Shown: one piece after another, positions 1 through 64,000 of the stretch
Layout: each line of letters opens with the position of its first letter
Position numbering within the stretch: position 1 is the stretch's first letter
DNA from: Pelagomonas calceolata
Taxonomy: Eukaryota; Sar; Pelagophyceae; Pelagomonadales; Pelagomonadaceae
DNA: 64,000 nucleotides
Assembly (NCBI GenBank): GCA_918797485.1
Contig: CAKKNE010000001.1
Span: 3,720,001-3,784,000 of the forward strand
Direction of reading: 5' to 3'
Notes under the pieces: model-generated
Seen by the model: the letters and a program-made list of their open reading frames with translations, nothing else
The model's database searches: none
Told to the model about the DNA's origin: nothing
Made by a program: the position numbers and the translations under genes

Positions 1-1276
1 TCGACGAGCGGCGCTTAGCCTCGGCCGTCGCGGCGACTTCGACGGGCGGCGGCGACGCCGCGCCGGCGTCAGCGTCAGAAAAGAGCGACCGCAGCGCCGC
101 GTCGACGTCTGACTCGAGGGCGGGCCCGGCGCCGGTGTGGATATCGCCGGCCTCGCGCCGCCGCGTCGCGTCGCGTAGCAGTCCTAATGCCTTGGCCACG
201 CGCGTGGGCGGCGGGCGGCGCGGCGGCGCGGCGCGTGCCTCCGCGGCGTCCAGCGCGGCATCCAACGCGTCCAGCTTGAGCCGTCGCGCGTCCGAGGCGG
301 CACGCTCTGCTGCGGAGATCGCTCGCAATGCCCCAAGGACGCGCGGCGCCGCGAGGGAACTTCGCAGCTCGCGCAGAGCTACGGACGCCACGGCCTCGGC
401 CCGCTCACTTTGGTCCAAGGCCTGGATCGCGCCATCCGCCGCCGCGGCTACTTCGCCCCGCGCATGGCCCGACAGCCTCGCGCTTTCTCGCGCTTTCTCT
501 CCACATCGGCGTTCGTGCGTCCGAGCGCGATCCCGCGCCAGCGCAGCCGCTCGCGCAACCTCCTGGGTTACCTCCGCGCGCGCGTTCGCCTCGGCCGCCT
601 CCGTGGCGCCTCGCGCGTCCTCCGCGTCCTCCGATGCTTTGCGCGCGGCCTCGTCGGCGCGCACGAGGGCCGCACGGCGACTCGCCAGCTGAGACTCGGC
701 GGTTCGCGCAGCACCACGTGCATTGGTTAGTAATGCGTGCGCCTCTCGTAGACTGGCGTTCGCTTCGGCCGCGTCCGCGCCCAGTGCACGCCGCAGGGAC
801 TCGTAGGCGCGCGCTGTCTCGTCGTCGTGTCTCGCGCCGTCGGCCGCCAACGCCGCCAACGCACTGAGAGCGCTATCGACGCCGTCTGCGGCCGGCTCGT
901 CCAAGCGCTGGTCCTCGTCGGGCGTCAGCGGCCAGCGCCGGGGCCGCGCCGTCGCGGCGTCCGCGAGTGGCGCAGCCGCGGAGGACCACTCGCCTCTGGC
1001 ATGCGATGCCTGGCGCGCCGCGGCGAACTGCTCGAGCGCCTGCAGCGCGGCGTGGCCGCGCACGGCCCCGCTTATCGAGCATTCCACGGCCGCGGCGCTG
1101 CACTCGAGCTCGGGCTCCTCCGCCACGGCTTTCCGCGCGCCGACGACGCGCCAGACCTCGGTGCCGCTCCCCGCATAGGCAGCAGCCTGTGCGAGCTCAT
1201 CTATGCCGAGCCATCTTGTAGCGTTGGAGCTCGCGTCGCGGACGTCTGCTACGGCGTCTCGGAGCCGACCCAGCAT
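1..1276 (-). CDS. Alanine-rich coiled-coil protein, 3' part outside window
   Basis: Reading the minus strand from an ATG at 1276 gives about 425 codons with no stop up to the left edge, so the gene is partial. The product begins MLGRLRDAVADVRD and after about residue 150 becomes a long heptad-like stretch rich in Ala, Glu and Arg (for example AAEANARAEVTQEVARAAAL), typical of an extended coiled coil. Plus-strand frames over the same bases are low-complexity Arg/Ser/Pro and look like shadows. No catalytic motif, signal peptide or membrane segment is visible. A tethering or cytoskeletal role would be a guess. The gene is divergent from the ankyrin gene at 1585 and shares a 308-bp intergenic region with it. 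The reading frame is convincing; the function is unknown. Confidence 0.75.
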   Translation of the reverse strand, partial: MLGRLRDAVADVRDASSNATRWLGIDELAQAAAYAGSGTEVWRVVGARKAVAEEPELECSAAAVECSISGAVRGHAALQALEQFAAARQASHARGEWSSAAAPLADAATARPRRWPLTPDEDQRLDEPAADGVDSALSALAALAADGARHDDETARAYESLRRALGADAAEANASLREAHALLTNARGAARTAESQLASRRAALVRADEAARKASEDAEDARGATEAAEANARAEVTQEVARAAALARDRARTHERRCGEKARESARLSGHARGEVAAAADGAIQALDQSERAEAVASVALRELRSSLAAPRVLGALRAISAAERAASDARRLKLDALDAALDAAEARAAPPRRPPPTRVAKALGLLRDATRRREAGDIHTGAGPALESDVDAALRSLFSDADAGAASPPPVEVAATAEAKRRSS

Positions 1277-1423
1277 AATGTGATAACTCCTCCTATGAAT
1301 GCTCAAGGTGATGCGTCGAAAGCTGTCGAGATCGAAACTCTGAACGTCTAGAAAGCTTCAGAGCTCGCCAATGCGCAGGGCTGCGCCTCGCACAGCAAAA
1401 TAAAGCCCGGGGAGGTCAAGCAC

Positions 1424-1444
1424 CTAGCGCAAGTAACATACTAG
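1424..1444. promoter_or_regulatory. CTAG-ended promoter-type element, copy 1
   Basis: A 21-bp element starts CTAGCG and ends ATACTAG, with GTAAC inside. It lies 148 bp upstream of the minus-strand coiled-coil start and 141 bp upstream of the ankyrin start, near the middle of the only non-coding stretch here (1277-1584). It belongs to the recurrent intergenic family described in the findings. A regulatory role is inferred from position and repetition only. Confidence 0.55.
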
Positions 1445-1584
1445 AAAAAAACTTTGGTCTCTCGCTGGACGGGTGCCAATCTTGAGCCAACGCGGAGCCG
1501 AACGTGTGTTTTTTTCAGTGTTGCGCGCTGCCTTAATCGCGCAGGCCGCTTGTTGAGAGCTCTGAGCTCGGCTATCACTCGGCC

Positions 1585-2841
1585 ATGGTGCCTGCCGAGA
1601 TTTTTACTGCCGCGGAGCGATGCGCTGGCGACGATGAGTTTTTGCAACAGATACGGACCTGGTTGGACAGCGGAGGAGACGTCAACGATTCTGGGGGCAA
1701 CAGTTGGCACCGACAAGATTTATGTCTCCTGAGCCGAAGCAATCACCCGCATCTCACCAAGTTTCTGTTAGAGCGCGGTGCTGACGTGAATTGTGTCAAT
1801 GAGAGCGGGATGACCCCATTGTACTATAGTTGCGGGATCCCAAATCGTGGGGGAACTGATATAATTAACATGCTGCTGGATGCCGGCGCCAACATAGATG
1901 CCAAGACAACGGAAGCGGTTGGGGCCGTTGCGATAGCGGGGGAGACGGCGTTAAGCACTTCATTGGACTGGTTCCGGCACGAAGATGGAAAAACTGCCCT
2001 GAGATACGTAACTCTCTTATTGCGTCGCGGCGCCTCACTCGACGACTGCTGGGGCGGGCTGCCGGCCGAGGAGTGCCTCCGGCACATCGAGGATCCGGAG
2101 GCGTTTAATGAGTCCATCAACGATATATACGACCAGATGGATCCATCAATGGCAACCAACGAAGATTTCATAGCTTGCAAGAAACTGATCGCCGACGAGC
2201 GCCGCCGCAGATTCGTGGCGAAGCGGAAGGAGGTCCTACGGCTGCGGTCGCTCCTGGTCCGCGGGCGCGCCAAAAAGTCGTCTGACGCCATGATCGAGCC
2301 CAGCTTCCGCCTGCCCGACGGCGTCCTCTGGAACGTGCTTTCGTTCTGGCCGCCGCAGCGGCCCAAGACCTTCTGGAGGGCACGGGCCTACGATGGACCG
2401 CGGCCCGGGTGCGTGTTTACAACGCGGGGCGGCCGTACGGGCTACTGGCTAGACGGCGAAGCCACGGTTGTGTCCGGCGACCGGCCAATGCATTGGACCA
2501 GCAACGCGACCTCGGACGGCGCCTGGACGTGCTTGGACGACGCCTGGAACTGCTTCGTCAACGAGCGGCTGCCCGAGATGAAGATAAGCCAGCTCATGAA
2601 GATGCTCGCGACGCTCAAGCCGCTCGCCAAGGACGCGTACAAAGCCGCTATGGCTGCGCGTGAAGGCAAGAACGAGGAGGCCGCGCGGCAGGTCGTTCGC
2701 GCGCTCTTTGAGCACATCACCCGCGGCGCGATCCTCGACGCGTACGCCAAGGCGTACGCGCCGCCCGGGCCGTTGACTGGTGCTCTGGCTCTGGACTACC
2801 GCGGCCCCGGGTATCTGCCCGAAAATAGACCTAGACCCTAA
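1585..2841 (+). CDS. Ankyrin-repeat protein with F-box-like segment
   Basis: A protein of 418 residues. Residues about 45-160 carry ankyrin repeats, seen in LTKFLLERGADVNCVNESG, GMTPLYYSC, INMLLDAGANIDAKT and VTLLLRRGASLDD. After a charged linker (about 200-235) comes FRLPDGVLWNVLSFWPP, a short segment recalling an F-box or SOCS-like helix that follows ankyrin repeats in other stramenopile proteins; that comparison is from memory. The C-terminal third has no domain I recognise. The ATG at 1585 sits in a good context (GGCCATGG). The gene ends 22 bp from the convergent gene at 2864. A substrate-adaptor role in protein turnover is possible but not shown by the sequence. Confidence 0.8.
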   Translation: MVPAEIFTAAERCAGDDEFLQQIRTWLDSGGDVNDSGGNSWHRQDLCLLSRSNHPHLTKFLLERGADVNCVNESGMTPLYYSCGIPNRGGTDIINMLLDAGANIDAKTTEAVGAVAIAGETALSTSLDWFRHEDGKTALRYVTLLLRRGASLDDCWGGLPAEECLRHIEDPEAFNESINDIYDQMDPSMATNEDFIACKKLIADERRRRFVAKRKEVLRLRSLLVRGRAKKSSDAMIEPSFRLPDGVLWNVLSFWPPQRPKTFWRARAYDGPRPGCVFTTRGGRTGYWLDGEATVVSGDRPMHWTSNATSDGAWTCLDDAWNCFVNERLPEMKISQLMKMLATLKPLAKDAYKAAMAAREGKNEEAARQVVRALFEHITRGAILDAYAKAYAPPGPLTGALALDYRGPGYLPENRPRP

Positions 2842-2863
2842 AACGTGAATTGTGAACCAACTC

Positions 2864-3937
2864 CTAAAACCCATACGCCCCCCGGATCTCCGCCGCGGCC
2901 GCGCGCCGCTGGTCGTGCTGCAGCTCGAGGAGCTCCAGGCGCGTCGGCTTGTAGAGGTCGCCGTCGTCGACGTCGTCGTCCGAGGCGTAGACCCCCATGT
3001 CGTCCGCGAAAACAGGCGCCGGCGCCGGCGCGGCGGCCGCCTCGACGACGGCCGCCGCCGCGCCGCGGCTCTTCTGCCGCGGCGCCGGGATCGTCTGCGC
3101 GTAGACCCGGGCCTTGTCCAATCGAGTGGGCTGCTTCGGCGGCGGCGACGGCGACTGGTACTTGGGCTGCTTCGCGAGGGCCACTTTATTGAGGCGGTCG
3201 AGCTCCTTCGAGTAGGCTTTCAACTTGGCCGCCTTGGCGCGCTTCTCCTGGAGCGCCGGGTCCTCGTTCAGGTTCGGCCGCAGGGGCTCGAATTCGATGT
3301 ATTCCGTGGGCTTGGTCTTGCGGTACTCATGTAAAGTGTACGGCTTAAAATTCGACACCGCTCTAGCTTTCCGCGAGTAGTAGAGCTGGTCCCGGGGCTT
3401 CCTTATTAAATCTTCGTTGCGGTCGTCGCCCCGTTTTGGGGGAGGCGCCTCGTCGACTCGTGACCGCCTTTTAACGGGCGAGACGGTCCTCCGGCGCCTC
3501 GCGCTCGAGGGTTCGACGGCCTCATAAACATCATCCACGGCCGCGGCGTAATCATCATCAACATTCAGCGTCGACGTCGCCGTCTCGAGGGGGTCGTAGT
3601 TCCGGGGCGGCGACGCCGGCGGCTCTGGTAACAGCTGGCGCGGCTTGTCGACGGCGGCGCCGCCTCCACTTCCTCGCGCGTAGGCCCCGGTCCGCGACGC
3701 GCGCCGCGCGAAGGCCGCGTGCGCCGACTGCGCCGGCGCGAGCTGGCCCGGCGGGATCGCGACGCCCCGGCGCTCCCTTATGAGTTGCGCGCCGCGCGCG
3801 CCCGGCCGGACGCGCGAGTAGTTCTCGAGCTGGCCGTCGCGGCCCGTGCGGTTGACGCGGCCCGCGAAGCGCTTCCGGAACTCGGCGCTCACCTCGCGGC
3901 CGTGCGGCTGCCGCGGTTGCGAGCCGCCGAAGGACAT
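2864..3937 (-). CDS. Conserved hypothetical, possibly cilium-associated (JHY-like motif)
   Basis: The start was placed at the ATG at 3937 (MSFGGSQPRQ). The longer frame reaching 4354 runs antisense through the kinesin promoter and N-terminus. The product of 357 residues is mostly disordered and basic, with one conserved-looking block near residues 200-255: FKPYTLHEYRK, then KPTEYIEFEPLRPNLNEDP, then a Lys/Arg-rich helix. A similar PYTL-x-EY-x(3)-KP-x-x-Y pattern occurs, as I recall, in animal and protist cilium proteins such as JHY. I cannot align it here, so this is a weak family hint. It is head-to-head with the kinesin gene over 267 bp, which may mean co-expression. The C-terminus contains an acidic DDDVDDGD patch. 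Confidence 0.65.
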   Translation of the reverse strand: MSFGGSQPRQPHGREVSAEFRKRFAGRVNRTGRDGQLENYSRVRPGARGAQLIRERRGVAIPPGQLAPAQSAHAAFARRASRTGAYARGSGGGAAVDKPRQLLPEPPASPPRNYDPLETATSTLNVDDDYAAAVDDVYEAVEPSSARRRRTVSPVKRRSRVDEAPPPKRGDDRNEDLIRKPRDQLYYSRKARAVSNFKPYTLHEYRKTKPTEYIEFEPLRPNLNEDPALQEKRAKAAKLKAYSKELDRLNKVALAKQPKYQSPSPPPKQPTRLDKARVYAQTIPAPRQKSRGAAAAVVEAAAAPAPAPVFADDMGVYASDDDVDDGDLYKPTRLELLELQHDQRRAAAAEIRGAYGF

Positions 3938-4204
3938 CGCGCTGTGGTCGGTGCTTTGTGGGGCGCGGCGGCGGCGCCCGGGGCCGCAAGGCTGCGCGTG
4001 GCCCGGATCCGGGCCGGAGACGGCGCCCGCGGACGGCGGTGGCTGGGCGGCGGCCGCTAGGGACGCTACCGAGCAGACCCTGTGGCGGTTTGGCAGGCCT
4101 CGTCGGCGCTGTTGGCAGCGCTGTAACAGACGCCTGGGCTGTCCAAAGGCTGCCCCTAGAGCCGCAAACGCTGCGGACCAACGGCCCGCGCGGCCACGAC
4201 CACG
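3938..4204. promoter_or_regulatory. Divergent promoter region with GGCTGCC motif
   Basis: This 267-bp gap between two divergent starts must hold both 5' ends. It contains GGCTGCC at 4148-4154 and a near copy (GGCTGTCC) just upstream. It lacks the CTAG-ended element found in many other 5' regions. No TATA-like box was seen. Confidence 0.45.
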
Positions 4205-6070
4205 ATGGCGGCCGCTCCCGCGCCGCCGCCGCGGTCCACAAAAGAGAAGCCGCCCCCGGTGCCAAAACGAGGCGGCAAGCGCATGTCCTTCGCGACGGAG
4301 CGTGTAAGGGTCGCGGTACGTATCAGACCGCTCGTCGCCCACGAGGCCGATCAAGTGCCTTCCGTAAGATGTATTGATAGAGGCGCGCTCGAGGTCACGA
4401 CGCCGAGCGCCGGCGGCGTTTCTACCATAAAAAAATACGATTTTGACCTGTGCCTTGGTCCATCAAGTACGGAGGATTCTGTTTTTGAAGCGCTGGGCGC
4501 GAAGGCGTTATTAGATCGCGCGTTACGAGGTATCAAGGCGACGGTCTTCGCGTACGGCGCGACTGGCAGTGGAAAGACTCATACCATCCTAGGCCATGAA
4601 CGAGAGGACTTTGAGTCATTGCCCGTTTCACCAGGCACGGACCTGATCAATGATAGAGATGGCTTGGTTGCACGGGCCGTCAAGTACCTCTATCAAACGG
4701 CAGATTCAGACTTACAAATCAGGGCGTCGTTCTTCGAGGTCTACTGCGAGTCTATATATGATCTGCTCGAACCCAATGCAACCGCGTTACCGTTACGGGA
4801 GGGCCAGGGCGGGTTTTTCGCTCCTGGTTTAAGTGAACTCGACTGCCACTCTTCGGATGATGTGGAAGCTATTTTAAGGGAGGGTCGACGCTCGAGACGA
4901 AAGGCCTCGCACAAACTGAATCGCGATTCGTCTCGTTCTCATGCTTTGCTCGTGTTGCGGTTGAGTCATGGGGCCGCGAGGGGTCGCGTGACGTTCGTGG
5001 ACCTGGCCGGGAATGAGAGGTTGAAAAGAAGTAAAGATAGCGACCCGCGCGAGACGGGGGCCATCAACCGCTCGTTGCAAGCGTTAGGCAAAGTGATTTC
5101 TATTCTATCTCGCAAAGAGGATCAGACAGAGCACGTGCCCTACCGCGATTCGACGCTGACGAAGCTCTTGATGGACTCGTTGGGCGGCGACGCGGCGACG
5201 TTGATGGTGGCCTGCGCTTCTCCGGCCGCGGCGCACGTCGACGAGACGCTGTGTACCCTAGGTTATGCTAGACGCGCTCGAGGCATCGTCAACGCGCCCT
5301 TCGCGACGTTGGTCGGTGCTGATACGAATGCGGAGCGGCGGCAGCAGGAAAGAGATAGGAACGAGATCGAGCGATTACGGGACGACGTCGCGCGGCTAAG
5401 GGCCGAGAATTTGCGACTGTCCGAGGAGAACGCGCGGCTGCTATCACTCAAAACCGTCGAGGAAGACAGTGATGATGACTACGACCAGATAAGCGTGGTG
5501 AGTCGAGGGGGGACAAGAAGGCACCAGCGCGTGAAGCGGAAGGCACCTAAGAAAGTTCTCAAGGACCTTTCCGTGGCCGAGCCGCCGCCCACGAACGACG
5601 TGGAAGATAAACTGCGACTGGAGAACGAGACCTTGAAGGCGGAGCTCCACGAGCTTTCAGTGAGATTCGACAAATTTCATTCAGAGCAGGACTACCAGTT
5701 TTCACAGGTCCAGGAGGCCCACGCGACCCAACAAAGCCAGTGGGCCGCGGCCCTCGAACGGTTACAGGCGGAGCACAAGCGCGAGGTCGATGACCTGAAC
5801 GAGGCGCACGCGCGGCAACTAAAAGATCGGCCCAGGTCGTCCGACTCCGCCGAGGACTACTACAAGAAGTTTTACACCGAGCAATTGTTGAATCATCAAC
5901 GGAAAGTGGACCCGACGTTCCAAGGGAGGGGCGACCCGCACTCGGCCGAGACGACGACGCGGAACTTGAGCGACCACCACGAGACGGAGTTGATTAGTGT
6001 GAGGCGGTCGCAGCGCGGCGAGGTCGTCAAGAAGCACCGGGACGTGTCCGCGCTGCTAGGACTCGCCTAA
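4205..6070 (+). CDS. Kinesin motor protein with N-terminal motor and coiled coils
   Basis: A protein of 621 residues. The motor domain spans about residues 33-385 and shows VRVAVRIRPL, the P-loop GATGSGKTHT near 118, switch I NRDSSRSH near 239 and switch II DLAGNERL near 266, followed by INRSLQALGKVI and VPYRDSTLTKLL. All nucleotide-binding elements are intact, so it should be an active ATP-driven microtubule motor. Predicted coiled coils follow at about 388-425 and 470-545. The tail is short and basic, with no recognised cargo domain. The subfamily cannot be fixed by eye. A proline-rich N-terminal extension of about 30 residues precedes the motor. It is divergent from the gene at 2864-3937. 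Its TAA overlaps the stop of the convergent acetyltransferase gene. Confidence 0.95.
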   Translation: MAAAPAPPPRSTKEKPPPVPKRGGKRMSFATERVRVAVRIRPLVAHEADQVPSVRCIDRGALEVTTPSAGGVSTIKKYDFDLCLGPSSTEDSVFEALGAKALLDRALRGIKATVFAYGATGSGKTHTILGHEREDFESLPVSPGTDLINDRDGLVARAVKYLYQTADSDLQIRASFFEVYCESIYDLLEPNATALPLREGQGGFFAPGLSELDCHSSDDVEAILREGRRSRRKASHKLNRDSSRSHALLVLRLSHGAARGRVTFVDLAGNERLKRSKDSDPRETGAINRSLQALGKVISILSRKEDQTEHVPYRDSTLTKLLMDSLGGDAATLMVACASPAAAHVDETLCTLGYARRARGIVNAPFATLVGADTNAERRQQERDRNEIERLRDDVARLRAENLRLSEENARLLSLKTVEEDSDDDYDQISVVSRGGTRRHQRVKRKAPKKVLKDLSVAEPPPTNDVEDKLRLENETLKAELHELSVRFDKFHSEQDYQFSQVQEAHATQQSQWAAALERLQAEHKREVDDLNEAHARQLKDRPRSSDSAEDYYKKFYTEQLLNHQRKVDPTFQGRGDPHSAETTTRNLSDHHETELISVRRSQRGEVVKKHRDVSALLGLA

Positions 6071-6795
6071 AAGAGATTTACGTAGACCGCTCCGAGCGCG
6101 ACGACGACCGCGCCCGCGACAGGGAGTAAACTGCCGCCGCCGTTGAGGTCGCGCCGCATCGTCAAAGTAGTAGTCGTCTGCTTGGCGATGCGGCCGTCGT
6201 CGGTGGGCACGAGCGTGTCCGACGCCGTGTCCTTGCTGATGACACTATACCCAAGCTTCGAATACAAGTTGCGCGCGGGTTTATTGGATTCCTCAACCAC
6301 GAGATCCATCTCCGTGCAGCCCCACTCCCGGACGCGCTTCTCGGCCTCTCTTACGAGGGTTGTGGCGACGCCCCGCCTTCGGCCTTCGCGCGCCGTCGCG
6401 ACATTTGACAATACAGGAACCAAGTTTTCACCAACTGCGCCGTCGAGCTCCACGCCCGCACATCCGATGATGGTCGAGCCGTCCTTGGCCACGAATAATG
6501 TGGCTTTGCGCCGCGTGTCCCTTCTTAACGCGTACCGCCTCCGGAAGTCGTCGAGCTGGCCGCTCCGCAGTTCCCGCCGCTGCGCCGCCGTGAGCTCCTG
6601 GGAGCCGGCCTTGTCGGCCCAGAACGAGTCGAGGAAGACGCTCGACACGTCCAAAAAGTCGCGGCTCTCTTCCTCCACCACGAAATCGATTTTTTTGGCT
6701 GATAATTGTAGTGACCGGCGCGCGCGCGTCGTCGGTGGCACGTAGGCCGCAGCGATGCGCAGGCCGACAACTATCGCGATCCGTCGCAGTGCCAT
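6067..6795 (-). CDS. GNAT-family N-acetyltransferase, probably plastid-targeted
   Basis: The start is the ATG at 6795 (MALRRIAIVVG); upstream codons of the longer frame are not conserved in style. The 242-residue product has a hydrophobic N-terminus ending AAAYVPPTTRARR, close to the stramenopile plastid-import pattern (signal peptide, aromatic at +1, then a basic transit peptide). The GNAT core runs from about residue 40 to 205, with the acetyl-CoA loop GRRRGVATTLV preceded by VPVLSNVAT, and the NKPARNLYSKLGY motif. The C-terminus (LLPVAGAVVVALGAVYVNLF) could be a membrane anchor. The substrate is unknown. The stop shares bases with the kinesin stop, leaving no intergenic space. Confidence 0.85.
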   Translation of the reverse strand: MALRRIAIVVGLRIAAAYVPPTTRARRSLQLSAKKIDFVVEEESRDFLDVSSVFLDSFWADKAGSQELTAAQRRELRSGQLDDFRRRYALRRDTRRKATLFVAKDGSTIIGCAGVELDGAVGENLVPVLSNVATAREGRRRGVATTLVREAEKRVREWGCTEMDLVVEESNKPARNLYSKLGYSVISKDTASDTLVPTDDGRIAKQTTTTLTMRRDLNGGGSLLPVAGAVVVALGAVYVNLF

Positions 6796-7138
6796 GGCTG
6801 TGACACAGGCTGTTGGGAGAGCTGTTTTGGGTTGGCTGCAATACGTGTGATTGCACGCTCTGCCAGCGATTGCTGTGAGGAATGCGCGAGAACTCTTTGA
6901 AGCTCGTTGCAACCCAATTGGCGTTCGCGTGCGTCGCGTGGAGCAGCAATGCCACTGCAGGCTGATCGAGCTGGCTGCTTGATGGCCGGCGCGTCCGAGC
7001 ATTCCTCTGGGGTGCTAAGCAATACTCTGTCTACGAGTCCAGGACTCGAATGCGGACCACCGGCCCCCCTGGACCCCGTACTATTTTTATTTCAGTTTGC
7101 GAGTTTGCCCAAAAAGGCAGCACTGCCCCAGCCGAAAG

Positions 7139-7164
7139 GCAGCCTGCCATGGCATAAGGCAGCC
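7139..7164. promoter_or_regulatory. GGCAGCC motif cluster upstream of the giant gene
   Basis: GGCAGCC occurs at 7139-7145 and 7158-7164, with a near copy (GGCAGCA) at 7116, in the 55 bp before the proposed ATG at 7193. The rest of the 6796-7192 gap shows no gene, no CTAG-ended element and no recognisable repeat. The same heptamer lies near several other start codons in this window. Confidence 0.45.
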
Positions 7165-7192
7165 TCCGGAGTGCTGCACCAACGCATCGAAC

Positions 7193-10100
7193 ATGGACGA
7201 AATCACCAACACCATGAACACAGACAAAGAGGCAGCAACCGCGGAGCCGCAGCCGGCCGTGCGCGTGCGCGTCGTCGACGCCACGACGCGGAAGACCATG
7301 AATGAGCAGACAGAGGTCGTCTTCGTGCCCTGCGCGGACTCCGAACCGATTAAAATCAAAAATAAGGCACTGGAGCAGCTGCCGGCGCGCCGCTACCTCG
7401 TGAAGGCGACGGCTCCCGGGTATCAGCAGCTCAACTACCTGGAGGGCCCCATCAACATCTACCACGACCACCTCGTCGTGGACCAAGACGGCCGCCCCCA
7501 AAGAGAAGTCGTGATTCAGATGGAGCGGCGCGTCGCGGCGGTCTGGCTCTCGGTTTCCGATTGCAGAGATGGGAAGGCGCTGCCTACCGCTTCCGTGCAA
7601 TTGTTAGATGAGAAAGAAAACGTGTGCCATGTTTTTGATGCGCCTGGTTCGCATGACGTCGCTGCTGTTACATCGGTAACTAAAACGTACGCCTTGAGAT
7701 TGCACCTGAGGGGCTACGTTTTGCATGGGCCTCAATCCGTAACATTAGAACGAGGCAAGCGTATCGACCTATTAATGACGGCGCGGCGCACGGACGTGAA
7801 AGTGGTCTGCCGCGACCTGCGGAGCGGGCGACGGATCGACGATGTAGATATACAATTGATTAACGAGGAGAACGAGGTTTTAGAAGGGGATACGGTGGAC
7901 ACTGATGTTGAGTACCGTATTGTCTGCCGAGCGGAAGGATTCCGCCAGGTTACAAGAATACAAAAATGTACATTCCCGCCAAAATTATTCGCAGGGAGCA
8001 CCTCCCCACTAGAAGTGAGAGTTGATCTGGAACCCGTCAAAAGTTCAATACCTCTGGCGCCGCCTAGAAGGGCGGTCTGGGGCTGGTTGGCATTAGATCA
8101 GCCGTCTCGGAGTGCTCCCGAGACAGAGACAGCTCAAAAGAAGCCAAAGAAGAAGAAGACTCTGGAGGACTGGGGCACGTGTACGATTAATGTGAGGGCC
8201 GTCGACGCGACGTATCCGAAGCCTATTAGATTAGCCGGCGCGCGCGTCCGCGTCGACGGCAACGTAAGTGGCGAGACGGACGAGAGAGGCGCTCTACAAC
8301 TCAAGTTGAGGGCGCCGTCCTCCACAGAAACCTCCGTCACGGTCCAGGTGGAGAAGGACAGCTTTATAAGTGACGCGACGTCGGTAAAGATCCAGGCTTC
8401 GCAAGCAGCCCAAGCGAACATCGCGCTACGGAGGACTCTTGTCAGAGTGGACGTCGTGCACGCGTCTTCTGGGAAACCAGTGACGGGCGACGTCGACTTT
8501 AGTTTAGAGCCGGACGATTCCAGAAGTCCCTTGCCTTGTGTCGAGGCGGGAGACGGTCTTATCTTATCGATAAAGCACGACCGTGCGACCTTCGATGGGG
8601 TCGTCGCGCAGCGCCACCGGGATGAAAGTCAGACGTATTATGACGTCGTCGGTGTCGATGGTTCTGATCTAACGCTGCTGAAGGTGAGAAGGGAAGACCT
8701 GTCACCCACGAAAGATAACATTGTGGTAAGGGAGCTGGAGATCGGCGAAAATGTCGCCTGCTTGTATCCTCATAATGGACGGTATAAACTAACATGTAAA
8801 GCTCCTGGCTTACGATTGAGTGGTCCCTCGGTCAAAACGTTCTCAGCACGAGATTGGACAGAGAAGGGCCCGCTCCAGTTAACGTTGCGGCTCGAACCGT
8901 CCGTGGCGCGACTACGCTTGGCCTGCGCCACCGAGGACGGCGTACCTGTGAGTTGTTTAGCGGATGTCGGCGGCGAACGGCTTGAGTTAAGTGATGATGG
9001 TAGCTTCTCAATGATAGATGTGCCCTTACCACGCGGTAAAGTACAGGCGTCTCTGTCATTACGAGTGGCCGCGCCTCAGTTTATACAAGTGCCGCCCTTT
9101 GAGACGTCTCTCTCATGCGACAGAGCGACAGAAGTAATAGCTTATGTGAGACCCTGCGACGTGAGATTGACCGCCGTCGCCAAGGGGAATATCTTGAAGA
9201 AAGCGACATTGCAACTCATAAGAGTCGACGCCAACGGCGACGACGATGAAATACGCGTCGTGCAGCCCGGGTCTCGAGTTGCGGTGGATGTGGGTGCCGA
9301 GTATCGCGTCCAGGCTTCCGCCAGAGGACATAGACAAGTGGGATTACTCAAGACGTTCATCGCCACCCCGGAGACGTTCTTGAAACAGCCGGGACCGGTC
9401 TCCCTAGCCGTCGACATGGCGCCGGACGTCGGCGCGGTGGACCTGGCCGTGCTCGACGTTGTAGGGAGACCGGTGCGCCACGCGCGCGTCACCGTAACGT
9501 ATGAGCGGTTACCCTCATTGTACCTGGGACATAGGAGAGGCGTGCAGGAGCTCCCGTTGGACGGTTCTGACGAACTCGACGTCGATGTGACCTGTGACGA
9601 AGCGGGCTACGTCCAGGTGAGTCAACAAAGAGTCAGGGTCAAGGCCGGGCGGCTGCGGAAGACGTCCATCATTTTGAGACGAAGCGATATTGTTTTAAGA
9701 GCAATCGATGCAAGAACGGGTGCGACGCTGCGAGCCTTGGAGGATCTACGGTTAGAGTTAAAACCGGTGGAAGAAGGCAAAACGTTGTCATTTAGCGGCG
9801 CGGGCGGCGAGGTCTTTGGGCCGGCGCAAGCCGTGGATCTGCAGAAAGCTTATAGAGTTTGTGTCGACGCTCGGCGCTTCAAACTAGTCGAACCGATTCA
9901 TGCCGTTTCATTCGCAAAAGCGGACTTTGGGGTCTTGGAGGACCACAAGCACCTGGCTCCTCTCTTAGAACGAGCGAGGGATGCGGCTCGGCGGAAAGCT
10001 CGGAGAAGCGGCGTCGACGCCGACCGAGCGGAAGAGCAGTTGCGCCTGGAGATCGACGCTCGGTTAGCCAAGGTGGTGGATGTGCGCGTGGAGCCCCTCG

Positions 10101-13100
10101 TTGGTGACCTGAACGTCGAGGTGATAGACGCTAGAACAGGCTTACCAGTACCTGATATAGCTCTAGTACTGAAAACATCAAACAGTGAAGTTGATTTAGG
10201 ACTACAGAGAGGAATAATAGAGGACATTCCCATGAGTGGAGGCGGAGCCATCGTCACTGCGGAAATTCTAGTGAAGAGTTGCGACCGCGTGCAGCTCGAG
10301 CCGACGCGTTTCGACCTGCGAGCAGGTGAGACGAATGACATCCAAGTGTTTGTAAGGGACGCGGACGTCGTGATCCATTGCGTGGACCAAGAAACGGGCG
10401 ACGCGTTGATCCCGGACGCCTGTTACCTGGAAGGTGGGACTACTTTAGATGCTTCTGACAGGTGTAGGGTCGTTGTTGAGAGAGACTACGAGGTGAGATG
10501 CGTCGTACCTAGATACCGACGGTTAGGCTCAAAACGTTTCAGAGTTACGCGAGACGACTTCCGGACGTTGACAGATGTGGAAACACCATATCAAGTAGTG
10601 GTGCATTTTGAGCCCTGTGAAGCAGATGTCGATTTGCGAGTCGAGGACGCGGCGACGGGTGCGGTGCTATCGAGGGCCCACGTTCGCATTGGCCCGCACT
10701 CCTTGGGCTGCACGCGCGGCTTGGAATCGCTACGGTTGCCTCCCTCGACTCGCCAAGTAACGTGGCCGGTAAGTGCCCAACAGCAGGGCTGGGTGCTTGT
10801 GGCACCTAGGGACGTGGAACTGCATGCCACGCCCCAGCACGACGACGATCCGCGCCAAATTACGATACTAATGCGGCGCTGCGAGGTCTTAGTGAGGTGT
10901 GTCGACGCGATGTCCCGAGAACCGCTCGATGCACACTGTTTGTTAGAACCTGCTAATGATACGACACCACAACCGTGGCGGCTGGACGACGCTGATGACG
11001 CTTGTGTGGTCGACGTTTCTGATACAGAGCGCACCGGTACCATAAAAAGCGTGGGCTCAGATCTATATGACGTGGCCCTAGATGATGGGAGTGAAGAACT
11101 GCGGTGTGCCGCCGAGGAATTGAAACGGGAAGACGGGACGGAACCATCGTCCTATCTTATTGAAGAGCGCGTCGTCGTCAAGCGGCCCCACAGCTATGTA
11201 GTAAGAGCTTCGTGCGACGGCCACCGCCAAGTAACACATTTGGAGGAGATGACTTTTGCAGAATCCGATTTCGCGGGCCTGCCCGTGCAGGCTCCCTTGA
11301 AGCTCGAGGTGGCCATGGAGGCCGTAGCTGGAGTGTTAGATATAAGTGTCGAGGATAAACGAGGAGCCAAAATAAGAACGTGCGAGGTCTGGCTCGACGG
11401 GGTCGCATTGGGGACGCAACGAGGGTTAATACCGATCAACCTGCCGGGCGGCGGGAAGCCCCACGAGGCGCGCGTCGACGTGTCGGCCCCTGGTTACGCG
11501 TTAGTAGGTCCTTCTCGTGTGACAGTGTTTGCGGGGCATACTACTCCATTGAAGATTAGGTTGGTCGCTACAAGATGCCTCATAAGAGTGGAGGATGCGC
11601 GCGACGGCGCGCCGATCGAGTGCCGCGTGTGCTTGGTGCGGGAACGGCCTAGGCCGCGCTTCGACGCGTTGCCGGCCTGGATTCGAGTTGGAGACCGCGT
11701 CGAGGCTAGATTGCAAGGAGACTGGGTCGAGGGCACGCTGGAGGGCGAAGACCCGTATGCGGTGCAATTCGACGATACCACGATACATAACTTCGAGCAG
11801 TGTGATTTGCGGCCGGTTTCTACCTATGACAAGGTCCTGGCGGATCCCGATCTAGATCCGGCCTTCGATGGTGCGGGAAAGAACTGGTGCGACTGGCGCA
11901 GTATGTCGCCATTGGCTATTGATTGCGCCCCGGCCTCGTACCGAGTATTGGTGCAGGACCCTCAAGGGGAGTTTCGCCAGGTCAGCCACTACGAGCCCGT
12001 GGAGTTCGACGTCGATGAGCTCGTGAAGTACAAGGCAGCAGCTCGAGAACACGGGAATGACTCGCTAGCTAGGAAACTGCTAGGGAAGAAAAAGCGGCGA
12101 CCGGAGAAGAAGTCCGGCTGGTTCTCTTGGTCTGCAAAGGAAGAGGAAGTGAAACCGCCGCCCCGGGAAGATGTAAGTGATGGAGACAAGCACGCGAAGG
12201 TGGCTCTCGTTGTGGTCCAGGTGGCTCCGAGAGTCGCCGCGGCCGATTTCAAAGTCGTAGATCAAAGTGGGAAAGCTTTAAAGGCCGACGTTGCGATAGG
12301 AGGCACGAACCTTGGGACACGAAGAGGGCGTGTGGAGTTGGACTGGTGCGCCATCGCGCCGGACGCCTTCCTGCCGCCGGCGTGCGCGTGGCGCCATGCC
12401 GCGGGTGCGAGGGCTGATGGTTCTGGTGTCCCTTGTGCGGTGGTCGCGACGTTGGATGGATATGTGCAGACCTCGGAGGACGTCATTCCATTTAGTTCGA
12501 CTGGTGTCACGTCCTTTAAAGTGGAGATGCGCAAGAGTACGCTTAGGGTCCAATGCTACGACGCCGCTACAAACCAAAAGCTGACGGACGTGGCCGTCGA
12601 CTTAGTGCCTTTAGATGGTCAAGTTGGTGTGAGGTGGACCGCCGGGAGTAGTCAACAACAAAGAGTTGCTGTAGGACGAGCTTATCGGGTCGTCGCGAGG
12701 GGCGGTCGGTTACGACAGACGACGCCGGCGGTTGACGAAGATGTGGTCTTTGGCCGAGCCGACTGGGCCCAACTATCAGATGATAAACCGGCCGAATTAA
12801 GAGTTATGTTGGAGCGAAGGGTCGCTACAGTGGAAGTTAAGGTGCTCGACGCCTCACGCCAACAGGAGACGCTGCTGACGCACGCGAGATGCAAGGTCGG
12901 GGCGACGCACTTCTCGCAAGCCGAAGGCTGGCAACAAGACGTGGACCTCCCCTGCGGGCGCCAGGCCATGCGCGAGATGCCGGCTCTCTGTTCGTTGGAC
13001 GACTACCTCCAATTACCGCCGAAGCGCTGCGACGTCTTCGTCGGCGACGCTCATAATGTCAATCTCGTGGAGCTGCGCATGCGGCCCTTGTCCGTTTGTC

Positions 13101-16100
13101 TCCGAGCGTCATCGTGCTACGACGACAAAGTTATAGAGGGTGTGAAATGGAGGTTGAGACCGGTCTCCCCTGACTTACCCTTAGTGCCGCTCGAAGCGAG
13201 ACTTGAACAAGTGTTGCGGTTGGGTCAGAAATACGTGTTAGAGTGTAGTGTCGACGGCTGGCGCCCCTGCGCGTCACAGGTAGAAGTCGAGGCGGACTCG
13301 CTCATAGCTAGGTTCGAGGGTATTGATCCCAAGGAACCCTTACCGTTGGACATCAAGTTCGAAGCGTCTTCCGTACCAGTACGACTCAATTCTGTCAGGA
13401 TAGAAAACGGAAATGATCCCGACGCGAGGACGTGTGTGGTGGAAGTTGCTGGTAGACGGGTGCCGTACGGTGCTGTCGTGGACATCCCTCTCCCCGAGGA
13501 TGTCGATGCGTCGCAAGGCTGTTCCCTGGACGTGACGGCGTCGTTGCCAGATCAATCATTGACGTTCCTCCCTCACCAAATAAAGTGCTTCCCGGGCAGT
13601 GGCGAAGTGACTCATGTCGATTGCGTCTTCAAGGCTCTCTATTTGTGTGTCACGGTCGTGGACACGATGGACCAGGAATTAGGGGACGCTTCCTATAGGT
13701 TGAACGGCGGTCCTCGTGTTAAATCCGGTTCAAGAGTGGCTGCTCACTTAGGTGAGTGTACAGTCGCGTGCGAAGCAAATGGCTGCCGCCAGACGACGTT
13801 CCTAGAACCTCTGACCTTGATGGAACAGGACTTCATTTCAACAAATGACGGCTTTGAACGTTCCATAAAGGTGGTCTGCGCGCCGAGGATGGCGACAGTA
13901 CTCGTCTCAGTGACCGACGCCACGACCAACGAAGCCCTGCATCGTGCCTCCATAGAAATGCGCCACGCTGATCAAATCGTGTGGTCGAGTGGAGGCACGC
14001 CGGCCGACCGCAAGGGAATCAGAAGAGCAATCTTAGACGACGTTCCGGGAGGCGGGGACGACGTCGAGCTCGCATGTGTTTGTAGTTTAGAAGGATACAC
14101 GCAGATCCAGCCCTTGACCTGTTTGATACGAGCTGGAAGCGCAACGGATGCCCCCTGGACCTGCGAGCTGCTGATGCGCAAGTTTTACGTTTCCGTGGAC
14201 GTCGTCGACAGCCACGGAAAACGCATGGAAGGTGCTGGCGTGGAATTACGATCCTCGAGGGACGTCGTCGCCTACCAGCCTAGCGACGTGAAGGAGCAGG
14301 CGCCGTTACCGATCCAGCTGGATACGTCATATAGCATCTATCCCATCATTTCATCGCTGAAGGGAGCCGGCGGCGAGTACGACTTCCGCGATCGGTGGCA
14401 CGCGGCGGACGCACCCATCGTCTTCTCCCGTAGCGACTTTGAGGTGCTTGAGAGGCGGGCCCGCGAGTCGTTGAAAAGGTCTGTCATGAAATCTGACGAC
14501 CCGCGGTACCCCTTCTTGAAGCGCGTCTGCGAGCGGCCGACGTGGCGCGCGTTGCATGCGTGGATCCAAGTGGCCGGTGTTAAAAGACAGGGCTTCGACG
14601 TGGCGCTGCCGCCCCTCAAATTGGCGGTGCGGGCGTGTCCCGGTCGCTGCTTGGTGGATCTGCGCGTCGTCGACGCGACGGGGGCGCCTTTATCTGATGC
14701 TGCTATTCGTATGAAAACTAGTGAGGAATGGACTACAATACAGCAGGGCGTGCAAGACATACGAGTCCCGGGCGGCGGGGATTTGAGAAAAGTGCATTTC
14801 GACGCTTCATTAGAGGGCCATTTGTTGGACAAGGAGCACGCTTGCGATCTACGAGCGACCTACGATGAAGATGAACCTACGCTAGTTCTGTTGAAGCTGT
14901 TTCCATTAAAACTTCGGATCAGGGTCACCGACGGCCTGGAACCGGCGCGCGGCGCTCGCATAACGATCATGGGCGGCGACGGCGAAGAGACGTCTCTTGT
15001 TAACAGAGAAGGCGTCGGTGAGACTTCATTAACATTGGATGAAGCGTTGGTAGTAACGGCCTCTACAGCTGTCACAAGACACGTGACGCTACGGTACTCG
15101 GCGGACGACGTGCGACGGTCGTGGGCCAATGCACCGGGCGCGCCCGTCACCTGCGACCTCGACCTCGCACGAGCGAACGCGCACGTTACAATCACCGTGA
15201 CTGATCTTGATGGAAAGATCCTCGAGGCCGCCGAGGTCGACTTTGGGGGCCGGCGCTTGACAAGCGGTGACGTCGTCGAGGTGCCGCCCTTGACGGAGCT
15301 GAAAGGCTGTTTCTTGTCAGGATACGTCTTAGATGCACCTTCAGTAGGGTGGCGCGTCCCGACTGATGCAGATGAGGTCGCGTTGTGTGTCAAGATGCGC
15401 CCGACCTTGGTCACTTCCAGACTTGTCGACGCGCGGAGCGGAACTATTGTGGATACGCCCGCCGACGTGACGTTAACATCACAAGATGGCACGACGATCT
15501 CGGGACAAGTCGGCGATGCGTTACATATCACGTGTGACGTACCTTATGATATTCGAGTGACGTCTTCGACAGATCTAAAACAGGTCAGCCACCGCGACGG
15601 CGTCACGTTTACGCCCCAGGAGTCTCTGCTGGACATTAGGGTCGACGTGCCGTCACGATTAGTCGTGGATGTGCGCGACGCCGACACGAACGCGCCTTTA
15701 CTGGATGCGGTTTTGAGTTTGAACGGCACCATTGTTAGTAGAGGCGCCGTCGACGGCTTTGAGCGGTGCACCTCCCTCGACGTCGAGGCGACGCTATCTT
15801 CATATATCCAGCTCACTCCAACAAAAGTCGCTCTCGACCCTTCCCGTAAAACGTCGCTGGTCGTGACGATGCGGGCTTGTAGAGTGATGGTGGACGTGCA
15901 GGACGTGGCGGACGCGCGCATCCGCGTCGACGATCGACAAATAGACGACTGGCGCGTCGAGCCGGGCCGCGAATATACAATAGAGGTCGTCGCCGAGGGA
16001 CGGGAAGTGTATAGGGAGAAAGTACGGTTTGGGGCTGCTTTATTTATTGACGGGCCCTTCACGCATTTGGTGGAATTGAATGCGGCTGCTGTTCAGGTGG

Positions 16101-19100
16101 ATGTGAGCGTCGTCGACGCGACGGGGACTTCATTAAATGACGCGGAGGTCGTTCTAGGTGAAATGGAAGTAGGCCGCGACCGGGGTTTAACGGAAGTGCC
16201 TCTCCCGTCTTCGAGGAACATTGACGTGGCCTGCCGTTTGCCAGGCTTCGTGCTGATGAAACCGCGCTCACTAACAATAAAACGGGGCGAGACCACGACC
16301 TGTCGACTCACGATGCGACCGTCCATGGTCACGCATTCCTTGGAGGGCGCCTCCGTCGAGTTGATAGGTGTGGATGGTGTTGTAGCATTGCCGGGCATTG
16401 TGCAAGTGGGCCAGACCTATACTCTGTACAGTAACACGCACAACGTCGAGGCGCGCTCCATCACTTTTAAAGATGGCGACTGGGACTCCCTGAGAAATGA
16501 CGAAGCTCTAGAGGTCAAGGTCGGCGTCGCCGCGTCGTCAGAAGGCATTGTTCAAGAGGAAAGCGACCTCGTGGACGTGTCCGTGACAGTCGTGGATATT
16601 GATGGAGGCGAGCTTCCGAACGCTTCGGTCAGTCTCGGCTCTACGATGATAGGCACTTCCCGTAAAGGTAGAGTTGGCAGAGGCGCGGTGCCCGTCAGAG
16701 CGACATGCCCGGGCTACGCTTTGGTTGGACCGCGTTCTTATGCTGGTGAAGCCCATTTGCGCCTTATGATGAGGCGGGCCCGCGTTCGATGTAGAGCCTT
16801 GGTGGACGGCGCGGAATTAACAGGAGCGCGCGTCTTGTTCGACAACGACGCTCGAGACTGTATGGAACCAGACCAGTCCTACGCCGTGACCGTGGCCCTG
16901 GAAGATGATGATTACCGCATCAGTGGGGCGGTAGCGAGGTGGCCGGGCGGGAGTCGTTCTTGGAACAACGCCTACGTGACTATCGCATTGCCGCACGACG
17001 CCTGGGCCGAAAAGTCGGAAGTGCAATTTGATCTAAACTTGGTCGCGACGACGGCCGACTTGATGGTGGACATCCGTGAAGAATCAACGGGCTTCCCCGT
17101 GGCTGACGCTTCATTCACGGTAGCGATTGGAGATGATGTATCAACATTTACGGACGCGCGCGGCGTTTTGAGAGTCGCCGTCCCGTCAAAACGCGTCGAC
17201 GCGGTCCTGGAGTGTGACGCTTCGGGCTGCGCGGCGTGGTCTCGAAAACTGTCGCTGCGCGCGGGTTCTAGAACCGAGGTCGAAATACAATTGCGACGCC
17301 TTGAGGGAGACGACGCGTCGTCGTATGAGACGCGGTCCCTGCGGCCCACTACCGAAAGAACATTGGACGACGTCTGGGCCGCTTCTAGAAGATGCCTCGC
17401 GGAGGCGCAATCCGAAACAAGGCCGGCAATGATCAGGGCGGACCTCGACAGGTATGTATTGTTGAGACCGAAGACCGTGGACCTCTCCTACTCGAATACG
17501 GTGCAGCCGTTGACAGTTTGTATGAGACGGTGCAATTTGAGGGGGCGGTGCTACGATGTCAGAGACGGTTCGTTGCTAGATGCTGCTGTGGAAATCGAGG
17601 CGCGGGACCCGGAGCGCGGTCCAGCCTCGCATGGCGACGTTGTGTTGAACGCGAGCTATGCCCTACGATCTAATAAAGAGGGCTGGCGCCAGGTCACGTC
17701 ATTAGGGCCGGTGACGCCGCTCGCGCGCCACTTTTCTGATGGTGATGCCAAGAAGCCGTTGGACGTCTTTATCGGATTGGAGCCGACCCATATTAATTTG
17801 AGAGTGCGCGTGGAACCGGCGGACGCCACCGTTACGGTCCAGGGCTTGTCTGTCAAGAGTGGTCCCTCAACCCTAAAAGTCGAAGACCTTAAGTCAAGGT
17901 GGGTCAAGCACGGCGATTCTCTAGCCTTACCGTTGAAGGTCGAAGCATCCAAAGACGGCTACGTCTCGCATACAACGACTATTTATGCTCGTGCGATGCC
18001 GCACCGCACCGACATAAACATAAAGATGCGCCCTGCTCAAATTTGTATACGGTGCGTCTCCACGGAAGGTATTGTGATAGAGGACGCGATTGATGTGGTC
18101 GTCGAGAACGAGCGCCACTCATTAAAATTCGGCGGCATGGACGAAAGTGTCTTTGGGGCGTGGGTCGCGACGCAAAAAAAAGTGAATAGAAGGGACCGGT
18201 CGCCGGCGCTGCAAGCGTTACTGGAGCATGAAGCCGACGTACGTTCAGAATTATTTGCTGCTGGTAAGGCGGCGTCGTCAGCACGGGTGCTAGAGGTCTT
18301 CACGACGCGCGGCGGTGCCGACGGCGCGCGCCTCGCGGCTCAAGCGGGCCGGTCTAGTAGAGGAGGTGTGGTGGTCGGCGCATCATACACCATAAGAGCG
18401 ACCCACGCGGACTACCTCTCTGATGTGATGGAAAGGCGCTTCGACTCAAATGCCTTTACTGGCAATGGGCCTTTGATTGTTGACGTGCCCTTGGTCCCGG
18501 TCTACTGCGACGTTGTTTTGAGGGTCATTGATGCATCAACAGGCAACGACATTACGGATGGCGACGCGTCGATACACGGTATACGTCTCGGGGAGAGACG
18601 TACGGCGCGATTGCGGCTCTTCGAGCACAGCCGGGAGCCACTCGACGCGGATGTGGTCGTTACGCATAAAACGTACGCTCAAGTTCAAAGTACCTACGAG
18701 CAGCTCAGGCCCGGACCGGTTCTCACGTATACGGTGCGGATGAGACCGACGCGAGTCCTTGTCACACCGACGCACGGTAATGAACCGGTGCCGCTGGCAA
18801 GATGTTCGTTGGTAACGGAGGACAAAGTTCTAGACGCGAATGGGCCTGTCTTGATCGAGTTAAATGTAGCTTACAGAGTACGGGTCGAGCACGCTTCACT
18901 CATAAAAATAGGCGACGACCTTGTAACGTTTAGGAAGGAGCAGTTCTTGGATGATGAACTGTATACACTCAATGTCGAGATGGCCGACAGAGGTGCTTCC
19001 GTCGCCATCGAGGTCGTGGACGAAACGACCGGAGACGCGATCGATGGCCACGTGAAGCTGAGCGGTGTTGAGGTCGGTTCTAGTGTCGACGACGTTACTT

Positions 19101-22100
19101 GGAGAAGGTGCTTTCCCGTGAGAGCGACGTGTATTCACCCGTCAATGTCATTAGTGAAGGCTACGTTACGCGTCGAGCGCGGCGCCGATACGACAGAAGA
19201 TGAAGTTAAAGCATCTAGTGAAGGTGCCCTCGTCCCTTCATATACGCCGAAGGCCGACGAAGGGGCCACGCTCATCCTCAAGCTGCGCTCGCTCCAGTTT
19301 CGCGTTACCTGTACACACGCTGCTGATTCTTCTTTCGTATTTGACGACGCGTCGTTAACCATAGCGCCGCGCGACGCCACGATTAGTACAAGTCTAAAAG
19401 TGGAGAAGCAAGCCAATGGCTGGCTCGTGTCTCAATTGCCGCCCTGTGCGCATGGCTACAGCGTCTGGTGCGCCGTCGGTGGCGCGGCACAAAACAAAGC
19501 TTGCGTCGTGACGCTGGACGAGTTATTGAGAGCGCCGCGGGGCGAAGTTTTTGAGACAATGGTGACGATGGAGCCCATTGACGGCGACATTAATCTAAAC
19601 GTCTCGGACGGCGAGGGGTCGGACGTTGCTTTAGGCGCGCACCGCGTCGGCGGCTGGCGCGGCGCCATTCGGTTAATAGGCGTCTCCACCGGTAGTCTGG
19701 AGGTCGATTCAAACGCGGACGCTTTGGTAGGAGAGTGCCGCGTGCGCGCGGGTGCTTCCCAGCACGTCGCGCTTCGTAGGAGGCGCACTACGGTAGATGT
19801 GGTGGCAAAGTGCGACGGCGCCGTCCTCGAAGACGTGAGATGTTCGTTAAGAGATCAAGACGGTACAATGTTAGATCTGCCGGGGGCCGTCGTCGTTTCT
19901 ACACAAATGGGAACGCGCGACGGGGCTGATGTTTTACTAGACGGCGGCGCACGCGTCAAGGTGCCCAATCATTTAATCGAGGGCGATCGACGAGTCAAGG
20001 TCCCGCGCCGCTACTACACGCTGGAAGTGTCTCGAAGCGGCTACCGCCAAGTGTCACAGAGAGATGTCCAGTTCGCGTTCACGGCCGACCAGTTTGTCAA
20101 CGGAAAGCATCTGCTGGAAGTGGAGATGGAGCGGTGCGGCGCCGAGCTGAGCTTCGACGTTGTTGATAGTTGGGGGAAGCCCTTGGAGGGCGTTGCGCTG
20201 GCGGTGGACGGTGCGCCCGTCTTGGACGGGCGCTGCGGCGTCGAGACTGGTGTTGAGGAAGTGTCTGTCGTGGCTACAAAGGAGGGCTACGTGCAGCTCA
20301 CGCCCGTAGCCACGCGGATGTCGGGACGGGACACGCGTGTCCGGGTCGCGCTAGGGTCATATCGGCTCCACGCCGCCGTCGTCGATGCTGATGGTAAACC
20401 AGTGAACGAATGCGACGTCGACGTCTATTTGAATGATCAATGTATGCAACGGTTGGGACGGTTTAGGAGGAACGTCTTCGTGGCGCCGTCTCTCGAGAAA
20501 TTTGCCTTCCGGGCGTCACTAGAAGGGTGGCACACGGCCGAAGAAAATGTGGACGCGCGGCTCATCGCCCAGCACTCTTCCCGAACCCAGGCGTTCACGT
20601 CCGTCAAGTTCGGGGCGGCCTTCGCATCCAACGAGAGGACGTACTCGCAACGGATGTACCTCGCGGATCGAAGCCGTCTACCGGAGAATTATCCAAGGCA
20701 GTCGCCGCGCGAGACGGCTTGTAGGCGGTTGAAATGCTGGGACGAGATGCGGGCGTTCTTTGCCTGGCGTCTTAATACGGATCTGGTCCCGCAAGCGACG
20801 CCTGAGGTGGGCCGCCACGGCGCCGTCGTTCTGGTCGTCGAGAAGGACGCACCCGTAGCCCCGGAAGTGACGTCCGTGGAAGAAGACGCCCCGGAGAAGA
20901 CCGCGCGCTTCCACGTCGTTAATGTAAGAACGAACAATGCATTGCCCGACGCCCAATTAGTGGTGGACGGCTCCAGACAGGCCCAGGGCATCGTCGCCTC
21001 TTCATCAGATTCTGTAGAGGTACGCTGCGAGCTCGAGGGCTACGTCCAGCTCGGGGAGACCACGCACTCGTTGGACACGGGCACCAATGCCGACATGGCG
21101 GCCTTTGCATTAGACTCTGTCGAGTTAAGGATGCGGCCGCGCGACGTGCGGTTGTGCATCATTGGCGAGGATGAAGCACCGGTCGAGGGCGTCTCCGTCG
21201 TTCTGACGCCTGGAGACATCAGCGTGACGCACGACTCCGTGCTCGTGCTGAGTGGTGAAGTTTATAAGGTTACGTGTGCGACGCCGGGCTGGGTTTGTGG
21301 TTCCGATACCTTGGAGGTCTCCACTGAAGCGTTCCGTGCGTCGGAAGCGGTGTTAGTGAGAGAGTTGAGGGTGGAGCGCGCGCGCGTCGCCGTGGACGTG
21401 GAGGTTATCGACGTGGCCACTGGTGAAATGATCCCGGACGTTTCCGTGACCATCGGCGGCGTAGCCATTGAACATGGGTCGCTGCCCTACGATGCCACGC
21501 AGGGCGACCAATCTATTGAGGTGGCCTTCGCCGAGGAGTCCTGGATCGTATTACGGCCAATCACAGTAAACCTCGAAGATACAACATCAATAAGGGTGGA
21601 GTGCCGCCGGTGTTCTTGTATCGTGAGCGTCGTGGAGCAGTATACAAGTAAGACGCTCGAAAGTGCAAGGGTGACCTGTGGCGATGTTGAGTATGAGGCG
21701 GGTTCTGTTTTCGAGGTGAAGCCCGGGTCCTATCCTTTATCAATCACGCTGGAGGGCGCCGAGACCATACAGGAGTACACGCTAGATGCGTCCCCAGAAG
21801 CCTTCTCGTCCCTGGAAGACGACCAGCCCATGATCCTAACAGTCGAAATGCGCGCGACACACTCATTACTAGATCTGAGGGTGGAAGATGAAAATGGACA
21901 ACTGTTGGACGATGCTACCATCTTTTTGGACGGCGAGGCCCACACACCAGGTTTGGTACGTAAGCCTTTCGCTGATGACGATGAGAAAACGTTCTCCGTT
22001 TATGCGAGCAAACCTGGATACGCCTTTGCGGGGCCCTCCTCCTTCAGCGTGTCGCGGGCGAAGATCGGTATGACGCGTCAATTGGTCGTGAGGATGCGCC

Positions 22101-25100
22101 CCGCTCTCGTACGGTGTACAGTAGTCGACGAAGACGGTTCTGCGTTGGACGCTGTCGTAAGGCTCACGCCTCCATCAGGACCGGAAGTCAACGACGTCGT
22201 CGATGTGGATACGGTATACAAGGTGGACTGTACGTTGAGGAAGTATCATAGATCTGGTATAAGGTGCGACTATGGTACCGTAAGTCGAGAGGGCGACGCC
22301 TTTTGTATTCAGTTCACGGACGCGGACTTCATGCGATCGTCGGCTCCACTGGAAGTAGAAGTCACGATGGAGCCCGCGCGCTGTGTCATTGACCTGTCGC
22401 TGGTCGAGGAGACTTCGACTGAGTCTGTTCTAGATACGATTTTAGTCGACATTGGACAGCGGGGCTTTTCGACGGACCGGAGGTGGTCCGCTTCATTGTC
22501 CGAGCTTCCGGAAAGACTGTCAATTGCTATCAGAGCGACGAAGCACGTCCTCGTGGGGCCGACGGTCGTGACTGCTGTCGAGGACGTGGTCGCGCAGACG
22601 CTGTGTGTCCGGCCCGCGCTTGTTGAAGCTCTGGTGTATGACGAAGATCATCAGCAAGTAGAGGGCGCGGACGTCTGGCTGAAGCCTTTGGACGACGTGC
22701 ATGCAGCTTCTCTCGTTGTCCTCGAGGCAGGTGTACAAAAACAATGTCTCGTGGAACTCGGGCGGGAGTACGCCGTGACCTGCCGCAAGGAACGTTTTCA
22801 TACAAATTGCGCCACCTTCAAAGCCACGGCCGATCAACTAAGGGCGTTGGCACCTGGTTCATGTTTGAGGCTCGAGATCGAGGCGCGGCGGACGCAGTAC
22901 AAGAGCGTCGACGTCCAAGTACGGGGCCTCTACGACGTTGGTAGTGGTGAAAAAGACCCAGCAACCTTAGCCTCGGTGTCGATCAACGACGTGGACCTGG
23001 GGCCAACGAGAGGTCTTAGGGACGTCGCGGCGGCCGATACCACTCTAAGCACGTCATGCAGGTTGCGGGGCTGGGCCCAGCTGCCGCCCTACGCCGTCCC
23101 CGTTGTTGAAGATGTTACACCTATCAACTTGGAGATGGTGCCCGCGTTGATCCGAGCCGTGGCTGACGTCGAGGTAGAATGCTGGCTCGAGACTGAGGGA
23201 GACACGATCCAAGTGCCCACGATTGGGTGGACAAGGGTCCAGGTTGGTATGGAGTATACGTTGCGGGCGCGCGCTCCGGGCATGCGCCTCGCTTCCAGTA
23301 AAAGCGTGACCTTCACAAGAGAGCAGTTCTGGGAGGCGTCGCGTCAAATGGAGGCGCCGCCGTCCTCGTCCAGTCCCGTCGTCGTCTCCTTAGATTTAGT
23401 CCTGGAACCGTCAACATGTCAGGTGGAGCTGGAGGTGAATAACGACGACTGCAGCTTGACGCTCGAAAGGTCGGGCCTGCCCGACCTGAGCTTGCAACGA
23501 GGCTCGCAGGTCGTCGAGGGGCTACCCTCATCAAGCGTTTCTTCCACACTACGCGCATCCCTCAAAGGCCACGCGCAACTGAAACCGCTCGGACCCATTA
23601 CATTAGTGGCGGCCCAAAGGCACGCCGTCTCCATTGAGATGAGGCCGGCGACCGTTCTATGCAAATGTATTGATGCGCGGACGGGTGCGGAGTTGGTGCA
23701 TGCGCGCGTCCGTTATGAGGGAGGCGGAGACGTGCGGTACGGAGGTCGTCGCTCACCGGTCGTCGTGGACCCGGCCCATTACCGGGGCTGTATTATTGAA
23801 GAGAGGGTCGGCGACGCCTACCGCATTTTGAGAGATGACGGCGAATCGGTAATAGTGGATGCGGACCGCTTGCGCGGCTCTTCGCCAGAGTGGACCGCGC
23901 TCGAGCAAGGACCGCCCTTGAATTATGTGTACGAGGTCAACCAACACGTATGGAATGGAAAGCGCCACGGCACCATCGCGTCCATCAAAGACACGACGTA
24001 TCGTGTGGAGTTCGAGGACGGCGCGGCCGATGTGGATGCGTCGAGGTTGAGGCCTTTGAACTATGATTTCAGGCGGCACCTACCTCCGGGATTGCGGTGC
24101 GAGGTGCGCACGGGCGGCTCATATCAAATCACGGCGGAGCTGAAGGGCTGGCGCCAGCTCGACTACACGTCTCCGCACGTCTTCGAGAACGAGGCGTTTG
24201 TTGCATTGGGCGGTCCCGTCAAGCCCGATATTCAAGAATGGGACGCTTCTGTAGTGACGCCGTTGTCCACATCAAGCAAGTCGTTGTGGACGCGCTTTTT
24301 GAAGCCCGATTTAGGAAGAGCTCTGAGGACGTGGCACCTCGGCGCGGAGGCGACGCGTGAGGCTCGTGCTCAAGATGGTAAACTAATAGCGCCTCCGTTG
24401 CGACTGGCGATGCGTTTGGTGCCGGGCGTCGGGTCTGTCGACCTCAGTGTCACGTGCGATCATGTGGACGTGGACGCGGACATTTCCCTGATTCCCGTAC
24501 AGGAAAGTAAAGCGGACCCTTCCATAGTTCTAGGGGAACGACGGGGCATCATAAACAATTTGGAGGTGGCCGGCGCCGGCGAGCCTGCTTTGTACAAAGT
24601 ACGGGCCAAAAAGTTTGGGTACAGGGTGATGGAGCCCTCTACCATTTCCCTAAAAGCGGGCGCGTGCACTGCTGTCTCCGTCCAGTTGGCGCGCTGCCTG
24701 GCCAACGTAAACTTGAACGTTTCAGGAAAGCCGTTTGTGGGAGACGCAATTGTGCGAGTGGTTTCGAATGAAGTGGTCCTGGCGAGCGTCGAGGCGCGAG
24801 ACGGTAAATGTGCAGTGCCCGTGGATCCAAGGGTGGCAAGCAAGTTGGTGGTGGACGCCGATCGGCACGAGCAGATTTCAGCATTAAACAACGTGACCTG
24901 GGCTCCTTCCGATTTTGAGAAAGGCGTGACCGTAGACATCGCCCTCAGGGCCATTGCCGTCACGTTGGACGTGTCTGTGGTCGACGCCGCTTCCCGTAAA
25001 GAACTACCGGCGGCAGATGTAAGAGTGGGCGGCATCGATTTAGGGAAGAGGCGCGGTTTTGTTGAATTGAGCGACCTCTCCCAAACGGGACTCGTACGAA

Positions 25101-26200
25101 TGGCCGCATCTTTACAAGGGTATCACATGCTGCCTCCATATAATGTTGAGCTTCTTCCAGGTTCTATTGTCAACGTTGCGTTGCGATTGCGGCGCTTCGA
25201 AGTTGTTTTGAATGCGGCGAAGCGGAAGCACGGGAGCCTCCAGAAGCTGGCGTCGGCGGAGGTGGCTCTCTATCACAATGGAGAGAAAGTAATGAATAAG
25301 GACGGCGTCTACGGTATTGAACCCAATCAAAGCTACGCCATAATAGCTAGAGCAGAGGGCCACCGCCAGGCGTCGCTGACCGATTCCATAATTTTCTCGC
25401 CGCAGCATTTTGATGATGGTCTTGGGGATAGACTCGAACTCACCGTAGAACTAGAATCGGAGCTCTTCGAGGCGTTGGTGCGAGTTGTGGATGATGAGAC
25501 CGGGGCACCGTTGGACGGCGCCATCATACAACTGGATGGATTCGAGACCTCTGGGCCTTCACCACCAACGGGCTGGCGGCGCATTGGGAAGAAGTTGGAG
25601 GGCGTCGCGGGGCCCGCCGCCTTCCTGCCGTGCGTCGCCGCGGCGCCTCGGCGCGTCCAGACGTCGACGGCGCGTGTCGAACTGAGAAATGATGGGGTAG
25701 TGCCGTGTACCACTTTGCGACTGCGAAGGGCTTCCATCGCCGTGCGCGTGCTGGACGACGAGGGGCGCGCGGTCCAAGACCCGGTGGTCCAGGTCGGCCT
25801 CTCGTCGAAAGCACCGGAGGAGGTCTCGACGCCGCGCGTGGGGACAATGGCCTTAGACAGACGACGCCCGGCGCCGCAATATGTGCGGCCGCGCAACGAG
25901 GTGCTCGTGGTCCTCGACCACTTCTACGATGTAAGGGTGGTGCATGAACAGATGCGCCAGCGCGACTTATTGGACCCGCAGCGCTTCGAGGTCATGGACT
26001 TCGGTCGTAGATCTGGAGACGCGGCGCTTTCGATCCGAATGGAGCCCTACCGGTGCGCCGTGGACCTGAAAGTGGTGGACGCGTTCGGCGACGACCTGCC
26101 GCGCGCGCGCGTGCGCCTCGGCGACCATGATCTCGGGACGCGGCGCGGCGTGCTCGACCTCGGGCCGAACGGTGCAGTTTCATCTCCGGAGGAGGAGTAA
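7193..26200 (+). CDS. Giant 6335-residue protein of alternating beta-rich A and B modules
   Basis: One uninterrupted 19-kb frame; the first in-frame ATG is at 7193 (MDEITNTMNT). The protein alternates two modules of about 100 residues, roughly 32 B and 32 A. A modules open like VDLRVVDATGAPLSDA, carry LGTRRG near the middle, then GYVQLxP, and end in MRP or LRR. B modules open like VRCVDARTG, carry GxxYxVxxxAxGxRQVS, then VxFxxxxF, and end in VxMEP. Length and pattern recall carboxypeptidase-regulatory, PEGA or transthyretin-like beta sandwiches; this is a fold guess. Several B modules hold Tudor/SH3-like inserts and others hold charged helical inserts. No signal peptide, membrane helix or enzyme motif was seen, so a cytoplasmic scaffold or ruler-type role is plausible but unproven. 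The last A module stops about halfway. Confidence 0.9.
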   Translation: MDEITNTMNTDKEAATAEPQPAVRVRVVDATTRKTMNEQTEVVFVPCADSEPIKIKNKALEQLPARRYLVKATAPGYQQLNYLEGPINIYHDHLVVDQDGRPQREVVIQMERRVAAVWLSVSDCRDGKALPTASVQLLDEKENVCHVFDAPGSHDVAAVTSVTKTYALRLHLRGYVLHGPQSVTLERGKRIDLLMTARRTDVKVVCRDLRSGRRIDDVDIQLINEENEVLEGDTVDTDVEYRIVCRAEGFRQVTRIQKCTFPPKLFAGSTSPLEVRVDLEPVKSSIPLAPPRRAVWGWLALDQPSRSAPETETAQKKPKKKKTLEDWGTCTINVRAVDATYPKPIRLAGARVRVDGNVSGETDERGALQLKLRAPSSTETSVTVQVEKDSFISDATSVKIQASQAAQANIALRRTLVRVDVVHASSGKPVTGDVDFSLEPDDSRSPLPCVEAGDGLILSIKHDRATFDGVVAQRHRDESQTYYDVVGVDGSDLTLLKVRREDLSPTKDNIVVRELEIGENVACLYPHNGRYKLTCKAPGLRLSGPSVKTFSARDWTEKGPLQLTLRLEPSVARLRLACATEDGVPVSCLADVGGERLELSDDGSFSMIDVPLPRGKVQASLSLRVAAPQFIQVPPFETSLSCDRATEVIAYVRPCDVRLTAVAKGNILKKATLQLIRVDANGDDDEIRVVQPGSRVAVDVGAEYRVQASARGHRQVGLLKTFIATPETFLKQPGPVSLAVDMAPDVGAVDLAVLDVVGRPVRHARVTVTYERLPSLYLGHRRGVQELPLDGSDELDVDVTCDEAGYVQVSQQRVRVKAGRLRKTSIILRRSDIVLRAIDARTGATLRALEDLRLELKPVEEGKTLSFSGAGGEVFGPAQAVDLQKAYRVCVDARRFKLVEPIHAVSFAKADFGVLEDHKHLAPLLERARDAARRKARRSGVDADRAEEQLRLEIDARLAKVVDVRVEPLVGDLNVEVIDARTGLPVPDIALVLKTSNSEVDLGLQRGIIEDIPMSGGGAIVTAEILVKSCDRVQLEPTRFDLRAGETNDIQVFVRDADVVIHCVDQETGDALIPDACYLEGGTTLDASDRCRVVVERDYEVRCVVPRYRRLGSKRFRVTRDDFRTLTDVETPYQVVVHFEPCEADVDLRVEDAATGAVLSRAHVRIGPHSLGCTRGLESLRLPPSTRQVTWPVSAQQQGWVLVAPRDVELHATPQHDDDPRQITILMRRCEVLVRCVDAMSREPLDAHCLLEPANDTTPQPWRLDDADDACVVDVSDTERTGTIKSVGSDLYDVALDDGSEELRCAAEELKREDGTEPSSYLIEERVVVKRPHSYVVRASCDGHRQVTHLEEMTFAESDFAGLPVQAPLKLEVAMEAVAGVLDISVEDKRGAKIRTCEVWLDGVALGTQRGLIPINLPGGGKPHEARVDVSAPGYALVGPSRVTVFAGHTTPLKIRLVATRCLIRVEDARDGAPIECRVCLVRERPRPRFDALPAWIRVGDRVEARLQGDWVEGTLEGEDPYAVQFDDTTIHNFEQCDLRPVSTYDKVLADPDLDPAFDGAGKNWCDWRSMSPLAIDCAPASYRVLVQDPQGEFRQVSHYEPVEFDVDELVKYKAAAREHGNDSLARKLLGKKKRRPEKKSGWFSWSAKEEEVKPPPREDVSDGDKHAKVALVVVQVAPRVAAADFKVVDQSGKALKADVAIGGTNLGTRRGRVELDWCAIAPDAFLPPACAWRHAAGARADGSGVPCAVVATLDGYVQTSEDVIPFSSTGVTSFKVEMRKSTLRVQCYDAATNQKLTDVAVDLVPLDGQVGVRWTAGSSQQQRVAVGRAYRVVARGGRLRQTTPAVDEDVVFGRADWAQLSDDKPAELRVMLERRVATVEVKVLDASRQQETLLTHARCKVGATHFSQAEGWQQDVDLPCGRQAMREMPALCSLDDYLQLPPKRCDVFVGDAHNVNLVELRMRPLSVCLRASSCYDDKVIEGVKWRLRPVSPDLPLVPLEARLEQVLRLGQKYVLECSVDGWRPCASQVEVEADSLIARFEGIDPKEPLPLDIKFEASSVPVRLNSVRIENGNDPDARTCVVEVAGRRVPYGAVVDIPLPEDVDASQGCSLDVTASLPDQSLTFLPHQIKCFPGSGEVTHVDCVFKALYLCVTVVDTMDQELGDASYRLNGGPRVKSGSRVAAHLGECTVACEANGCRQTTFLEPLTLMEQDFISTNDGFERSIKVVCAPRMATVLVSVTDATTNEALHRASIEMRHADQIVWSSGGTPADRKGIRRAILDDVPGGGDDVELACVCSLEGYTQIQPLTCLIRAGSATDAPWTCELLMRKFYVSVDVVDSHGKRMEGAGVELRSSRDVVAYQPSDVKEQAPLPIQLDTSYSIYPIISSLKGAGGEYDFRDRWHAADAPIVFSRSDFEVLERRARESLKRSVMKSDDPRYPFLKRVCERPTWRALHAWIQVAGVKRQGFDVALPPLKLAVRACPGRCLVDLRVVDATGAPLSDAAIRMKTSEEWTTIQQGVQDIRVPGGGDLRKVHFDASLEGHLLDKEHACDLRATYDEDEPTLVLLKLFPLKLRIRVTDGLEPARGARITIMGGDGEETSLVNREGVGETSLTLDEALVVTASTAVTRHVTLRYSADDVRRSWANAPGAPVTCDLDLARANAHVTITVTDLDGKILEAAEVDFGGRRLTSGDVVEVPPLTELKGCFLSGYVLDAPSVGWRVPTDADEVALCVKMRPTLVTSRLVDARSGTIVDTPADVTLTSQDGTTISGQVGDALHITCDVPYDIRVTSSTDLKQVSHRDGVTFTPQESLLDIRVDVPSRLVVDVRDADTNAPLLDAVLSLNGTIVSRGAVDGFERCTSLDVEATLSSYIQLTPTKVALDPSRKTSLVVTMRACRVMVDVQDVADARIRVDDRQIDDWRVEPGREYTIEVVAEGREVYREKVRFGAALFIDGPFTHLVELNAAAVQVDVSVVDATGTSLNDAEVVLGEMEVGRDRGLTEVPLPSSRNIDVACRLPGFVLMKPRSLTIKRGETTTCRLTMRPSMVTHSLEGASVELIGVDGVVALPGIVQVGQTYTLYSNTHNVEARSITFKDGDWDSLRNDEALEVKVGVAASSEGIVQEESDLVDVSVTVVDIDGGELPNASVSLGSTMIGTSRKGRVGRGAVPVRATCPGYALVGPRSYAGEAHLRLMMRRARVRCRALVDGAELTGARVLFDNDARDCMEPDQSYAVTVALEDDDYRISGAVARWPGGSRSWNNAYVTIALPHDAWAEKSEVQFDLNLVATTADLMVDIREESTGFPVADASFTVAIGDDVSTFTDARGVLRVAVPSKRVDAVLECDASGCAAWSRKLSLRAGSRTEVEIQLRRLEGDDASSYETRSLRPTTERTLDDVWAASRRCLAEAQSETRPAMIRADLDRYVLLRPKTVDLSYSNTVQPLTVCMRRCNLRGRCYDVRDGSLLDAAVEIEARDPERGPASHGDVVLNASYALRSNKEGWRQVTSLGPVTPLARHFSDGDAKKPLDVFIGLEPTHINLRVRVEPADATVTVQGLSVKSGPSTLKVEDLKSRWVKHGDSLALPLKVEASKDGYVSHTTTIYARAMPHRTDINIKMRPAQICIRCVSTEGIVIEDAIDVVVENERHSLKFGGMDESVFGAWVATQKKVNRRDRSPALQALLEHEADVRSELFAAGKAASSARVLEVFTTRGGADGARLAAQAGRSSRGGVVVGASYTIRATHADYLSDVMERRFDSNAFTGNGPLIVDVPLVPVYCDVVLRVIDASTGNDITDGDASIHGIRLGERRTARLRLFEHSREPLDADVVVTHKTYAQVQSTYEQLRPGPVLTYTVRMRPTRVLVTPTHGNEPVPLARCSLVTEDKVLDANGPVLIELNVAYRVRVEHASLIKIGDDLVTFRKEQFLDDELYTLNVEMADRGASVAIEVVDETTGDAIDGHVKLSGVEVGSSVDDVTWRRCFPVRATCIHPSMSLVKATLRVERGADTTEDEVKASSEGALVPSYTPKADEGATLILKLRSLQFRVTCTHAADSSFVFDDASLTIAPRDATISTSLKVEKQANGWLVSQLPPCAHGYSVWCAVGGAAQNKACVVTLDELLRAPRGEVFETMVTMEPIDGDINLNVSDGEGSDVALGAHRVGGWRGAIRLIGVSTGSLEVDSNADALVGECRVRAGASQHVALRRRRTTVDVVAKCDGAVLEDVRCSLRDQDGTMLDLPGAVVVSTQMGTRDGADVLLDGGARVKVPNHLIEGDRRVKVPRRYYTLEVSRSGYRQVSQRDVQFAFTADQFVNGKHLLEVEMERCGAELSFDVVDSWGKPLEGVALAVDGAPVLDGRCGVETGVEEVSVVATKEGYVQLTPVATRMSGRDTRVRVALGSYRLHAAVVDADGKPVNECDVDVYLNDQCMQRLGRFRRNVFVAPSLEKFAFRASLEGWHTAEENVDARLIAQHSSRTQAFTSVKFGAAFASNERTYSQRMYLADRSRLPENYPRQSPRETACRRLKCWDEMRAFFAWRLNTDLVPQATPEVGRHGAVVLVVEKDAPVAPEVTSVEEDAPEKTARFHVVNVRTNNALPDAQLVVDGSRQAQGIVASSSDSVEVRCELEGYVQLGETTHSLDTGTNADMAAFALDSVELRMRPRDVRLCIIGEDEAPVEGVSVVLTPGDISVTHDSVLVLSGEVYKVTCATPGWVCGSDTLEVSTEAFRASEAVLVRELRVERARVAVDVEVIDVATGEMIPDVSVTIGGVAIEHGSLPYDATQGDQSIEVAFAEESWIVLRPITVNLEDTTSIRVECRRCSCIVSVVEQYTSKTLESARVTCGDVEYEAGSVFEVKPGSYPLSITLEGAETIQEYTLDASPEAFSSLEDDQPMILTVEMRATHSLLDLRVEDENGQLLDDATIFLDGEAHTPGLVRKPFADDDEKTFSVYASKPGYAFAGPSSFSVSRAKIGMTRQLVVRMRPALVRCTVVDEDGSALDAVVRLTPPSGPEVNDVVDVDTVYKVDCTLRKYHRSGIRCDYGTVSREGDAFCIQFTDADFMRSSAPLEVEVTMEPARCVIDLSLVEETSTESVLDTILVDIGQRGFSTDRRWSASLSELPERLSIAIRATKHVLVGPTVVTAVEDVVAQTLCVRPALVEALVYDEDHQQVEGADVWLKPLDDVHAASLVVLEAGVQKQCLVELGREYAVTCRKERFHTNCATFKATADQLRALAPGSCLRLEIEARRTQYKSVDVQVRGLYDVGSGEKDPATLASVSINDVDLGPTRGLRDVAAADTTLSTSCRLRGWAQLPPYAVPVVEDVTPINLEMVPALIRAVADVEVECWLETEGDTIQVPTIGWTRVQVGMEYTLRARAPGMRLASSKSVTFTREQFWEASRQMEAPPSSSSPVVVSLDLVLEPSTCQVELEVNNDDCSLTLERSGLPDLSLQRGSQVVEGLPSSSVSSTLRASLKGHAQLKPLGPITLVAAQRHAVSIEMRPATVLCKCIDARTGAELVHARVRYEGGGDVRYGGRRSPVVVDPAHYRGCIIEERVGDAYRILRDDGESVIVDADRLRGSSPEWTALEQGPPLNYVYEVNQHVWNGKRHGTIASIKDTTYRVEFEDGAADVDASRLRPLNYDFRRHLPPGLRCEVRTGGSYQITAELKGWRQLDYTSPHVFENEAFVALGGPVKPDIQEWDASVVTPLSTSSKSLWTRFLKPDLGRALRTWHLGAEATREARAQDGKLIAPPLRLAMRLVPGVGSVDLSVTCDHVDVDADISLIPVQESKADPSIVLGERRGIINNLEVAGAGEPALYKVRAKKFGYRVMEPSTISLKAGACTAVSVQLARCLANVNLNVSGKPFVGDAIVRVVSNEVVLASVEARDGKCAVPVDPRVASKLVVDADRHEQISALNNVTWAPSDFEKGVTVDIALRAIAVTLDVSVVDAASRKELPAADVRVGGIDLGKRRGFVELSDLSQTGLVRMAASLQGYHMLPPYNVELLPGSIVNVALRLRRFEVVLNAAKRKHGSLQKLASAEVALYHNGEKVMNKDGVYGIEPNQSYAIIARAEGHRQASLTDSIIFSPQHFDDGLGDRLELTVELESELFEALVRVVDDETGAPLDGAIIQLDGFETSGPSPPTGWRRIGKKLEGVAGPAAFLPCVAAAPRRVQTSTARVELRNDGVVPCTTLRLRRASIAVRVLDDEGRAVQDPVVQVGLSSKAPEEVSTPRVGTMALDRRRPAPQYVRPRNEVLVVLDHFYDVRVVHEQMRQRDLLDPQRFEVMDFGRRSGDAALSIRMEPYRCAVDLKVVDAFGDDLPRARVRLGDHDLGTRRGVLDLGPNGAVSSPEEE
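8570..8706 (+). other. Tudor/SH3-like insert in third B module
   Basis: The insert contains FDGVVAQRH, then YYDVVGVDGSDLTLLKV, then REDLSP. This is the pattern of a small beta barrel that reads a variable loop (G-V/I at the start, Y-x-V at mid-point, D-L at the end). It sits between the opening strands of the module and its GxxYxL half, as do the other such inserts. Confidence 0.45.
11031..11130 (+). other. Tudor/SH3-like insert in seventh B module
   Basis: The insert reads TGTIKSVGSDLYDVALDDGS followed by an Ala/Glu-rich strand and EELKRED. The order matches a Tudor-like barrel: a G-x-I start, Y-D-V centre, acidic DDGS turn and a terminal EL. Confidence 0.45.
11680..11822 (+). other. Tudor/agenet-like insert in eighth B module
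   Basis: This is the clearest of the inserts. IRVGDRVEARLQGDWVEGTL is followed by YAVQFDD and CDLRPVS. This closely follows the Tudor/agenet arrangement (VGDxVEARxxGxWxxGxI, then Y-x-V-x-F-x-D, then L-R-P). Such domains often bind methylated or flexible peptides, but the aromatic cage cannot be judged by eye. Confidence 0.6.
19900..20004 (+). other. Tudor/SH3-like remnant in twenty-second B module
   Basis: MGTRDGADVLLDGGARVKVP is followed by HLIEGDRRVKVP and then YYTLEVSRSGYRQVS. It looks like a shortened barrel insert at the same position in the module as the fuller examples. Weak on its own; the shared position supports it. Confidence 0.35.
23775..24060 (+). other. Two tandem Tudor-like inserts in twenty-ninth B module
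   Basis: The first contains YRGCIIEERVGDAYRILRDD then VIVDADRLRG. The second contains YEVNQHVWNGKRHGTIASIK then YRVEFEDG and ASRLRPLN. Both have the G-x-I, Y-R-V/I, acidic-turn and L-R order. They lie before ITAELKGWRQL of the host module, so one B module carries two barrels in a row. Confidence 0.55.
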
Positions 26201-26244
26201 TGGTTTTCACTTGTCTTTCTTACTCGTCGCGGAATGGTTCTCGT

Positions 26245-27105
26245 TCAGAGCCCGAGGGCCGGCGGGCCCGTCTCGCTGCGCCCGAGCGGTCGCCCCTCCA
26301 AGCGACCCGTCCCGCTCCTCCGGCGGGTGCGCGCGGCCGCCGCCATTTGGAGGGGCGTCATGCCCTTCTTCTCGCGCCGCGCCTCGACCGGTTTCCACGG
26401 GCTCCCCGGGCCCGACGCATTCGGCGGCAGCCCGGGGTTGATGTGGCCGCGGCCTGTGTGGAAATCAACCCGTGCGTCGCGTGCAAGGAACCGGCATCGC
26501 CACGCCATCGAGCAGGCGTCGCGTCGATGGCGTGGAGGACGACGCGAACGCGCCGTAAAATTTTGATTTCCACACAGGCAGCGACCCCCGTGGAGCACGT
26601 GGCCCTGGTTGAAGAACTCGTACTCGTCCTTGGCTCCCTCACTTCGTGTCCGAGCCATAGATTCCATGCGCCCGTCGCGCCGTTTGATGGTCGATATCTG
26701 CGTCACTTTTTTCGCGCTTGGCGTCGCAAAATTTGCGAAGGGACTCTGCGTCCCGAAGAAGCGGTCGAACTGGGCCCGCGCGTCGTCCATCGAAAACTTC
26801 TCGCCCGGGTCCCACCTCTGCCCGAAGAACGGCGCGTCAAAATTGGAATTGAAGCCCCTACATTGGTAGTCCGTCTGGTCGCGCTCGCCCTGGCGCAGGC
26901 CGTCCGTGCGCATCTCGTCGTACTCGGAGCGCTTCGCCTCGTCCGACAACACGGCGTAGGCCGCTCCCACTCTTTTGAACTCTTCTTCGTCGCCGCCCTT
27001 GTCGGGGTGCGTCTGGAGCGCCCGTTTCTTGTAGGCTTTGCGGATGTCCGACGCGTCGGCTGTGGACTGAATGCCCAGCGCCGCATAGTGGTCCGGGACA
27101 CGCAT
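26245..27105 (-). CDS. J-domain protein (DnaJ family), two exons around an introner
   Basis: Exon 1 is 27105-26586 and exon 2 is 26453-26245, giving 242 residues after splicing. The J domain lies at residues about 5-65: YAALGIQSTADASDIRKAYK, the HPD tripeptide near 33-35 in THPDKGG, and AYAVLSDEAKRSEYDE. The middle is rich in Asp/Arg and the C-terminus is basic (KKGMTPLQM). No Gly/Phe region or zinc-finger CxxCxGxG repeats are present, so it is a class C J-protein that should stimulate an Hsp70; the client is unknown. The intron (132 bp, 26454-26585) is in frame, so unspliced translation would not be stopped. The convergent giant gene ends 44 bp away. The 178-bp region to the F-box gene holds both motif classes. 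Confidence 0.88.
   Translation of the reverse strand: MRVPDHYAALGIQSTADASDIRKAYKKRALQTHPDKGGDEEEFKRVGAAYAVLSDEAKRSEYDEMRTDGLRQGERDQTDYQCRGFNSNFDAPFFGQRWDPGEKFSMDDARAQFDRFFGTQSPFANFATPSAKKVTQISTIKRRDGRMESMARTRSEGAKDEYEFFNQGHVLHGGRCLCGNQNFTARSRRPPRHRRDACSMAWRCRFLARDARVDFHTGRGHINPGLPPNASGPGSPWKPVEARREKKGMTPLQMAAAARTRRRSGTGRLEGRPLGRSETGPPALGL
26454..26577 (-). mobile_element. Introner (intron-generating non-autonomous transposon) in J-protein gene
   Basis: The 124-bp element has inverted ends CTGTGTGGAAATCAA and TTGATTTCCACACAG, and an internal stem made by CCACGCCATCGA and TCGATGGCGTGG. It is flanked by imperfect 8-bp repeats (on the gene strand GTCGCTGC upstream, GCCGCGGC downstream, 6 of 8 identical). 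The GT of the upstream repeat serves as donor and the CAG at the element end as acceptor, so the intron is 26585-26454. This is the co-option mechanism published for Aureococcus introners. The diverged repeats suggest an older insertion than the copy near 44.3 kb. Confidence 0.85.
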
Positions 27106-27123
27106 TTTGTTGTGATCTCCTGG

Positions 27124-27234
27124 GGCTGCCTGTGGTCGTATTCGGCTGCCCCCGGCTCGGCGCGCGCTCTTGTATGCCCGCAGCCTGTGTAGCGCCCAGA
27201 CAGCGCTCCTTTTTCTAGTATGTCGTTACGCTAG
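27124..27234. promoter_or_regulatory. Divergent promoter with GGCTGCC pair and CTAG-ended element
   Basis: The 178-bp gap between the J-protein and F-box genes holds GGCTGCC at 27124-27130 and 27144-27150 and a 20-bp CTAG-ended element at 27215-27234 (read on the minus strand it starts CTAGCGTAAC and ends ATACTAG). The element is 50 bp before the F-box ATG. The GGCTGCC pair is within 45 bp of the J-protein ATG. Confidence 0.5.
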
Positions 27235-27283
27235 CTCTGCGTTTTTCCCCTTTTTGACGAGGTCGAGCTAGGGATCCCCGGCA

Positions 27284-28240
27284 ATGGAGCAACCTCTTGA
27301 GAAGCGCACGGCTGTGGCTGCGGCTGGTACGAGCAGCACGGACCTACTCCGGCTCTGGCAAGGCGATTTAGTGGAACCCCTGCTCGCATTCCTTCCTCTC
27401 AAGGCGATCGCAACCGTGCCGACGGTGTCGCGCCGGTTCCGCGACCAGCAGTGGCGGACGATGACCCTCATTGCGCGCCAGTGCGGAACCATCTGCACGT
27501 CGACGAGCTCCTTTCTGGACGCCGTCCGTTGGACCGGGCGCGACGAGCGCTGGTCGCGCTTCGACGGAAGCAGTTTCGAAGCTTGGGAGACGCTCGCACG
27601 CAACGAAAATGCGGGGTTCAACTGCAGCCGGGACGGAAACGGGCGCCTACGGATCGAGACATATAGATCGGATAGTGGACACCACGGGGGCGGCTTGGTG
27701 AAGACATTTGATGGCGAAAACCTGTGCGTCCGGCGAATTACCTACAGCTTCAGCTTTGACAGTACGAATCCCCATTCCCACGTTGAGCCGCAAGTGGAGG
27801 GCTTCGCAGTCCTCAGTATTAGCGGAGGCTTAATTGATAACGGTAATGAACCAGATGCATTCATGGGCTTGCTTGTTGAGCCGAGCGACAGTGACAGACA
27901 CGATGACACTCCATGGTTCGAGTTCCAGTGGTTCGCCATGGGCGATCCAATATTCAGTGGACCAAAGAATGTGATAACGGTGGAGCCTGGTGCAACTTAT
28001 ACGGTCGACGCGAAATTTGATTGGGATCGAAGCTTAAGGTACGGATGGGCGGACGTGTCTGTCACAGCCGCCTCAGGTTTGAATTTCGGCCGGGGGAGGT
28101 TCAAATTCCGCCGCAAGCCGCTCACGGCTATCCATCTCTACAACTATACCCAATCCATCTCTACCTTCGATTCTGTCAACGTGATGTATTCGCCGCGAAC
28201 GTCGCGCGACGGCGCCTTCGAGGGCGAGGACTCGGAGTAA
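27284..28240 (+). CDS. F-box-like protein with beta-rich C-terminal domain
   Basis: A protein of 318 residues. An F-box-like helix set lies at about 27-60 (VEPLLAFLPLKAIATVPTVS then RRFRDQQWRTM). The rest, about 120-300, is beta-rich and reads like a jelly-roll or concanavalin-like sandwich (VRRITYSFSFDSTN, FEFQWFAMGD, ATYTVDAKFDWD), without catalytic signatures. In the usual arrangement the F-box binds Skp1 of an SCF ubiquitin ligase and the C-terminal domain recognises substrate; both roles are inferred. The gene has no intron and ends 67 bp from the convergent gene at 28308. Confidence 0.75.
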   Translation: MEQPLEKRTAVAAAGTSSTDLLRLWQGDLVEPLLAFLPLKAIATVPTVSRRFRDQQWRTMTLIARQCGTICTSTSSFLDAVRWTGRDERWSRFDGSSFEAWETLARNENAGFNCSRDGNGRLRIETYRSDSGHHGGGLVKTFDGENLCVRRITYSFSFDSTNPHSHVEPQVEGFAVLSISGGLIDNGNEPDAFMGLLVEPSDSDRHDDTPWFEFQWFAMGDPIFSGPKNVITVEPGATYTVDAKFDWDRSLRYGWADVSVTAASGLNFGRGRFKFRRKPLTAIHLYNYTQSISTFDSVNVMYSPRTSRDGAFEGEDSE

Positions 28241-28307
28241 ATTAGTGCGTCAGACTTATTCTGGAACGCGCGGGGGTAGCTTCTTTCTTGCGACGAACAG
28301 GGGGGTC

Positions 28308-29791
28308 TCACTCGACGAGGACGAGGACGCGGACGGCCGGAGTGCCCGGGACGGAGTCGACGGCGAGCGCCTCGTCGACGACGTTCACCGGCGACGCCGG
28401 CCGCGCTTTCGGCGCGGCGCAGGCAATGCGGAGCTTGACGGCGTGCGCGGCGCGCGTCGCCCGCTGCTCGCCGTCGGCGTCGTGGATCTGCGTCGCGTCT
28501 GAGGTCTCCGCGACGACGCGCGCGACGCGGAACTCGTGGCGGCCCGACACCTCGAGCTCCACCTCGACGCAACCGCCGCGCCAAGACGCACTCACAACAC
28601 ACGCTTTGAGGTAGGGCGCCTTCATCGCCTCCTCGGAGATGAGCGCCTCGCCGGCCGCGACGCGCAGGACGACCTGGCCCACCTCGCACAGGACGTCGAC
28701 GGCCTCGGGCGCCGTCGGCGCGCTCCAGCGCCGGAACCAGCCGTGGTCGAAGGCGACGCGGCGCGCCGCCTCGCTCCGGACGACCGCGAACGCGAATCGC
28801 GACGCGTCGCAGGCGCCCGGCGCGAAAGTTTGGTCGTCGGTCCAGGCGTCGCCGGGCGTGCGCCAGGCGGCGGCCGCCGCGCGGCTCGAGGCGACTCTTA
28901 CTTGATAGTCGGGCGCCTGGCGCGGCGACCCGGGCAGGGACGGGGCGTAGTACGCAGCACTGCGCAGTACTCCCGGACCGGGAGTACTGCGCAGTGCTGC
29001 GTAGTACCTGCGCAGTACTGCGGTTTTTATTTTAATTAATTTTTATTGTTTAGGGGGGGTCCCGGACGGCGGGCCGGGGCAGCCCGGGGGCTACTATACG
29101 CGGTCCTGGGCTGCCCATCACATCCCGGGACCATCTCTAGGCCATGTCTAGGTCAATGGGCCAGTAAATGGAGCCTCGAATACAGTAACGGGCGTGGTAT
29201 CGCCGAAAGTACCGAAATTTTGCCCCCATGGATATTTCACAGGAACTCTGGGGATGGATGCAGCTCGGAGAGATACGTCGATTTCCGGTCTCAGACTCCA
29301 CCGACTACGAACTGCCCTCAGACCCCTGCGTGGTATCATAGTACCCTAAGCTGTCCGTAGTACCCGCGCGGTACTACGCGCGGTACTACGCCCCGTCCCT
29401 GGACCCGGGCGGGCCGTCGCAGTACGACGCGCACGCGTCGCGCCAGGCCTCGAGCTTGGCGTCGATGTGCGCGAGCCAGACGCCGTAGGTCCGGAGCTCG
29501 CGGAGGGCGCACCTGCGCGACGGCGTTTGATCGCGGCCCGGATTCGCGGACCCGTCTATCAGTTGTCTTGCGCGCGGGGGGGGGGCGGCGGCGCCTAGCT
29601 CTCAGAATTTGAATTCTGCGAACGAGAGCGGCGCTCCGGCGTTCGACGCGGCGCTCGCACAGGATCTCGTCCTTGCCCGGCTGGTCCGTGTCCGCGGCGG
29701 CGTCTTCCAGGAATCTCTCTGTCTCCTCGACGGGGTCGATGGGGTCCCGCGCGAGCGCCTCGGCCGCCTCGTCCGGCGGCGGCGAGTACAT
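28308..29791 (-). CDS. Hypothetical protein gene interrupted by a 467-bp transposon
   Basis: I propose exon 1 at 29791-29661 (MYSPPPDEAAEALARDPIDP), an intron at 29660-29513 (GTGCGA to CGCAG), and a second coding part 29512-29402 that continues at 28926-28308. Joining the sequence across the transposon with one copy of its target repeat keeps the frame open (ASYCDGPPGS, PRQAPDYQVRV) and gives 286 residues. The C-terminal half is beta-rich (VGQVVLRVAAGEALI, VEVELEVSGRHEFRVARVV). No family was recognised. As present here the element adds 467 bp plus 8 bp, which is not a multiple of three, and no clean splice pair at its ends was found, so this allele may be non-functional. The exon 1 boundary is tentative. 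Confidence 0.55.
28935..29401. mobile_element. Non-autonomous hAT-like DNA transposon with 8-bp target duplication
   Basis: The element is 467 bp. Its inverted termini are CAGGGACGGGGCGTAGTAC at the left (28935) and the exact complement at the right (ending 29401). The 8-bp flanks GACCCGGG at 28927-28934 and 29402-29409 are identical. CAGGG ends plus 8-bp duplications are typical of hAT elements. Inside are a nearly perfect palindrome with arms of about 29 bp (28947-29007), an AT-rich stretch (29023-29053), two GGCAGCC-type heptamers near 29100, and a segment (29227-29312) shared with a foldback repeat at 62.4 kb. No transposase frame is present. The intact flanks imply a recent insertion. 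Confidence 0.88.
29227..29312 (+). repeat. Dispersed repeat segment, relative of the 62.4-kb foldback
   Basis: It contains CTCGGAGAGATACGTCGATT followed by TCTCAGACT and CACCGACTAC; the same order occurs at 62386-62440. The part before it (GGAACTCTGGGGATGGATGC) matches the reverse complement of the right arm of the 62.4-kb element with scattered mismatches. It lies inside the hAT-like element, so either that element carries an older repeat or both belong to one family. Confidence 0.65.
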
Positions 29792-29972
29792 ATCTATTCT
29801 AGCGCGCCAGGCGCCTCTCACGGCTTTCAAATTTCAATAGCTTTCCGCGCGAATCGCGCGCGGGGCGGACTCGGCGCGTCGCGTCGCGCGGCCCGACCGT
29901 AGATTTGACGTGCGAGGGCCGGCCTAAGCGCCTAAAAATCCGAGCGCGGGCCTCTCGTTTCATCCCGCGTAG

Positions 29973-30052
29973 CTAGCGGCCTGTAAGGCACTAGCAAGCC
30001 TGTGCTGCCAAATTTGGCTGCCAAAAGCAATCCAAAGCCGGCCGAGGCAGCC
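29973..30052. promoter_or_regulatory. CTAG-ended element plus GGCTGCC pair before exostosin-like gene
   Basis: A 22-bp element at 29973-29994 starts CTAGCGGCC and ends GCACTAG. It is followed by GGCTGCC at 30016-30022 and GGCAGCC at 30046-30052, the latter 1 bp before the ATG at 30054. Both motif classes are therefore stacked within 80 bp of this start. Confidence 0.5.
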
Positions 30053-30053
30053 C

Positions 30054-31589
30054 ATGGGGCGGCTGCCACTGCCCCTCGTCGTAACGCTCGCCGCGGCGGC
30101 GCCGTTTCGCATGGTCTTCAAGCGGCTGCCCAAGGATTCACCCATAGACGGCGCGCGTCGGGCGGCGCGCATTGAGGCCGTGCACCGCCAGCGCGCCATG
30201 TTGAAAGACGAGCACTGCCTCATCGATTCAATAAATACGACCCTGAAAACGACACGAGATATAATTGATTGGGGCGGTTCGGACCAATTGTTTGCCAAAT
30301 GGTGGGACGAGCACGTCGTGGACTTCACGCTGTCGTCGGAGAACTGCAAGAGTCGGGACTTTGCGACGTGTCTGGAGGGGCGGTGGCGGAAGGACGGCGT
30401 GACTGTCTTAAGAGCAGCAGGCCACTCGCCGTGCAAAGTGGCGCGGAACTTGCAATATACTTCAAATCCATACATTTATGTGAGCGTGGGCGAGAACTGG
30501 GGAGCGTTTTCTTCCCACCATGTCAATAGGACCGCAAACTGGAACTACTGGACCGACGCCAAAGAATGTGGAGGTAAAGTTGTCCCTGCGAAACATATCA
30601 GGGGCATGAAGGGCTACGGCTACGGTATGAAAGATGAAAATGAACTAATGAAGTACCACCGTCAGGTGCGCGACTGGCTCGATTCTCCTCAATTACGGTT
30701 GTTATTGACTACTCAAAGAACATCTCAAATAAGGCACCCGAAGGTCGTACCTCTACCTTTGGGGGTGAGGCACGTCAACGTCGCGTTGCTCATGAGTCTC
30801 ATAGTGGGTGCTGCCCGACCACCACGCAGTAGGTGGCTCCTCATCAACAATTCGGGCTGGCAATTTAGAGCAGCAATTAATGAAATGGTCTCCTCGAAAT
30901 TCTCGCCGCCCTTACAAAATACGTACTGCGCCAAGAAGTCCTGCCCTCTGTTGGAAAATGGACCGCCCGTCGTCTACAAGGGCCATACGTTAGATCAAAA
31001 GGCCTACACCGATTTGGCGCGGTATCCCTCGGATCTCGAGGCCTTTTACGAATTCTCGACGTACGGCCAGATCCTGACGTCGAAATTCGTCTTGTGCCCG
31101 CCCGGACTAGGACCGGACTCCTACCGCCTCTGGGAGGTCCTGTATTTGGGTGCTATTCCGGTGATCGAACGAACACAAGGAGGGTGGGACGACCTGCTCG
31201 TCGATTTGCCGGTGCTGCTCGTCGATTCTTACGACGAAATCACGCCCGAGTTTCTGCGGGAGAAGTACGCATTTATACTAGGCAAGTGCGGGACCTTCGA
31301 CCTGAGACGGCTCACCAAAGCCTACTACCTCCATTTGATAAGACGGCAGGGGACGACGCGCCTCGGCGAAGGGACGGCGCGGCCCCACGCTACGAAACGG
31401 GACGGCAGCCCCTACGCGCTGCGGCAGGCTTATCGGTTGGCGCCCGTGCCTCAATACTTGCGGGAGCGGCTGCCGCCTCATTTAAGACCGCCGAAGATGA
31501 AGCATACGGGCCGGTTTACACGCCCTGGGCTGAGGGCCGTGACGAAGCATACCGACCTCAGCAAACTGACGCAGCGAGGGGAGATTTAA
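30054..31589 (+). CDS. Exostosin-like glycosyltransferase (GT47-type), Golgi/ER
   Basis: A protein of 511 residues. The N-terminus MGRLPLPLVVTLAAAAPFRM is a short hydrophobic stretch that could be a signal peptide or type II anchor. The diagnostic block is near residues 346-370: SKFVLCPPGLGPDSYRLWEV then LYLGAIPVIE. This is the exostosin C-terminal nucleotide-sugar-binding pattern (C-P-x-G-x-G-x-D-x-x-R-x-W-E-x-L-x-x-G-x-I-P-V). An earlier part contains VPLPLGVRHVN and WLLINNSGWQFR, fitting the N-terminal Rossmann half. It probably transfers a sugar to a glycan in the secretory pathway; donor and acceptor are unknown. The C-terminus is basic. It ends 10 bp from the convergent TrmB gene. It has the CTAG-ended element and two GGCAGCC-type heptamers within 81 bp of its ATG. 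Confidence 0.8.
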   Translation: MGRLPLPLVVTLAAAAPFRMVFKRLPKDSPIDGARRAARIEAVHRQRAMLKDEHCLIDSINTTLKTTRDIIDWGGSDQLFAKWWDEHVVDFTLSSENCKSRDFATCLEGRWRKDGVTVLRAAGHSPCKVARNLQYTSNPYIYVSVGENWGAFSSHHVNRTANWNYWTDAKECGGKVVPAKHIRGMKGYGYGMKDENELMKYHRQVRDWLDSPQLRLLLTTQRTSQIRHPKVVPLPLGVRHVNVALLMSLIVGAARPPRSRWLLINNSGWQFRAAINEMVSSKFSPPLQNTYCAKKSCPLLENGPPVVYKGHTLDQKAYTDLARYPSDLEAFYEFSTYGQILTSKFVLCPPGLGPDSYRLWEVLYLGAIPVIERTQGGWDDLLVDLPVLLVDSYDEITPEFLREKYAFILGKCGTFDLRRLTKAYYLHLIRRQGTTRLGEGTARPHATKRDGSPYALRQAYRLAPVPQYLRERLPPHLRPPKMKHTGRFTRPGLRAVTKHTDLSKLTQRGEI

Positions 31590-31599
31590 TCTATGTTTG

Positions 31600-32457
31600 T
31601 TACGCGGGCACGAAGAGCGCTCGATACACACAATCAGCTGTGGAGGTAGAACCAAGCCCCGCGAGCACCGCCCTTTCCCGCTCCGTCTGGACTTGCAGCG
31701 GACTCGCACACAACCACCCCTCAGCGTCGTAGTCGCCTTCCAACCGCAGCTCGTCGCACGCCGCAAACCGCTCCCGCATCTCCTCGGCGACGTCCAAGAC
31801 GTCCGACGCGACGTAGACCGACGCCGACACTGGAGACGCGCAGACCGCGCTTGATATTGTCGCCGCCAGCTCCGGCGTGCAGACGCGCCGCTTCCGGTGC
31901 TTCTTCTTGAAATGAGGGTCGGGAAATTGTATACAGATACGTTCGAGCGGCGCGCCCGCGTTCGCGAGGTCGCCTAGTAATCGCCCCAGATCAACGTTCG
32001 CGTTGCACTGGAGGAAGGCGCAATTTGATAATGACTGGGCGCTTTGTTGCGCCCTTGCCACGGCCTCGGGCCTCAACTCTAATCCGAGGAAGTTCCGCGA
32101 CGCGTCATTGATTGCGGATTCGACGCACCAGCCGCCCAGCGCGCAGCCGACGTCTACTGTTAAAGGTTGGGTGCGGTCGTCGAAGATTGTTCGGGCCCAG
32201 TCCTCCGCCAATTCCGCCGGTTGCGTGGCGGCCGCGGAGAGCGGGTTGCGGTGGTGGCGCAGCCGCTTGACGCGCTTGCGCTTCGGTGGTGCGTCGACCT
32301 GGAAGCCGGCCGCGGCCCGGAACGCTTCCAGTTGCGCGTCGTCGACGGCTGCAGCTGCGAGACGCCGGCTGCAGCGTGCTGCCCTGGCCTGCTGGAGGCA
32401 GGCGGCGCGCCTGGCGGCAGCGGCGAGCAATAGCATTAATCGTCGTTTGTAGATCAT
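31600..32457 (-). CDS. trmB: tRNA (guanine-N7-)-methyltransferase, organellar form
   Basis: A protein of 285 residues. It is assigned to the TrmB family, which makes m7G46 in tRNA variable loops using S-adenosylmethionine. Seen: the SAM-binding motif VDVGCALGGW near residue 102, LGLELRPEAV after it, and the family signature QFPDPHFKKKHRKRR near 176. The N-terminal extension (MIYKRRLMLLLAAAARRAAC then an Arg/Ala-rich stretch) looks like an organelle presequence; the hydrophobic core would suit plastid import in a stramenopile, but mitochondrion is possible. Bacterial enzymes are about 240 residues, so the extra length is mainly the presequence. The stop is 10 bp from the convergent glycosyltransferase gene. 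Confidence 0.9.
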   Translation of the reverse strand: MIYKRRLMLLLAAAARRAACLQQARAARCSRRLAAAAVDDAQLEAFRAAAGFQVDAPPKRKRVKRLRHHRNPLSAAATQPAELAEDWARTIFDDRTQPLTVDVGCALGGWCVESAINDASRNFLGLELRPEAVARAQQSAQSLSNCAFLQCNANVDLGRLLGDLANAGAPLERICIQFPDPHFKKKHRKRRVCTPELAATISSAVCASPVSASVYVASDVLDVAEEMRERFAACDELRLEGDYDAEGWLCASPLQVQTERERAVLAGLGSTSTADCVYRALFVPA

Positions 32458-32522
32458 CTATGATTGATAAGCCAGCTTTGCACCCGCGTGGGCGATGCTC
32501 TGAAGGTGAAAGCGCTGAGCAG

Positions 32523-32544
32523 CTAGCGTATCGACACATACTAG
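32523..32544. promoter_or_regulatory. CTAG-ended element between TrmB and peroxidase genes
   Basis: A 22-bp element starts CTAGCGTATC and ends ATACTAG, 66 bp before the TrmB start and about 320 bp before the peroxidase start. The remaining non-coding bases between 32458 and 32864 show no gene or repeat that I can support. Confidence 0.5.
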
Positions 32545-32864
32545 CATACGAATCCGCGCGCAGGAACGGGTCCATCATCGCGGCACAACAGCGAAAGCGG
32601 CTTGATGCGTCTCGCAACACATTCCTGCCCCCATCACGCGCGTGCGCGTGTCGTCGCCGCGTCCGGCACGCGAAAGCAGCAAAGCGGGCCACACGTCCTC
32701 GGGTACGTACCGCACATCAACCGGTCACCCCGGACCCGACATCACACGTGTGGCAATTCCCCCTGCGGTCCGTTCTGACGCTAAATGATATTAATTCAAG
32801 TCTCTTTTTGGCACCGCGGAAGGACTTCAAACGCTGCCAGAGTCGGCCCAATTCAGCCAAAACA

Positions 32865-33935
32865 ATGCTCAAGCAAGCCGCCTTGATCACCTTTGCAAGC
32901 AGCGCCGCGGCCCTCCAAGCGCCGGGCCTGCAGGTGCTCCAGCGGAGCTTGCACACTCGCCTGCTGGCCAGCAGCGGCGCCGGAAAGAGCTTCACGCGCC
33001 TCCGCAGCACGACGTGTCCCGCGCAGGCCCATGAACCCACGACAGCGCTGGAGCGCGGCGCCGTCTTGAGAGGCGCCGTCGCGGCCGTCGTCGCGGCCGT
33101 CGCGCCCACCACGGCGCGCGCCGCCGACGCCGTCGACTACAAGGCCGTCGCGGCCGACATCGCGAAGATCATCAAGAGCGACCCGGACAAGGGCCCGACC
33201 TTCCTGCGGCTGGCCTGGCACTCGTCGGGCGACTACTCGAAGCAGGCGCGGGACGGCGGGTCAAGGGGAGGCACGATCCGCTTCAAGGAGGAATTAGCTC
33301 ATGGCGGCAACGCGGGCCTCGCCAAGGCCGTCAAGTGGCTCGAGCCCGTCAAGAAGGCCCACCCCGGCGCGTCCTACGCCGACATCTTCACGCTCGCCGG
33401 CGTCGTCGCCATCAAGGAGGCCAACGGACCCGTTATAGGGTGGAGCTCGGGTCGCGTGGACGAGCCCGTCTCATCCGTCGCGCCGGACGGCCGCCTGCCG
33501 AACGCCGACATGGGGTCTCCCGCAAAGACGGCGGACCATTTGCGCGACGGCGTCTTCTACCGCATGGGCTTCGACGACCGCGAAATTGTGGCATTGTCCG
33601 GTGCCCACGCGCTGGGGCGCTGCCACCCGGACGCTTCTGGCTACGACGGGCCCTGGACGCCGACGCCGACGACGCTCAACAACGGCTACTATTCCCTCCT
33701 GCTCAACGTCGAGTGGACGCCGCGCGCCTGGGACGGCCCCTTCCAGTACGAGGACCCGTCGAAGAAGCTCATGATGCTCCCCTCGGACTTGCTCTTGGTG
33801 ACGGACAAAAAATTCGCCAAGTACACGAAGCAGTACGCCAGGGACAACGCCAGGTTCTTTGCGGACTTTGCCGCGGCCTTCCAGAAGCTCGAGGAGAACG
33901 GGTGTTCTGGGTTGACGCCGACGGAGTGGGCCTGA
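32865..33935 (+). CDS. Class I haem peroxidase (ascorbate peroxidase-like), thylakoid lumen predicted
   Basis: The start is the ATG at 32865; the upstream codons of the longer frame are not protein-like. The product of 356 residues has three targeting parts: a signal-like helix (MLKQAALITFASSAAALQAP), a basic transit region, then a second hydrophobic segment ending PTTARAADA (ALERGAVLRGAVAAVVAAV before it), an Ala-x-Ala lumen-transfer pattern. The catalytic domain shows the distal LRLAWHSSGDY near 114 (Arg, Trp, His) and the proximal ALSGAHALGRCH near 243. It should reduce hydrogen peroxide, probably with ascorbate; a cytochrome c peroxidase-like donor preference cannot be excluded. The length after processing (about 265) fits single-domain class I enzymes. 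Confidence 0.9.
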   Translation: MLKQAALITFASSAAALQAPGLQVLQRSLHTRLLASSGAGKSFTRLRSTTCPAQAHEPTTALERGAVLRGAVAAVVAAVAPTTARAADAVDYKAVAADIAKIIKSDPDKGPTFLRLAWHSSGDYSKQARDGGSRGGTIRFKEELAHGGNAGLAKAVKWLEPVKKAHPGASYADIFTLAGVVAIKEANGPVIGWSSGRVDEPVSSVAPDGRLPNADMGSPAKTADHLRDGVFYRMGFDDREIVALSGAHALGRCHPDASGYDGPWTPTPTTLNNGYYSLLLNVEWTPRAWDGPFQYEDPSKKLMMLPSDLLLVTDKKFAKYTKQYARDNARFFADFAAAFQKLEENGCSGLTPTEWA

Positions 33936-34049
33936 CTTCTCTGACGATGGGCGCGCCGAGGGTTTTGTGGTGGGCGACCCGTCACAACGAACGGCGCGCG
34001 CGCGCGATCCCCTAACTATTAATAACACACAAATTCCACTTACGAGTCA

Positions 34050-37000
34050 TCAGACAGTAGAGTGGTCAAACGATGGCCGGGACACTTGTGACGGCCGGGA
34101 GAGGTCATACGTCACAGAATCCGACTCCAGCGTCATGAGCGCGTAGTCCGCCTTCGTCCAGCGAGCTTTATGCATCAGATCGACGGGTGGACCCTCCGCG
34201 ATTGCAGCGGGCGCGGGCGCGGGCACCGGCGCCTCGACGACCGTTTTACTGGAAATGACGAAGCGCCGGTCCTTCGCCGGTAATCCAGCTAACATCAACC
34301 CCGCCTCGTCCCCATACAAATCGGACGAGCACTCGACGCCCAATCTGTACTTCGACCGCTCGGCGACGTAGGCGAGTCGGTTAATCGCGTCGTTCCCGAG
34401 CTCAAAGTTCCGCGACAACCCTATTGAAAGGTGGGGGCGCGGGTCCGGCGGCGGTGGACGCGGCTTCGTATCAAGTTCCTCTTCCTCCGCGCCCGGCGCC
34501 CGGACCCCGATCCAGGCCCTTGGTCTTTCCACGCTAAATTGAAAACACAGCTCGTCAGCTAACGCGAAGCCCGTCTGCGGCCCGCAGCCGCACCGCGCCA
34601 GATCCAACCGACTTAATGAAGGTGTGGCCGCCGCGGCTTTTGCCAGAGCTGCACATCCTCTATCCCCTAAATCAGGATTGTCTTTCAGCACTAAAACCTC
34701 GAGATGTCTACGCTTTGTCGAGGAAGGCGGCTTCCGCTCGGGCTTGCTCCACGCGGCGCCACAGTATAGTCGCCCCGACGCGTCCTTGCAGTCGCTGGTG
34801 CACTCGACGTCGCGCCACTCCACCACAGGCTCCTCACCTCGCGGTAAATCCCTAAGAATAACAGCACCCATCGCATCGGACGTCGCCAGGTCCTTGTCCC
34901 AAATCTTCAATTCCACGACGGAATCTTGCGGCGCCCGGACCTCGCACTCTACAACATAATTCCACTCGGGGCTCAAATTCTTCTTGACCACCTGCGTCTT
35001 GCCGACCTTCTTCCCGTCCACTTTCACGACGACGTAGGGGTCGCTGCTGCGGTTTTTTGATTGAAGGGCCCAGTCCTTTATTACGAGGTTTTCGGCTTTT
35101 TGTACTGAGATGCTCAACAGAGATAGGGGCTCCTCGTTCTCATTGACATTGTTGTGGGCATCCAAACCCGCCGCTATCACATAGGCTGCATACCCCTGGA
35201 GGCGACACCCTGCTAGTGATAAGTTCGAGGGGCAGGCGGGTCCACCAATCAAAGCCTTGAGCTGTCCTACTAATGTAGGCGCGTTGAAGGAGTTGCCGTC
35301 CAATACGAATCGCGTCAACGGTTTCGCTTGCCTCTCCGACGTCCGGAGCATGACGGCTTCTAGGATACATGATAGCGCACCGGGCCCGAGACACGCACCA
35401 TCTAAAGCCAGTTCTCGCAATGTATCAGTATCAAGATCCTTCCTAACTAAACCTCTAGCCAAAGCCTTGCCAAAACCAACGGAGCACCGCGCGCGGTGGA
35501 CGCAGATCGCTGTAGAACGCCCCCGAGCCGCCAGCAGGCCGCACGCCGCGCCGGCCCTTCGATCCAAATACAAATCGCGGGCCTCGCCAGCTAACACAAG
35601 CTTCGGCGGCTTTGATGAACGGAGCAACTTGCCTGATCTTCTACGAGCCGTCAGGGCCGTGGACGCTGCCGGCGCTAGTAAGGCTGCCGCCGCTAACAGC
35701 ACATCCTCGGACCCATAGAACGGCGCCTCCAGGACCACGGCGTCCGCCGATGAAGCTAAAGCAACTAATTCACCTCTCCCAAGGTCATGAGAGCGCCAGG
35801 CTAACACCCCACACTTCGCGACGCGCCGCCGCGCCTCGAAATACTGGGACGAGAGGCCCTCCCTCGAGCGGTGCGCTCGTGATGAAGATAATGCAGTGGG
35901 CATCGCCGGCAGGTCCACTTCCTCCTCAGGTCGTTGTTGGGCTACGGGCACCGCTTCTTCCGTCTCTGTTTCAACAACTGCCGTCTTCGTAACTACTGGA
36001 GCCTTCTCTTTCTTTGAGGAAGAACCAAACCACGACTTCTTCTGCTTCTTCACCGGAAGATCTTCGGCCCTCTCGACAATAGGACCGACGCGGCACCCCA
36101 CAAAGATCCGGCCCGTGGCGTCCTTGCAGTCCTTAGTTGTCTGTACATCTAACCACCGCGCTTCACCGAAGGGATATGACAACTCGACCGACCCCATCGC
36201 ATCGGACCCGACTAAATCTTTATCGCGGATCTCGAACTCCAGTACTGAACTTGACAAGTGCTCCTCCAGCACTTCCGTCTCGAGCGCGAACGACCAGACG
36301 GGATTGAGGGACTTATCAACAACAAGTGTCTTGCCGAGTTCCTTCCCGTCCAGCTTCACGACCACGTAGGGGTCACTGGTCCGATTCGCCTTGCGGAAGG
36401 ACCAGTCCTTTGCCACGAGATTCTCGCCCTTCTCTACTACTATAGACAGAGGCGCATACCTCAAAAGTTTGAGCGGTGGCGGTGCTTCTTCCTCTTTTAC
36501 GGGTTCCTCCTTTTTCTTGGACGAGAAGAAGCTCTTCTTCTGCTTTTTTGGCGGGAACAAACCGCGTATCGACGCCACGCCTTTAGCTGCTAACAAATCA
36601 GTAAACTTCGACAAGTAAACCCGTCTCTGCCGTCGTCGAAAGTCCAGCATGAGAGAACGCTGCCTCTTCTTGAGGTGGCGGTCCGCGACGCGCCTTCTAG
36701 CCGCGGCAGACCTAGCTAGTAACATGACCATGCGCCCGCAGAGCCAGTTCGCCGCTCTAGCTTTCATTGATCTGTAAGCTTTATCGTAGGCTAACGCAGC
36801 TAACAAGGCGTCGGCTTTGTCGACGGCGCGCTGTGCGGCCTCCCGTTGCTTCCGCCATATCCACAGCGTCTTGAACCCACGCCACATCCTTATTTTGGTT
36901 CGATCTTCTTTCGACCCGATACACCTCCTGATTTTCGCATTCTGTTCCCGCTTGATGCGAGCCAGCTCCCGGTAGTGGCGCAGGGCCCATGTACCCTTCA

Positions 37001-40000
37001 CAAACAGCGCTATTTTTCTAGATCTCGATTCCCAGAGCCAGATCTGCTTGCACCGTCCCCACCACTTCTTCTGAATCCTAAACTCCTTCGCACCGATGCA
37101 CGCTCGAATCTTCGCGTCGTTTTCTCGTTTTTGGCGCGCTAGCTCCCGACACTCATCTCGAGCAATTCTACACCTACACATCCTCACTATCGTATTCGCC
37201 GCTTTAGATTGGGGCGCCCAGGTCTTCCAGACGACAAAGACTTTAATTCTAGTTCGTAGTTCTCGTTTACCAACTCCCAGTGCAATTTTCATACGCTCTT
37301 GGTTCCGCAGCTTTTGCGCGTTTTCCAGGCGTCTTTTAGCTAACCAACATCGAGCTCGCCCGTTGCACACTCTCGCCGCAAAACACTGCCTTGAATATGT
37401 ATGCCAAGCGGCCATGATGCGGATACAAGTCCTCTGAGACTTTTTAACAAGTGCAAAGGCTACCTTGGAAGTGACCATTTTCTGAGCTTTCCGCAGTCGT
37501 CTCACACAAGTCAAAGCAATATACCTCCGAAAAGCTCTGATAATAACATGGGCACACCGCATATGTCTTCGATGCATGTCCCGCCACGCCTTCATGACCC
37601 AGCGACCCTGGCGCTTGAAGAACTTCCTCCTCAACTTCTTAGCTTTCTGCCTTTGTTTTTTCAATCTTTTAAGGCAGTGCTTGGCGGCGTAGGCGCGCCA
37701 CATGCGTTGGATCACCTTAGAACGGGCATTCTTCTGTAGCGAGTATATCGATGCTATTGCCAGCGATTCTGTCAAAGCCTTCTGTTCGGCTCGCACTCTG
37801 ATTCGTCTCAGTCGTAGCACTTTAGCTCTCCAATAAACGCGTCGATTGCGGTACCACCCGGCGATCCTCGTCGACATCTTGACGCGCCGCGCTAAAATAA
37901 TTGCTTTGGCATCTTTGTCCCAGGCCCTCACGATGATGCGGTGGTCCCTCCTTTGTAGTCGTATCCTCATTCTATTGGAAGCGACGTTGTTCCGCTTTCT
38001 TCTACGTAACCAGTCCCGGCAGTGGCACCGAGATAAGAATGAACGAATGAACCTCTGAACACACTCCGCAGCCAGCCGCCGCTTCTTGCACCATGCGCTA
38101 TACCTCAACCATTTCCAATATAACCGCTTGAGGCGCCTCTGCGAGTGGTGCTTCAATAACCTCTCGACCCAGACGCGCCTTCTTCCAGCAATACCCCGCG
38201 CCCGCCTTTGGATCGTCGTCGCGTGATCACGCCGGAAATGGACCAACACCAACGTCTTCTTGAAGATGTTCAGACCTCTCCCGAGTTGCCGTTTGACGAA
38301 GCGAGGCCTGTCCGCCTTGAGGATGCGATTGTGCTTCCTACGCCTTTCAGTTCTCAATTGAGCCAACCTCCTCCTCACGGCATTCGCCGCTTTCGTCGCG
38401 ACGTACACGCGGTACTTCTTCTGCTCCCGCGTGTAGGCGCGCCAGCCCAGGAAGTACCTCGGACACCCTTTAGCCATGGACATGCGAATCGTATTCGACA
38501 GCTTGCCGAAAGCTTCCGCCTCCCACGCTTGATACGCTTTCCACTTCCGCATTTCTTCGTTGCAGTAGACTCTTGCCAACATACCTCGCGCGAGCGCTTG
38601 GGGGTACCTTACCAAAGCATACTCCTCGGCTCGCAGCAGGAACGCGCAGCCCGCCCTTCTCGTACACGGCAACGCAACCGCAATACAGGCTCTTTCAACA
38701 GCGTTCAGATGCTGGAAGATACTATCGACCTGCTTCCACTGCAGCCGGTCGAAGGGCTCTCCCAAAACAGCTACACTTGCTAAAGCGTCTCGGGCCTTCC
38801 GCATCAGCTCCATCTGCTCCTGCTTGTGGGCCTCTAATTTAACCTCGTCGAAGCGCTTCTGGGCCTCCTCGAGCTTCTCGTACGCTTCCATTCGTTTAAA
38901 CGCGCCCTGCTCGCGGGCCTCGACCTCCCACTTTCTCGCAGTTAATCTAACATCTAAATGCCAGGGCTCCACCTTCAAAGCGCGTTGTAACGCCCTAAAA
39001 GCCTCCCGATCGTGGTGGCAGACCCACAAACCTTCAGCGCGCCGCCACCAGACCTCGCACTCCGCGCGATGCCTCGCTTGCGATTTCGGGAGGTTGTTCA
39101 ATGACCCAAGGTTGACATCGGACAATTCCAGCGTTTCCAAAGCCGTCTCCGTGCATTGCAGGGCTAAGAAAGGCTGCCTTCTCTGTCTAAGGACCTCGTT
39201 GGCGGTGATCCAAACTCGTGTATCTCCCAACCAAGCTTCCGCCGATTGGCCCCGCGTCTTGTCGGGAGGCGCTTCCAGTGAAGCGACGGGGTCGACCGCG
39301 TCGTTCGAGGCCAATGCTCGCGCGTCCTCCAATGCAGCTCTGGCTTCGTAGCCGCGATTCGCATGCGCCAATGCTCTACTGTACAACAGTGTAGCGAGCC
39401 ACCTAGGGAGCTGTGGTGGCACGTCCAATCCGGGCGGTAAGCCGCCTAAATCATCTGGTTCTAGATCTTCCGGGATGTAGTTTGCTGCCGCTCTCCGACT
39501 TTGGTCCTCGTAAATTTCTTCCAAACATTCCAGAGCTCGCTCGTCCCCGAGGCCGCCGCCCTCCTGCAGTAATGCCGCGCACCAGAGTAGGGAGTGGTGT
39601 TCCACTAACCTTTCGAGAGCCGTATGCTTTTTTACCTTCGAAGCTTGTGTCTTGGTCCGCCATTTGGCTGCTGCATTGGAGGCCGGATCATCTATCAGTT
39701 TAGGTTGATGATCCTCCACCACAACTTCCTCCTCGGGGAGGAGTTCCGCGAACAGGTCGAAGGCCTGGTCCCGTCGCTGTGCCAACGTAACCGCGTGCTG
39801 CGTACCTCTCTCTTCTACCGATGGTCTACCAGCAGCACAGCAGGCGATCTCGTACTTCAGCATAATATGTATGCTAGGTGCCTCGACGGACGTCCCTTCC
39901 CTCCATCTTTCAAACAAGTTACAAGCTAACGCTGCTGAACTCCGTTTCTCGTTGCAGTGCAGCGCCCAGGCCGCGTGGTGCAACCGAGCAGCCAACAGAG

Positions 40001-40538
40001 CGTTGTAGAACCGATCCCCATCCCCGTCATGCGCCAGTCGAGCTTTGTCGACTTCCACGGTCGCGCGGTGCCACTTGCCCTGGTCCCCGTACGTCACGGC
40101 GTTCCGCAAGTGCCGCTTCTTGCGCTGGGCGGCGCGTTTGCGCGCCTCCCGCGCCTGATAGGACCAACTCCCCATCTCCGGCGTGCCGCGGTCGCGCATC
40201 ATGTCTCTCCGCGGGATGCGCAGCGTGACGGTCCGGTACGGTTTGATCCACTTGAGTTCTCCCGTGACGCGGTGCCACCACCATCTACAAGGCTCGGCGC
40301 CGTCCTTCTCGAACTCGAGCCAGACCGGTGGGGGTGGGGGCTCGGGCGTGTGTACACTACTAGATGATGTCGAGGAGCCCGAGCTGCTCGAACTTCCTGA
40401 GCTGCCGCTCGACGAGGAGGAGGACGAGGACGATGATGATGATGTGCTCTCGTCATCACTCTCTACCTCCCGCTTCTTGCGGGGGCTGAGCTTGACGCCG
40501 CCGCGCCGGGGGCTCAGCTTGATGCCCAGGCCGTCCAT
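34050..40538 (-). CDS. 2162-residue WW-TPR-IQ-C2-LRR multidomain protein
   Basis: A single 6.5-kb frame. Order: basic N-terminus and poly-Ser; a WW-like domain near 70-103 (VWLEFEKDG, WWWHRVTGELKWIKP); helical TPR/HAT-like repeats about 150-560; many IQ-type helices about 770-1240 (ATTIQRRARGIAGRRR, SKVIQRMWRAYAAK, HVIIRAFRRYIALTCVRRLR), expected to bind calmodulin; a C2 domain about 1360-1476 (RTSDPYVVVKLDGKELGKT, KDLVGSDAMGSV); leucine-rich segments; a second very similar C2 about 1803-1925 (RSSDPYVVVKVDGKKVGKT, KDLATSDAMGAV); and a final leucine-rich part. The C2-LRR unit appears duplicated. A calcium-responsive scaffold at membrane or cytoskeleton is likely by domain logic; the partner is unknown. 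No signal peptide or TM segment was seen. Confidence 0.88.
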   Translation of the reverse strand: MDGLGIKLSPRRGGVKLSPRKKREVESDDESTSSSSSSSSSSSSGSSGSSSSSGSSTSSSSVHTPEPPPPPVWLEFEKDGAEPCRWWWHRVTGELKWIKPYRTVTLRIPRRDMMRDRGTPEMGSWSYQAREARKRAAQRKKRHLRNAVTYGDQGKWHRATVEVDKARLAHDGDGDRFYNALLAARLHHAAWALHCNEKRSSAALACNLFERWREGTSVEAPSIHIMLKYEIACCAAGRPSVEERGTQHAVTLAQRRDQAFDLFAELLPEEEVVVEDHQPKLIDDPASNAAAKWRTKTQASKVKKHTALERLVEHHSLLWCAALLQEGGGLGDERALECLEEIYEDQSRRAAANYIPEDLEPDDLGGLPPGLDVPPQLPRWLATLLYSRALAHANRGYEARAALEDARALASNDAVDPVASLEAPPDKTRGQSAEAWLGDTRVWITANEVLRQRRQPFLALQCTETALETLELSDVNLGSLNNLPKSQARHRAECEVWWRRAEGLWVCHHDREAFRALQRALKVEPWHLDVRLTARKWEVEAREQGAFKRMEAYEKLEEAQKRFDEVKLEAHKQEQMELMRKARDALASVAVLGEPFDRLQWKQVDSIFQHLNAVERACIAVALPCTRRAGCAFLLRAEEYALVRYPQALARGMLARVYCNEEMRKWKAYQAWEAEAFGKLSNTIRMSMAKGCPRYFLGWRAYTREQKKYRVYVATKAANAVRRRLAQLRTERRRKHNRILKADRPRFVKRQLGRGLNIFKKTLVLVHFRRDHATTIQRRARGIAGRRRVWVERLLKHHSQRRLKRLYWKWLRYSAWCKKRRLAAECVQRFIRSFLSRCHCRDWLRRRKRNNVASNRMRIRLQRRDHRIIVRAWDKDAKAIILARRVKMSTRIAGWYRNRRVYWRAKVLRLRRIRVRAEQKALTESLAIASIYSLQKNARSKVIQRMWRAYAAKHCLKRLKKQRQKAKKLRRKFFKRQGRWVMKAWRDMHRRHMRCAHVIIRAFRRYIALTCVRRLRKAQKMVTSKVAFALVKKSQRTCIRIMAAWHTYSRQCFAARVCNGRARCWLAKRRLENAQKLRNQERMKIALGVGKRELRTRIKVFVVWKTWAPQSKAANTIVRMCRCRIARDECRELARQKRENDAKIRACIGAKEFRIQKKWWGRCKQIWLWESRSRKIALFVKGTWALRHYRELARIKREQNAKIRRCIGSKEDRTKIRMWRGFKTLWIWRKQREAAQRAVDKADALLAALAYDKAYRSMKARAANWLCGRMVMLLARSAAARRRVADRHLKKRQRSLMLDFRRRQRRVYLSKFTDLLAAKGVASIRGLFPPKKQKKSFFSSKKKEEPVKEEEAPPPLKLLRYAPLSIVVEKGENLVAKDWSFRKANRTSDPYVVVKLDGKELGKTLVVDKSLNPVWSFALETEVLEEHLSSSVLEFEIRDKDLVGSDAMGSVELSYPFGEARWLDVQTTKDCKDATGRIFVGCRVGPIVERAEDLPVKKQKKSWFGSSSKKEKAPVVTKTAVVETETEEAVPVAQQRPEEEVDLPAMPTALSSSRAHRSREGLSSQYFEARRRVAKCGVLAWRSHDLGRGELVALASSADAVVLEAPFYGSEDVLLAAAALLAPAASTALTARRRSGKLLRSSKPPKLVLAGEARDLYLDRRAGAACGLLAARGRSTAICVHRARCSVGFGKALARGLVRKDLDTDTLRELALDGACLGPGALSCILEAVMLRTSERQAKPLTRFVLDGNSFNAPTLVGQLKALIGGPACPSNLSLAGCRLQGYAAYVIAAGLDAHNNVNENEEPLSLLSISVQKAENLVIKDWALQSKNRSSDPYVVVKVDGKKVGKTQVVKKNLSPEWNYVVECEVRAPQDSVVELKIWDKDLATSDAMGAVILRDLPRGEEPVVEWRDVECTSDCKDASGRLYCGAAWSKPERKPPSSTKRRHLEVLVLKDNPDLGDRGCAALAKAAAATPSLSRLDLARCGCGPQTGFALADELCFQFSVERPRAWIGVRAPGAEEEELDTKPRPPPPDPRPHLSIGLSRNFELGNDAINRLAYVAERSKYRLGVECSSDLYGDEAGLMLAGLPAKDRRFVISSKTVVEAPVPAPAPAAIAEGPPVDLMHKARWTKADYALMTLESDSVTYDLSRPSQVSRPSFDHSTV

Positions 40539-40590
40539 CGTTTACGTGGGTCGTCGTCGCATGGTTATGGGTATCGGGGCAGTGCGCTTG

Positions 40591-40786
40591 GGCTGCCCTT
40601 CGTGGCTCTCGCACCGTCGCTGTCGAGGCTGTAGGCAGCAGCACTCGGCGCTGGGCTGGGGCTTGGCAAGTGGCTTGGCCGACGGGCTTTCCTCGAGAGG
40701 TATGGCGTCCGCGGAGACGGTCTTCGCCGGAAATCGTGCTGCCCTGACGAGTTGCGGCTGCTTGCTAGTGTCTTACTGGACGCTAG
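40591..40786. promoter_or_regulatory. Divergent promoter region with GGCTGCC and CTAG-ended element
   Basis: GGCTGCC at 40591-40597 lies 53 bp before the minus-strand start at 40538. A 22-bp CTAG-ended element at 40765-40786 (minus-strand reading starts CTAGCGTCCAGTAAG and ends ACACTAG) lies 136 bp before the zinc-ribbon ATG. The rest of 40539-40921 holds nothing else I recognise. Confidence 0.5.
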
Positions 40787-40921
40787 CCCTCGTTTTTGGC
40801 TCTCCCTTTGTCGACAGCGTTTCCCTTTGCGAGCACGCTTGGTACAGCAGTAAAAGTGGCCGGACGCTCCATCATTCGTCGCAGCGGTGCACGCTTTACA
40901 CGCTGCAAACGCACAGCATTG

Positions 40922-41239
40922 ATGCTGCGAGCCAGAGTCGCATTGCTCCTTGCTGCATCACTGCGGAGCGGCGCACGCGGCCTCGCCGCACCTCGCAAGA
41001 AGCTGCCAACCAGGCGTGTAGACATCAAGTGCACAGGCTGCAAAGCTCCGCTGTTTCGCTACGCGAAGGGAAACGGCGCCGGCTCGAAGCTCGTGAAGAT
41101 CTACGACGAACGGATCGTCAAGGATTATACCGAGGATCAGCAGCACTGCCCACAGTGCGGAGAGCAGTTCGCCCGTGAGGCGCTCGTGCACGGCCGACTT
41201 GCGTACAAGGTCATAAACGGCAAGGTCTCCATGAAGTGA
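40922..41239 (+). CDS. Small zinc-ribbon protein, possibly organelle-targeted
   Basis: A protein of 105 residues from the ATG at 40922; the longer frame begins with a non-ATG codon. The N-terminus MLRARVALLLAASLRSGARG is hydrophobic then basic, like a signal or transit peptide. The core has two CxxC pairs (VDIKCTGCKAPLFRY and QQHCPQCGEQFAREA) about 45 residues apart, forming a zinc ribbon, and ends GRLAYKVINGKVSMK. I have seen similar short uncharacterised zinc-ribbon proteins in plants and algae but cannot name the family. The next gene's ATG follows its TGA after only 2 bp, so the two may share a transcript. Confidence 0.75.
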   Translation: MLRARVALLLAASLRSGARGLAAPRKKLPTRRVDIKCTGCKAPLFRYAKGNGAGSKLVKIYDERIVKDYTEDQQHCPQCGEQFAREALVHGRLAYKVINGKVSMK

Positions 41240-41241
41240 AG

Positions 41242-42318
41242 ATGAACGACAAGCTGGCCGCATTAGTCGACAAATGCGCGTCCACCCGAGGGGCGCCCGC
41301 GGCGGCCGAACTCTTTCAGCACATCGCGCAGCTGCTGAGCGAGGACGTCGAACGGGACTCGCGACCTGAGCTACGCTCGGCGCTGTTCCGCGTCGCGCGG
41401 GCGGGCGCAGCTGCCCGGTCCAATAATCCTCGCGCGGCCCTCGCCCTGCTCGACGGCGCCTGGCTCCGCTGCCGCGACGATCGCGACCGGGCCACGCTCC
41501 TGGCCGAGGCGGAACGGCTGCATGCGGCCGCCGTCGCCGCATCGACGTTCGCGGCAGCGGCGCTTGACGCCTGGCCCGACGCGGAGGACGCGGCGCCTCC
41601 CGCCATGAATACGGCCCCGCACGTCTACGAGCGCGCTGTCGCCACGTGGCCCGCCGTCACGCGGTGGCGGTCGCCGCGTTACTGGGTTGCTGAACTTGGG
41701 GCGCGCATCGTTCCTGTGGAAGTAGGCATCGCGCACCGCGACTCGGACCTCGCGCAGCAGCGGCTGGTGCCCTTTGGCGAGTACGTCGATGCCGTGCTCC
41801 TGCCGCTCGCGCGCGGGGAGGCGGCGAGTCTCGGTGGTACCGTGTGCGCCGTCTCCGAAGTCGTGCCCGTCACATCAGCGCGAACGGTCGCTTACCTGGC
41901 ACAGCACCCGCTGCTCGAGCAGTGCCCGCAGCTGGCGAGAGACGCCGCGCCCTGGCCGCGGTTCGTGCAAGACGCCATCGCGCTCGGGCCGCGCGCGCAG
42001 CGATCGCTCGAGCCCATCGTCTCGGCCTGGGTGGCGCCCCGCGGCGCCACGACGCCGCTGCACTTCGATCGGCACCCGAACTACTTGTGCCACGTCGTCG
42101 GAAGAAAGTTGGTGTACTTGTGGCCCCCCGATACGCCGACGATCCCTCGCAACGCGCCTCCGGCCGAAAACACGTCGCCGCTCGACGCCGCGTCCCTCGT
42201 CGACGCCTGCGAGCTCCGCGCGGATCTGCGACCGGGCGACGTGCTCTTCATTCCCGAGGGCTGGTGGCACTATGTCGTCACTCCGGTGACCTCTGTTTCT
42301 GTAAGTATATGGTTCTAG
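41242..42318 (+). CDS. JmjC-domain hydroxylase, KDM8/JMJD5-like
   Basis: The start is the ATG at 41242, giving 358 residues. The N-terminal 110 residues are helical and Ala-rich, as in KDM8. The JmjC fold follows: TWPAVTRWRSPRYWVAEL, VPVEVG, the iron-binding H-x-D in TTPLHFDRHPNYLCHVVG (His near 274), RKLVYLWPP, and the distal His in GDVLFIPEGWWHYV near 343, ending VSVSIWF. All three metal ligands are present, so an active Fe(II)/2-oxoglutarate oxygenase acting on a protein side chain is expected; the substrate is not predictable. Its TAG overlaps the stop codon of the convergent glycosyltransferase (CTAG). It lies 2 bp after the zinc-ribbon gene. Confidence 0.88.
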   Translation: MNDKLAALVDKCASTRGAPAAAELFQHIAQLLSEDVERDSRPELRSALFRVARAGAAARSNNPRAALALLDGAWLRCRDDRDRATLLAEAERLHAAAVAASTFAAAALDAWPDAEDAAPPAMNTAPHVYERAVATWPAVTRWRSPRYWVAELGARIVPVEVGIAHRDSDLAQQRLVPFGEYVDAVLLPLARGEAASLGGTVCAVSEVVPVTSARTVAYLAQHPLLEQCPQLARDAAPWPRFVQDAIALGPRAQRSLEPIVSAWVAPRGATTPLHFDRHPNYLCHVVGRKLVYLWPPDTPTIPRNAPPAENTSPLDAASLVDACELRADLRPGDVLFIPEGWWHYVVTPVTSVSVSIWF

Positions 42319-43445
42319 ATATTAGACTTCTTGGTGGCGGATCGAGTTGCGCCGAGTGGAAGTATCGATTCTGGCATGCGGCGGTGGCCGCCCGCAGCGC
42401 CGCCACCCTGTGAAGGGCCGCGGTTTACGTTTAGCGCGTGCTCGGCGGTGGCGTGCGCGCCGGTGGCATCGCGCCGCACGAGCGCGTCGTGGCACCGCGC
42501 GTTCTGGGCGTCCCGCTTATCCGACCGCAGCGCGTGCTGCTTCGAGATCAGGCGGATCTGGTTGTTGTGCCGCCACGGCCTATTGTCAAAGCTAAAGCCG
42601 GGCACGTCGCGCACAGCGACTTTGTGTGAGGCGAAGAACGCCGACACGACGATGTCGTCGACGACGCGACACGTCGGCTCCAGTCGAGCCGCCGTGGCGG
42701 CGTAGGCCGCGAGAGCGCCATCCAGAGCCAAGTCTGTACGAATACCGACGCCCCGCGCCCCGTACGCGATGTTAATACGAGGCCGCCACCCGAAAAACTG
42801 CGACGGCGGTGACTGCACCGTGAACACCGTGTCCGGCTCCGCTCGTAAAGCTGCGGCGTAGCGCTCGACCATGTGGCGCTTGTAGACGTGGTCGTCATCA
42901 AGAACAAGTAAAAACCGCGGGTGGCCGCGCGGGCGCGTCGCGCGGATGGCGGCCTCCGCCCCTATATATTTTTCGATGGGACCGCGATCGGACGCCGCCC
43001 TGACAAAGTGCACGTCCACCGTGTGTCGCCCGCGATGCCTCGATAAGTAGGACGGGCACAAATTCGGCCGGGCGTGGTCGCCGCCGTCGACCACATAAAT
43101 GGCCCTCGGCACCGTCCAGCCCGCGGCGAGGGACCGCAGCATGAGCGGCAACGTCTCGCTTCGCTGCGGGAGCGTCGTCAGGGACACCACGAGATCCGAA
43201 GCCACTTCCGGTGGATTGTGAAACGGCCAGACGTGGCGGTGCCGCAAGCCGCACGTTAGTATTTGACCCGGTTCTAGGGGAGGCGGCGGCTGGTGGCGCC
43301 GGTCGTAGTTTACCGCGGCGAATATCGCTCCGGCTACCAAGGTTGTGAGCAGGGCCGCGCGCCGCCACCGCGGGCGGGCAGTTTCTTCTCCTTCGTCGTC
43401 GGTGGACCTTGACCGCTTCTTGACCTCGAAGGTCGGCAGCTCCAT
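42315..43445 (-). CDS. Type II membrane glycosyltransferase-like protein with DDD motif
   Basis: A protein of 376 residues. A short basic cytosolic tail is followed by a single helix at about 29-46 (AALLTTLVAGAIFAAVNY) and a Pro-rich stem, the usual Golgi type II layout. The lumenal domain begins DLVVSLTTLPQRSETLPLML and contains FLLVLDDDHVYKRHM near 182, a DxD metal/nucleotide-sugar motif of GT-A enzymes, then VVDDIVVSAFFASHKV and RPWRHNNQIRL. A glycosyltransferase role is likely; the CAZy family was not recognised. The last 60 residues are low complexity. It overlaps the JmjC gene stop by 4 bp and is divergent from the cupin gene. Confidence 0.8.
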   Translation of the reverse strand: MELPTFEVKKRSRSTDDEGEETARPRWRRAALLTTLVAGAIFAAVNYDRRHQPPPPLEPGQILTCGLRHRHVWPFHNPPEVASDLVVSLTTLPQRSETLPLMLRSLAAGWTVPRAIYVVDGGDHARPNLCPSYLSRHRGRHTVDVHFVRAASDRGPIEKYIGAEAAIRATRPRGHPRFLLVLDDDHVYKRHMVERYAAALRAEPDTVFTVQSPPSQFFGWRPRINIAYGARGVGIRTDLALDGALAAYAATAARLEPTCRVVDDIVVSAFFASHKVAVRDVPGFSFDNRPWRHNNQIRLISKQHALRSDKRDAQNARCHDALVRRDATGAHATAEHALNVNRGPSQGGGAAGGHRRMPESILPLGATRSATKKSNI

Positions 43446-43607
43446 GAAAATGTTTTGCTGCGATTCCTATCTTTTAGCCTGCGCGGTCCTGCTTAGAGAT
43501 TCGACTCGTCGCGCCTGCAGTCCTGCTTTAAGCGCCTCAGCAGTTGCTCACTGCGCAAAACGCGCCAGGCGCAACGCGCCTGTAAAATGTCGACGTTGTG
43601 TATATCG

Positions 43608-43629
43608 CTAGTGTGTTTATTGACGCTAG
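43608..43629. promoter_or_regulatory. CTAG-ended element between glycosyltransferase and cupin genes
   Basis: A 22-bp element; on the minus strand it starts CTAGCGTCAATAA and ends ACACTAG. It is 97 bp before the cupin ATG and 163 bp before the glycosyltransferase ATG. Confidence 0.5.
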
Positions 43630-43725
43630 CAAGCGATCCGGATTCAAGCGGGCCTAACACGCCGCAACGCTCTTCTGAGCATCGATGCTCTCACTCTAAT
43701 AGCTGTGCGACCGCCTCAAGCCGCC

Positions 43726-44953
43726 ATGCGGGCATCCTTGTTCGTCCTGCTGACCGCTGGCACGACTGCCACCACCAACCCAGCAGTGCCGCGCGCCGTA
43801 CACCGCGGCGGCGAGACGGCCCAAAAGAAGACGCTCGACGATTTTTTACGGCATCTGGGCGACGGCGAGCTTGCCACCGTCTGGGAGCAAACTCCGAAGC
43901 TCTGGCGGCGCGTCGACGGCTGCGGCCCCGAGCTCTTCTCTTTCGAGGACGCCATCAAGGGCGCCGAGGCGGGCCTGCTGGACAACGCGGCCGTCGCGGA
44001 CGGCGCGCAGGCCGAAGCGGGGCGCTGGGTCGCGGAGAAGGCGGGCGCCGCGTCGGCGGACGATTTGAAGCGGGCGCTCGCGAAAGGCACGGTCTTCTTC
44101 AACGGCGCGGGCCTGGCCTTCCCGGCGCTCGCGGCCCTCGGCGCCGCGTGCCACCGCTTCCTTGGATTACCGGCGAACATCAATGTGTACGTCACGGATC
44201 CACGGAGAGAGGTCTCCGTGTCGCCGCACTCGGACGCGCAGAACGTTTTAGTTTTTCAGTGTTCTGGAATGAAGCGCTGGCGCGTCTGGCCCTGTGTGGA
44301 ATTGCCACGCCATCGCACAGACGCAGCTACGGAAGCACGTCGCGTCGATGGCGTGGGGCGCCCGAAATTTGATTTCCACACAGGTCTGGCCGCCGCCGCC
44401 GCGCGAACGCGGCAAAGATCCCTTCGGGCGCGGCAAGGGCGGCGACCGCGTCGAGGGTTTGGGCGAGCCCGTCTTGGACGTGACATTACAACCAGGTGAT
44501 GTTTTATACGTCCCGCTGGGCTGGGTCCACGCGACGTCGACGGCGGACAGCGCCGAGCGCAGCTGCCACGCGACGCTGGGCGTCGACACGTACTTCTACG
44601 GCCTCTGCTGGTCGAACGCGCGTAGCATCGCGCTGGCGCGCAACCGCGTCGGCGACGACGTCGACCCCGGCGCGCTCGACGAGGGGACCTTTTCCCGGCT
44701 CTACGGCGCGGTGCCCGTGGGCTTCCTGCGACCTCAGGCCTTAGACAACGAGGCCTGGCTTGAACACTTCGTGACGGAGCTCCGGGCGCTGCAGGAGGCT
44801 GTGGGCGGTGCGTCGCCGCTCGGAGACGACGCGTCGCTCCGGGACCTCGCGCGGTTCTACCTCACGTACGCGCGCGACCTGATCGACGAGCGCAAGTACC
44901 AGTGCATAAATCAAATTGTCCGCGGCGCGGTCTCCGCCACTGCCGAATCATGA
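43726..44953 (+). CDS. Cupin/JmjC-type ribosomal-oxygenase-like protein, two exons around an introner
   Basis: Exons are 43726-44283 and 44384-44953, giving 375 residues. The ATG at 43726 has a good context (GCCGCCATG). The N-terminus MRASLFVLLTAGTTATTNPA is signal-peptide-like, which is odd for this family. The cupin core has SPHSDAQNVLVFQCSGMKRW (H-x-D near 168) and LQPGDVLYVPLGWVHATST (distal His near 234), the pattern of YcfD/MINA53/NO66-type protein-histidine or arginine hydroxylases. The C-terminal helical part (residues 270-375) may be the dimer or winged-helix region. Splicing at the target-duplication GT restores RWRVWPPPPRE exactly. The stop TGA overlaps an ATG (ATGA) of the next frame. 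Confidence 0.87.
44292..44383 (+). mobile_element. Introner with perfect 8-bp target duplication in cupin gene
   Basis: The 92-bp element has ends CTGTGTGGAAT and ATTTCCACACAG and an internal stem CCACGCCATCG/CGATGGCGTGG. The flanks GTCTGGCC at 44284-44291 and 44384-44391 are identical. The donor GT comes from the first flank and the acceptor CAG from the element, so a 100-bp intron (44284-44383) is removed without trace. The perfect flanks suggest a younger insertion than the copy at 26.5 kb. Confidence 0.92.
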
Positions 44954-44993
44954 CCCCACGCCATCGACGCGACGCCACCCCGATGGCGTGGCG
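44954..44993 (-). repeat. Introner-core relic without terminal repeats
   Basis: It contains CCACGCCATCGACGCGACGC and, 5 bp later, GATGGCGTGG, which is the stem of the two introners in reverse orientation. The CTGTGTGG ends are missing. The ATGGCGTGG of the stem supplies the likely start codon of the following small gene. Confidence 0.6.
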
Positions 44994-45234
44994 TTGTGGT
45001 CTATTACTGCTCGTTCCAGCCAACACGGCCGCGTTTTTGCCGAGAAAGGACTTCGATCGTGCACTCGAATCACTGGTTGATTTGCTCACAGGCAAGTACG
45101 CCGACGTACCAGAACCGGCGCCGCGCGGCTCGTTCGCCGCGCTGGCGGCGCGCGCGTCGCGGGACGCGCGGAACAGCCGCGAGGAGCGCGTGCGGAACGG
45201 GCTCGTGGCGTTCGCGCGCGGGAGTAGTGGTTGA
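44983..45234 (+). CDS. Small plastid-type protein starting inside an introner core
   Basis: A protein of 83 residues from the ATG at 44983 (MAWRCGLLLLVPANTAAFLP). The hydrophobic segment followed by A-F-L-P-R-K fits the stramenopile plastid-import rule (cleavage before Phe). An in-frame ATG at 44950 overlapping the upstream stop would add 11 residues before this signal and weaken it, so 44983 is preferred. The mature part is helical and basic, with LARASRDARNSREERVRNGL. No family was recognised. It could instead be the first exon of a longer gene, but no downstream partner was seen before 45477. The gap 45235-45476 is strongly C-rich and shows no other gene. Confidence 0.55.
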   Translation: MAWRCGLLLLVPANTAAFLPRKDFDRALESLVDLLTGKYADVPEPAPRGSFAALAARASRDARNSREERVRNGLVAFARGSSG

Positions 45235-45476
45235 TTCATTCAATTTAGTCTTTGCGTCGTGAAGGGGATGAGCGACGGCTCCGGCGGTGCTTAGTAACTC
45301 GCGTCTCAGGGCGACCCCCCCTTGCCACTGGGCCTTGGGCCACCAAAAGGGCCAGTAGCCTGAGTTTGAATTCAGAGGCCACCTAAGCCGGCAAGCGCCC
45401 TGCCGCGCCGCGCCCCGCCCGCTCCACCCGCCCGCGCCCGCCCGCCCCGCCGCGCCGCGCCCCCTAAGTAGCAAAA

Positions 45477-46939
45477 ATGTCCACCGGCGGCAATAAAACC
45501 CTGCCGGGCATCATGGGCCTCTTCGCGAAGACCAAAACACCAGCGCAAGCGCTCGTTGAGGTCGGCGCCCTCGCCACCAAGCTCAAGCGCAAGCCCCCCG
45601 TCCTCCTGCTGGAAGACGACAAGACCAAAACCAAGAAGCAGTCTCCGCGTCTGCTTAAGTTTTCCGCGAGCGCGTCTCGCCTTTCGCGCGCGTCAAAACT
45701 CCCGAGCGAACGACCACGCGCCTCGCAGGCCCAAGAAAGGAGGTATGTACCAGGACCACGAGACCATGAAGTGGGAGAACCCCACGTGCAAAACCACCCT
45801 CGAGGCCATCAAGCCCCTTTTAGCCTCCACTAAATGCGGCGGCGAGCTCACGGACGTGCTCAAGGAGTTAACTCGTGCCCTCGTATGTGAGGATGAATGG
45901 GCCCGTCAGGTCGAGCGCGAGGTGAATGAGGAGCGTAAGCCCTGTGCAGAAGACTAGTATGCATGTCACTACCTAATCACAGGCAACAAACGCGCCGCGA
46001 TCATCGACAACGGCCAAATAGGAAAGAATCGCGTATTCGCCAGCGGTCTAGTCTTCTGGTTATGTCTGGAAAAAACTCATTCGTTCAAGGCGCGGTTCCC
46101 GCAATGCCCGCAGCTCGTCGACGACCTCAATGCAGCGCGCAAGCGCGCATACGTTCGGGGTCCGAAGCCCGACAGCTTCTCTGTCGCCAAGGGGCTCCAC
46201 GGCGTCCACAAGATTTTGACTTGCGAGGCGGCCGAGGGCGGGCAGACCTTGTACTACGAGACTTGGAAGGCGATGAACAGCTGCGGCCTCGCGCGCGTCG
46301 GCAATGCGGGCGGAGAATTTGGCATTGGCTTTGGAGTTGATGCTGCAAAGAAAGAAGAGATCTTCGAGGCCCTGCGCGCCGAGTTCGCCCCGGCGGCTGC
46401 ATATTTCGGTGAACTGTATGCTCGCAAGGCCAATCGTAAGGATTGCTCCTGCGTTCTCGAGAAGAACCAGACCGCAACGCTCGAAATTATACCGATGGGG
46501 CGCACGAACCCTTACGGTTTGCAGAAGGTGTGGGACGTGGACGCGCAACGGTTCAAATGGCTCGGAGGCGGCGTGGCGGGTCAAACGCCAGCATATCGGC
46601 GTGGAAATCGATATTCAGCGTCGACATCGCCGTCGACGCCGCTACGGCTCCGTTAGTGCTGTGACAGTTGTGTTGGCACGCAGGTATGTGACCGTCAAAG
46701 CCGGGAAGGACGGCGGCCCTGGCTTCTACTACAACTGTTTTGTTCACCACGAGCACCCCTTCAACAAGTTACTGGTGGCCCTTGCAAACGAAGTGGGTCT
46801 CGAGAAAACCGGATTTGCACACACGCACCAAAAATGGCGCGAGAACAAGGGCGTCTTGCTGTTCAACGGCTACCCGTTAGGTTTGACTATCAAGGAAGGC
46901 GACGAGGTCATCCACAAATTCATCCGGACGCACGGCTGA
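45477..46939 (+). CDS. Multi-exon protein of unknown function with SUMO-like C-terminal domain
   Basis: Exon 1 is 45477-45640 (MSTGGNKTLPGIMGLFAKTK), the intron 45641-45728, exon 2 45729-45934 (KKGGMYQDHETMKWENPTC), and a 48-bp intron 45935-45982 (donor GTAAGC, CTAAT before the CAG). Exon 3 starts at 45983 (NKRAAIIDNGQIGKN, VFASGLVFWLCLEKTHSF) and runs to about 46574-46601. A last intron of uncertain ends precedes RYVTVKAGKDGGPGFYY at about 46684. The final 75 residues (NKLLVALANEVGLE, WRENKGVLLFNGYPLGLTIK, EGDEVIHKF) follow the beta-grasp order of SUMO/Rad60-like domains but end without a di-glycine, so they would not be conjugated. The central part is unrecognised. It is the most intron-rich gene here. 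Confidence 0.65.
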
Positions 46940-47139
46940 ACCGCTCCGCGGATTGCAGCTCGGCACCCCGCGCCCAAGCTTAGCGGGTTCCCCATCGCGA
47001 CGATCGACCAGAGGCAGTGACACTGTTGAGCCGAGCGGGCCGGGCGCCGCCGACGCCTCTGTCGTTCCCCCCCGCGCCGCCGTTGCTGACTAATATTACT
47101 TACTTTCACGCGCTTGAGGCGACGGCGCCGCGCCCAGAG

Positions 47140-47160
47140 CTAGCGACAGTAAGACACTAG
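47140..47160. promoter_or_regulatory. CTAG-ended element before ER ankyrin gene
   Basis: A 21-bp element starts CTAGCGACAGTAAG and ends ACACTAG, 119 bp before the ATG at 47279. The remaining 46940-47278 sequence is C-rich near 47040-47085 and holds no other gene that I can support. Confidence 0.55.
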
Positions 47161-47278
47161 CAAGCAGGGCAAGGGGGATCAGCCTGCCTGAGCCGAAATC
47201 GATCGCAAATAGCTGGCGAAGTAGTGCCAGCCAGCAGCTAAGACCCAAAGCACAGGAGCGCACCACGCCTGCGCATGC

Positions 47279-48772
47279 ATGCGAGCCATGCGGTGGCTCA
47301 TGATCACAGCCGCCTGCCTGGCCGCGGCGACGGCGGATGAATACGAATTCTGGGACGCATGTGCAGCCGGAGACACCAAAGAGATGGAAAACCTGCTGGA
47401 CGCAGCAGCGGACATCGACCTGAACTATCCGGACGAGGACGGCCGCACGCCGCTCCTGCTCGCGGCGCTCCAGGACCGCGCGGCCGCGGCGCGCTTTCTT
47501 TTGGAGCGGGGCGCGGACGCCGAGGCCGTCGGGCGCTGGCCCGGGCCGCCCGACGGCCCGCTCGCGACGGCCGCGGCGCTCGGCCACGTCGCCACCATGG
47601 ACGCGCTGCTGGAAGGCGGCGCGTCCGCCAACGCGGCGACGGGGCCGGACGGCCGGACGCCCCTCATCGCCGCTGCGGAGGCTGGATCATCAGAAGCCGT
47701 CGCTCTACTCTTGTCCGTGGGCGCCGCGGTCGACGCAAGGCGCGCCGACGGCGCGACGGCGGCGTGCGCGGCGGCGGCGGGCGGCCACGGCGATGTTTTA
47801 AGACGATTGCTGGATGCGGGGGCCGATGTCCACGTCGCGGACACTTTAAGTGGCGAGTCGCTGCTCCACTACGCGGCGCGCGCGCCGACGGCCGACGCGG
47901 TAGAAGTGGCGCTCGCGGCCGGCGCCGATGTTGGTAGAAGGTCCGGCGTCGGCGTGCCGACGGACGTGTCCGAAGCGTATGACGAAGGCCAGGAGCCGCG
48001 GCGCGAGGACTTGAGAGGAGGCCTCACGCCGCTCATGGCGGCGGCGGCATCTTCATCACACGAAGCCCTGGAGGTTCTGCTCGCCGCCGCGAAGCGCTCG
48101 TTGGGATCGGATTTCCCGTCGTACGTCGACGCCGTCGACGCGAGCGGCCGGACAGCTTTAGCTTGGGCCGCCGCGGCGCCAATCAGGTCGACGGCGTGCA
48201 TTGAGCTCCTCTACGCGTCTGATGCGAGAGACGACTCGGCGACGGTGGACGGTCTAAGTGTGCTGCACCTCGCGTCACAGGGCAACGCGCGCGCGGTCGC
48301 GTACTTTGTGGACGTGAAAGGTTTCGACGTCGACCAGCGCGCGCTAACGGAGAAGAGGCCCACGCCATTGATGCTGGCATCAAAAGCGGGCGCGGTCGCC
48401 GCGGCCAAGGCTTTAATACGGCGCGGCGCGGACGTCGACGCCGCCTCTACAAATGGCGCGACGGCCCTGCACGCCGCCGCGGCCGCGGGCCAGACGGCCG
48501 TCGCGCGGCTGCTCCTGAGGCGCGGCGCGAACGCGCTGGCGCAGGACGCCAGGGGCGAGTTCCCGTCGCAAGCCTGCCCGAAGACGCCGCGCGGCCGCGC
48601 GCTCAAGTACTCGCTGAGCCGCGCGGAGCGCCGGGCCTGGGCGAGGCTTGAAAAAGAGTTCGGTGGCGTCGAGCCGCCCGACGCGGTCGCCGAGGACGGC
48701 GTCGATTCTTCGGTTGTTGAGGATCTCGAGGACGACTCGGTCGTCGACCTCGACGAGCGCGACGAGCTTTAG
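47279..48772 (+). CDS. Secretory-pathway ankyrin-repeat protein with C-terminal RDEL
   Basis: A protein of 497 residues. The N-terminus MRAMRWLMITAACLAAATAD is a clear signal peptide. At least nine ankyrin repeats fill residues 25-430 (DGRTPLLLAALQDRAAAARF, LLERGADAEA, DGRTPLIAAAEAGSSEAVAL, TNGATALHAAAAAGQTAVAR, LLLRRGANALAQD). The acidic C-terminus ends LDERDEL, a KDEL-type ER-retrieval signal. Together these predict a soluble ER-lumen ankyrin protein, which is unusual because ankyrin repeats are mainly cytosolic or nuclear. A chaperone-scaffold role in the ER is a guess. The gene ends 19 bp from the convergent poly-Ser gene. Confidence 0.88.
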   Translation: MRAMRWLMITAACLAAATADEYEFWDACAAGDTKEMENLLDAAADIDLNYPDEDGRTPLLLAALQDRAAAARFLLERGADAEAVGRWPGPPDGPLATAAALGHVATMDALLEGGASANAATGPDGRTPLIAAAEAGSSEAVALLLSVGAAVDARRADGATAACAAAAGGHGDVLRRLLDAGADVHVADTLSGESLLHYAARAPTADAVEVALAAGADVGRRSGVGVPTDVSEAYDEGQEPRREDLRGGLTPLMAAAASSSHEALEVLLAAAKRSLGSDFPSYVDAVDASGRTALAWAAAAPIRSTACIELLYASDARDDSATVDGLSVLHLASQGNARAVAYFVDVKGFDVDQRALTEKRPTPLMLASKAGAVAAAKALIRRGADVDAASTNGATALHAAAAAGQTAVARLLLRRGANALAQDARGEFPSQACPKTPRGRALKYSLSRAERRAWARLEKEFGGVEPPDAVAEDGVDSSVVEDLEDDSVVDLDERDEL

Positions 48773-48791
48773 TAGTGTTATTTTTGTAGTT

Positions 48792-49220
48792 TTAACTTCC
48801 TGACGACGACGAGGAAGAGCTACTCGACGACGACGACGACGACGAGTCGCTGTCGGAGCTTGACGAGGACGAAGACGACGAGGAAGACGAGGACGAGGAC
48901 GACGACGGCGACCGCTTTCGCCGCTTCGTCGTGGGGAGCGCCGCCTCGACCTTCGGCTTCTTCTGCTCGGGGCAGCGGTCGAGGAACGAGCTGCGCGGCT
49001 CGTCGGGGCAGACGTCCGTGCTCAGCGGCCTCTTCTGGCCGTAGTAGAGCTCGCCCCGCCTCAATTTCGGGTCGAAGCGCGGCCGCGCGGCCTTCGTGTG
49101 GGCGCTTCCGAACACGGCGCCGACGTACGCGTCGGCGCCGCCGAGGTCGTCCGTGTTTCTGGGGACGTAGCGGTCGGCCTGCTTGCTGCGGCGGCTCTGG
49201 GCCTTGCCGTAGCGCTTCAT
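48792..49220 (-). CDS. Small basic protein with poly-serine tail
   Basis: A protein of 142 residues. The first 95 residues are basic and compact in pattern (QADRYVPRNTDDLGGADAYV, RRGELYYGQKRPLSTDVC), followed by KKPKVEAALPTTKRRKRSP (a likely nuclear signal) and about 40 residues that are almost all Ser with a few Asp. The tail is encoded by an imperfect GAC/GTC-type trinucleotide run (about 48798-48905). Ser-rich tails of this kind are common in nuclear RNA-binding or splicing factors, but no domain was identified. The plus strand over this region gives only repeats. Confidence 0.65.
   Translation of the reverse strand: MKRYGKAQSRRSKQADRYVPRNTDDLGGADAYVGAVFGSAHTKAARPRFDPKLRRGELYYGQKRPLSTDVCPDEPRSSFLDRCPEQKKPKVEAALPTTKRRKRSPSSSSSSSSSSSSSSSSSDSDSSSSSSSSSSSSSSSGS
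48798..48905. repeat. Trinucleotide (CGA)n-type microsatellite coding poly-Ser
   Basis: Imperfect CGA/GGA triplets repeat across about 108 bp. On the minus strand they read as Ser codons with scattered Asp. A similar tract codes the poly-Ser of the large WW-IQ-C2 protein near 40360-40450. Confidence 0.7.
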
Positions 49221-49421
49221 TTTTTTGTGATTGCTCGTCGGCGTGCAGTGGTATGGGTTGAGAGCGACACACGCCTTGTTTGCAAGTTGTGGTACCGCAG
49301 CTATTGCTACGCCGCAGGCGTCAAGGTGTGCCTTTGCTGTGAAGCGTGCGACACGTCGAGGGTCCAGCGCGGTCGCAGCGGCGTCGTGTGCTCGATTTTT
49401 AGAGGTGAGGGCGCCGCGAGG

Positions 49422-49442
49422 CTAGCGGCACAGACATACTAG
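49422..49442. promoter_or_regulatory. CTAG-ended element between poly-Ser and second J-protein genes
   Basis: A 21-bp element starts CTAGCGGCACAG and ends ATACTAG, about 200 bp from both flanking starts (49220 minus, 49657 plus). Nothing else was identified in 49221-49656. Confidence 0.5.
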
Positions 49443-49656
49443 TTTTCGGCCGTGGAATTAGCTTTTCAGCGGGCGTAGGCCGACTCCTGCGACCCCAGGG
49501 ATCGTCACGTGGCAGAACTAGTCTCGTTGTACCTCCAGCCAGCTTCTGCTGACAAATCAAGCGGCGCTCCGACCGCAAAGCACTGGACAGCCTGCAGCCC
49601 TGCTATCGGCGCCGCGCATTGATCACATCGCCTCATTCGCTGAGCAAAGTCGGAGC

Positions 49657-50358
49657 ATGGCAGCTCAAAGCTCGCGCGCCGAAGAGAACGCGGCCGTATG
49701 TGCTGCCATCCTCGCCGCCGAAGACCACTACGACGTTCTACAAGTTCCGGGCGGTGCCAAGACCGACGAAATCCGCAGGAACTATTTACGAATATCGGTA
49801 CGCGTCCACCCGGACCGTAACCAGGACCCCAACGCGACGCAAGCCTTCCAGAAGGTCTCCGAGGCCTACGCCGTCTTGAGCGACGAGGAGGCGCGGCGCA
49901 AGTACGACGCCGAGCAATTCATGAGCTCCGCCTCGAACGCGGCGTCGAACGCGGCGGGAGCGGCCTCCGCCGGCGCCGCCGCGGCCGCCGCGACGGCGCG
50001 GCGCGCGTCGGTGCACCTCGACCTCGACCAGGCGCTGCGCGTCTTTCGGGCCGCGACGGCCGCCGCGCGCGCCGCGACGGCCGAGGGCGCCGGCGTGCCC
50101 GAATACCTCGCGCTGGCGGCGGCGTTGACACGCCTGGGCCCCGGCGACGACGACGGCGAGACCGCGGCGATGCTCGCCGGTGGTCTCGGGCTCGCGGCCA
50201 CTGCCGCAGCGCTCCTCCCGGAGAGCTGGCGTCGGCGGGCGCGGGAGACGCTGACGAGCGAGGCCGGCATCGCCGCCGTCGGCACGGCTGCCGTCGCCGG
50301 GCTCGCACTCATGGCCGCGGCGCAGCAGTCCCGCGCGGAGGAGAGGAGTGATTTGTAG
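49657..50358 (+). CDS. J-domain protein with hydrophobic C-terminal region
   Basis: A protein of 233 residues. The J domain lies at about 22-85: DHYDVLQVPGGAKTDEIRRN, the HPD in VRVHPDRNQDP near 49-51, and AYAVLSDEEARRKYD. A long Ala-rich linker follows, then two hydrophobic stretches (AMLAGGLGLAATAAALLP and AGIAAVGTAAVAGLALMAAA) that may be membrane helices, with a short charged tail AEERSDL. This resembles membrane-anchored J-proteins of the ER or outer organelle membranes that recruit Hsp70; the side of the membrane is uncertain. It is convergent with the propeller gene 113 bp away. Confidence 0.85.
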   Translation: MAAQSSRAEENAAVCAAILAAEDHYDVLQVPGGAKTDEIRRNYLRISVRVHPDRNQDPNATQAFQKVSEAYAVLSDEEARRKYDAEQFMSSASNAASNAAGAASAGAAAAAATARRASVHLDLDQALRVFRAATAAARAATAEGAGVPEYLALAAALTRLGPGDDDGETAAMLAGGLGLAATAAALLPESWRRRARETLTSEAGIAAVGTAAVAGLALMAAAQQSRAEERSDL

Positions 50359-50471
50359 AGTAAGTGTTTTGGAGCGAAGCGAACTTGAAGCGAGTACACA
50401 CTGCAGCATTACAAGAACGCACGCGCCGGGAGCGGAGGAGAGGGGTGCGCCGTAGTAACTTGAACACACAA

Positions 50472-51518
50472 TTATTCGAGCCTCGGCAGCCGCGCGAGCC
50501 CGAGCTCCGCCAGCCTTAATGAAGACGCGCGCGTCTCGCGGTTGCGGTCGCGGCCCCAGGACACTATCAGTGAGTCGCCGTCGGCGACGAGGCCGACGGG
50601 GAACTGGATCATGTCCTCGATGTCCGGGCGGGTCGCCACGTCAAAGTCGACAGAAGACTCACTCCCAAGGCCGCGGAACCGGAACTCGCGCGACGCCGCG
50701 ACCATCAAAAACGGACTTTGCGCTTCAAACACATAAGCGAAGACCGTGTAGTACCGCCGATTTCGCGTCACATGACCGAAACCAACTCTATGAGTAGTAT
50801 TGAGCGCCACCGCGGGCGTGCCGCCACAGATTTTCGCCTTCGGCCCCGGGGCACTTAGTACGAAACCCCGCAAGAAACTCCGCTGGCGCATGGCCTCGCC
50901 CAGAACCCCGCTCCTTAGGTCAACAAGATGGGCCACGCCGTACCCATCCTCGTCCTCGAGCCAGCGCCAGACGTGCGGCTTTTGGTTTTGATCAAGAAAC
51001 GGGACCCAGTTCTTCTCCACGGCGTTCAAATTCGATGAAGTCAGCTCTTTTTCTGGAGACAGCGTCTGATACCCGTGCAGGAAGCGGAAGAACTGGCGCC
51101 GGTTGTTGCCCGCGTGCTCGGCGTAGATGATCATAGAAGTCGTGGAGTGCAGCTTGAGGATGCGCGCGTCCTCGGGGCCATTCAGCCGGAAGTTTCTCCT
51201 ATCCAAGCATTTCCTTAATGGATCACGAGGATTAATGCGGGTCCGCTCTGCCCCGAGCTGCCATTGTCCAATCATCGCGACGACGACCGCGGCGTCCCGA
51301 CACGCGGCGCCTCTGGTATAACGCGGCCGCTGGACGTTCCGTACGCTCAGGAAGTGCGTCGCGTTCCATCGCTCGATGGCCACGTTGAAGCGCGGCTTTC
51401 CCGCGTCGCCTCCCAAACTACGGGTCCAGACCGCCTGGCATGTTGGTAGGACGAGGAGGAGGAGGGCTCCGCCCAGGGAGCGCGTCCGGACGCCGCACGC
51501 CGGCACGTGGGCTAGCAT
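50472..51518 (-). CDS. Secreted or lumenal GH130-like five-bladed propeller protein
   Basis: A protein of 348 residues. The N-terminus includes GALLLLVLPTCQAVW, a signal peptide or anchor after about 15 residues. The propeller shows LNGPEDARILKLHSTTSMII near 114, NAVEKNWVPFLDQN near 169, GGTPAVALNTTHRVGFGHV and DSLIVSWGRDRNRE. These loops match the GH130/beta-mannoside phosphorylase-like propeller superfamily. The Asp of the G-P-E-D-A-R motif is conserved, but whether this is a phosphorylase, hydrolase or transferase-like relative cannot be told. GGCTGCC at 51528-51534 is 10 bp upstream of the start. Confidence 0.75.
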   Translation of the reverse strand: MLAHVPACGVRTRSLGGALLLLVLPTCQAVWTRSLGGDAGKPRFNVAIERWNATHFLSVRNVQRPRYTRGAACRDAAVVVAMIGQWQLGAERTRINPRDPLRKCLDRRNFRLNGPEDARILKLHSTTSMIIYAEHAGNNRRQFFRFLHGYQTLSPEKELTSSNLNAVEKNWVPFLDQNQKPHVWRWLEDEDGYGVAHLVDLRSGVLGEAMRQRSFLRGFVLSAPGPKAKICGGTPAVALNTTHRVGFGHVTRNRRYYTVFAYVFEAQSPFLMVAASREFRFRGLGSESSVDFDVATRPDIEDMIQFPVGLVADGDSLIVSWGRDRNRETRASSLRLAELGLARLPRLE

Positions 51519-51659
51519 CGTTCTATGGGCTGCCCGCGCGTCGCAGGAATGCGAGGCATATCGTGTGTCGTGAGCGTCCCTCTATGCAGCGTTTGTGGTG
51601 GCCCTCTCGCACGCGTTGCCAGCGTTTTTTGGGCTGCTGCCTCGAGTTTTTTGTGATTT

Positions 51660-51680
51660 CTAGTGTCTTACTGGCGCTAG
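51660..51680. promoter_or_regulatory. CTAG-ended element between propeller and SUN genes
   Basis: A 21-bp element; on the minus strand it starts CTAGCGCCAGTAAG and ends ACACTAG. It is 142 bp from the propeller start and 168 bp from the SUN start. Nothing else is evident in 51519-51847 apart from the GGCTGCC at 51528. Confidence 0.55.
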
Positions 51681-51847
51681 CTGCATCCGAATCGCGCGCC
51701 CATCGTTTTTGAGCACGGCGCGCCCGCTAATATAGTGCAGCACCACAACGACTTATAAAAACCGCGAGCGCGCCTCGCCGACGCCGCCTGGACAGCGCTC
51801 GAGCCGACGCCCCTCTCTCAGCTCAAAACCAGTAGTGGCTGGCAGTC

Positions 51848-53182
51848 ATGCCGCGCGCGTCCACTAACGCGCAGTTGGACGCATCGAGCCCGCGAGTCGC
51901 CTGGACTGTCGCAGTCGCGGCGCTGGCAGTCCTCGCCGGCCGCGAGCTGCAGCGCGCGTCAACGTGTGCCCTCCACCCGAAGGACGAGGCGCGCGCCGCG
52001 GCGCTCGTCGAGGCCGAGGTTGGAAGATTATGGGCCGCGTCGAGTCAAGCATCAAATGATGCGGACGCCCAGCTTAAACTGCTGACGAAGGAGCTGGTCG
52101 ACGTGGAGAAATTAGCGTCGTCACTAGTCGGCCGCGCTCATGATGATGCCGAAGCCGTCGCGGCGGCCATCGAGGCGGCGCCCGCACCCGCGGACAAGAA
52201 TAGTGACGACGCCTGGGCCGAGGCGCGGCGATTGGCCGAGGCCGCGAGGGCGGACGCCGACGCCGCGCAGGCCAGTGCCGAGGCTTCCCAAAAGGACGCC
52301 CAGCAGGCGGCGTCTGTCGCTGCTGCCGCGAAGCCCCGCGACGAAACTTTAGCCGAGATCGAAAGTGCGGCCGTCGCCGTCGAGGAGCGGTCGCGGCAAG
52401 CGACCACGGCTCTAGAGCAAGCTTCAAAACAACTCGCCGCCGCCGAAGACGCCTCGTCCCAGCTCCAGAAGGAGTTGAAGCGGACGCCGCCCGCTTCCGT
52501 AGGCGACCGCGCGCTCCGGAAGGCCGTCGACGAAGTCACCGAAGCTGCGGCAAAAGCTGCAGCAGCTAGAAGGGGCGGCCGCGAGACGACGAACGACGTC
52601 AAGGCCCTCGTTGATGCCGCTGTAGATGACTTCTTCGACGGGGACCGGGTCGGTAGGTTCGACTACGCTCTCCAAGCGGCCGGGGCGAAAGTGGTGCCTG
52701 CACAAACGTCGGAGCCGTACACGCCGCGCGGGGCCATCATACCAACAAAAGTCTGGCACGCTCTGGGTCTGGATGCGGGCGTCGGCCGCGCGGCCGACGC
52801 GCTTTCCGCTGTTAATGACTTCGGCCGGTGCTTCGCGTTTAGAGGCGCCGAAGGGAAGCTGACGGTGCGCCTCTCGAGGCCCGTGCGGCCGACCCATTTT
52901 AGTGTAGAGCATTTACATGCGGCTCTATGTGATCCCGCCCGCAACGCGAACTGCTCGTCGGCGCCTCAACAAATGGACGTCGTCGGCAGGAGTGGTGACG
53001 GCTCTCTGGTCGAGTTCGGCTCTTTTAGCTATGCGGCATCAACAGACGCGCCGACGGTGCAGACGTTCGCGGCGGCGTCGCTCGGGGAACGGGTCGACGC
53101 CGTCACGCTCCGGGTCAAGAGCAACCACGGCCACCCGGACTACACGTGCCTGTACCGCTTCCGCGTGCACGGGGACGAGTAA
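51848..53182 (+). CDS. SUN-domain protein (LINC complex type)
   Basis: A protein of 444 residues. A short N-terminal tail, one membrane helix at about 18-34 (AWTVAVAALAVLAGRELQ), an Ala/Glu-rich coiled coil about 45-240, then a SUN domain from about 258: DDFFDGDRVGRFDYALQAAG, FRGAEGKLTVRLSRPVRPTH, FSVEHL, and RVKSNHGHPDYTCLYRFRVH at the end. SUN domains sit between the nuclear membranes and bind KASH peptides to couple nucleus and cytoskeleton, or act in the ER. The single helix plus coiled coil fits the classical inner-nuclear-membrane type, with an unusually short nucleoplasmic tail. Confidence 0.9.
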   Translation: MPRASTNAQLDASSPRVAWTVAVAALAVLAGRELQRASTCALHPKDEARAAALVEAEVGRLWAASSQASNDADAQLKLLTKELVDVEKLASSLVGRAHDDAEAVAAAIEAAPAPADKNSDDAWAEARRLAEAARADADAAQASAEASQKDAQQAASVAAAAKPRDETLAEIESAAVAVEERSRQATTALEQASKQLAAAEDASSQLQKELKRTPPASVGDRALRKAVDEVTEAAAKAAAARRGGRETTNDVKALVDAAVDDFFDGDRVGRFDYALQAAGAKVVPAQTSEPYTPRGAIIPTKVWHALGLDAGVGRAADALSAVNDFGRCFAFRGAEGKLTVRLSRPVRPTHFSVEHLHAALCDPARNANCSSAPQQMDVVGRSGDGSLVEFGSFSYAASTDAPTVQTFAAASLGERVDAVTLRVKSNHGHPDYTCLYRFRVHGDE

Positions 53183-53462
53183 TTCTTGATGTGCTTCTTT
53201 CTTCTTCCCGGTGGCGTGGCCGCCGCGTAGCCGCCACGGCGCGATCGCTGACGAGGCGCCACGCGGCGGCGCCGGCCGAGCCGTTACCATGGTCATGTTT
53301 ACATGTGGTAGGGACTAGTTGCGTGCTCGTCTGATGGCCCGGTGCGGGGTTCCGACGCAATATCACTTAAAGCTTATATTGTTACGGTGCTAGGACTAGT
53401 GGTCGGAGCCCCTGGGGGAGACACCGCGCTTCGCCGATTCATCGGCGAAGGCAGCGATATTG

Positions 53463-53483
53463 CTAGCGGCTGTAAGACACTAG
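53463..53483. promoter_or_regulatory. CTAG-ended element before PLAC8 gene
   Basis: A 21-bp element starts CTAGCGGCTGTAAG and ends ACACTAG, 54 bp before the proposed ATG at 53537. Its presence inside the longer non-ATG frame argues that translation starts downstream. The rest of 53183-53536 shows no gene. Confidence 0.55.
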
Positions 53484-53536
53484 CCCTGTGGGCAAGGCGT
53501 TTTGGAAGAAGTGCCACTCAGCCGAGGCGTCGCAGC

Positions 53537-54247
53537 ATGCAAGGCGAACAGTACTATGCCGAGGGCAGCCAGCCCGTGGCCACGGGCACGGTCGTAGAGC
53601 AGCCGGTCGTCCTCTCCGGAACTATTGTGAATGTGGAGCAGCCCGCGCCGACGGCGTACGCGGTCCAGCAGCCCGCGAAGATGCCCGTCGTGATCGCGGG
53701 CGCCCCGCCGCCGACCATGGTCGTGACGACCGCCACGACCGTCGTCCAGCCCGCGGCGCCGGCCCCGGCCGGCCGCTGGCTCGGCGGCAACGCGTGCGGC
53801 TGCTGCGACCCCCCCGGGGGTGGGCCGCTCTGCTGCACCGCGTTCTGCTGCCCCTGCGTCGTGGTCGGCCAGCTCTGGCACCGCATCGTCGAGCGCGGCG
53901 GCGGCGGCACCGTCCTGGGGATCCTCTGCGGCGTGTCCATCGCCGCCTACGTCCTCGAGATAATTGTGGACGCTATTTTAGCCCCTATGCGAGTCGGCTG
54001 GATTTTCCGTTTCCCCGCGGGCTTCGTCTACCTCTACTACATGCTCAAGATCCGGGAGGCGGCCGCGAGGGAAGGAGGGTTCCAAGACCACCCCGTGCTC
54101 TGCGGGAACGAGTGCTGCGAGACCTACTGGTGCCTGCCCTGCATCGCATGCTTCATCATGCGCCACGACATCGCTGCGAAGCAACCTGGCTATAATTACC
54201 AGGGGTGCGGCAACATGGCGGGGACGGTGCACGACCTGCCGGCCTAG
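53537..54247 (+). CDS. PLAC8-family Cys-rich membrane protein
   Basis: The start was chosen at the ATG at 53537 (MQGEQYYAEGSQPVATGTVV), giving 236 residues; the longer frame begins at GTG and spans a promoter-type element. After a Pro/Ala/Val-rich N-terminus (1-75) comes the Cys-rich block NACGCCDPPGGGPLCCTAFC then CPCVVVGQLWHRI, a hydrophobic middle (VLGILCGVSIAAYVLEIIV and FPAGFVYLYYMLKIREAA), then CGNECCETYWCLPCIACFIM. The paired CC/CPC motifs identify the PLAC8 family, linked in plants and algae to cell size control and metal transport. The exact role here is unknown. Confidence 0.85.
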   Translation: MQGEQYYAEGSQPVATGTVVEQPVVLSGTIVNVEQPAPTAYAVQQPAKMPVVIAGAPPPTMVVTTATTVVQPAAPAPAGRWLGGNACGCCDPPGGGPLCCTAFCCPCVVVGQLWHRIVERGGGGTVLGILCGVSIAAYVLEIIVDAILAPMRVGWIFRFPAGFVYLYYMLKIREAAAREGGFQDHPVLCGNECCETYWCLPCIACFIMRHDIAAKQPGYNYQGCGNMAGTVHDLPA

Positions 54248-54655
54248 TCCCTTTTCCTTCCGCCTTTCCCTCGTCTCCCAGGCGACGGTGGGCCCATATT
54301 GTAAGTATACTTTTGCTGCATTCAGACTCGGTGGAGTAGCCCCAGCGGCGGCGTTTTGGCCAGAGCGGCGCATGCCGCGGCCGGCGGAGACGTCTTGCCG
54401 GCCAAAAAAGCTAATATCGGGTTCTTGGAGGGGGAGTCAGTTCGGCAATGAGTCAATTTGAGGGGATGACGCCCCGGGGCGCGGGCCTCAGGGCTTCTTA
54501 TTTCCAGCTAGTGGGACTACCTAGCGTTTGAGCTCTCAGATTTCGCGCGCTATTCGTCGTTAAATAACGGCCGCCGTGCACCGGTTGCGCCGCGCGCGCT
54601 GCTTACAGAAATCACCAATAAACCCCAAACGCCTCCGAGGCGGCGAAACGCAGCC
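54248..54655. other. Non-coding gap between PLAC8 and AspH-like genes
   Basis: No gene is supported in these 408 bp. A degenerate CTAG-ended element lies at 54508-54524 (CTAGTGGGACTACCTAG, 17 bp), 130 bp before the next ATG. Confidence 0.4.
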
Positions 54656-56017
54656 ATGCGCGCGCTCCTGCTAGGTATCCACCTCACCACCTCATATGCT
54701 CTCGTGGCCCCGCGCGGCGGCGCGCGCCGACTCACGTCCACCCAATTGCACGTCTTCAAGGAGCCCACCACGCCCAAGCCCGTCGAGGCTCCGAGAAGAC
54801 CCAAGTCCAAGCTCCGGCCGCGCGACCCGTCGCTCTACATGGAGCCGGTGCCCTTGGTGCCCGACGCCGAGGGCAACTGGGAGCCCCTCGTGAGCGAGAT
54901 CTGGACCGACGTCGAGAAGATGTCGAAATTGGCGGAGACGAATTTTAAAGCTGAGTTGAGCCGCTTCAGAGACTTCTGCGATCACTATAGAACCGCTAGA
55001 GGGACCATCGAGAGCAATGGCAGGACGCTATCCGCCCAGACGCGATTGTTCGACGTCGACTTCGACGACGCCGGGCCCATCCGCAAGACGAAGGACCACA
55101 AGTGGGTCCGGAAGCTCGCCAAGCGCGTCCACCCGATCGTCCTGGAGGAGTACGAGCAGGCGCTGAACCCGACGACGACGCGCAACGGCACCTGGGCCAC
55201 GCGCAAGCAGATCACGTGGTCGAACACGCAAGTCATGGCCGTTCGCGGTACGCCGTGGGACGCTCCCCCGACGGCAAGCGAGGAGGAGGAGGTCGCCGAC
55301 CCGAAGGCGGGCATGGACGAGGCCGCGCGCGATGCCGCGGCGGCGGCCGAGGAGATGAGTGCGGGCGACGGCGACGCGCCTACCCGGAGCACGCCTCCCG
55401 CGGAGGAGATGGTTTCTGTTGTGGAAGAACCGCCTCTGGATCCGACCCAGTACCAGCAGCTGTTGCTGCAGCAGGTCACGCCGCTGAAGACGGGGGTGTT
55501 GCGCTTCCCGCGCACAATGAAGGCTCTGGGCCGGTACGAAGCTACGTCTCCGCCGCCTCGCCACGTCATCATCTCGCGACTGCCTCCCGGTTGTTCTACT
55601 GAGCCTAGATCCGATTTACAAAACTTCCTGCTCACCACTCATATCCCTTTATCGGGCCAAGGCGAACTCACGTGCGGCGGCGAGACCGTGGCCTACGAAG
55701 AGGCGAAGCCGGTCGTCTTCGACAGCACGAGATCCTATTCGATCAAGAACACGGGCTCCGAAGATTTACTCTTATTACACGTCGACTTCTGGCACCCGGC
55801 GGTCACGGAGGACGAGAAGCAGATGCTGGCCTACTTCTGGATGCTCTGGCAGTTCGACCAGTACCATCCCAGCACCCGGGCCAAGTACACGCGCCGCGTC
55901 AACTTCCGGAAGGACCAGGAGCGCCGCGAGCGCGAGGAGCGGCGCAAGGCCATCAAGCGCTCGGACAAGAAGGACGGCGGCGGCGGCGGCGGCGGCGGCT
56001 CGATCGCGCGCAAGTAG
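54656..56017 (+). CDS. AspH-domain-like protein lacking one expected metal ligand, plastid-type N-terminus
   Basis: A protein of 453 residues. MRALLLGIHLTTSYALVAPR then GGARRLTSTQ looks like a signal plus transit peptide. The C-terminal third matches the aspartyl/asparaginyl beta-hydroxylase fold: LTTHIPLSGQGELTCGG (His near 327), AYEEAKPVVFDSTRSYSIKN, LLLLHVDFWHPAVTEDEKQM. In active family members the FDxSxxH segment carries the second histidine; here Tyr or Ser stand in its place, so metal binding is probably changed or lost. The middle (190-270) is acidic and disordered. The C-terminus is basic with a Gly run. An inactive binding module or altered chemistry are both possible. Confidence 0.7.
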   Translation: MRALLLGIHLTTSYALVAPRGGARRLTSTQLHVFKEPTTPKPVEAPRRPKSKLRPRDPSLYMEPVPLVPDAEGNWEPLVSEIWTDVEKMSKLAETNFKAELSRFRDFCDHYRTARGTIESNGRTLSAQTRLFDVDFDDAGPIRKTKDHKWVRKLAKRVHPIVLEEYEQALNPTTTRNGTWATRKQITWSNTQVMAVRGTPWDAPPTASEEEEVADPKAGMDEAARDAAAAAEEMSAGDGDAPTRSTPPAEEMVSVVEEPPLDPTQYQQLLLQQVTPLKTGVLRFPRTMKALGRYEATSPPPRHVIISRLPPGCSTEPRSDLQNFLLTTHIPLSGQGELTCGGETVAYEEAKPVVFDSTRSYSIKNTGSEDLLLLHVDFWHPAVTEDEKQMLAYFWMLWQFDQYHPSTRAKYTRRVNFRKDQERREREERRKAIKRSDKKDGGGGGGGGSIARK

Positions 56018-56252
56018 ATTACTAGTCGCCTCCTGTGCACATTAACTAACTAAACTTCATCTAGACCGGGCACTAGGGCTACTAGAGCCGTTTCTAGCAC
56101 GCGGCCAATAAACCCCGAACCTTTATCTAGATGCGCATGCGCGCTGCGGTGCGCGCCCGCTGCCGGACTTCTGAATTGTGCTCTGTGCTGGACGAATAGC
56201 TCACCGAACAGCTCACCGATCCTATGCTTGCTGTACATAGCCCGCCCATCTA

Positions 56253-57326
56253 ATGTTGTTCGTAGCCGCCAAGGTGGAGTCCATTGCCATTCTGCTGTGC
56301 CTCGGGGCAGCCCGGGCCGCCTGCGACCCTTCCTCATGGCCCGACTTAGACACACACGTTTGCGGTGGGTGCAAGGCGCTCGTGAACTGGAAGCCGTATG
56401 GTTCCACGTGCGGTGGCTACTGTTCCGGCATTGGCCTCACTTGCGTCGACGGTTGGGAGGAGGTTGGGGATGACGGATGTACCGAAGGAGAGAACCTCGG
56501 ATGCGACAGATCGTATTTTGGGACGGGCGACGCGATCTGTGAGTGCGCGGGCGACTACGACGAGGCGAACTACGGGGCCTGTAGACAATCCAACTGCCCG
56601 TGCCAGAGAGGGTTCAGGTTACCCGGGGACTGGGGCTGGGATGCCACGGCGGATATCAATTACGTCCGCACCAACGCGTTCATTGCTGCGGCGGTCAACT
56701 GCGCCTGCACCAGGTGCGGGCACTACGACTTCATCAAGGCTTGGCCTGCGTACGACGGGGGTTGTGGCATCGCCCAGACCGTCGTCGCAGACGGGTCTGC
56801 GGCGAGCCAAGTCGTGCTGAATTACTACCCGCTCGATGATTCGACCTGCGCGGCGACCCAGACGAAGGTACAAGCGTTTCCCGACGGCGTCTGCTTAGAC
56901 CCGCAGACAACGGCACTCCCCTTCGTGAAGTTTACGTGCTCGGCCGACGGCGCAACTTACGACTACGAAGCATACGGAGCCGACCCGAATTGCCAGGGCG
57001 CTGCCGACGCTGGGAGTGCCTTCGCGATCCCCACGCCCGGATGCGGCCTCAGCGCGGACCCTTCCGCCCCAGGAGAATCGTACATCTCGGCTGAATGTTT
57101 CGGGCCGGACTACAATTCGGACATGAGCTGCGGCGCCCCAGCCAACACCGTCGACGCGGGCAAAAAGCAGTCGTCGGGCCAGACAACCAGCAGCCGCCGC
57201 TCCAGAGCACTTGTCGCGGTCGTGGTCGCGGTCGCGGCGTTTGCCGGCGCTTGCTGCGCCGCGGCCGTCACTGTTCTACGCCTCCGCAAGTCGTCGGAGG
57301 CTACCGTCACGCCGGCGCGGCCCTGA
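56253..57326 (+). CDS. Cys-rich type I membrane protein
   Basis: A protein of 357 residues. Signal peptide at 1-22 (SIAILLCLGAARA). The first ectodomain block (about 37-100) contains WKPYGSTCGGYCSGIGLTCV, DGWEEVGDDGC, and TGDAICECAGDY, an even-Cys pattern seen repeatedly in stramenopile surface proteins (as I recall, W-E-E-x-x-D then S-D-A-I-C-E-C). About 28 Cys are spread over the ectodomain. A single helix near 320-345 (ALVAVVVAVAAFAGACCAAA) is followed by a 13-residue basic tail. It is probably a cell-surface or extracellular-matrix protein; the ligand is unknown. Confidence 0.8.
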   Translation: MLFVAAKVESIAILLCLGAARAACDPSSWPDLDTHVCGGCKALVNWKPYGSTCGGYCSGIGLTCVDGWEEVGDDGCTEGENLGCDRSYFGTGDAICECAGDYDEANYGACRQSNCPCQRGFRLPGDWGWDATADINYVRTNAFIAAAVNCACTRCGHYDFIKAWPAYDGGCGIAQTVVADGSAASQVVLNYYPLDDSTCAATQTKVQAFPDGVCLDPQTTALPFVKFTCSADGATYDYEAYGADPNCQGAADAGSAFAIPTPGCGLSADPSAPGESYISAECFGPDYNSDMSCGAPANTVDAGKKQSSGQTTSSRRSRALVAVVVAVAAFAGACCAAAVTVLRLRKSSEATVTPARP

Positions 57327-57463
57327 TATTTCGATGTCCTTCCTTCTTTCACCTCGCCGTCATCGCCCGCCGCCACTCCGATATGTAGTCTTGTATAAAT
57401 AGCTATTTATTAAGATTACCTACCGCAGCGAGCGTGCGGAATTGTGCAGAATGTGCAATAAGG

Positions 57464-58111
57464 TCAGCCGCCGCGCTCGCCGTCCGGCGACGCGCTGCAG
57501 CAGACCCAGTGGGACCAGGCGCACCGCGTGGGCTCCGGCGGCGGTGGCACAATTGGTGCGGACCGCTTTGCCCAAACTCCGACGACCGCGTCGGCCGAGC
57601 GCGACGAGCGGAGCGGCTCGTCGCCTCTCGCGAGCTCCAACCGACCCGGAGGCGTACTTTCAACGCCGTCGGGCGACCAGTAGGACAAAGGGTCCTCGCG
57701 GCTCTCGGACCGCTTCTTGAGAATAGAACGATGAGGAGGACAAGACGCGCTCTTCTCCTCGAGCAGAGGCGACGGCGGCTCGGGCTCGAGCTCGAACTGA
57801 TCCCCGGGCGATCTTCCTAAATCTTTGAGTGATGGAGGTCGTGAACTCCCCTTCAGACCACGCAGCTGCCGCGCCTTCCGCCGCGCCCCGAGCCAGGCCG
57901 CCCGGATCCGGCGCTCGTGCGGATCTAAGAGAGCGTGGAGGTCCTCGGTCGACGACTCGCACAATGAACCCGCGAGGTGGAGCCGCGGCGGCACGCTTGG
58001 CGCGGTTTCCGAAGGCGACGGGAGCTCGTCAAGGTTCGTCTGCGTCGGCGAGAGCGCCGACGGGGCCATGGCGTCGCCGACGTCGCAGTAGAGGCCGAAG
58101 ACGGCGCTCAT
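57464..58111 (-). CDS. Hypothetical protein, disordered
   Basis: A protein of 215 residues from MSAVFGLYCDVGDAMAPSAL. It is Pro/Ser-rich with a charged helix near 60-90 (DPHERRIRAAWLGARRKARQ). A short motif SCPPHRSILKKRSES could be a phosphorylation or docking site. No family was recognised. The opposite strand gives Arg-rich frames of lower quality. It is convergent with the Cys-rich gene (137 bp apart), and a CTAG-ended element lies 137 bp upstream of its start. Confidence 0.5.
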   Translation of the reverse strand: MSAVFGLYCDVGDAMAPSALSPTQTNLDELPSPSETAPSVPPRLHLAGSLCESSTEDLHALLDPHERRIRAAWLGARRKARQLRGLKGSSRPPSLKDLGRSPGDQFELEPEPPSPLLEEKSASCPPHRSILKKRSESREDPLSYWSPDGVESTPPGRLELARGDEPLRSSRSADAVVGVWAKRSAPIVPPPPEPTRCAWSHWVCCSASPDGERGG

Positions 58112-58247
58112 AGCCGATGTTCTGTCCCTAGGTGCTGGCAGATGGCGGGCGAATCGCCGCGTTATTTACAGTTTTTGTGCACGGCGCTGCGCTCAAGCCG
58201 TTGGATAGGCCGTCAGCTCGCTGGGCCAGTGGTCGGCGCGTCCGAAA

Positions 58248-58268
58248 CTAGCGGCGTCGGCAGGCTAG
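58248..58268. promoter_or_regulatory. CTAG-ended element, diverged copy
   Basis: A 21-bp element starts CTAGCGGCG and ends GGCTAG, so only the left half matches well. It lies 137 bp before the start at 58111. The rest of the 605-bp gap 58112-58716 shows no gene, repeat or motif that I can support. Confidence 0.4.
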
Positions 58269-58716
58269 GCGACGATTTGAAGAGGTTCAGGCGATCTGTG
58301 CCTAATGCGGCCCTTAGATCTCCAGCGCGGCCGCGAAATTGCACGTGAGGCAAGTCAGCACCAGCGAGAAGAGATGCCAAGCAACAGCTGACCCGTTTAT
58401 GGGCTGACCGTGCCGTACTCGTGTGGAATCGAGCAGTTCCGCCCAGCTCGCCGGGAGTTGGAGGAGCACGGGGTGGGGTGCGATTCCCCCCAGAACACCA
58501 TCTGTCCGCGCCTCCCGGACGAGCTGAAAGAGGAGACCCCCGATTTGCCGAAAACCCGGGTGGTTTAGAGACGCGCGGTGTCTCCCCCTCCCCACTGGAC
58601 CCCAGGGACTTCGCCCACTAGTCCTAGCAGCACCGTGACAACATAGATGCCAAAGATAGGAAAGCACTTTAACTTAGCAGGCAAGGGGGAAAGGCAAGGG
58701 CGTATGTACAGAAGCT

Positions 58717-60432
58717 TCAAGCGCAGCGCCGGAGCGCCAATATAAAGACGGACCGCTCCGTCTTCGGGTAGACGAGGAGGTAGCGGTCGGCGACGGCGAC
58801 GCCGCCGTCGGTGCGGTAGGCGAAGTCTCTAGGATTCAAATCAAACTCCACGAGCGCCGGCTTGTCTCCACCTCGCCGCTCCGCCGCCGCGAGCACCCGA
58901 GCTCGTTGTGCTGCTAAAGCAACAGCTTCTCGACGAATCGTAGCCAGGTTGGCGTACAAAAATCGAGCCGCGGACCAGGTCCCCAACACGCGTCGCAAGG
59001 GCGCCGCGTGGACGGTGCAACGTTCTCCGAAGAAACTTGTGAAGGAAGCAACATCCCGAAACTCAGGAGAAGGCGGCGGCTGCTGCGCCTCCACGTCCAT
59101 CTTGGGTTTGGTACGAGCGCCTCGTTGGCGTTTGGGGGGTTGTATCTCGACTTGCGGCTCCTCTTTACTGCCTTCCACCACTTTTAAAACAGAATCTCTG
59201 AGCACGGATAGGACCCTACTCAAATGTCCGGCCGCCGACCAGGGGCTCCAAGGTAAGTGTTTCGCGAATCTCGAAGAGCCTGGTGCCTTGGCGTCGGCGC
59301 AAGCCGGCGCCTCGACGCAGACGCAGACGTCGTCGAGCGAAACGCCGCGCGCTTCTAAACCGAGTAAGGCGTCCCGCAAGTCCGGCGAGCAAGCTGGTTT
59401 CAATAATCCAGATTCATCTCTCACAGCATAATCATGTAATGTGGCACCGCGCGCGGTGGCCACCGCTCTAGCCCGCCACCGCTCCTTCCTCAAACTTCGA
59501 GCACCCGCACCGTTCGCCAGGTATGCGCATCTAGCATGAAAAGCTTTTTTGGCGGCCCTGGGCCCGTCGTCGCCGTCGCCGCGGTCGTCGCAGAGCTCGA
59601 GCAGTAGTCGCACCTCCGGCGCCGCCGCTTTGAGTCGGAAACAACTCCGTAGAGCGCTCGACGCGAGCTGGGCGCAGGCGTCGGCTCGCGCGTTCTCGAA
59701 GACGTCGTCCCGGACCTCAGTATTCAAAGCTAGTCGTTGATAACCGGACCGGTGCGGCGCCACCGGCGCTTTAGGCGCTTTGACAGCCAAGTCAAACACA
59801 GGAGCCGTCCGGCACGGCGAGGTCCCTTCCAACCGCCCGTAGCACGTCGCCGCGCCCCAATCATCATTCCCGCCACTGTCCTTGCGCGCCAGGGGCATGG
59901 TCGGCGGCCCTCGACATAAATCCATGTCGTCCGTCGTCCTTGGGCTGGTCGGTGTCTTCTCCGGCGTCTTCGCGCCGTCGACCGATTGACCGGATAGTCT
60001 AGCTCTAAACCACCTCGCTAGGTGTAGAGCCGCCGCTCTCGTAGCGGGATCCGCGCCTTCTAGAGAGGACAAAGGTGCACAGAGCGCCACGGCGCCGCAG
60101 TCCGCGAGGAGATCGCTCTCGGCTCGTAATTCCTCGGTCCCTTCCGTAGCATCGAAGGTAGGTTCCGGTTCGACCTCCGCCGCGACGGCCGGCGCCATGG
60201 CTACTACACTTGGACCTAGTGGAGCCGGTAGAGGGAGTTGGGCCTGCCGCCGGTCATCGCTCCGGAAACACACGCCGCCGCCCGCGCTTCGCTTCGGCAG
60301 CGGCGCGACGCGCGCGCACGGCCCGTTCTGGACGATATCATCGTCCAGCAAGGCCTCCATCCAGCCGTTCTCCTCCGGTAAAAACGCTCCATCTAACACC
60401 TCCCAGGGCGGCAGCTCCTCCGTCGCTGCCAT
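58717..60432 (-). CDS. Hypothetical protein, 571 residues
   Basis: The ATG at 60432 is preferred over the preceding GTG. The N-terminus is acidic and hydrophobic (TEELPPWEVLDGAFLPEENG) and could be a docking or activation segment. Residues about 240-330 are helical and Ala-rich (ARADACAQLASSALRSCFRL). The middle carries a basic patch PPKRQRGARTKPKM. The C-terminal 80 residues are more structured (RVLGTWSAARFLYANLATIR, FDLNPRDFAYRTDGGVAVAD, RYLLVYPKTERSVFILALRR). No family was recognised; a nuclear regulatory protein is possible. It ends far from its neighbour. It is divergent from the transporter gene over 493 bp. Confidence 0.65.
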   Translation of the reverse strand: MAATEELPPWEVLDGAFLPEENGWMEALLDDDIVQNGPCARVAPLPKRSAGGGVCFRSDDRRQAQLPLPAPLGPSVVAMAPAVAAEVEPEPTFDATEGTEELRAESDLLADCGAVALCAPLSSLEGADPATRAAALHLARWFRARLSGQSVDGAKTPEKTPTSPRTTDDMDLCRGPPTMPLARKDSGGNDDWGAATCYGRLEGTSPCRTAPVFDLAVKAPKAPVAPHRSGYQRLALNTEVRDDVFENARADACAQLASSALRSCFRLKAAAPEVRLLLELCDDRGDGDDGPRAAKKAFHARCAYLANGAGARSLRKERWRARAVATARGATLHDYAVRDESGLLKPACSPDLRDALLGLEARGVSLDDVCVCVEAPACADAKAPGSSRFAKHLPWSPWSAAGHLSRVLSVLRDSVLKVVEGSKEEPQVEIQPPKRQRGARTKPKMDVEAQQPPPSPEFRDVASFTSFFGERCTVHAAPLRRVLGTWSAARFLYANLATIRREAVALAAQRARVLAAAERRGGDKPALVEFDLNPRDFAYRTDGGVAVADRYLLVYPKTERSVFILALRRCA

Positions 60433-60760
60433 CACTGGTTATTCGCCTGTTTTTAGATTAGGGTGGAGCAGGAAGGGAGCTCCACCGCGCTTGCTATGGG
60501 GTTGAGGCCAGGCTGCCTTACTCACTCCTGCACCGGCGGGCCGCCGTTGTCACGTAATCGCCGCGGCGAATACCCAGCGCTTGCTCAGACAAGTGAAGTG
60601 CATCGCTCTAGTCGGGTCCGGTTGCGCGGGGAGCGATCGCTGCCTCTGATGGGGGAGCGCGTCGCGTGTCCATCGCAAACCCGCAGGGATCGCGCGGGTA
60701 TCTCATTATCCTACTAGCCGAAGGCCCTCATTTCGATGGGGAGAGACGAGGCCATCCTCG

Positions 60761-60802
60761 CACGCACGGCAGCCCAATCACCACGCACGGCAGCCCAACT
60801 AC
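60761..60802 (+). promoter_or_regulatory. Two tandem 21-bp units carrying GGCAGCC before transporter gene
   Basis: CACGCACGGCAGCCCAA occurs twice, 21 bp apart (GGCAGCC at 60768-60774 and 60789-60795), with a third partial unit after. It lies about 130-160 bp before the ATG at 60926. Nothing else was seen in 60433-60925. Confidence 0.5.
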
Positions 60803-60925
60803 CGCGCACGCCGCGGCCTCGTGGCCCACCAGCCGTAGCACGCAGCCCGACGGGCACGCCACGCTGCTGCTGCTTAGTATACGTGCATCCGGCACTGCCC
60901 TGCACGCCGCCGACGCGCAGACACC

Positions 60926-62323
60926 ATGGAAGCGGCGCCGCTCCTCGACGATGGAGCACCGACGTACTACGACGGCGTAGTACCGCCGAGACGCCGCAAG
61001 CTCCGCCGCGGCATTCGAGCACTCGCCGCGACTACGCTCCTAGGCGCCGCCGTCATGATACACGGTACTTCTCGTACAACTCAGTTAGATGCATTATCAA
61101 CGACGACCGAGGTTCTGAAAGATGAGCCCCTCGACTGGGGCCTCGGGCTCCTAGCGCGATTGCTAGTACTGTTATCAATCTACCTCCTGGTTGTAGAGGT
61201 TAGACTCCCAGCATCCGTAACCGGAGAGGTGGAAGCGTCGTACGTGAAAGTCGAGGAAGAGTTAGATGATGAGGAGCCTCCATCCATCCTAGAGATATGT
61301 GTCTACGTGGCCATCTACATGGCTGCCGCGATCGGTATCGTGTACCTCAACGCCTACATCCTGACGCAGTGGCCCTGGGCCGCGACGCTGACCATGCTGC
61401 AGATGGTCTTTTGTAGTATCGCGGCTCGGATATGCGTCCTCGGTGGTCTAGCGGATCCTACGTCCGTGGGTATGACGTGGCGGTTATACATAAAAATAGT
61501 GATCCCATTAGCATTGTTGTACTGCTTCTATCTATATGGTAGTAACGCGGTCTACGACTACCTCCAGGTCGGCTACATCCAGCTGCTCAAGCCGGGCCAG
61601 ATGGTCGGCGTGTATATCTTATTGCTGTTATGTGGCAAAGAAAGAATGGCCACAAGACCGTTACTGAACATGCTTATTATCACGGGCGGCGTGCTCGTCG
61701 CGACGCTCGCCGGCGCCGAGATCAGCGGCTGGTCGACGTGGGGCTTCGTGCTCATGATGACGTCCAATGCGTGTTACTCGTTATATTTAGTTGGACAACA
61801 GTTAGCTTTGTCAACGGCACTGTCAGATAAATCCTCAAAAATGGACGCGGTGACGAACGTCTACTTCCTAGGACCTCCTACCGCTTGTTTCCTGGCGGTG
61901 ACCGCGCTGTGTTCGGAATGGACGCAGCCGTCCTTCGATTTGCAGGGCATGTCGTGGTGGGTGTTAGTCGCGGACGGCGCGCTGGCCTTCTCGCTCAATT
62001 TGATCCAGATCACTATATTAAAAAGACTGTCGGCGTTGACGTACATGTTCGCGGGCTACGCGAAGGGTTTCTTGACGGTCGCCATCTCCGTGCTCTTTTA
62101 TCATGAAGAGGTCGATGGTCTGGAGATCTTCGGGTACGTCGTGATGTTAATAGGTCAGTTCATCTGGTCGTTGCGGAAGATTCGGCTGCGGGGGCCGCCG
62201 TTGCCGGAAATCGATCATGGTCTTCGTATCAAGCTCGGCTTGGTCGGGGTTTTGGGATTGGTGGTCTTGGTGCTTTCTTTGACGGTGTCCGGGTGTATAT
62301 TCTTCCCGTGCCAGGCGGGGTAA
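60926..62323 (+). CDS. Drug/metabolite-transporter superfamily protein, TPT/SLC35-type
   Basis: A protein of 465 residues with about ten hydrophobic helices. A cytosolic N-terminus and an N-terminal helix (LLARLLVLLSIYLLVVEV) precede the EamA/TPT core starting near 120 (EICVYVAIYMAAAIGIVYLN). Characteristic segments are LLYCFYLYGSNAVYDYLQVG, YIQLLKPGQMVGVYILLLL, ATLAGAEISGWSTWGFVLMM and SALTYMFAGYAKGFLTVAIS. This order matches GDP-sugar/triose-phosphate translocators: a sugar-phosphate or nucleotide-sugar antiporter of Golgi or plastid membranes. The substrate cannot be set; no plastid presequence is evident, so Golgi is slightly favoured. Confidence 0.88.
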   Translation: MEAAPLLDDGAPTYYDGVVPPRRRKLRRGIRALAATTLLGAAVMIHGTSRTTQLDALSTTTEVLKDEPLDWGLGLLARLLVLLSIYLLVVEVRLPASVTGEVEASYVKVEEELDDEEPPSILEICVYVAIYMAAAIGIVYLNAYILTQWPWAATLTMLQMVFCSIAARICVLGGLADPTSVGMTWRLYIKIVIPLALLYCFYLYGSNAVYDYLQVGYIQLLKPGQMVGVYILLLLCGKERMATRPLLNMLIITGGVLVATLAGAEISGWSTWGFVLMMTSNACYSLYLVGQQLALSTALSDKSSKMDAVTNVYFLGPPTACFLAVTALCSEWTQPSFDLQGMSWWVLVADGALAFSLNLIQITILKRLSALTYMFAGYAKGFLTVAISVLFYHEEVDGLEIFGYVVMLIGQFIWSLRKIRLRGPPLPEIDHGLRIKLGLVGVLGLVVLVLSLTVSGCIFFPCQAG

Positions 62324-62383
62324 GTTATGTTTTGTAGTTCTGCCTTTTCCCATGCCCCGTCGACGGTGCGTCGGTGGCGTGCT

Positions 62384-62545
62384 GGCTCGGAGAGATACGT
62401 CGATTTCCACTGGATTTTCCAGTCTCGGGCTGCACCGACTACAACCGACTACATACACATCCGAGGCATCGCACGAGCCGAAGAATGGAGATCGGCGTAT
62501 CTTCCCGGGCTGTATCCACCCCGAGAGTCCCTACGAACTATCCAT
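62384..62545. repeat. Foldback repeat (MITE-like) between transporter and FAM177-like genes
   Basis: The left arm CTCGGAGAGATACGTCGATT TCC (62386-62408) is matched by the reverse complement of the right arm around 62491-62512 (CCCGGGAAGATACGCCGATC), making a hairpin of about 160 bp with imperfect arms. The left arm and the next 30 bp are shared with 29263-29312. No target duplication could be defined. It occupies most of the 352-bp gap 62324-62675. Confidence 0.65.
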
Positions 62546-62675
62546 CCGCCAGCACGCCGCCGACGGCCCGACGCGACGCACACACACAATCTATAGCATA
62601 TATTTTGTAGTTAGTCTTACACAAGTCGCCGAACTGCGTCGACGGCGTCCCGCCCCTACGCCATCGCCGCGTGGC

Positions 62676-63155
62676 TCAGTGCTCGACGTCGCCCTGTTCC
62701 CGCCTAGCCGCCGCCTCCGCCGCCTGCCTCTCAGCCAAAGCCCGCTCCGCGAGCATGCGCCGTTGCGAATCTTCCAGTTTACGTTGCTTCTCGCGCCGCT
62801 CCTCGTCCCGCTGCGCGTCGATGACCCACTGGTACTTCGACTCGGTAAGGCCAAACAAATTCGCGACGACCTCCCCCACAAATTCCGCACCCCGCAAGTT
62901 CTTCTCGTAGAGCCACCAGAAGCGCTGTCGACACCGCTCCTTCAAGGAATCGGGCCTTTCCTGCCCCTCCTCCCAGTAGTAGGGCCCGAACTCCCAGTCC
63001 GTGGCCATCCACTCTTCGAATCGTTCGAGGCGGTTCGGCTCCCTCGCCGGTTCTTCGGGTTCCTTAATGAGGAAGGGGTCGGGCTCGCCGCGGGCGATGG
63101 CCTCCCGCCGCTCCTGCTCCTGGCGCTGGACCATGGCGAAGACGGTCTCGGCCAT
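62676..63155 (-). CDS. FAM177-like small protein
   Basis: The start was placed at the ATG at 63155 (MAETVFAMVQRQEQERREAI), giving 159 residues; upstream codons of the longer frame are not protein-like. The conserved block is GAEFVGEVVANLFGLTESKY then QWVIDAQRDEERREK, which follows the FAM177 pattern (GE-x-x-A-x-x-x-G-[IL]-[ST]-x-x-K-Y-Q-x-x-I-D) and is followed, as in that family, by a long charged helix. Before it lies FEEWMATDWEFGPYYWEEGQ. FAM177A1 is a Golgi-associated protein in animals; conservation of role in algae is unknown. Three GGCTGCC motifs lie 40-110 bp upstream. Confidence 0.68.
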   Translation of the reverse strand: MAETVFAMVQRQEQERREAIARGEPDPFLIKEPEEPAREPNRLERFEEWMATDWEFGPYYWEEGQERPDSLKERCRQRFWWLYEKNLRGAEFVGEVVANLFGLTESKYQWVIDAQRDEERREKQRKLEDSQRRMLAERALAERQAAEAAARREQGDVEH

Positions 63156-63195
63156 GGTTTTTATAGTGTTGTGCTTTGCTGGTTGGGCAGCTAGG

Positions 63196-63264
63196 GGCTG
63201 CCGACGGCGTGGTGCGGGCTGCCTGCTGAGTGGTTGCCGCGCGTGTTTTGGCTTCTTGGCTGCC
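63196..63264. promoter_or_regulatory. Three GGCTGCC motifs upstream of FAM177-like gene
   Basis: GGCTGCC occurs at 63196-63202, 63217-63223 and 63258-63264, 41-110 bp before the minus-strand start at 63155. Further into the same gap, ATACTAG at 63502-63508 closes a degenerate CTAG-ended element about 110 bp before the right-edge gene. Confidence 0.5.
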
Positions 63265-63620
63265 CGATGGCGTTTCGGTGCACGGATTTTGATCTTTGCC
63301 GGACAGCCGCGGACGCCGGCAGACGCGGGGCGGTGGCGAGCCAAATTCCACAGAAAGGGAAACGTCCTTGTTTGTACGTGTGCAGCCACGTCTCTCAGCG
63401 CTGGAAAATGAGCCTTGTGGTCTTGGCGAGCTCTTTTATGTGTCGCAGTCAGCGCGCTCTGTCCTGCAATTACTGTGAGCGACGCCTCTCGTATGCGCCG
63501 CATACTAGTTGCGCACCAACGCAGCCTCGCGCAGCCTCACCTACGGGTCCAGCGCAAGGACAAGAGCAACTTTCCCGGCGAAAAACGGTGCCGCGGCGCC
63601 CGTTTGGACCGAACGTCAGC

Positions 63621-64000
63621 ATGATGCTGAAGAGGGTAATTGCACTCGCCGGCGCGGCCACCGCGCTAGCCCCCCACGCCCTAACAAGAGGCCCGGCCCG
63701 CGCAAGACGGCGGCCCACCTGCGCGTCCTCGACCATCGACGACCTGGCGCGCGGCAAGGTCGTCACCGGCGACGGCACGAAGAGACCGCCGGTCTTCACG
63801 GTAGAACAGCTGCGACGCCTCGCGCGCACAAGAGAGACCATCGAGCGACGCTTCGAGGCGCCTGCGGTAGAAAGACCGGCCGAAGCCCAGCCCAAGGACG
63901 ATGCCGCGCCTCTCAGTAACGAGGAGCTCGCGGCCTGGTTCGCCCCGCCCGTCGACGGCGTCGACACGAAGCGCGAGGAGATCAATGGAGCAGCTTCGTA
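63621..64000 (+). CDS. Plastid-type protein, 3' part outside window
   Basis: From tandem ATGs at 63621/63624 the frame stays open for 126 codons to the right edge. The N-terminus MMLKRVIALAGAATALAPHA then an Arg-rich stretch fits a stramenopile plastid presequence (A-L-A-P at the cleavage site). The visible mature part includes STIDDLARGKVVTGDGTKRP, FTVEQLRRLARTRETIERRF and LSNEELAAWFAPPVDGVD. No domain can be named from this fragment. A degenerate CTAG-ended element lies about 110 bp upstream. Confidence 0.65.
   Translation, partial: MMLKRVIALAGAATALAPHALTRGPARARRRPTCASSTIDDLARGKVVTGDGTKRPPVFTVEQLRRLARTRETIERRFEAPAVERPAEAQPKDDAAPLSNEELAAWFAPPVDGVDTKREEINGAAS

Follow-up and report, generated by a model that had tools for sequence, protein, structure and literature searches.

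A 64,000-nucleotide stretch of the Pelagomonas calceolata genome (hereafter, the window) carries a single intact open reading frame on its forward strand (7193-26200) encoding a protein of 6335 amino acids (692 kDa, pI 5.3), in which two types of module, A and B, follow one another in an alternation that is far above chance. This is a new architecture built from a known fold and, within the searches made, we have so far seen it only in Pelagomonas, Aureococcus and close relatives in ENA. The alternating order is also found in these relatives and is suggestive of a long internal scaffold, and we give about even chances to the idea that the protein is a giant, stiff intracellular rod or scaffold with ~64 transthyretin-like beta-sandwiches, generated by repeated duplication of one A-B pair.

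The reading frame and its parts

The frame starts with the ATG at 7193, ends with the TAA at 26198-26200 and has no internal stop codon. An earlier note on this DNA had considered the lack of introns noteworthy. The frame is indeed unbroken, but an intronless gene is ordinary in P. calceolata, since the published 32.4 Mb assembly, with 16,667 genes, averages 0.45 introns per gene (PMC9481584). By arithmetic, the same figures correspond to ~7,500 introns in 32.4 Mb, or about four expected per 19 kb.

The note's statements on a signal peptide and membrane helices were borne out. The protein has no strong hydrophobic helix (highest 19-residue mean of 1.91, with two segments above 1.6; the Ala-rich relative P0005, described below, reaches 2.11, with 21 such segments) and, by eye, no hydrophobic N-terminus, so that neither a membrane helix nor a signal peptide was seen. 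Parsing by hand, using the motifs at the module ends, divided the protein into 64 pieces, B1-B32 and A1-A32, with B1 first and a half module, A32, last. However, only the first 83 aa of A17 as parsed (160 aa) are a normal A17; they are followed by a linker of 42 aa and then by the C-terminal half of a further A module, an orphan. The linker (residues 3370-3411) lies where a B module and the N-terminal half of an A would be expected. The tally is therefore 32 B modules, 31 complete A modules and two half-A modules, which agrees with the earlier count of about 32 of each. Complete A modules are 68-102 aa long (with A17 cut to its proper size), and B modules 69-259 aa, with 10 of the 32 exceeding 115 aa (Table 1).

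Table 1. Parts of the giant gene and features within it, in positions of the window
Feature	Position	Strand	Basis or remark
Giant open reading frame	7193..26200	+	6335 aa; start motif MD[ED]ITN and end region common to P0003
Array I, B1-A1 to B17-A17, 17 dyads	7193..17299	+	Module parse; A17 proper stops at residue 3369
Tudor-like insert in B3, residues 456-503	8558..8701	+	Insert alignment and profile matches
Charged, helical-looking insert before last strand of B5	9938..10066	+	By eye
Tudor-like insert in B7, residues 1271-1313	11003..11131	+	Alignment; alone, best Pfam match DUF5097, E 0.0015, under cut-off
Tudor/Agenet-like insert in B8, residues 1496-1542	11678..11818	+	Alone, sole Pfam match DUF5348, E 0.0071
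B12 insert, motif RYPFLKR..ERPTWRALHAW	14486..14599	+	By eye; recurs in Aureococcus B modules
Linker, residues 3370-3411, motif TLxDVWxASxRxL	17300..17425	+	Equal layout in P0003 and P0005 by reading
Orphan C-terminal half of A, residues 3412-3446	17426..17530	+	A profile positions 49-86 of 88
Array II, B18-A18 to A31-B32, 15 B and 14 A	17531..26047	+	Module parse
Possible degenerate Tudor-like insert in B22, residues 4231-4271	19883..20005	+	By eye; length excess
Dyad A22-B23	20135..20848	+	Missing in P0003; adjoins Aureococcus EF-hand insertion site
Tudor-like insert 1 in B29, residues 5523-5563	23759..23881	+	Alignment and profile matches
Tudor-like insert 2 in B29, residues 5580-5622	23930..24058	+	Alignment and profile matches
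Dyad A30-B31, structure predicted	24953..25459	+	Mean pLDDT 94.1
Terminal N-terminal half A (A32), residues 6286-6335	26048..26197	+	A profile positions 4-45 of 88

Fold and family of the modules

The Pfam family PF13620 (CarboxypepD_reg) exceeded its gathering score in one stretch of the protein, residues 3298-3368 in A17 (32.7 versus 32.3 bits). Eight of 33 single dyads matched the family at E≤1 (best, 0.0014), and the consensus A and B modules scored 28.3 and 19.6 bits, respectively, both under the cut-off. In the predicted structure of dyad A30-B31, a single residue joins the A to the B module, and the predicted fold is a transthyretin-like beta-sandwich. A three-module prediction, A7-B8-A8 with the B8 insert (3 rows), gave a mean pLDDT of 53.6, which is too poor for use. 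Thus, Pfam profiles and the predicted dyad agree with the earlier suggestion of small compact beta-sandwiches of the carboxypeptidase-regulatory or transthyretin type. No Ig or Fn3 family matched above the Pfam cut-off, either with the whole protein or with dyads, Fn3_arc being weakly matched in 4 of 33 dyads. With the protein split in two and scanned in full, Pfam reported no peptidase family, and the giant protein gave no kinase match.

These properties set the protein apart from the known systems that it most resembles. Compared with the transthyretin-like domain of metallocarboxypeptidases (PF13620), it lacks a peptidase domain, has 64 copies of two alternating types, and is apparently intracellular. 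CnaB repeats are extracellular and cross-linked by Lys-Asn isopeptide bonds formed with an acidic catalyst. In the consensus of A and B, no conserved Lys or Asn stands out by eye. The CnaB stalks and pilins are like the giant protein in their fold and tandem arrangement (1d2p, 8bdw_A, 3phs), but differ in being extracellular, whereas the giant protein is proposed to be intracellular. Titin and the other Ig/Fn3 giants also have a long tandem array of beta-sandwiches in one chain, and the giant protein is taken to be intracellular as they are; it differs in its profile family, in giving no kinase match, and in its strict alternation of two types.

The length of the protein is not, by itself, unique, because other predicted proteins of 7000-11000 aa have been described from plants and green algae (PMC6681478). 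Literature searches on pelagophyte giants, the Aureococcus Ca2-binding protein and eukaryotic tandem carboxypeptidase regulatory-like giants found nothing on this protein, and among the matches listed for titin-like algal or largest microalgal proteins, no title concerned it.

Two module types in strict alternation

All modules except A32 (63 in total) were aligned blind to their labels, and each was then scored with leave-one-out profiles of the two types. The expected class was recovered for 61 of the 63, the misses being A13 and B23, compared with 29, 31, 29, 30, 35 and 38 of 63 in six label shuffles. On a maximum-likelihood tree of the same modules (82 columns), the A/B label requires 2 changes versus a shuffled mean of ~21 (none of 500 shuffles was as low), with 48 of the 60 inner branches left open. 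The strict alternation that had been read from the sequence by eye therefore holds. The two types are distantly homologous to each other (hhalign probability 97.2%, E 3.7e-11), and the simplest history is a single A/B split, followed by duplication of the dyad.

Relatives and the order of modules

A first protein search, with residues 1-4990 as query and 859 candidates scored, returned two relatives: P0003, an ENA protein of 6214 aa on a contig of 56.6 kb, which is 61% identical to the window protein; and P0004, a 6984-aa 'Ca2-binding protein' of Aureococcus anophagefferens. An orthologue, for which the note had suggested searching pelagophyte proteomes, is thus present in the pelagophyte Aureococcus. 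A second search, with P0004 as query and 763 candidates scored, added P0005 (7323 aa, from an ENA contig of 24.4 kb), which begins inside B6, and P0006, another A. anophagefferens model named 'Ca2-binding protein'. Over its best-aligned portion, which amounts to 30% of the query, P0005 shares 94% identity with P0004. Both P0004 and P0006 appear to be spliced gene models in which parts have been skipped.

The modules of P0004 are mostly colinear with those of the Pelagomonas protein. The best match of a window module was its own counterpart for 62 of 64 modules in P0003 (the exceptions are A22 and B23), 46 of 57 in P0004 (another 7 modules lie beyond its end) and 47 of 54 in P0005. Profiles trained on the window protein alone detected 60 modules in P0003 and 53 in P0005, and 57 of 59 and 45 of 52 neighbours, respectively, alternate. 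Eight of the nine breaks in alternation fall at gaps of >80 residues, each probably an undetected module; the ninth is at the A17 half.

Both differences in module number look like whole A-B dyads. P0003 has a Glu/Ala-rich linker at the site of A22-B23, and the Aureococcus proteins have, near the same site, an apparent extra dyad whose B is opened by a block of six EF-hand loops (placed by reading). One pattern found six such loops in each of P0004 and P0005, and none in the window protein or P0003; Pfam reports EF-hands in P0004 and P0006. In P0005, the block lies inside the array, at residues ~4400-4930. P0004 is annotated by its EF-hands alone; the name 'Ca2-binding protein' hence derives from an insert with no equivalent in the Pelagomonas protein.

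In a search for paralogues in the P. calceolata genome, three protein queries (residues 1-1333, 2001-3333 and 4501-6335) matched this gene alone; elsewhere in that genome, PF13620 gave one sub-threshold match, on contig 5. No shorter relative (~447-1422 aa) was found among 8000 candidates scored. Among bacterial and archaeal genomes, the sole match was a short one in Roseicyclus (31% over ~74 residues). A viral or mobile origin was considered and rejected, as no relative turned up in phages, nor in viral contigs searched with a 1333-aa query and with an alignment of an 813-residue region.

Inserts in the B modules

Measured against their own profile, A modules have inserts of at most 13 residues. 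In B3, B7, B8 and B29 (twice), the inserts share a sequence pattern in which one Tyr is invariant and DDG often comes next, and B5, B8, B12, B23 and B29 have, by eye, helical-looking inserts ahead of the last strand. A profile of 13 inserts from three proteins matched the Tudor domains of KDM4 with E values of 3.4e-4 to 7.1e-4, with 23 sequences at E≤1; however, the same profile matched the SH3-like ribosomal protein L21e at E 8.9e-6, better than any Tudor. Matches to the B8 region were weak (17, with E values of 0.025-1.7); the insert accounted for 15, mostly to Tudor or Agenet proteins. The Aureococcus B8 insert matched Tudor_5 (E 2.1e-5; 24.6 of 31 bits) and SGF29_Tudor (E 7.3e-5), both under the cut-off. 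Alone, the Pelagomonas inserts matched DUF families in Pfam, or Tudor weakly, and the two B29 inserts together matched DUF7141 at its cut-off. The Tudor-like and helical inserts, the Aureococcus EF-hands and the two complementary half-A modules described below are all features that were absent from the earlier note.

Two complementary half-A modules

The two half modules of the window protein recur in its relatives, the terminal and orphan halves covering positions 4-45 and 35-86 of the 88-position A profile in P0003 (the extra part being linker), and 4-46 and 50-86 in P0005. All three proteins, as predicted, end 14-16 residues past the same RG. By comparison, the 31 complete A modules span approximately positions 4-86, except that the match of A12 ends at 77. 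Of the first halves of A modules that were compared, the terminal one is conserved best: it is identical to P0003 at 36 of 39 positions (92%; rank 1 of 30, A17 and A22 being left out) and to P0005 at 27 of 39 (69%; rank 1 of 24, from the 27 A modules from A6 on, minus A17, A23 and A27 because of their length). A half sandwich that is so well kept should have a partner, and the orphan half is the obvious candidate, because no other parsed A is cut in half.

A velcro strand is known to close a beta-propeller. By analogy, the orphan half (residues 3412-3446) and the terminal half (6286-6335) may form one A domain, whereby array II would loop, or neighbouring molecules would polymerise, although we consider this rather unlikely. 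The halves are complementary, and the layout is alike in P0003 and P0005, but the orphan half is of ordinary conservation (21 of 35 residues identical in P0003 and 13 of 35 in P0005). The break, at A profile positions 45-49, lies in one of about four insert-tolerant loops, and the shared break point could therefore be coincidence (roughly one in four). We also considered the possibility that the last A module continues past the stop. Read on past 26200, the + frame resembles the absent half, but shuffles of the same letters score as well or better in 276 of 1999 cases, and the stretch is occupied by a DnaJ gene on the opposite strand; the idea was dropped.

Proposed role and alternatives

In the rod or scaffold that we propose, repeated duplication of an A-B pair would have produced a rod of ~64 beta-sandwiches, in which A modules may act as spacers and B modules as carriers. 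The latter would display Tudor-like barrels and helices (and, in Aureococcus, also EF-hands) along the length of the rod, and such a scaffold or ruler could hold several partners at set distances. A beta-sandwich domain adds 3.5-4 nm, and the rod would be ~200-250 nm long if fully extended. Its stiffness over many modules is extrapolated from structure prediction, in which one dyad modelled well. An intracellular location is suggested by the apparent lack of a signal peptide and by the Tudor-like inserts. Tandem repeat proteins often vary in repeat number; here, the two types alternate strictly and in an order largely colinear across genera, which implies that position along the chain matters, and the order was presumably fixed before Pelagomonas and Aureococcus split. 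Against a scaffold with a fixed order stand the modules that did not pick their own counterpart (2 of 64 in P0003, 11 of 57 in P0004 and 7 of 54 in P0005), and a scaffold role leaves the half-domain end unexplained. A variant of the proposal, to which we give similarly little credence as to the closure itself, is a ruler with a clasp: array I would be the rod, array II (15 B, 14 A) would close as a ring or link molecules through the split A (3412-3446 and the C-terminus), and the B modules would carry the binding domains. An intracellular transthyretin-like rod would serve as a test case for the way in which long protein rulers are assembled and kept constant.

Other readings place the protein elsewhere in the cell, or outside it. 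Its Tudor/Agenet-like inserts in B3, B7, B8 and B29, together with the basic clusters KKPKKKK (316-322) and KKKRRPEKK (1632-1640), could indicate a scaffold of the nucleus or of RNA granules that recognises methylated proteins, but we judge this improbable: by eye, the first cluster is absent and the second weak in P0004, and Tudor-like barrels are found in many cytosolic proteins. Less probable still is a secreted or theca protein similar to the bacterial CnaB stalks, with a signal exon missed upstream. Many fold relatives are indeed surface proteins (pilins lie at the surface and carboxypeptidases are secreted or membrane-bound), but the start, MD[ED]ITN[TV]M[ND], is common to P0003, and the Tudor-like inserts point to the inside of the cell, where such domains occur in known proteins.

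A flagellar or basal-body protein, comparable to the axonemal beta-domain giants, also has a low probability in our estimation. It would fit with the upstream kinesin gene on the same strand and a Jhy-domain gene on the other, but a GNAT gene on the opposite strand lies between the kinesin and giant genes, and neighbouring genes are weak evidence in eukaryotes. ASH and MSP had no Pfam match at E≤1; Hydin reached E 1.5 at best in a profile search of solved structures, and was not among the fold matches listed. The 50 fold matches listed include no Ig-giant or axonemal chain, which excludes neither. A range limited to pelagophytes would also be odd for an axonemal part. We had considered the coccoid form of Aureococcus as a further counter-argument, but dropped it: Aureococcus is coccoid, yet keeps flagellar genes (PMC2582488, PMC4736243), and its orthologue is therefore no argument against a flagellar role.

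Neighbouring genes and introner-like elements

The Jhy-domain, kinesin and GNAT acetyltransferase genes lie upstream, at 2864-7002. Beyond the stop of the giant gene, the DnaJ gene (26245-27105, - strand) contains an intron-like element of ~126 bases (26453-26578) with inverted ends, CCTGTGTGGAAATCAA...TTGATTTCCACACAGG. The 16-base end has 574 + 531 copies in the genome, compared with 0 for the reversed control. The element recalls the introner elements (~210 bases) reported for P. calceolata (PMC9481584). The giant gene has no copy of the 13-base core. The introner end occurs again at 44369 (TTGATTTCCACAC), near the open reading frames at 43587-44953. Another long open reading frame (34050-40538, - strand; 2162 aa) has two C2 stretches and, by eye, IQ-like motifs, and a gene for a SUN-domain (Sad1/UNC) protein is found at 51848-53182.
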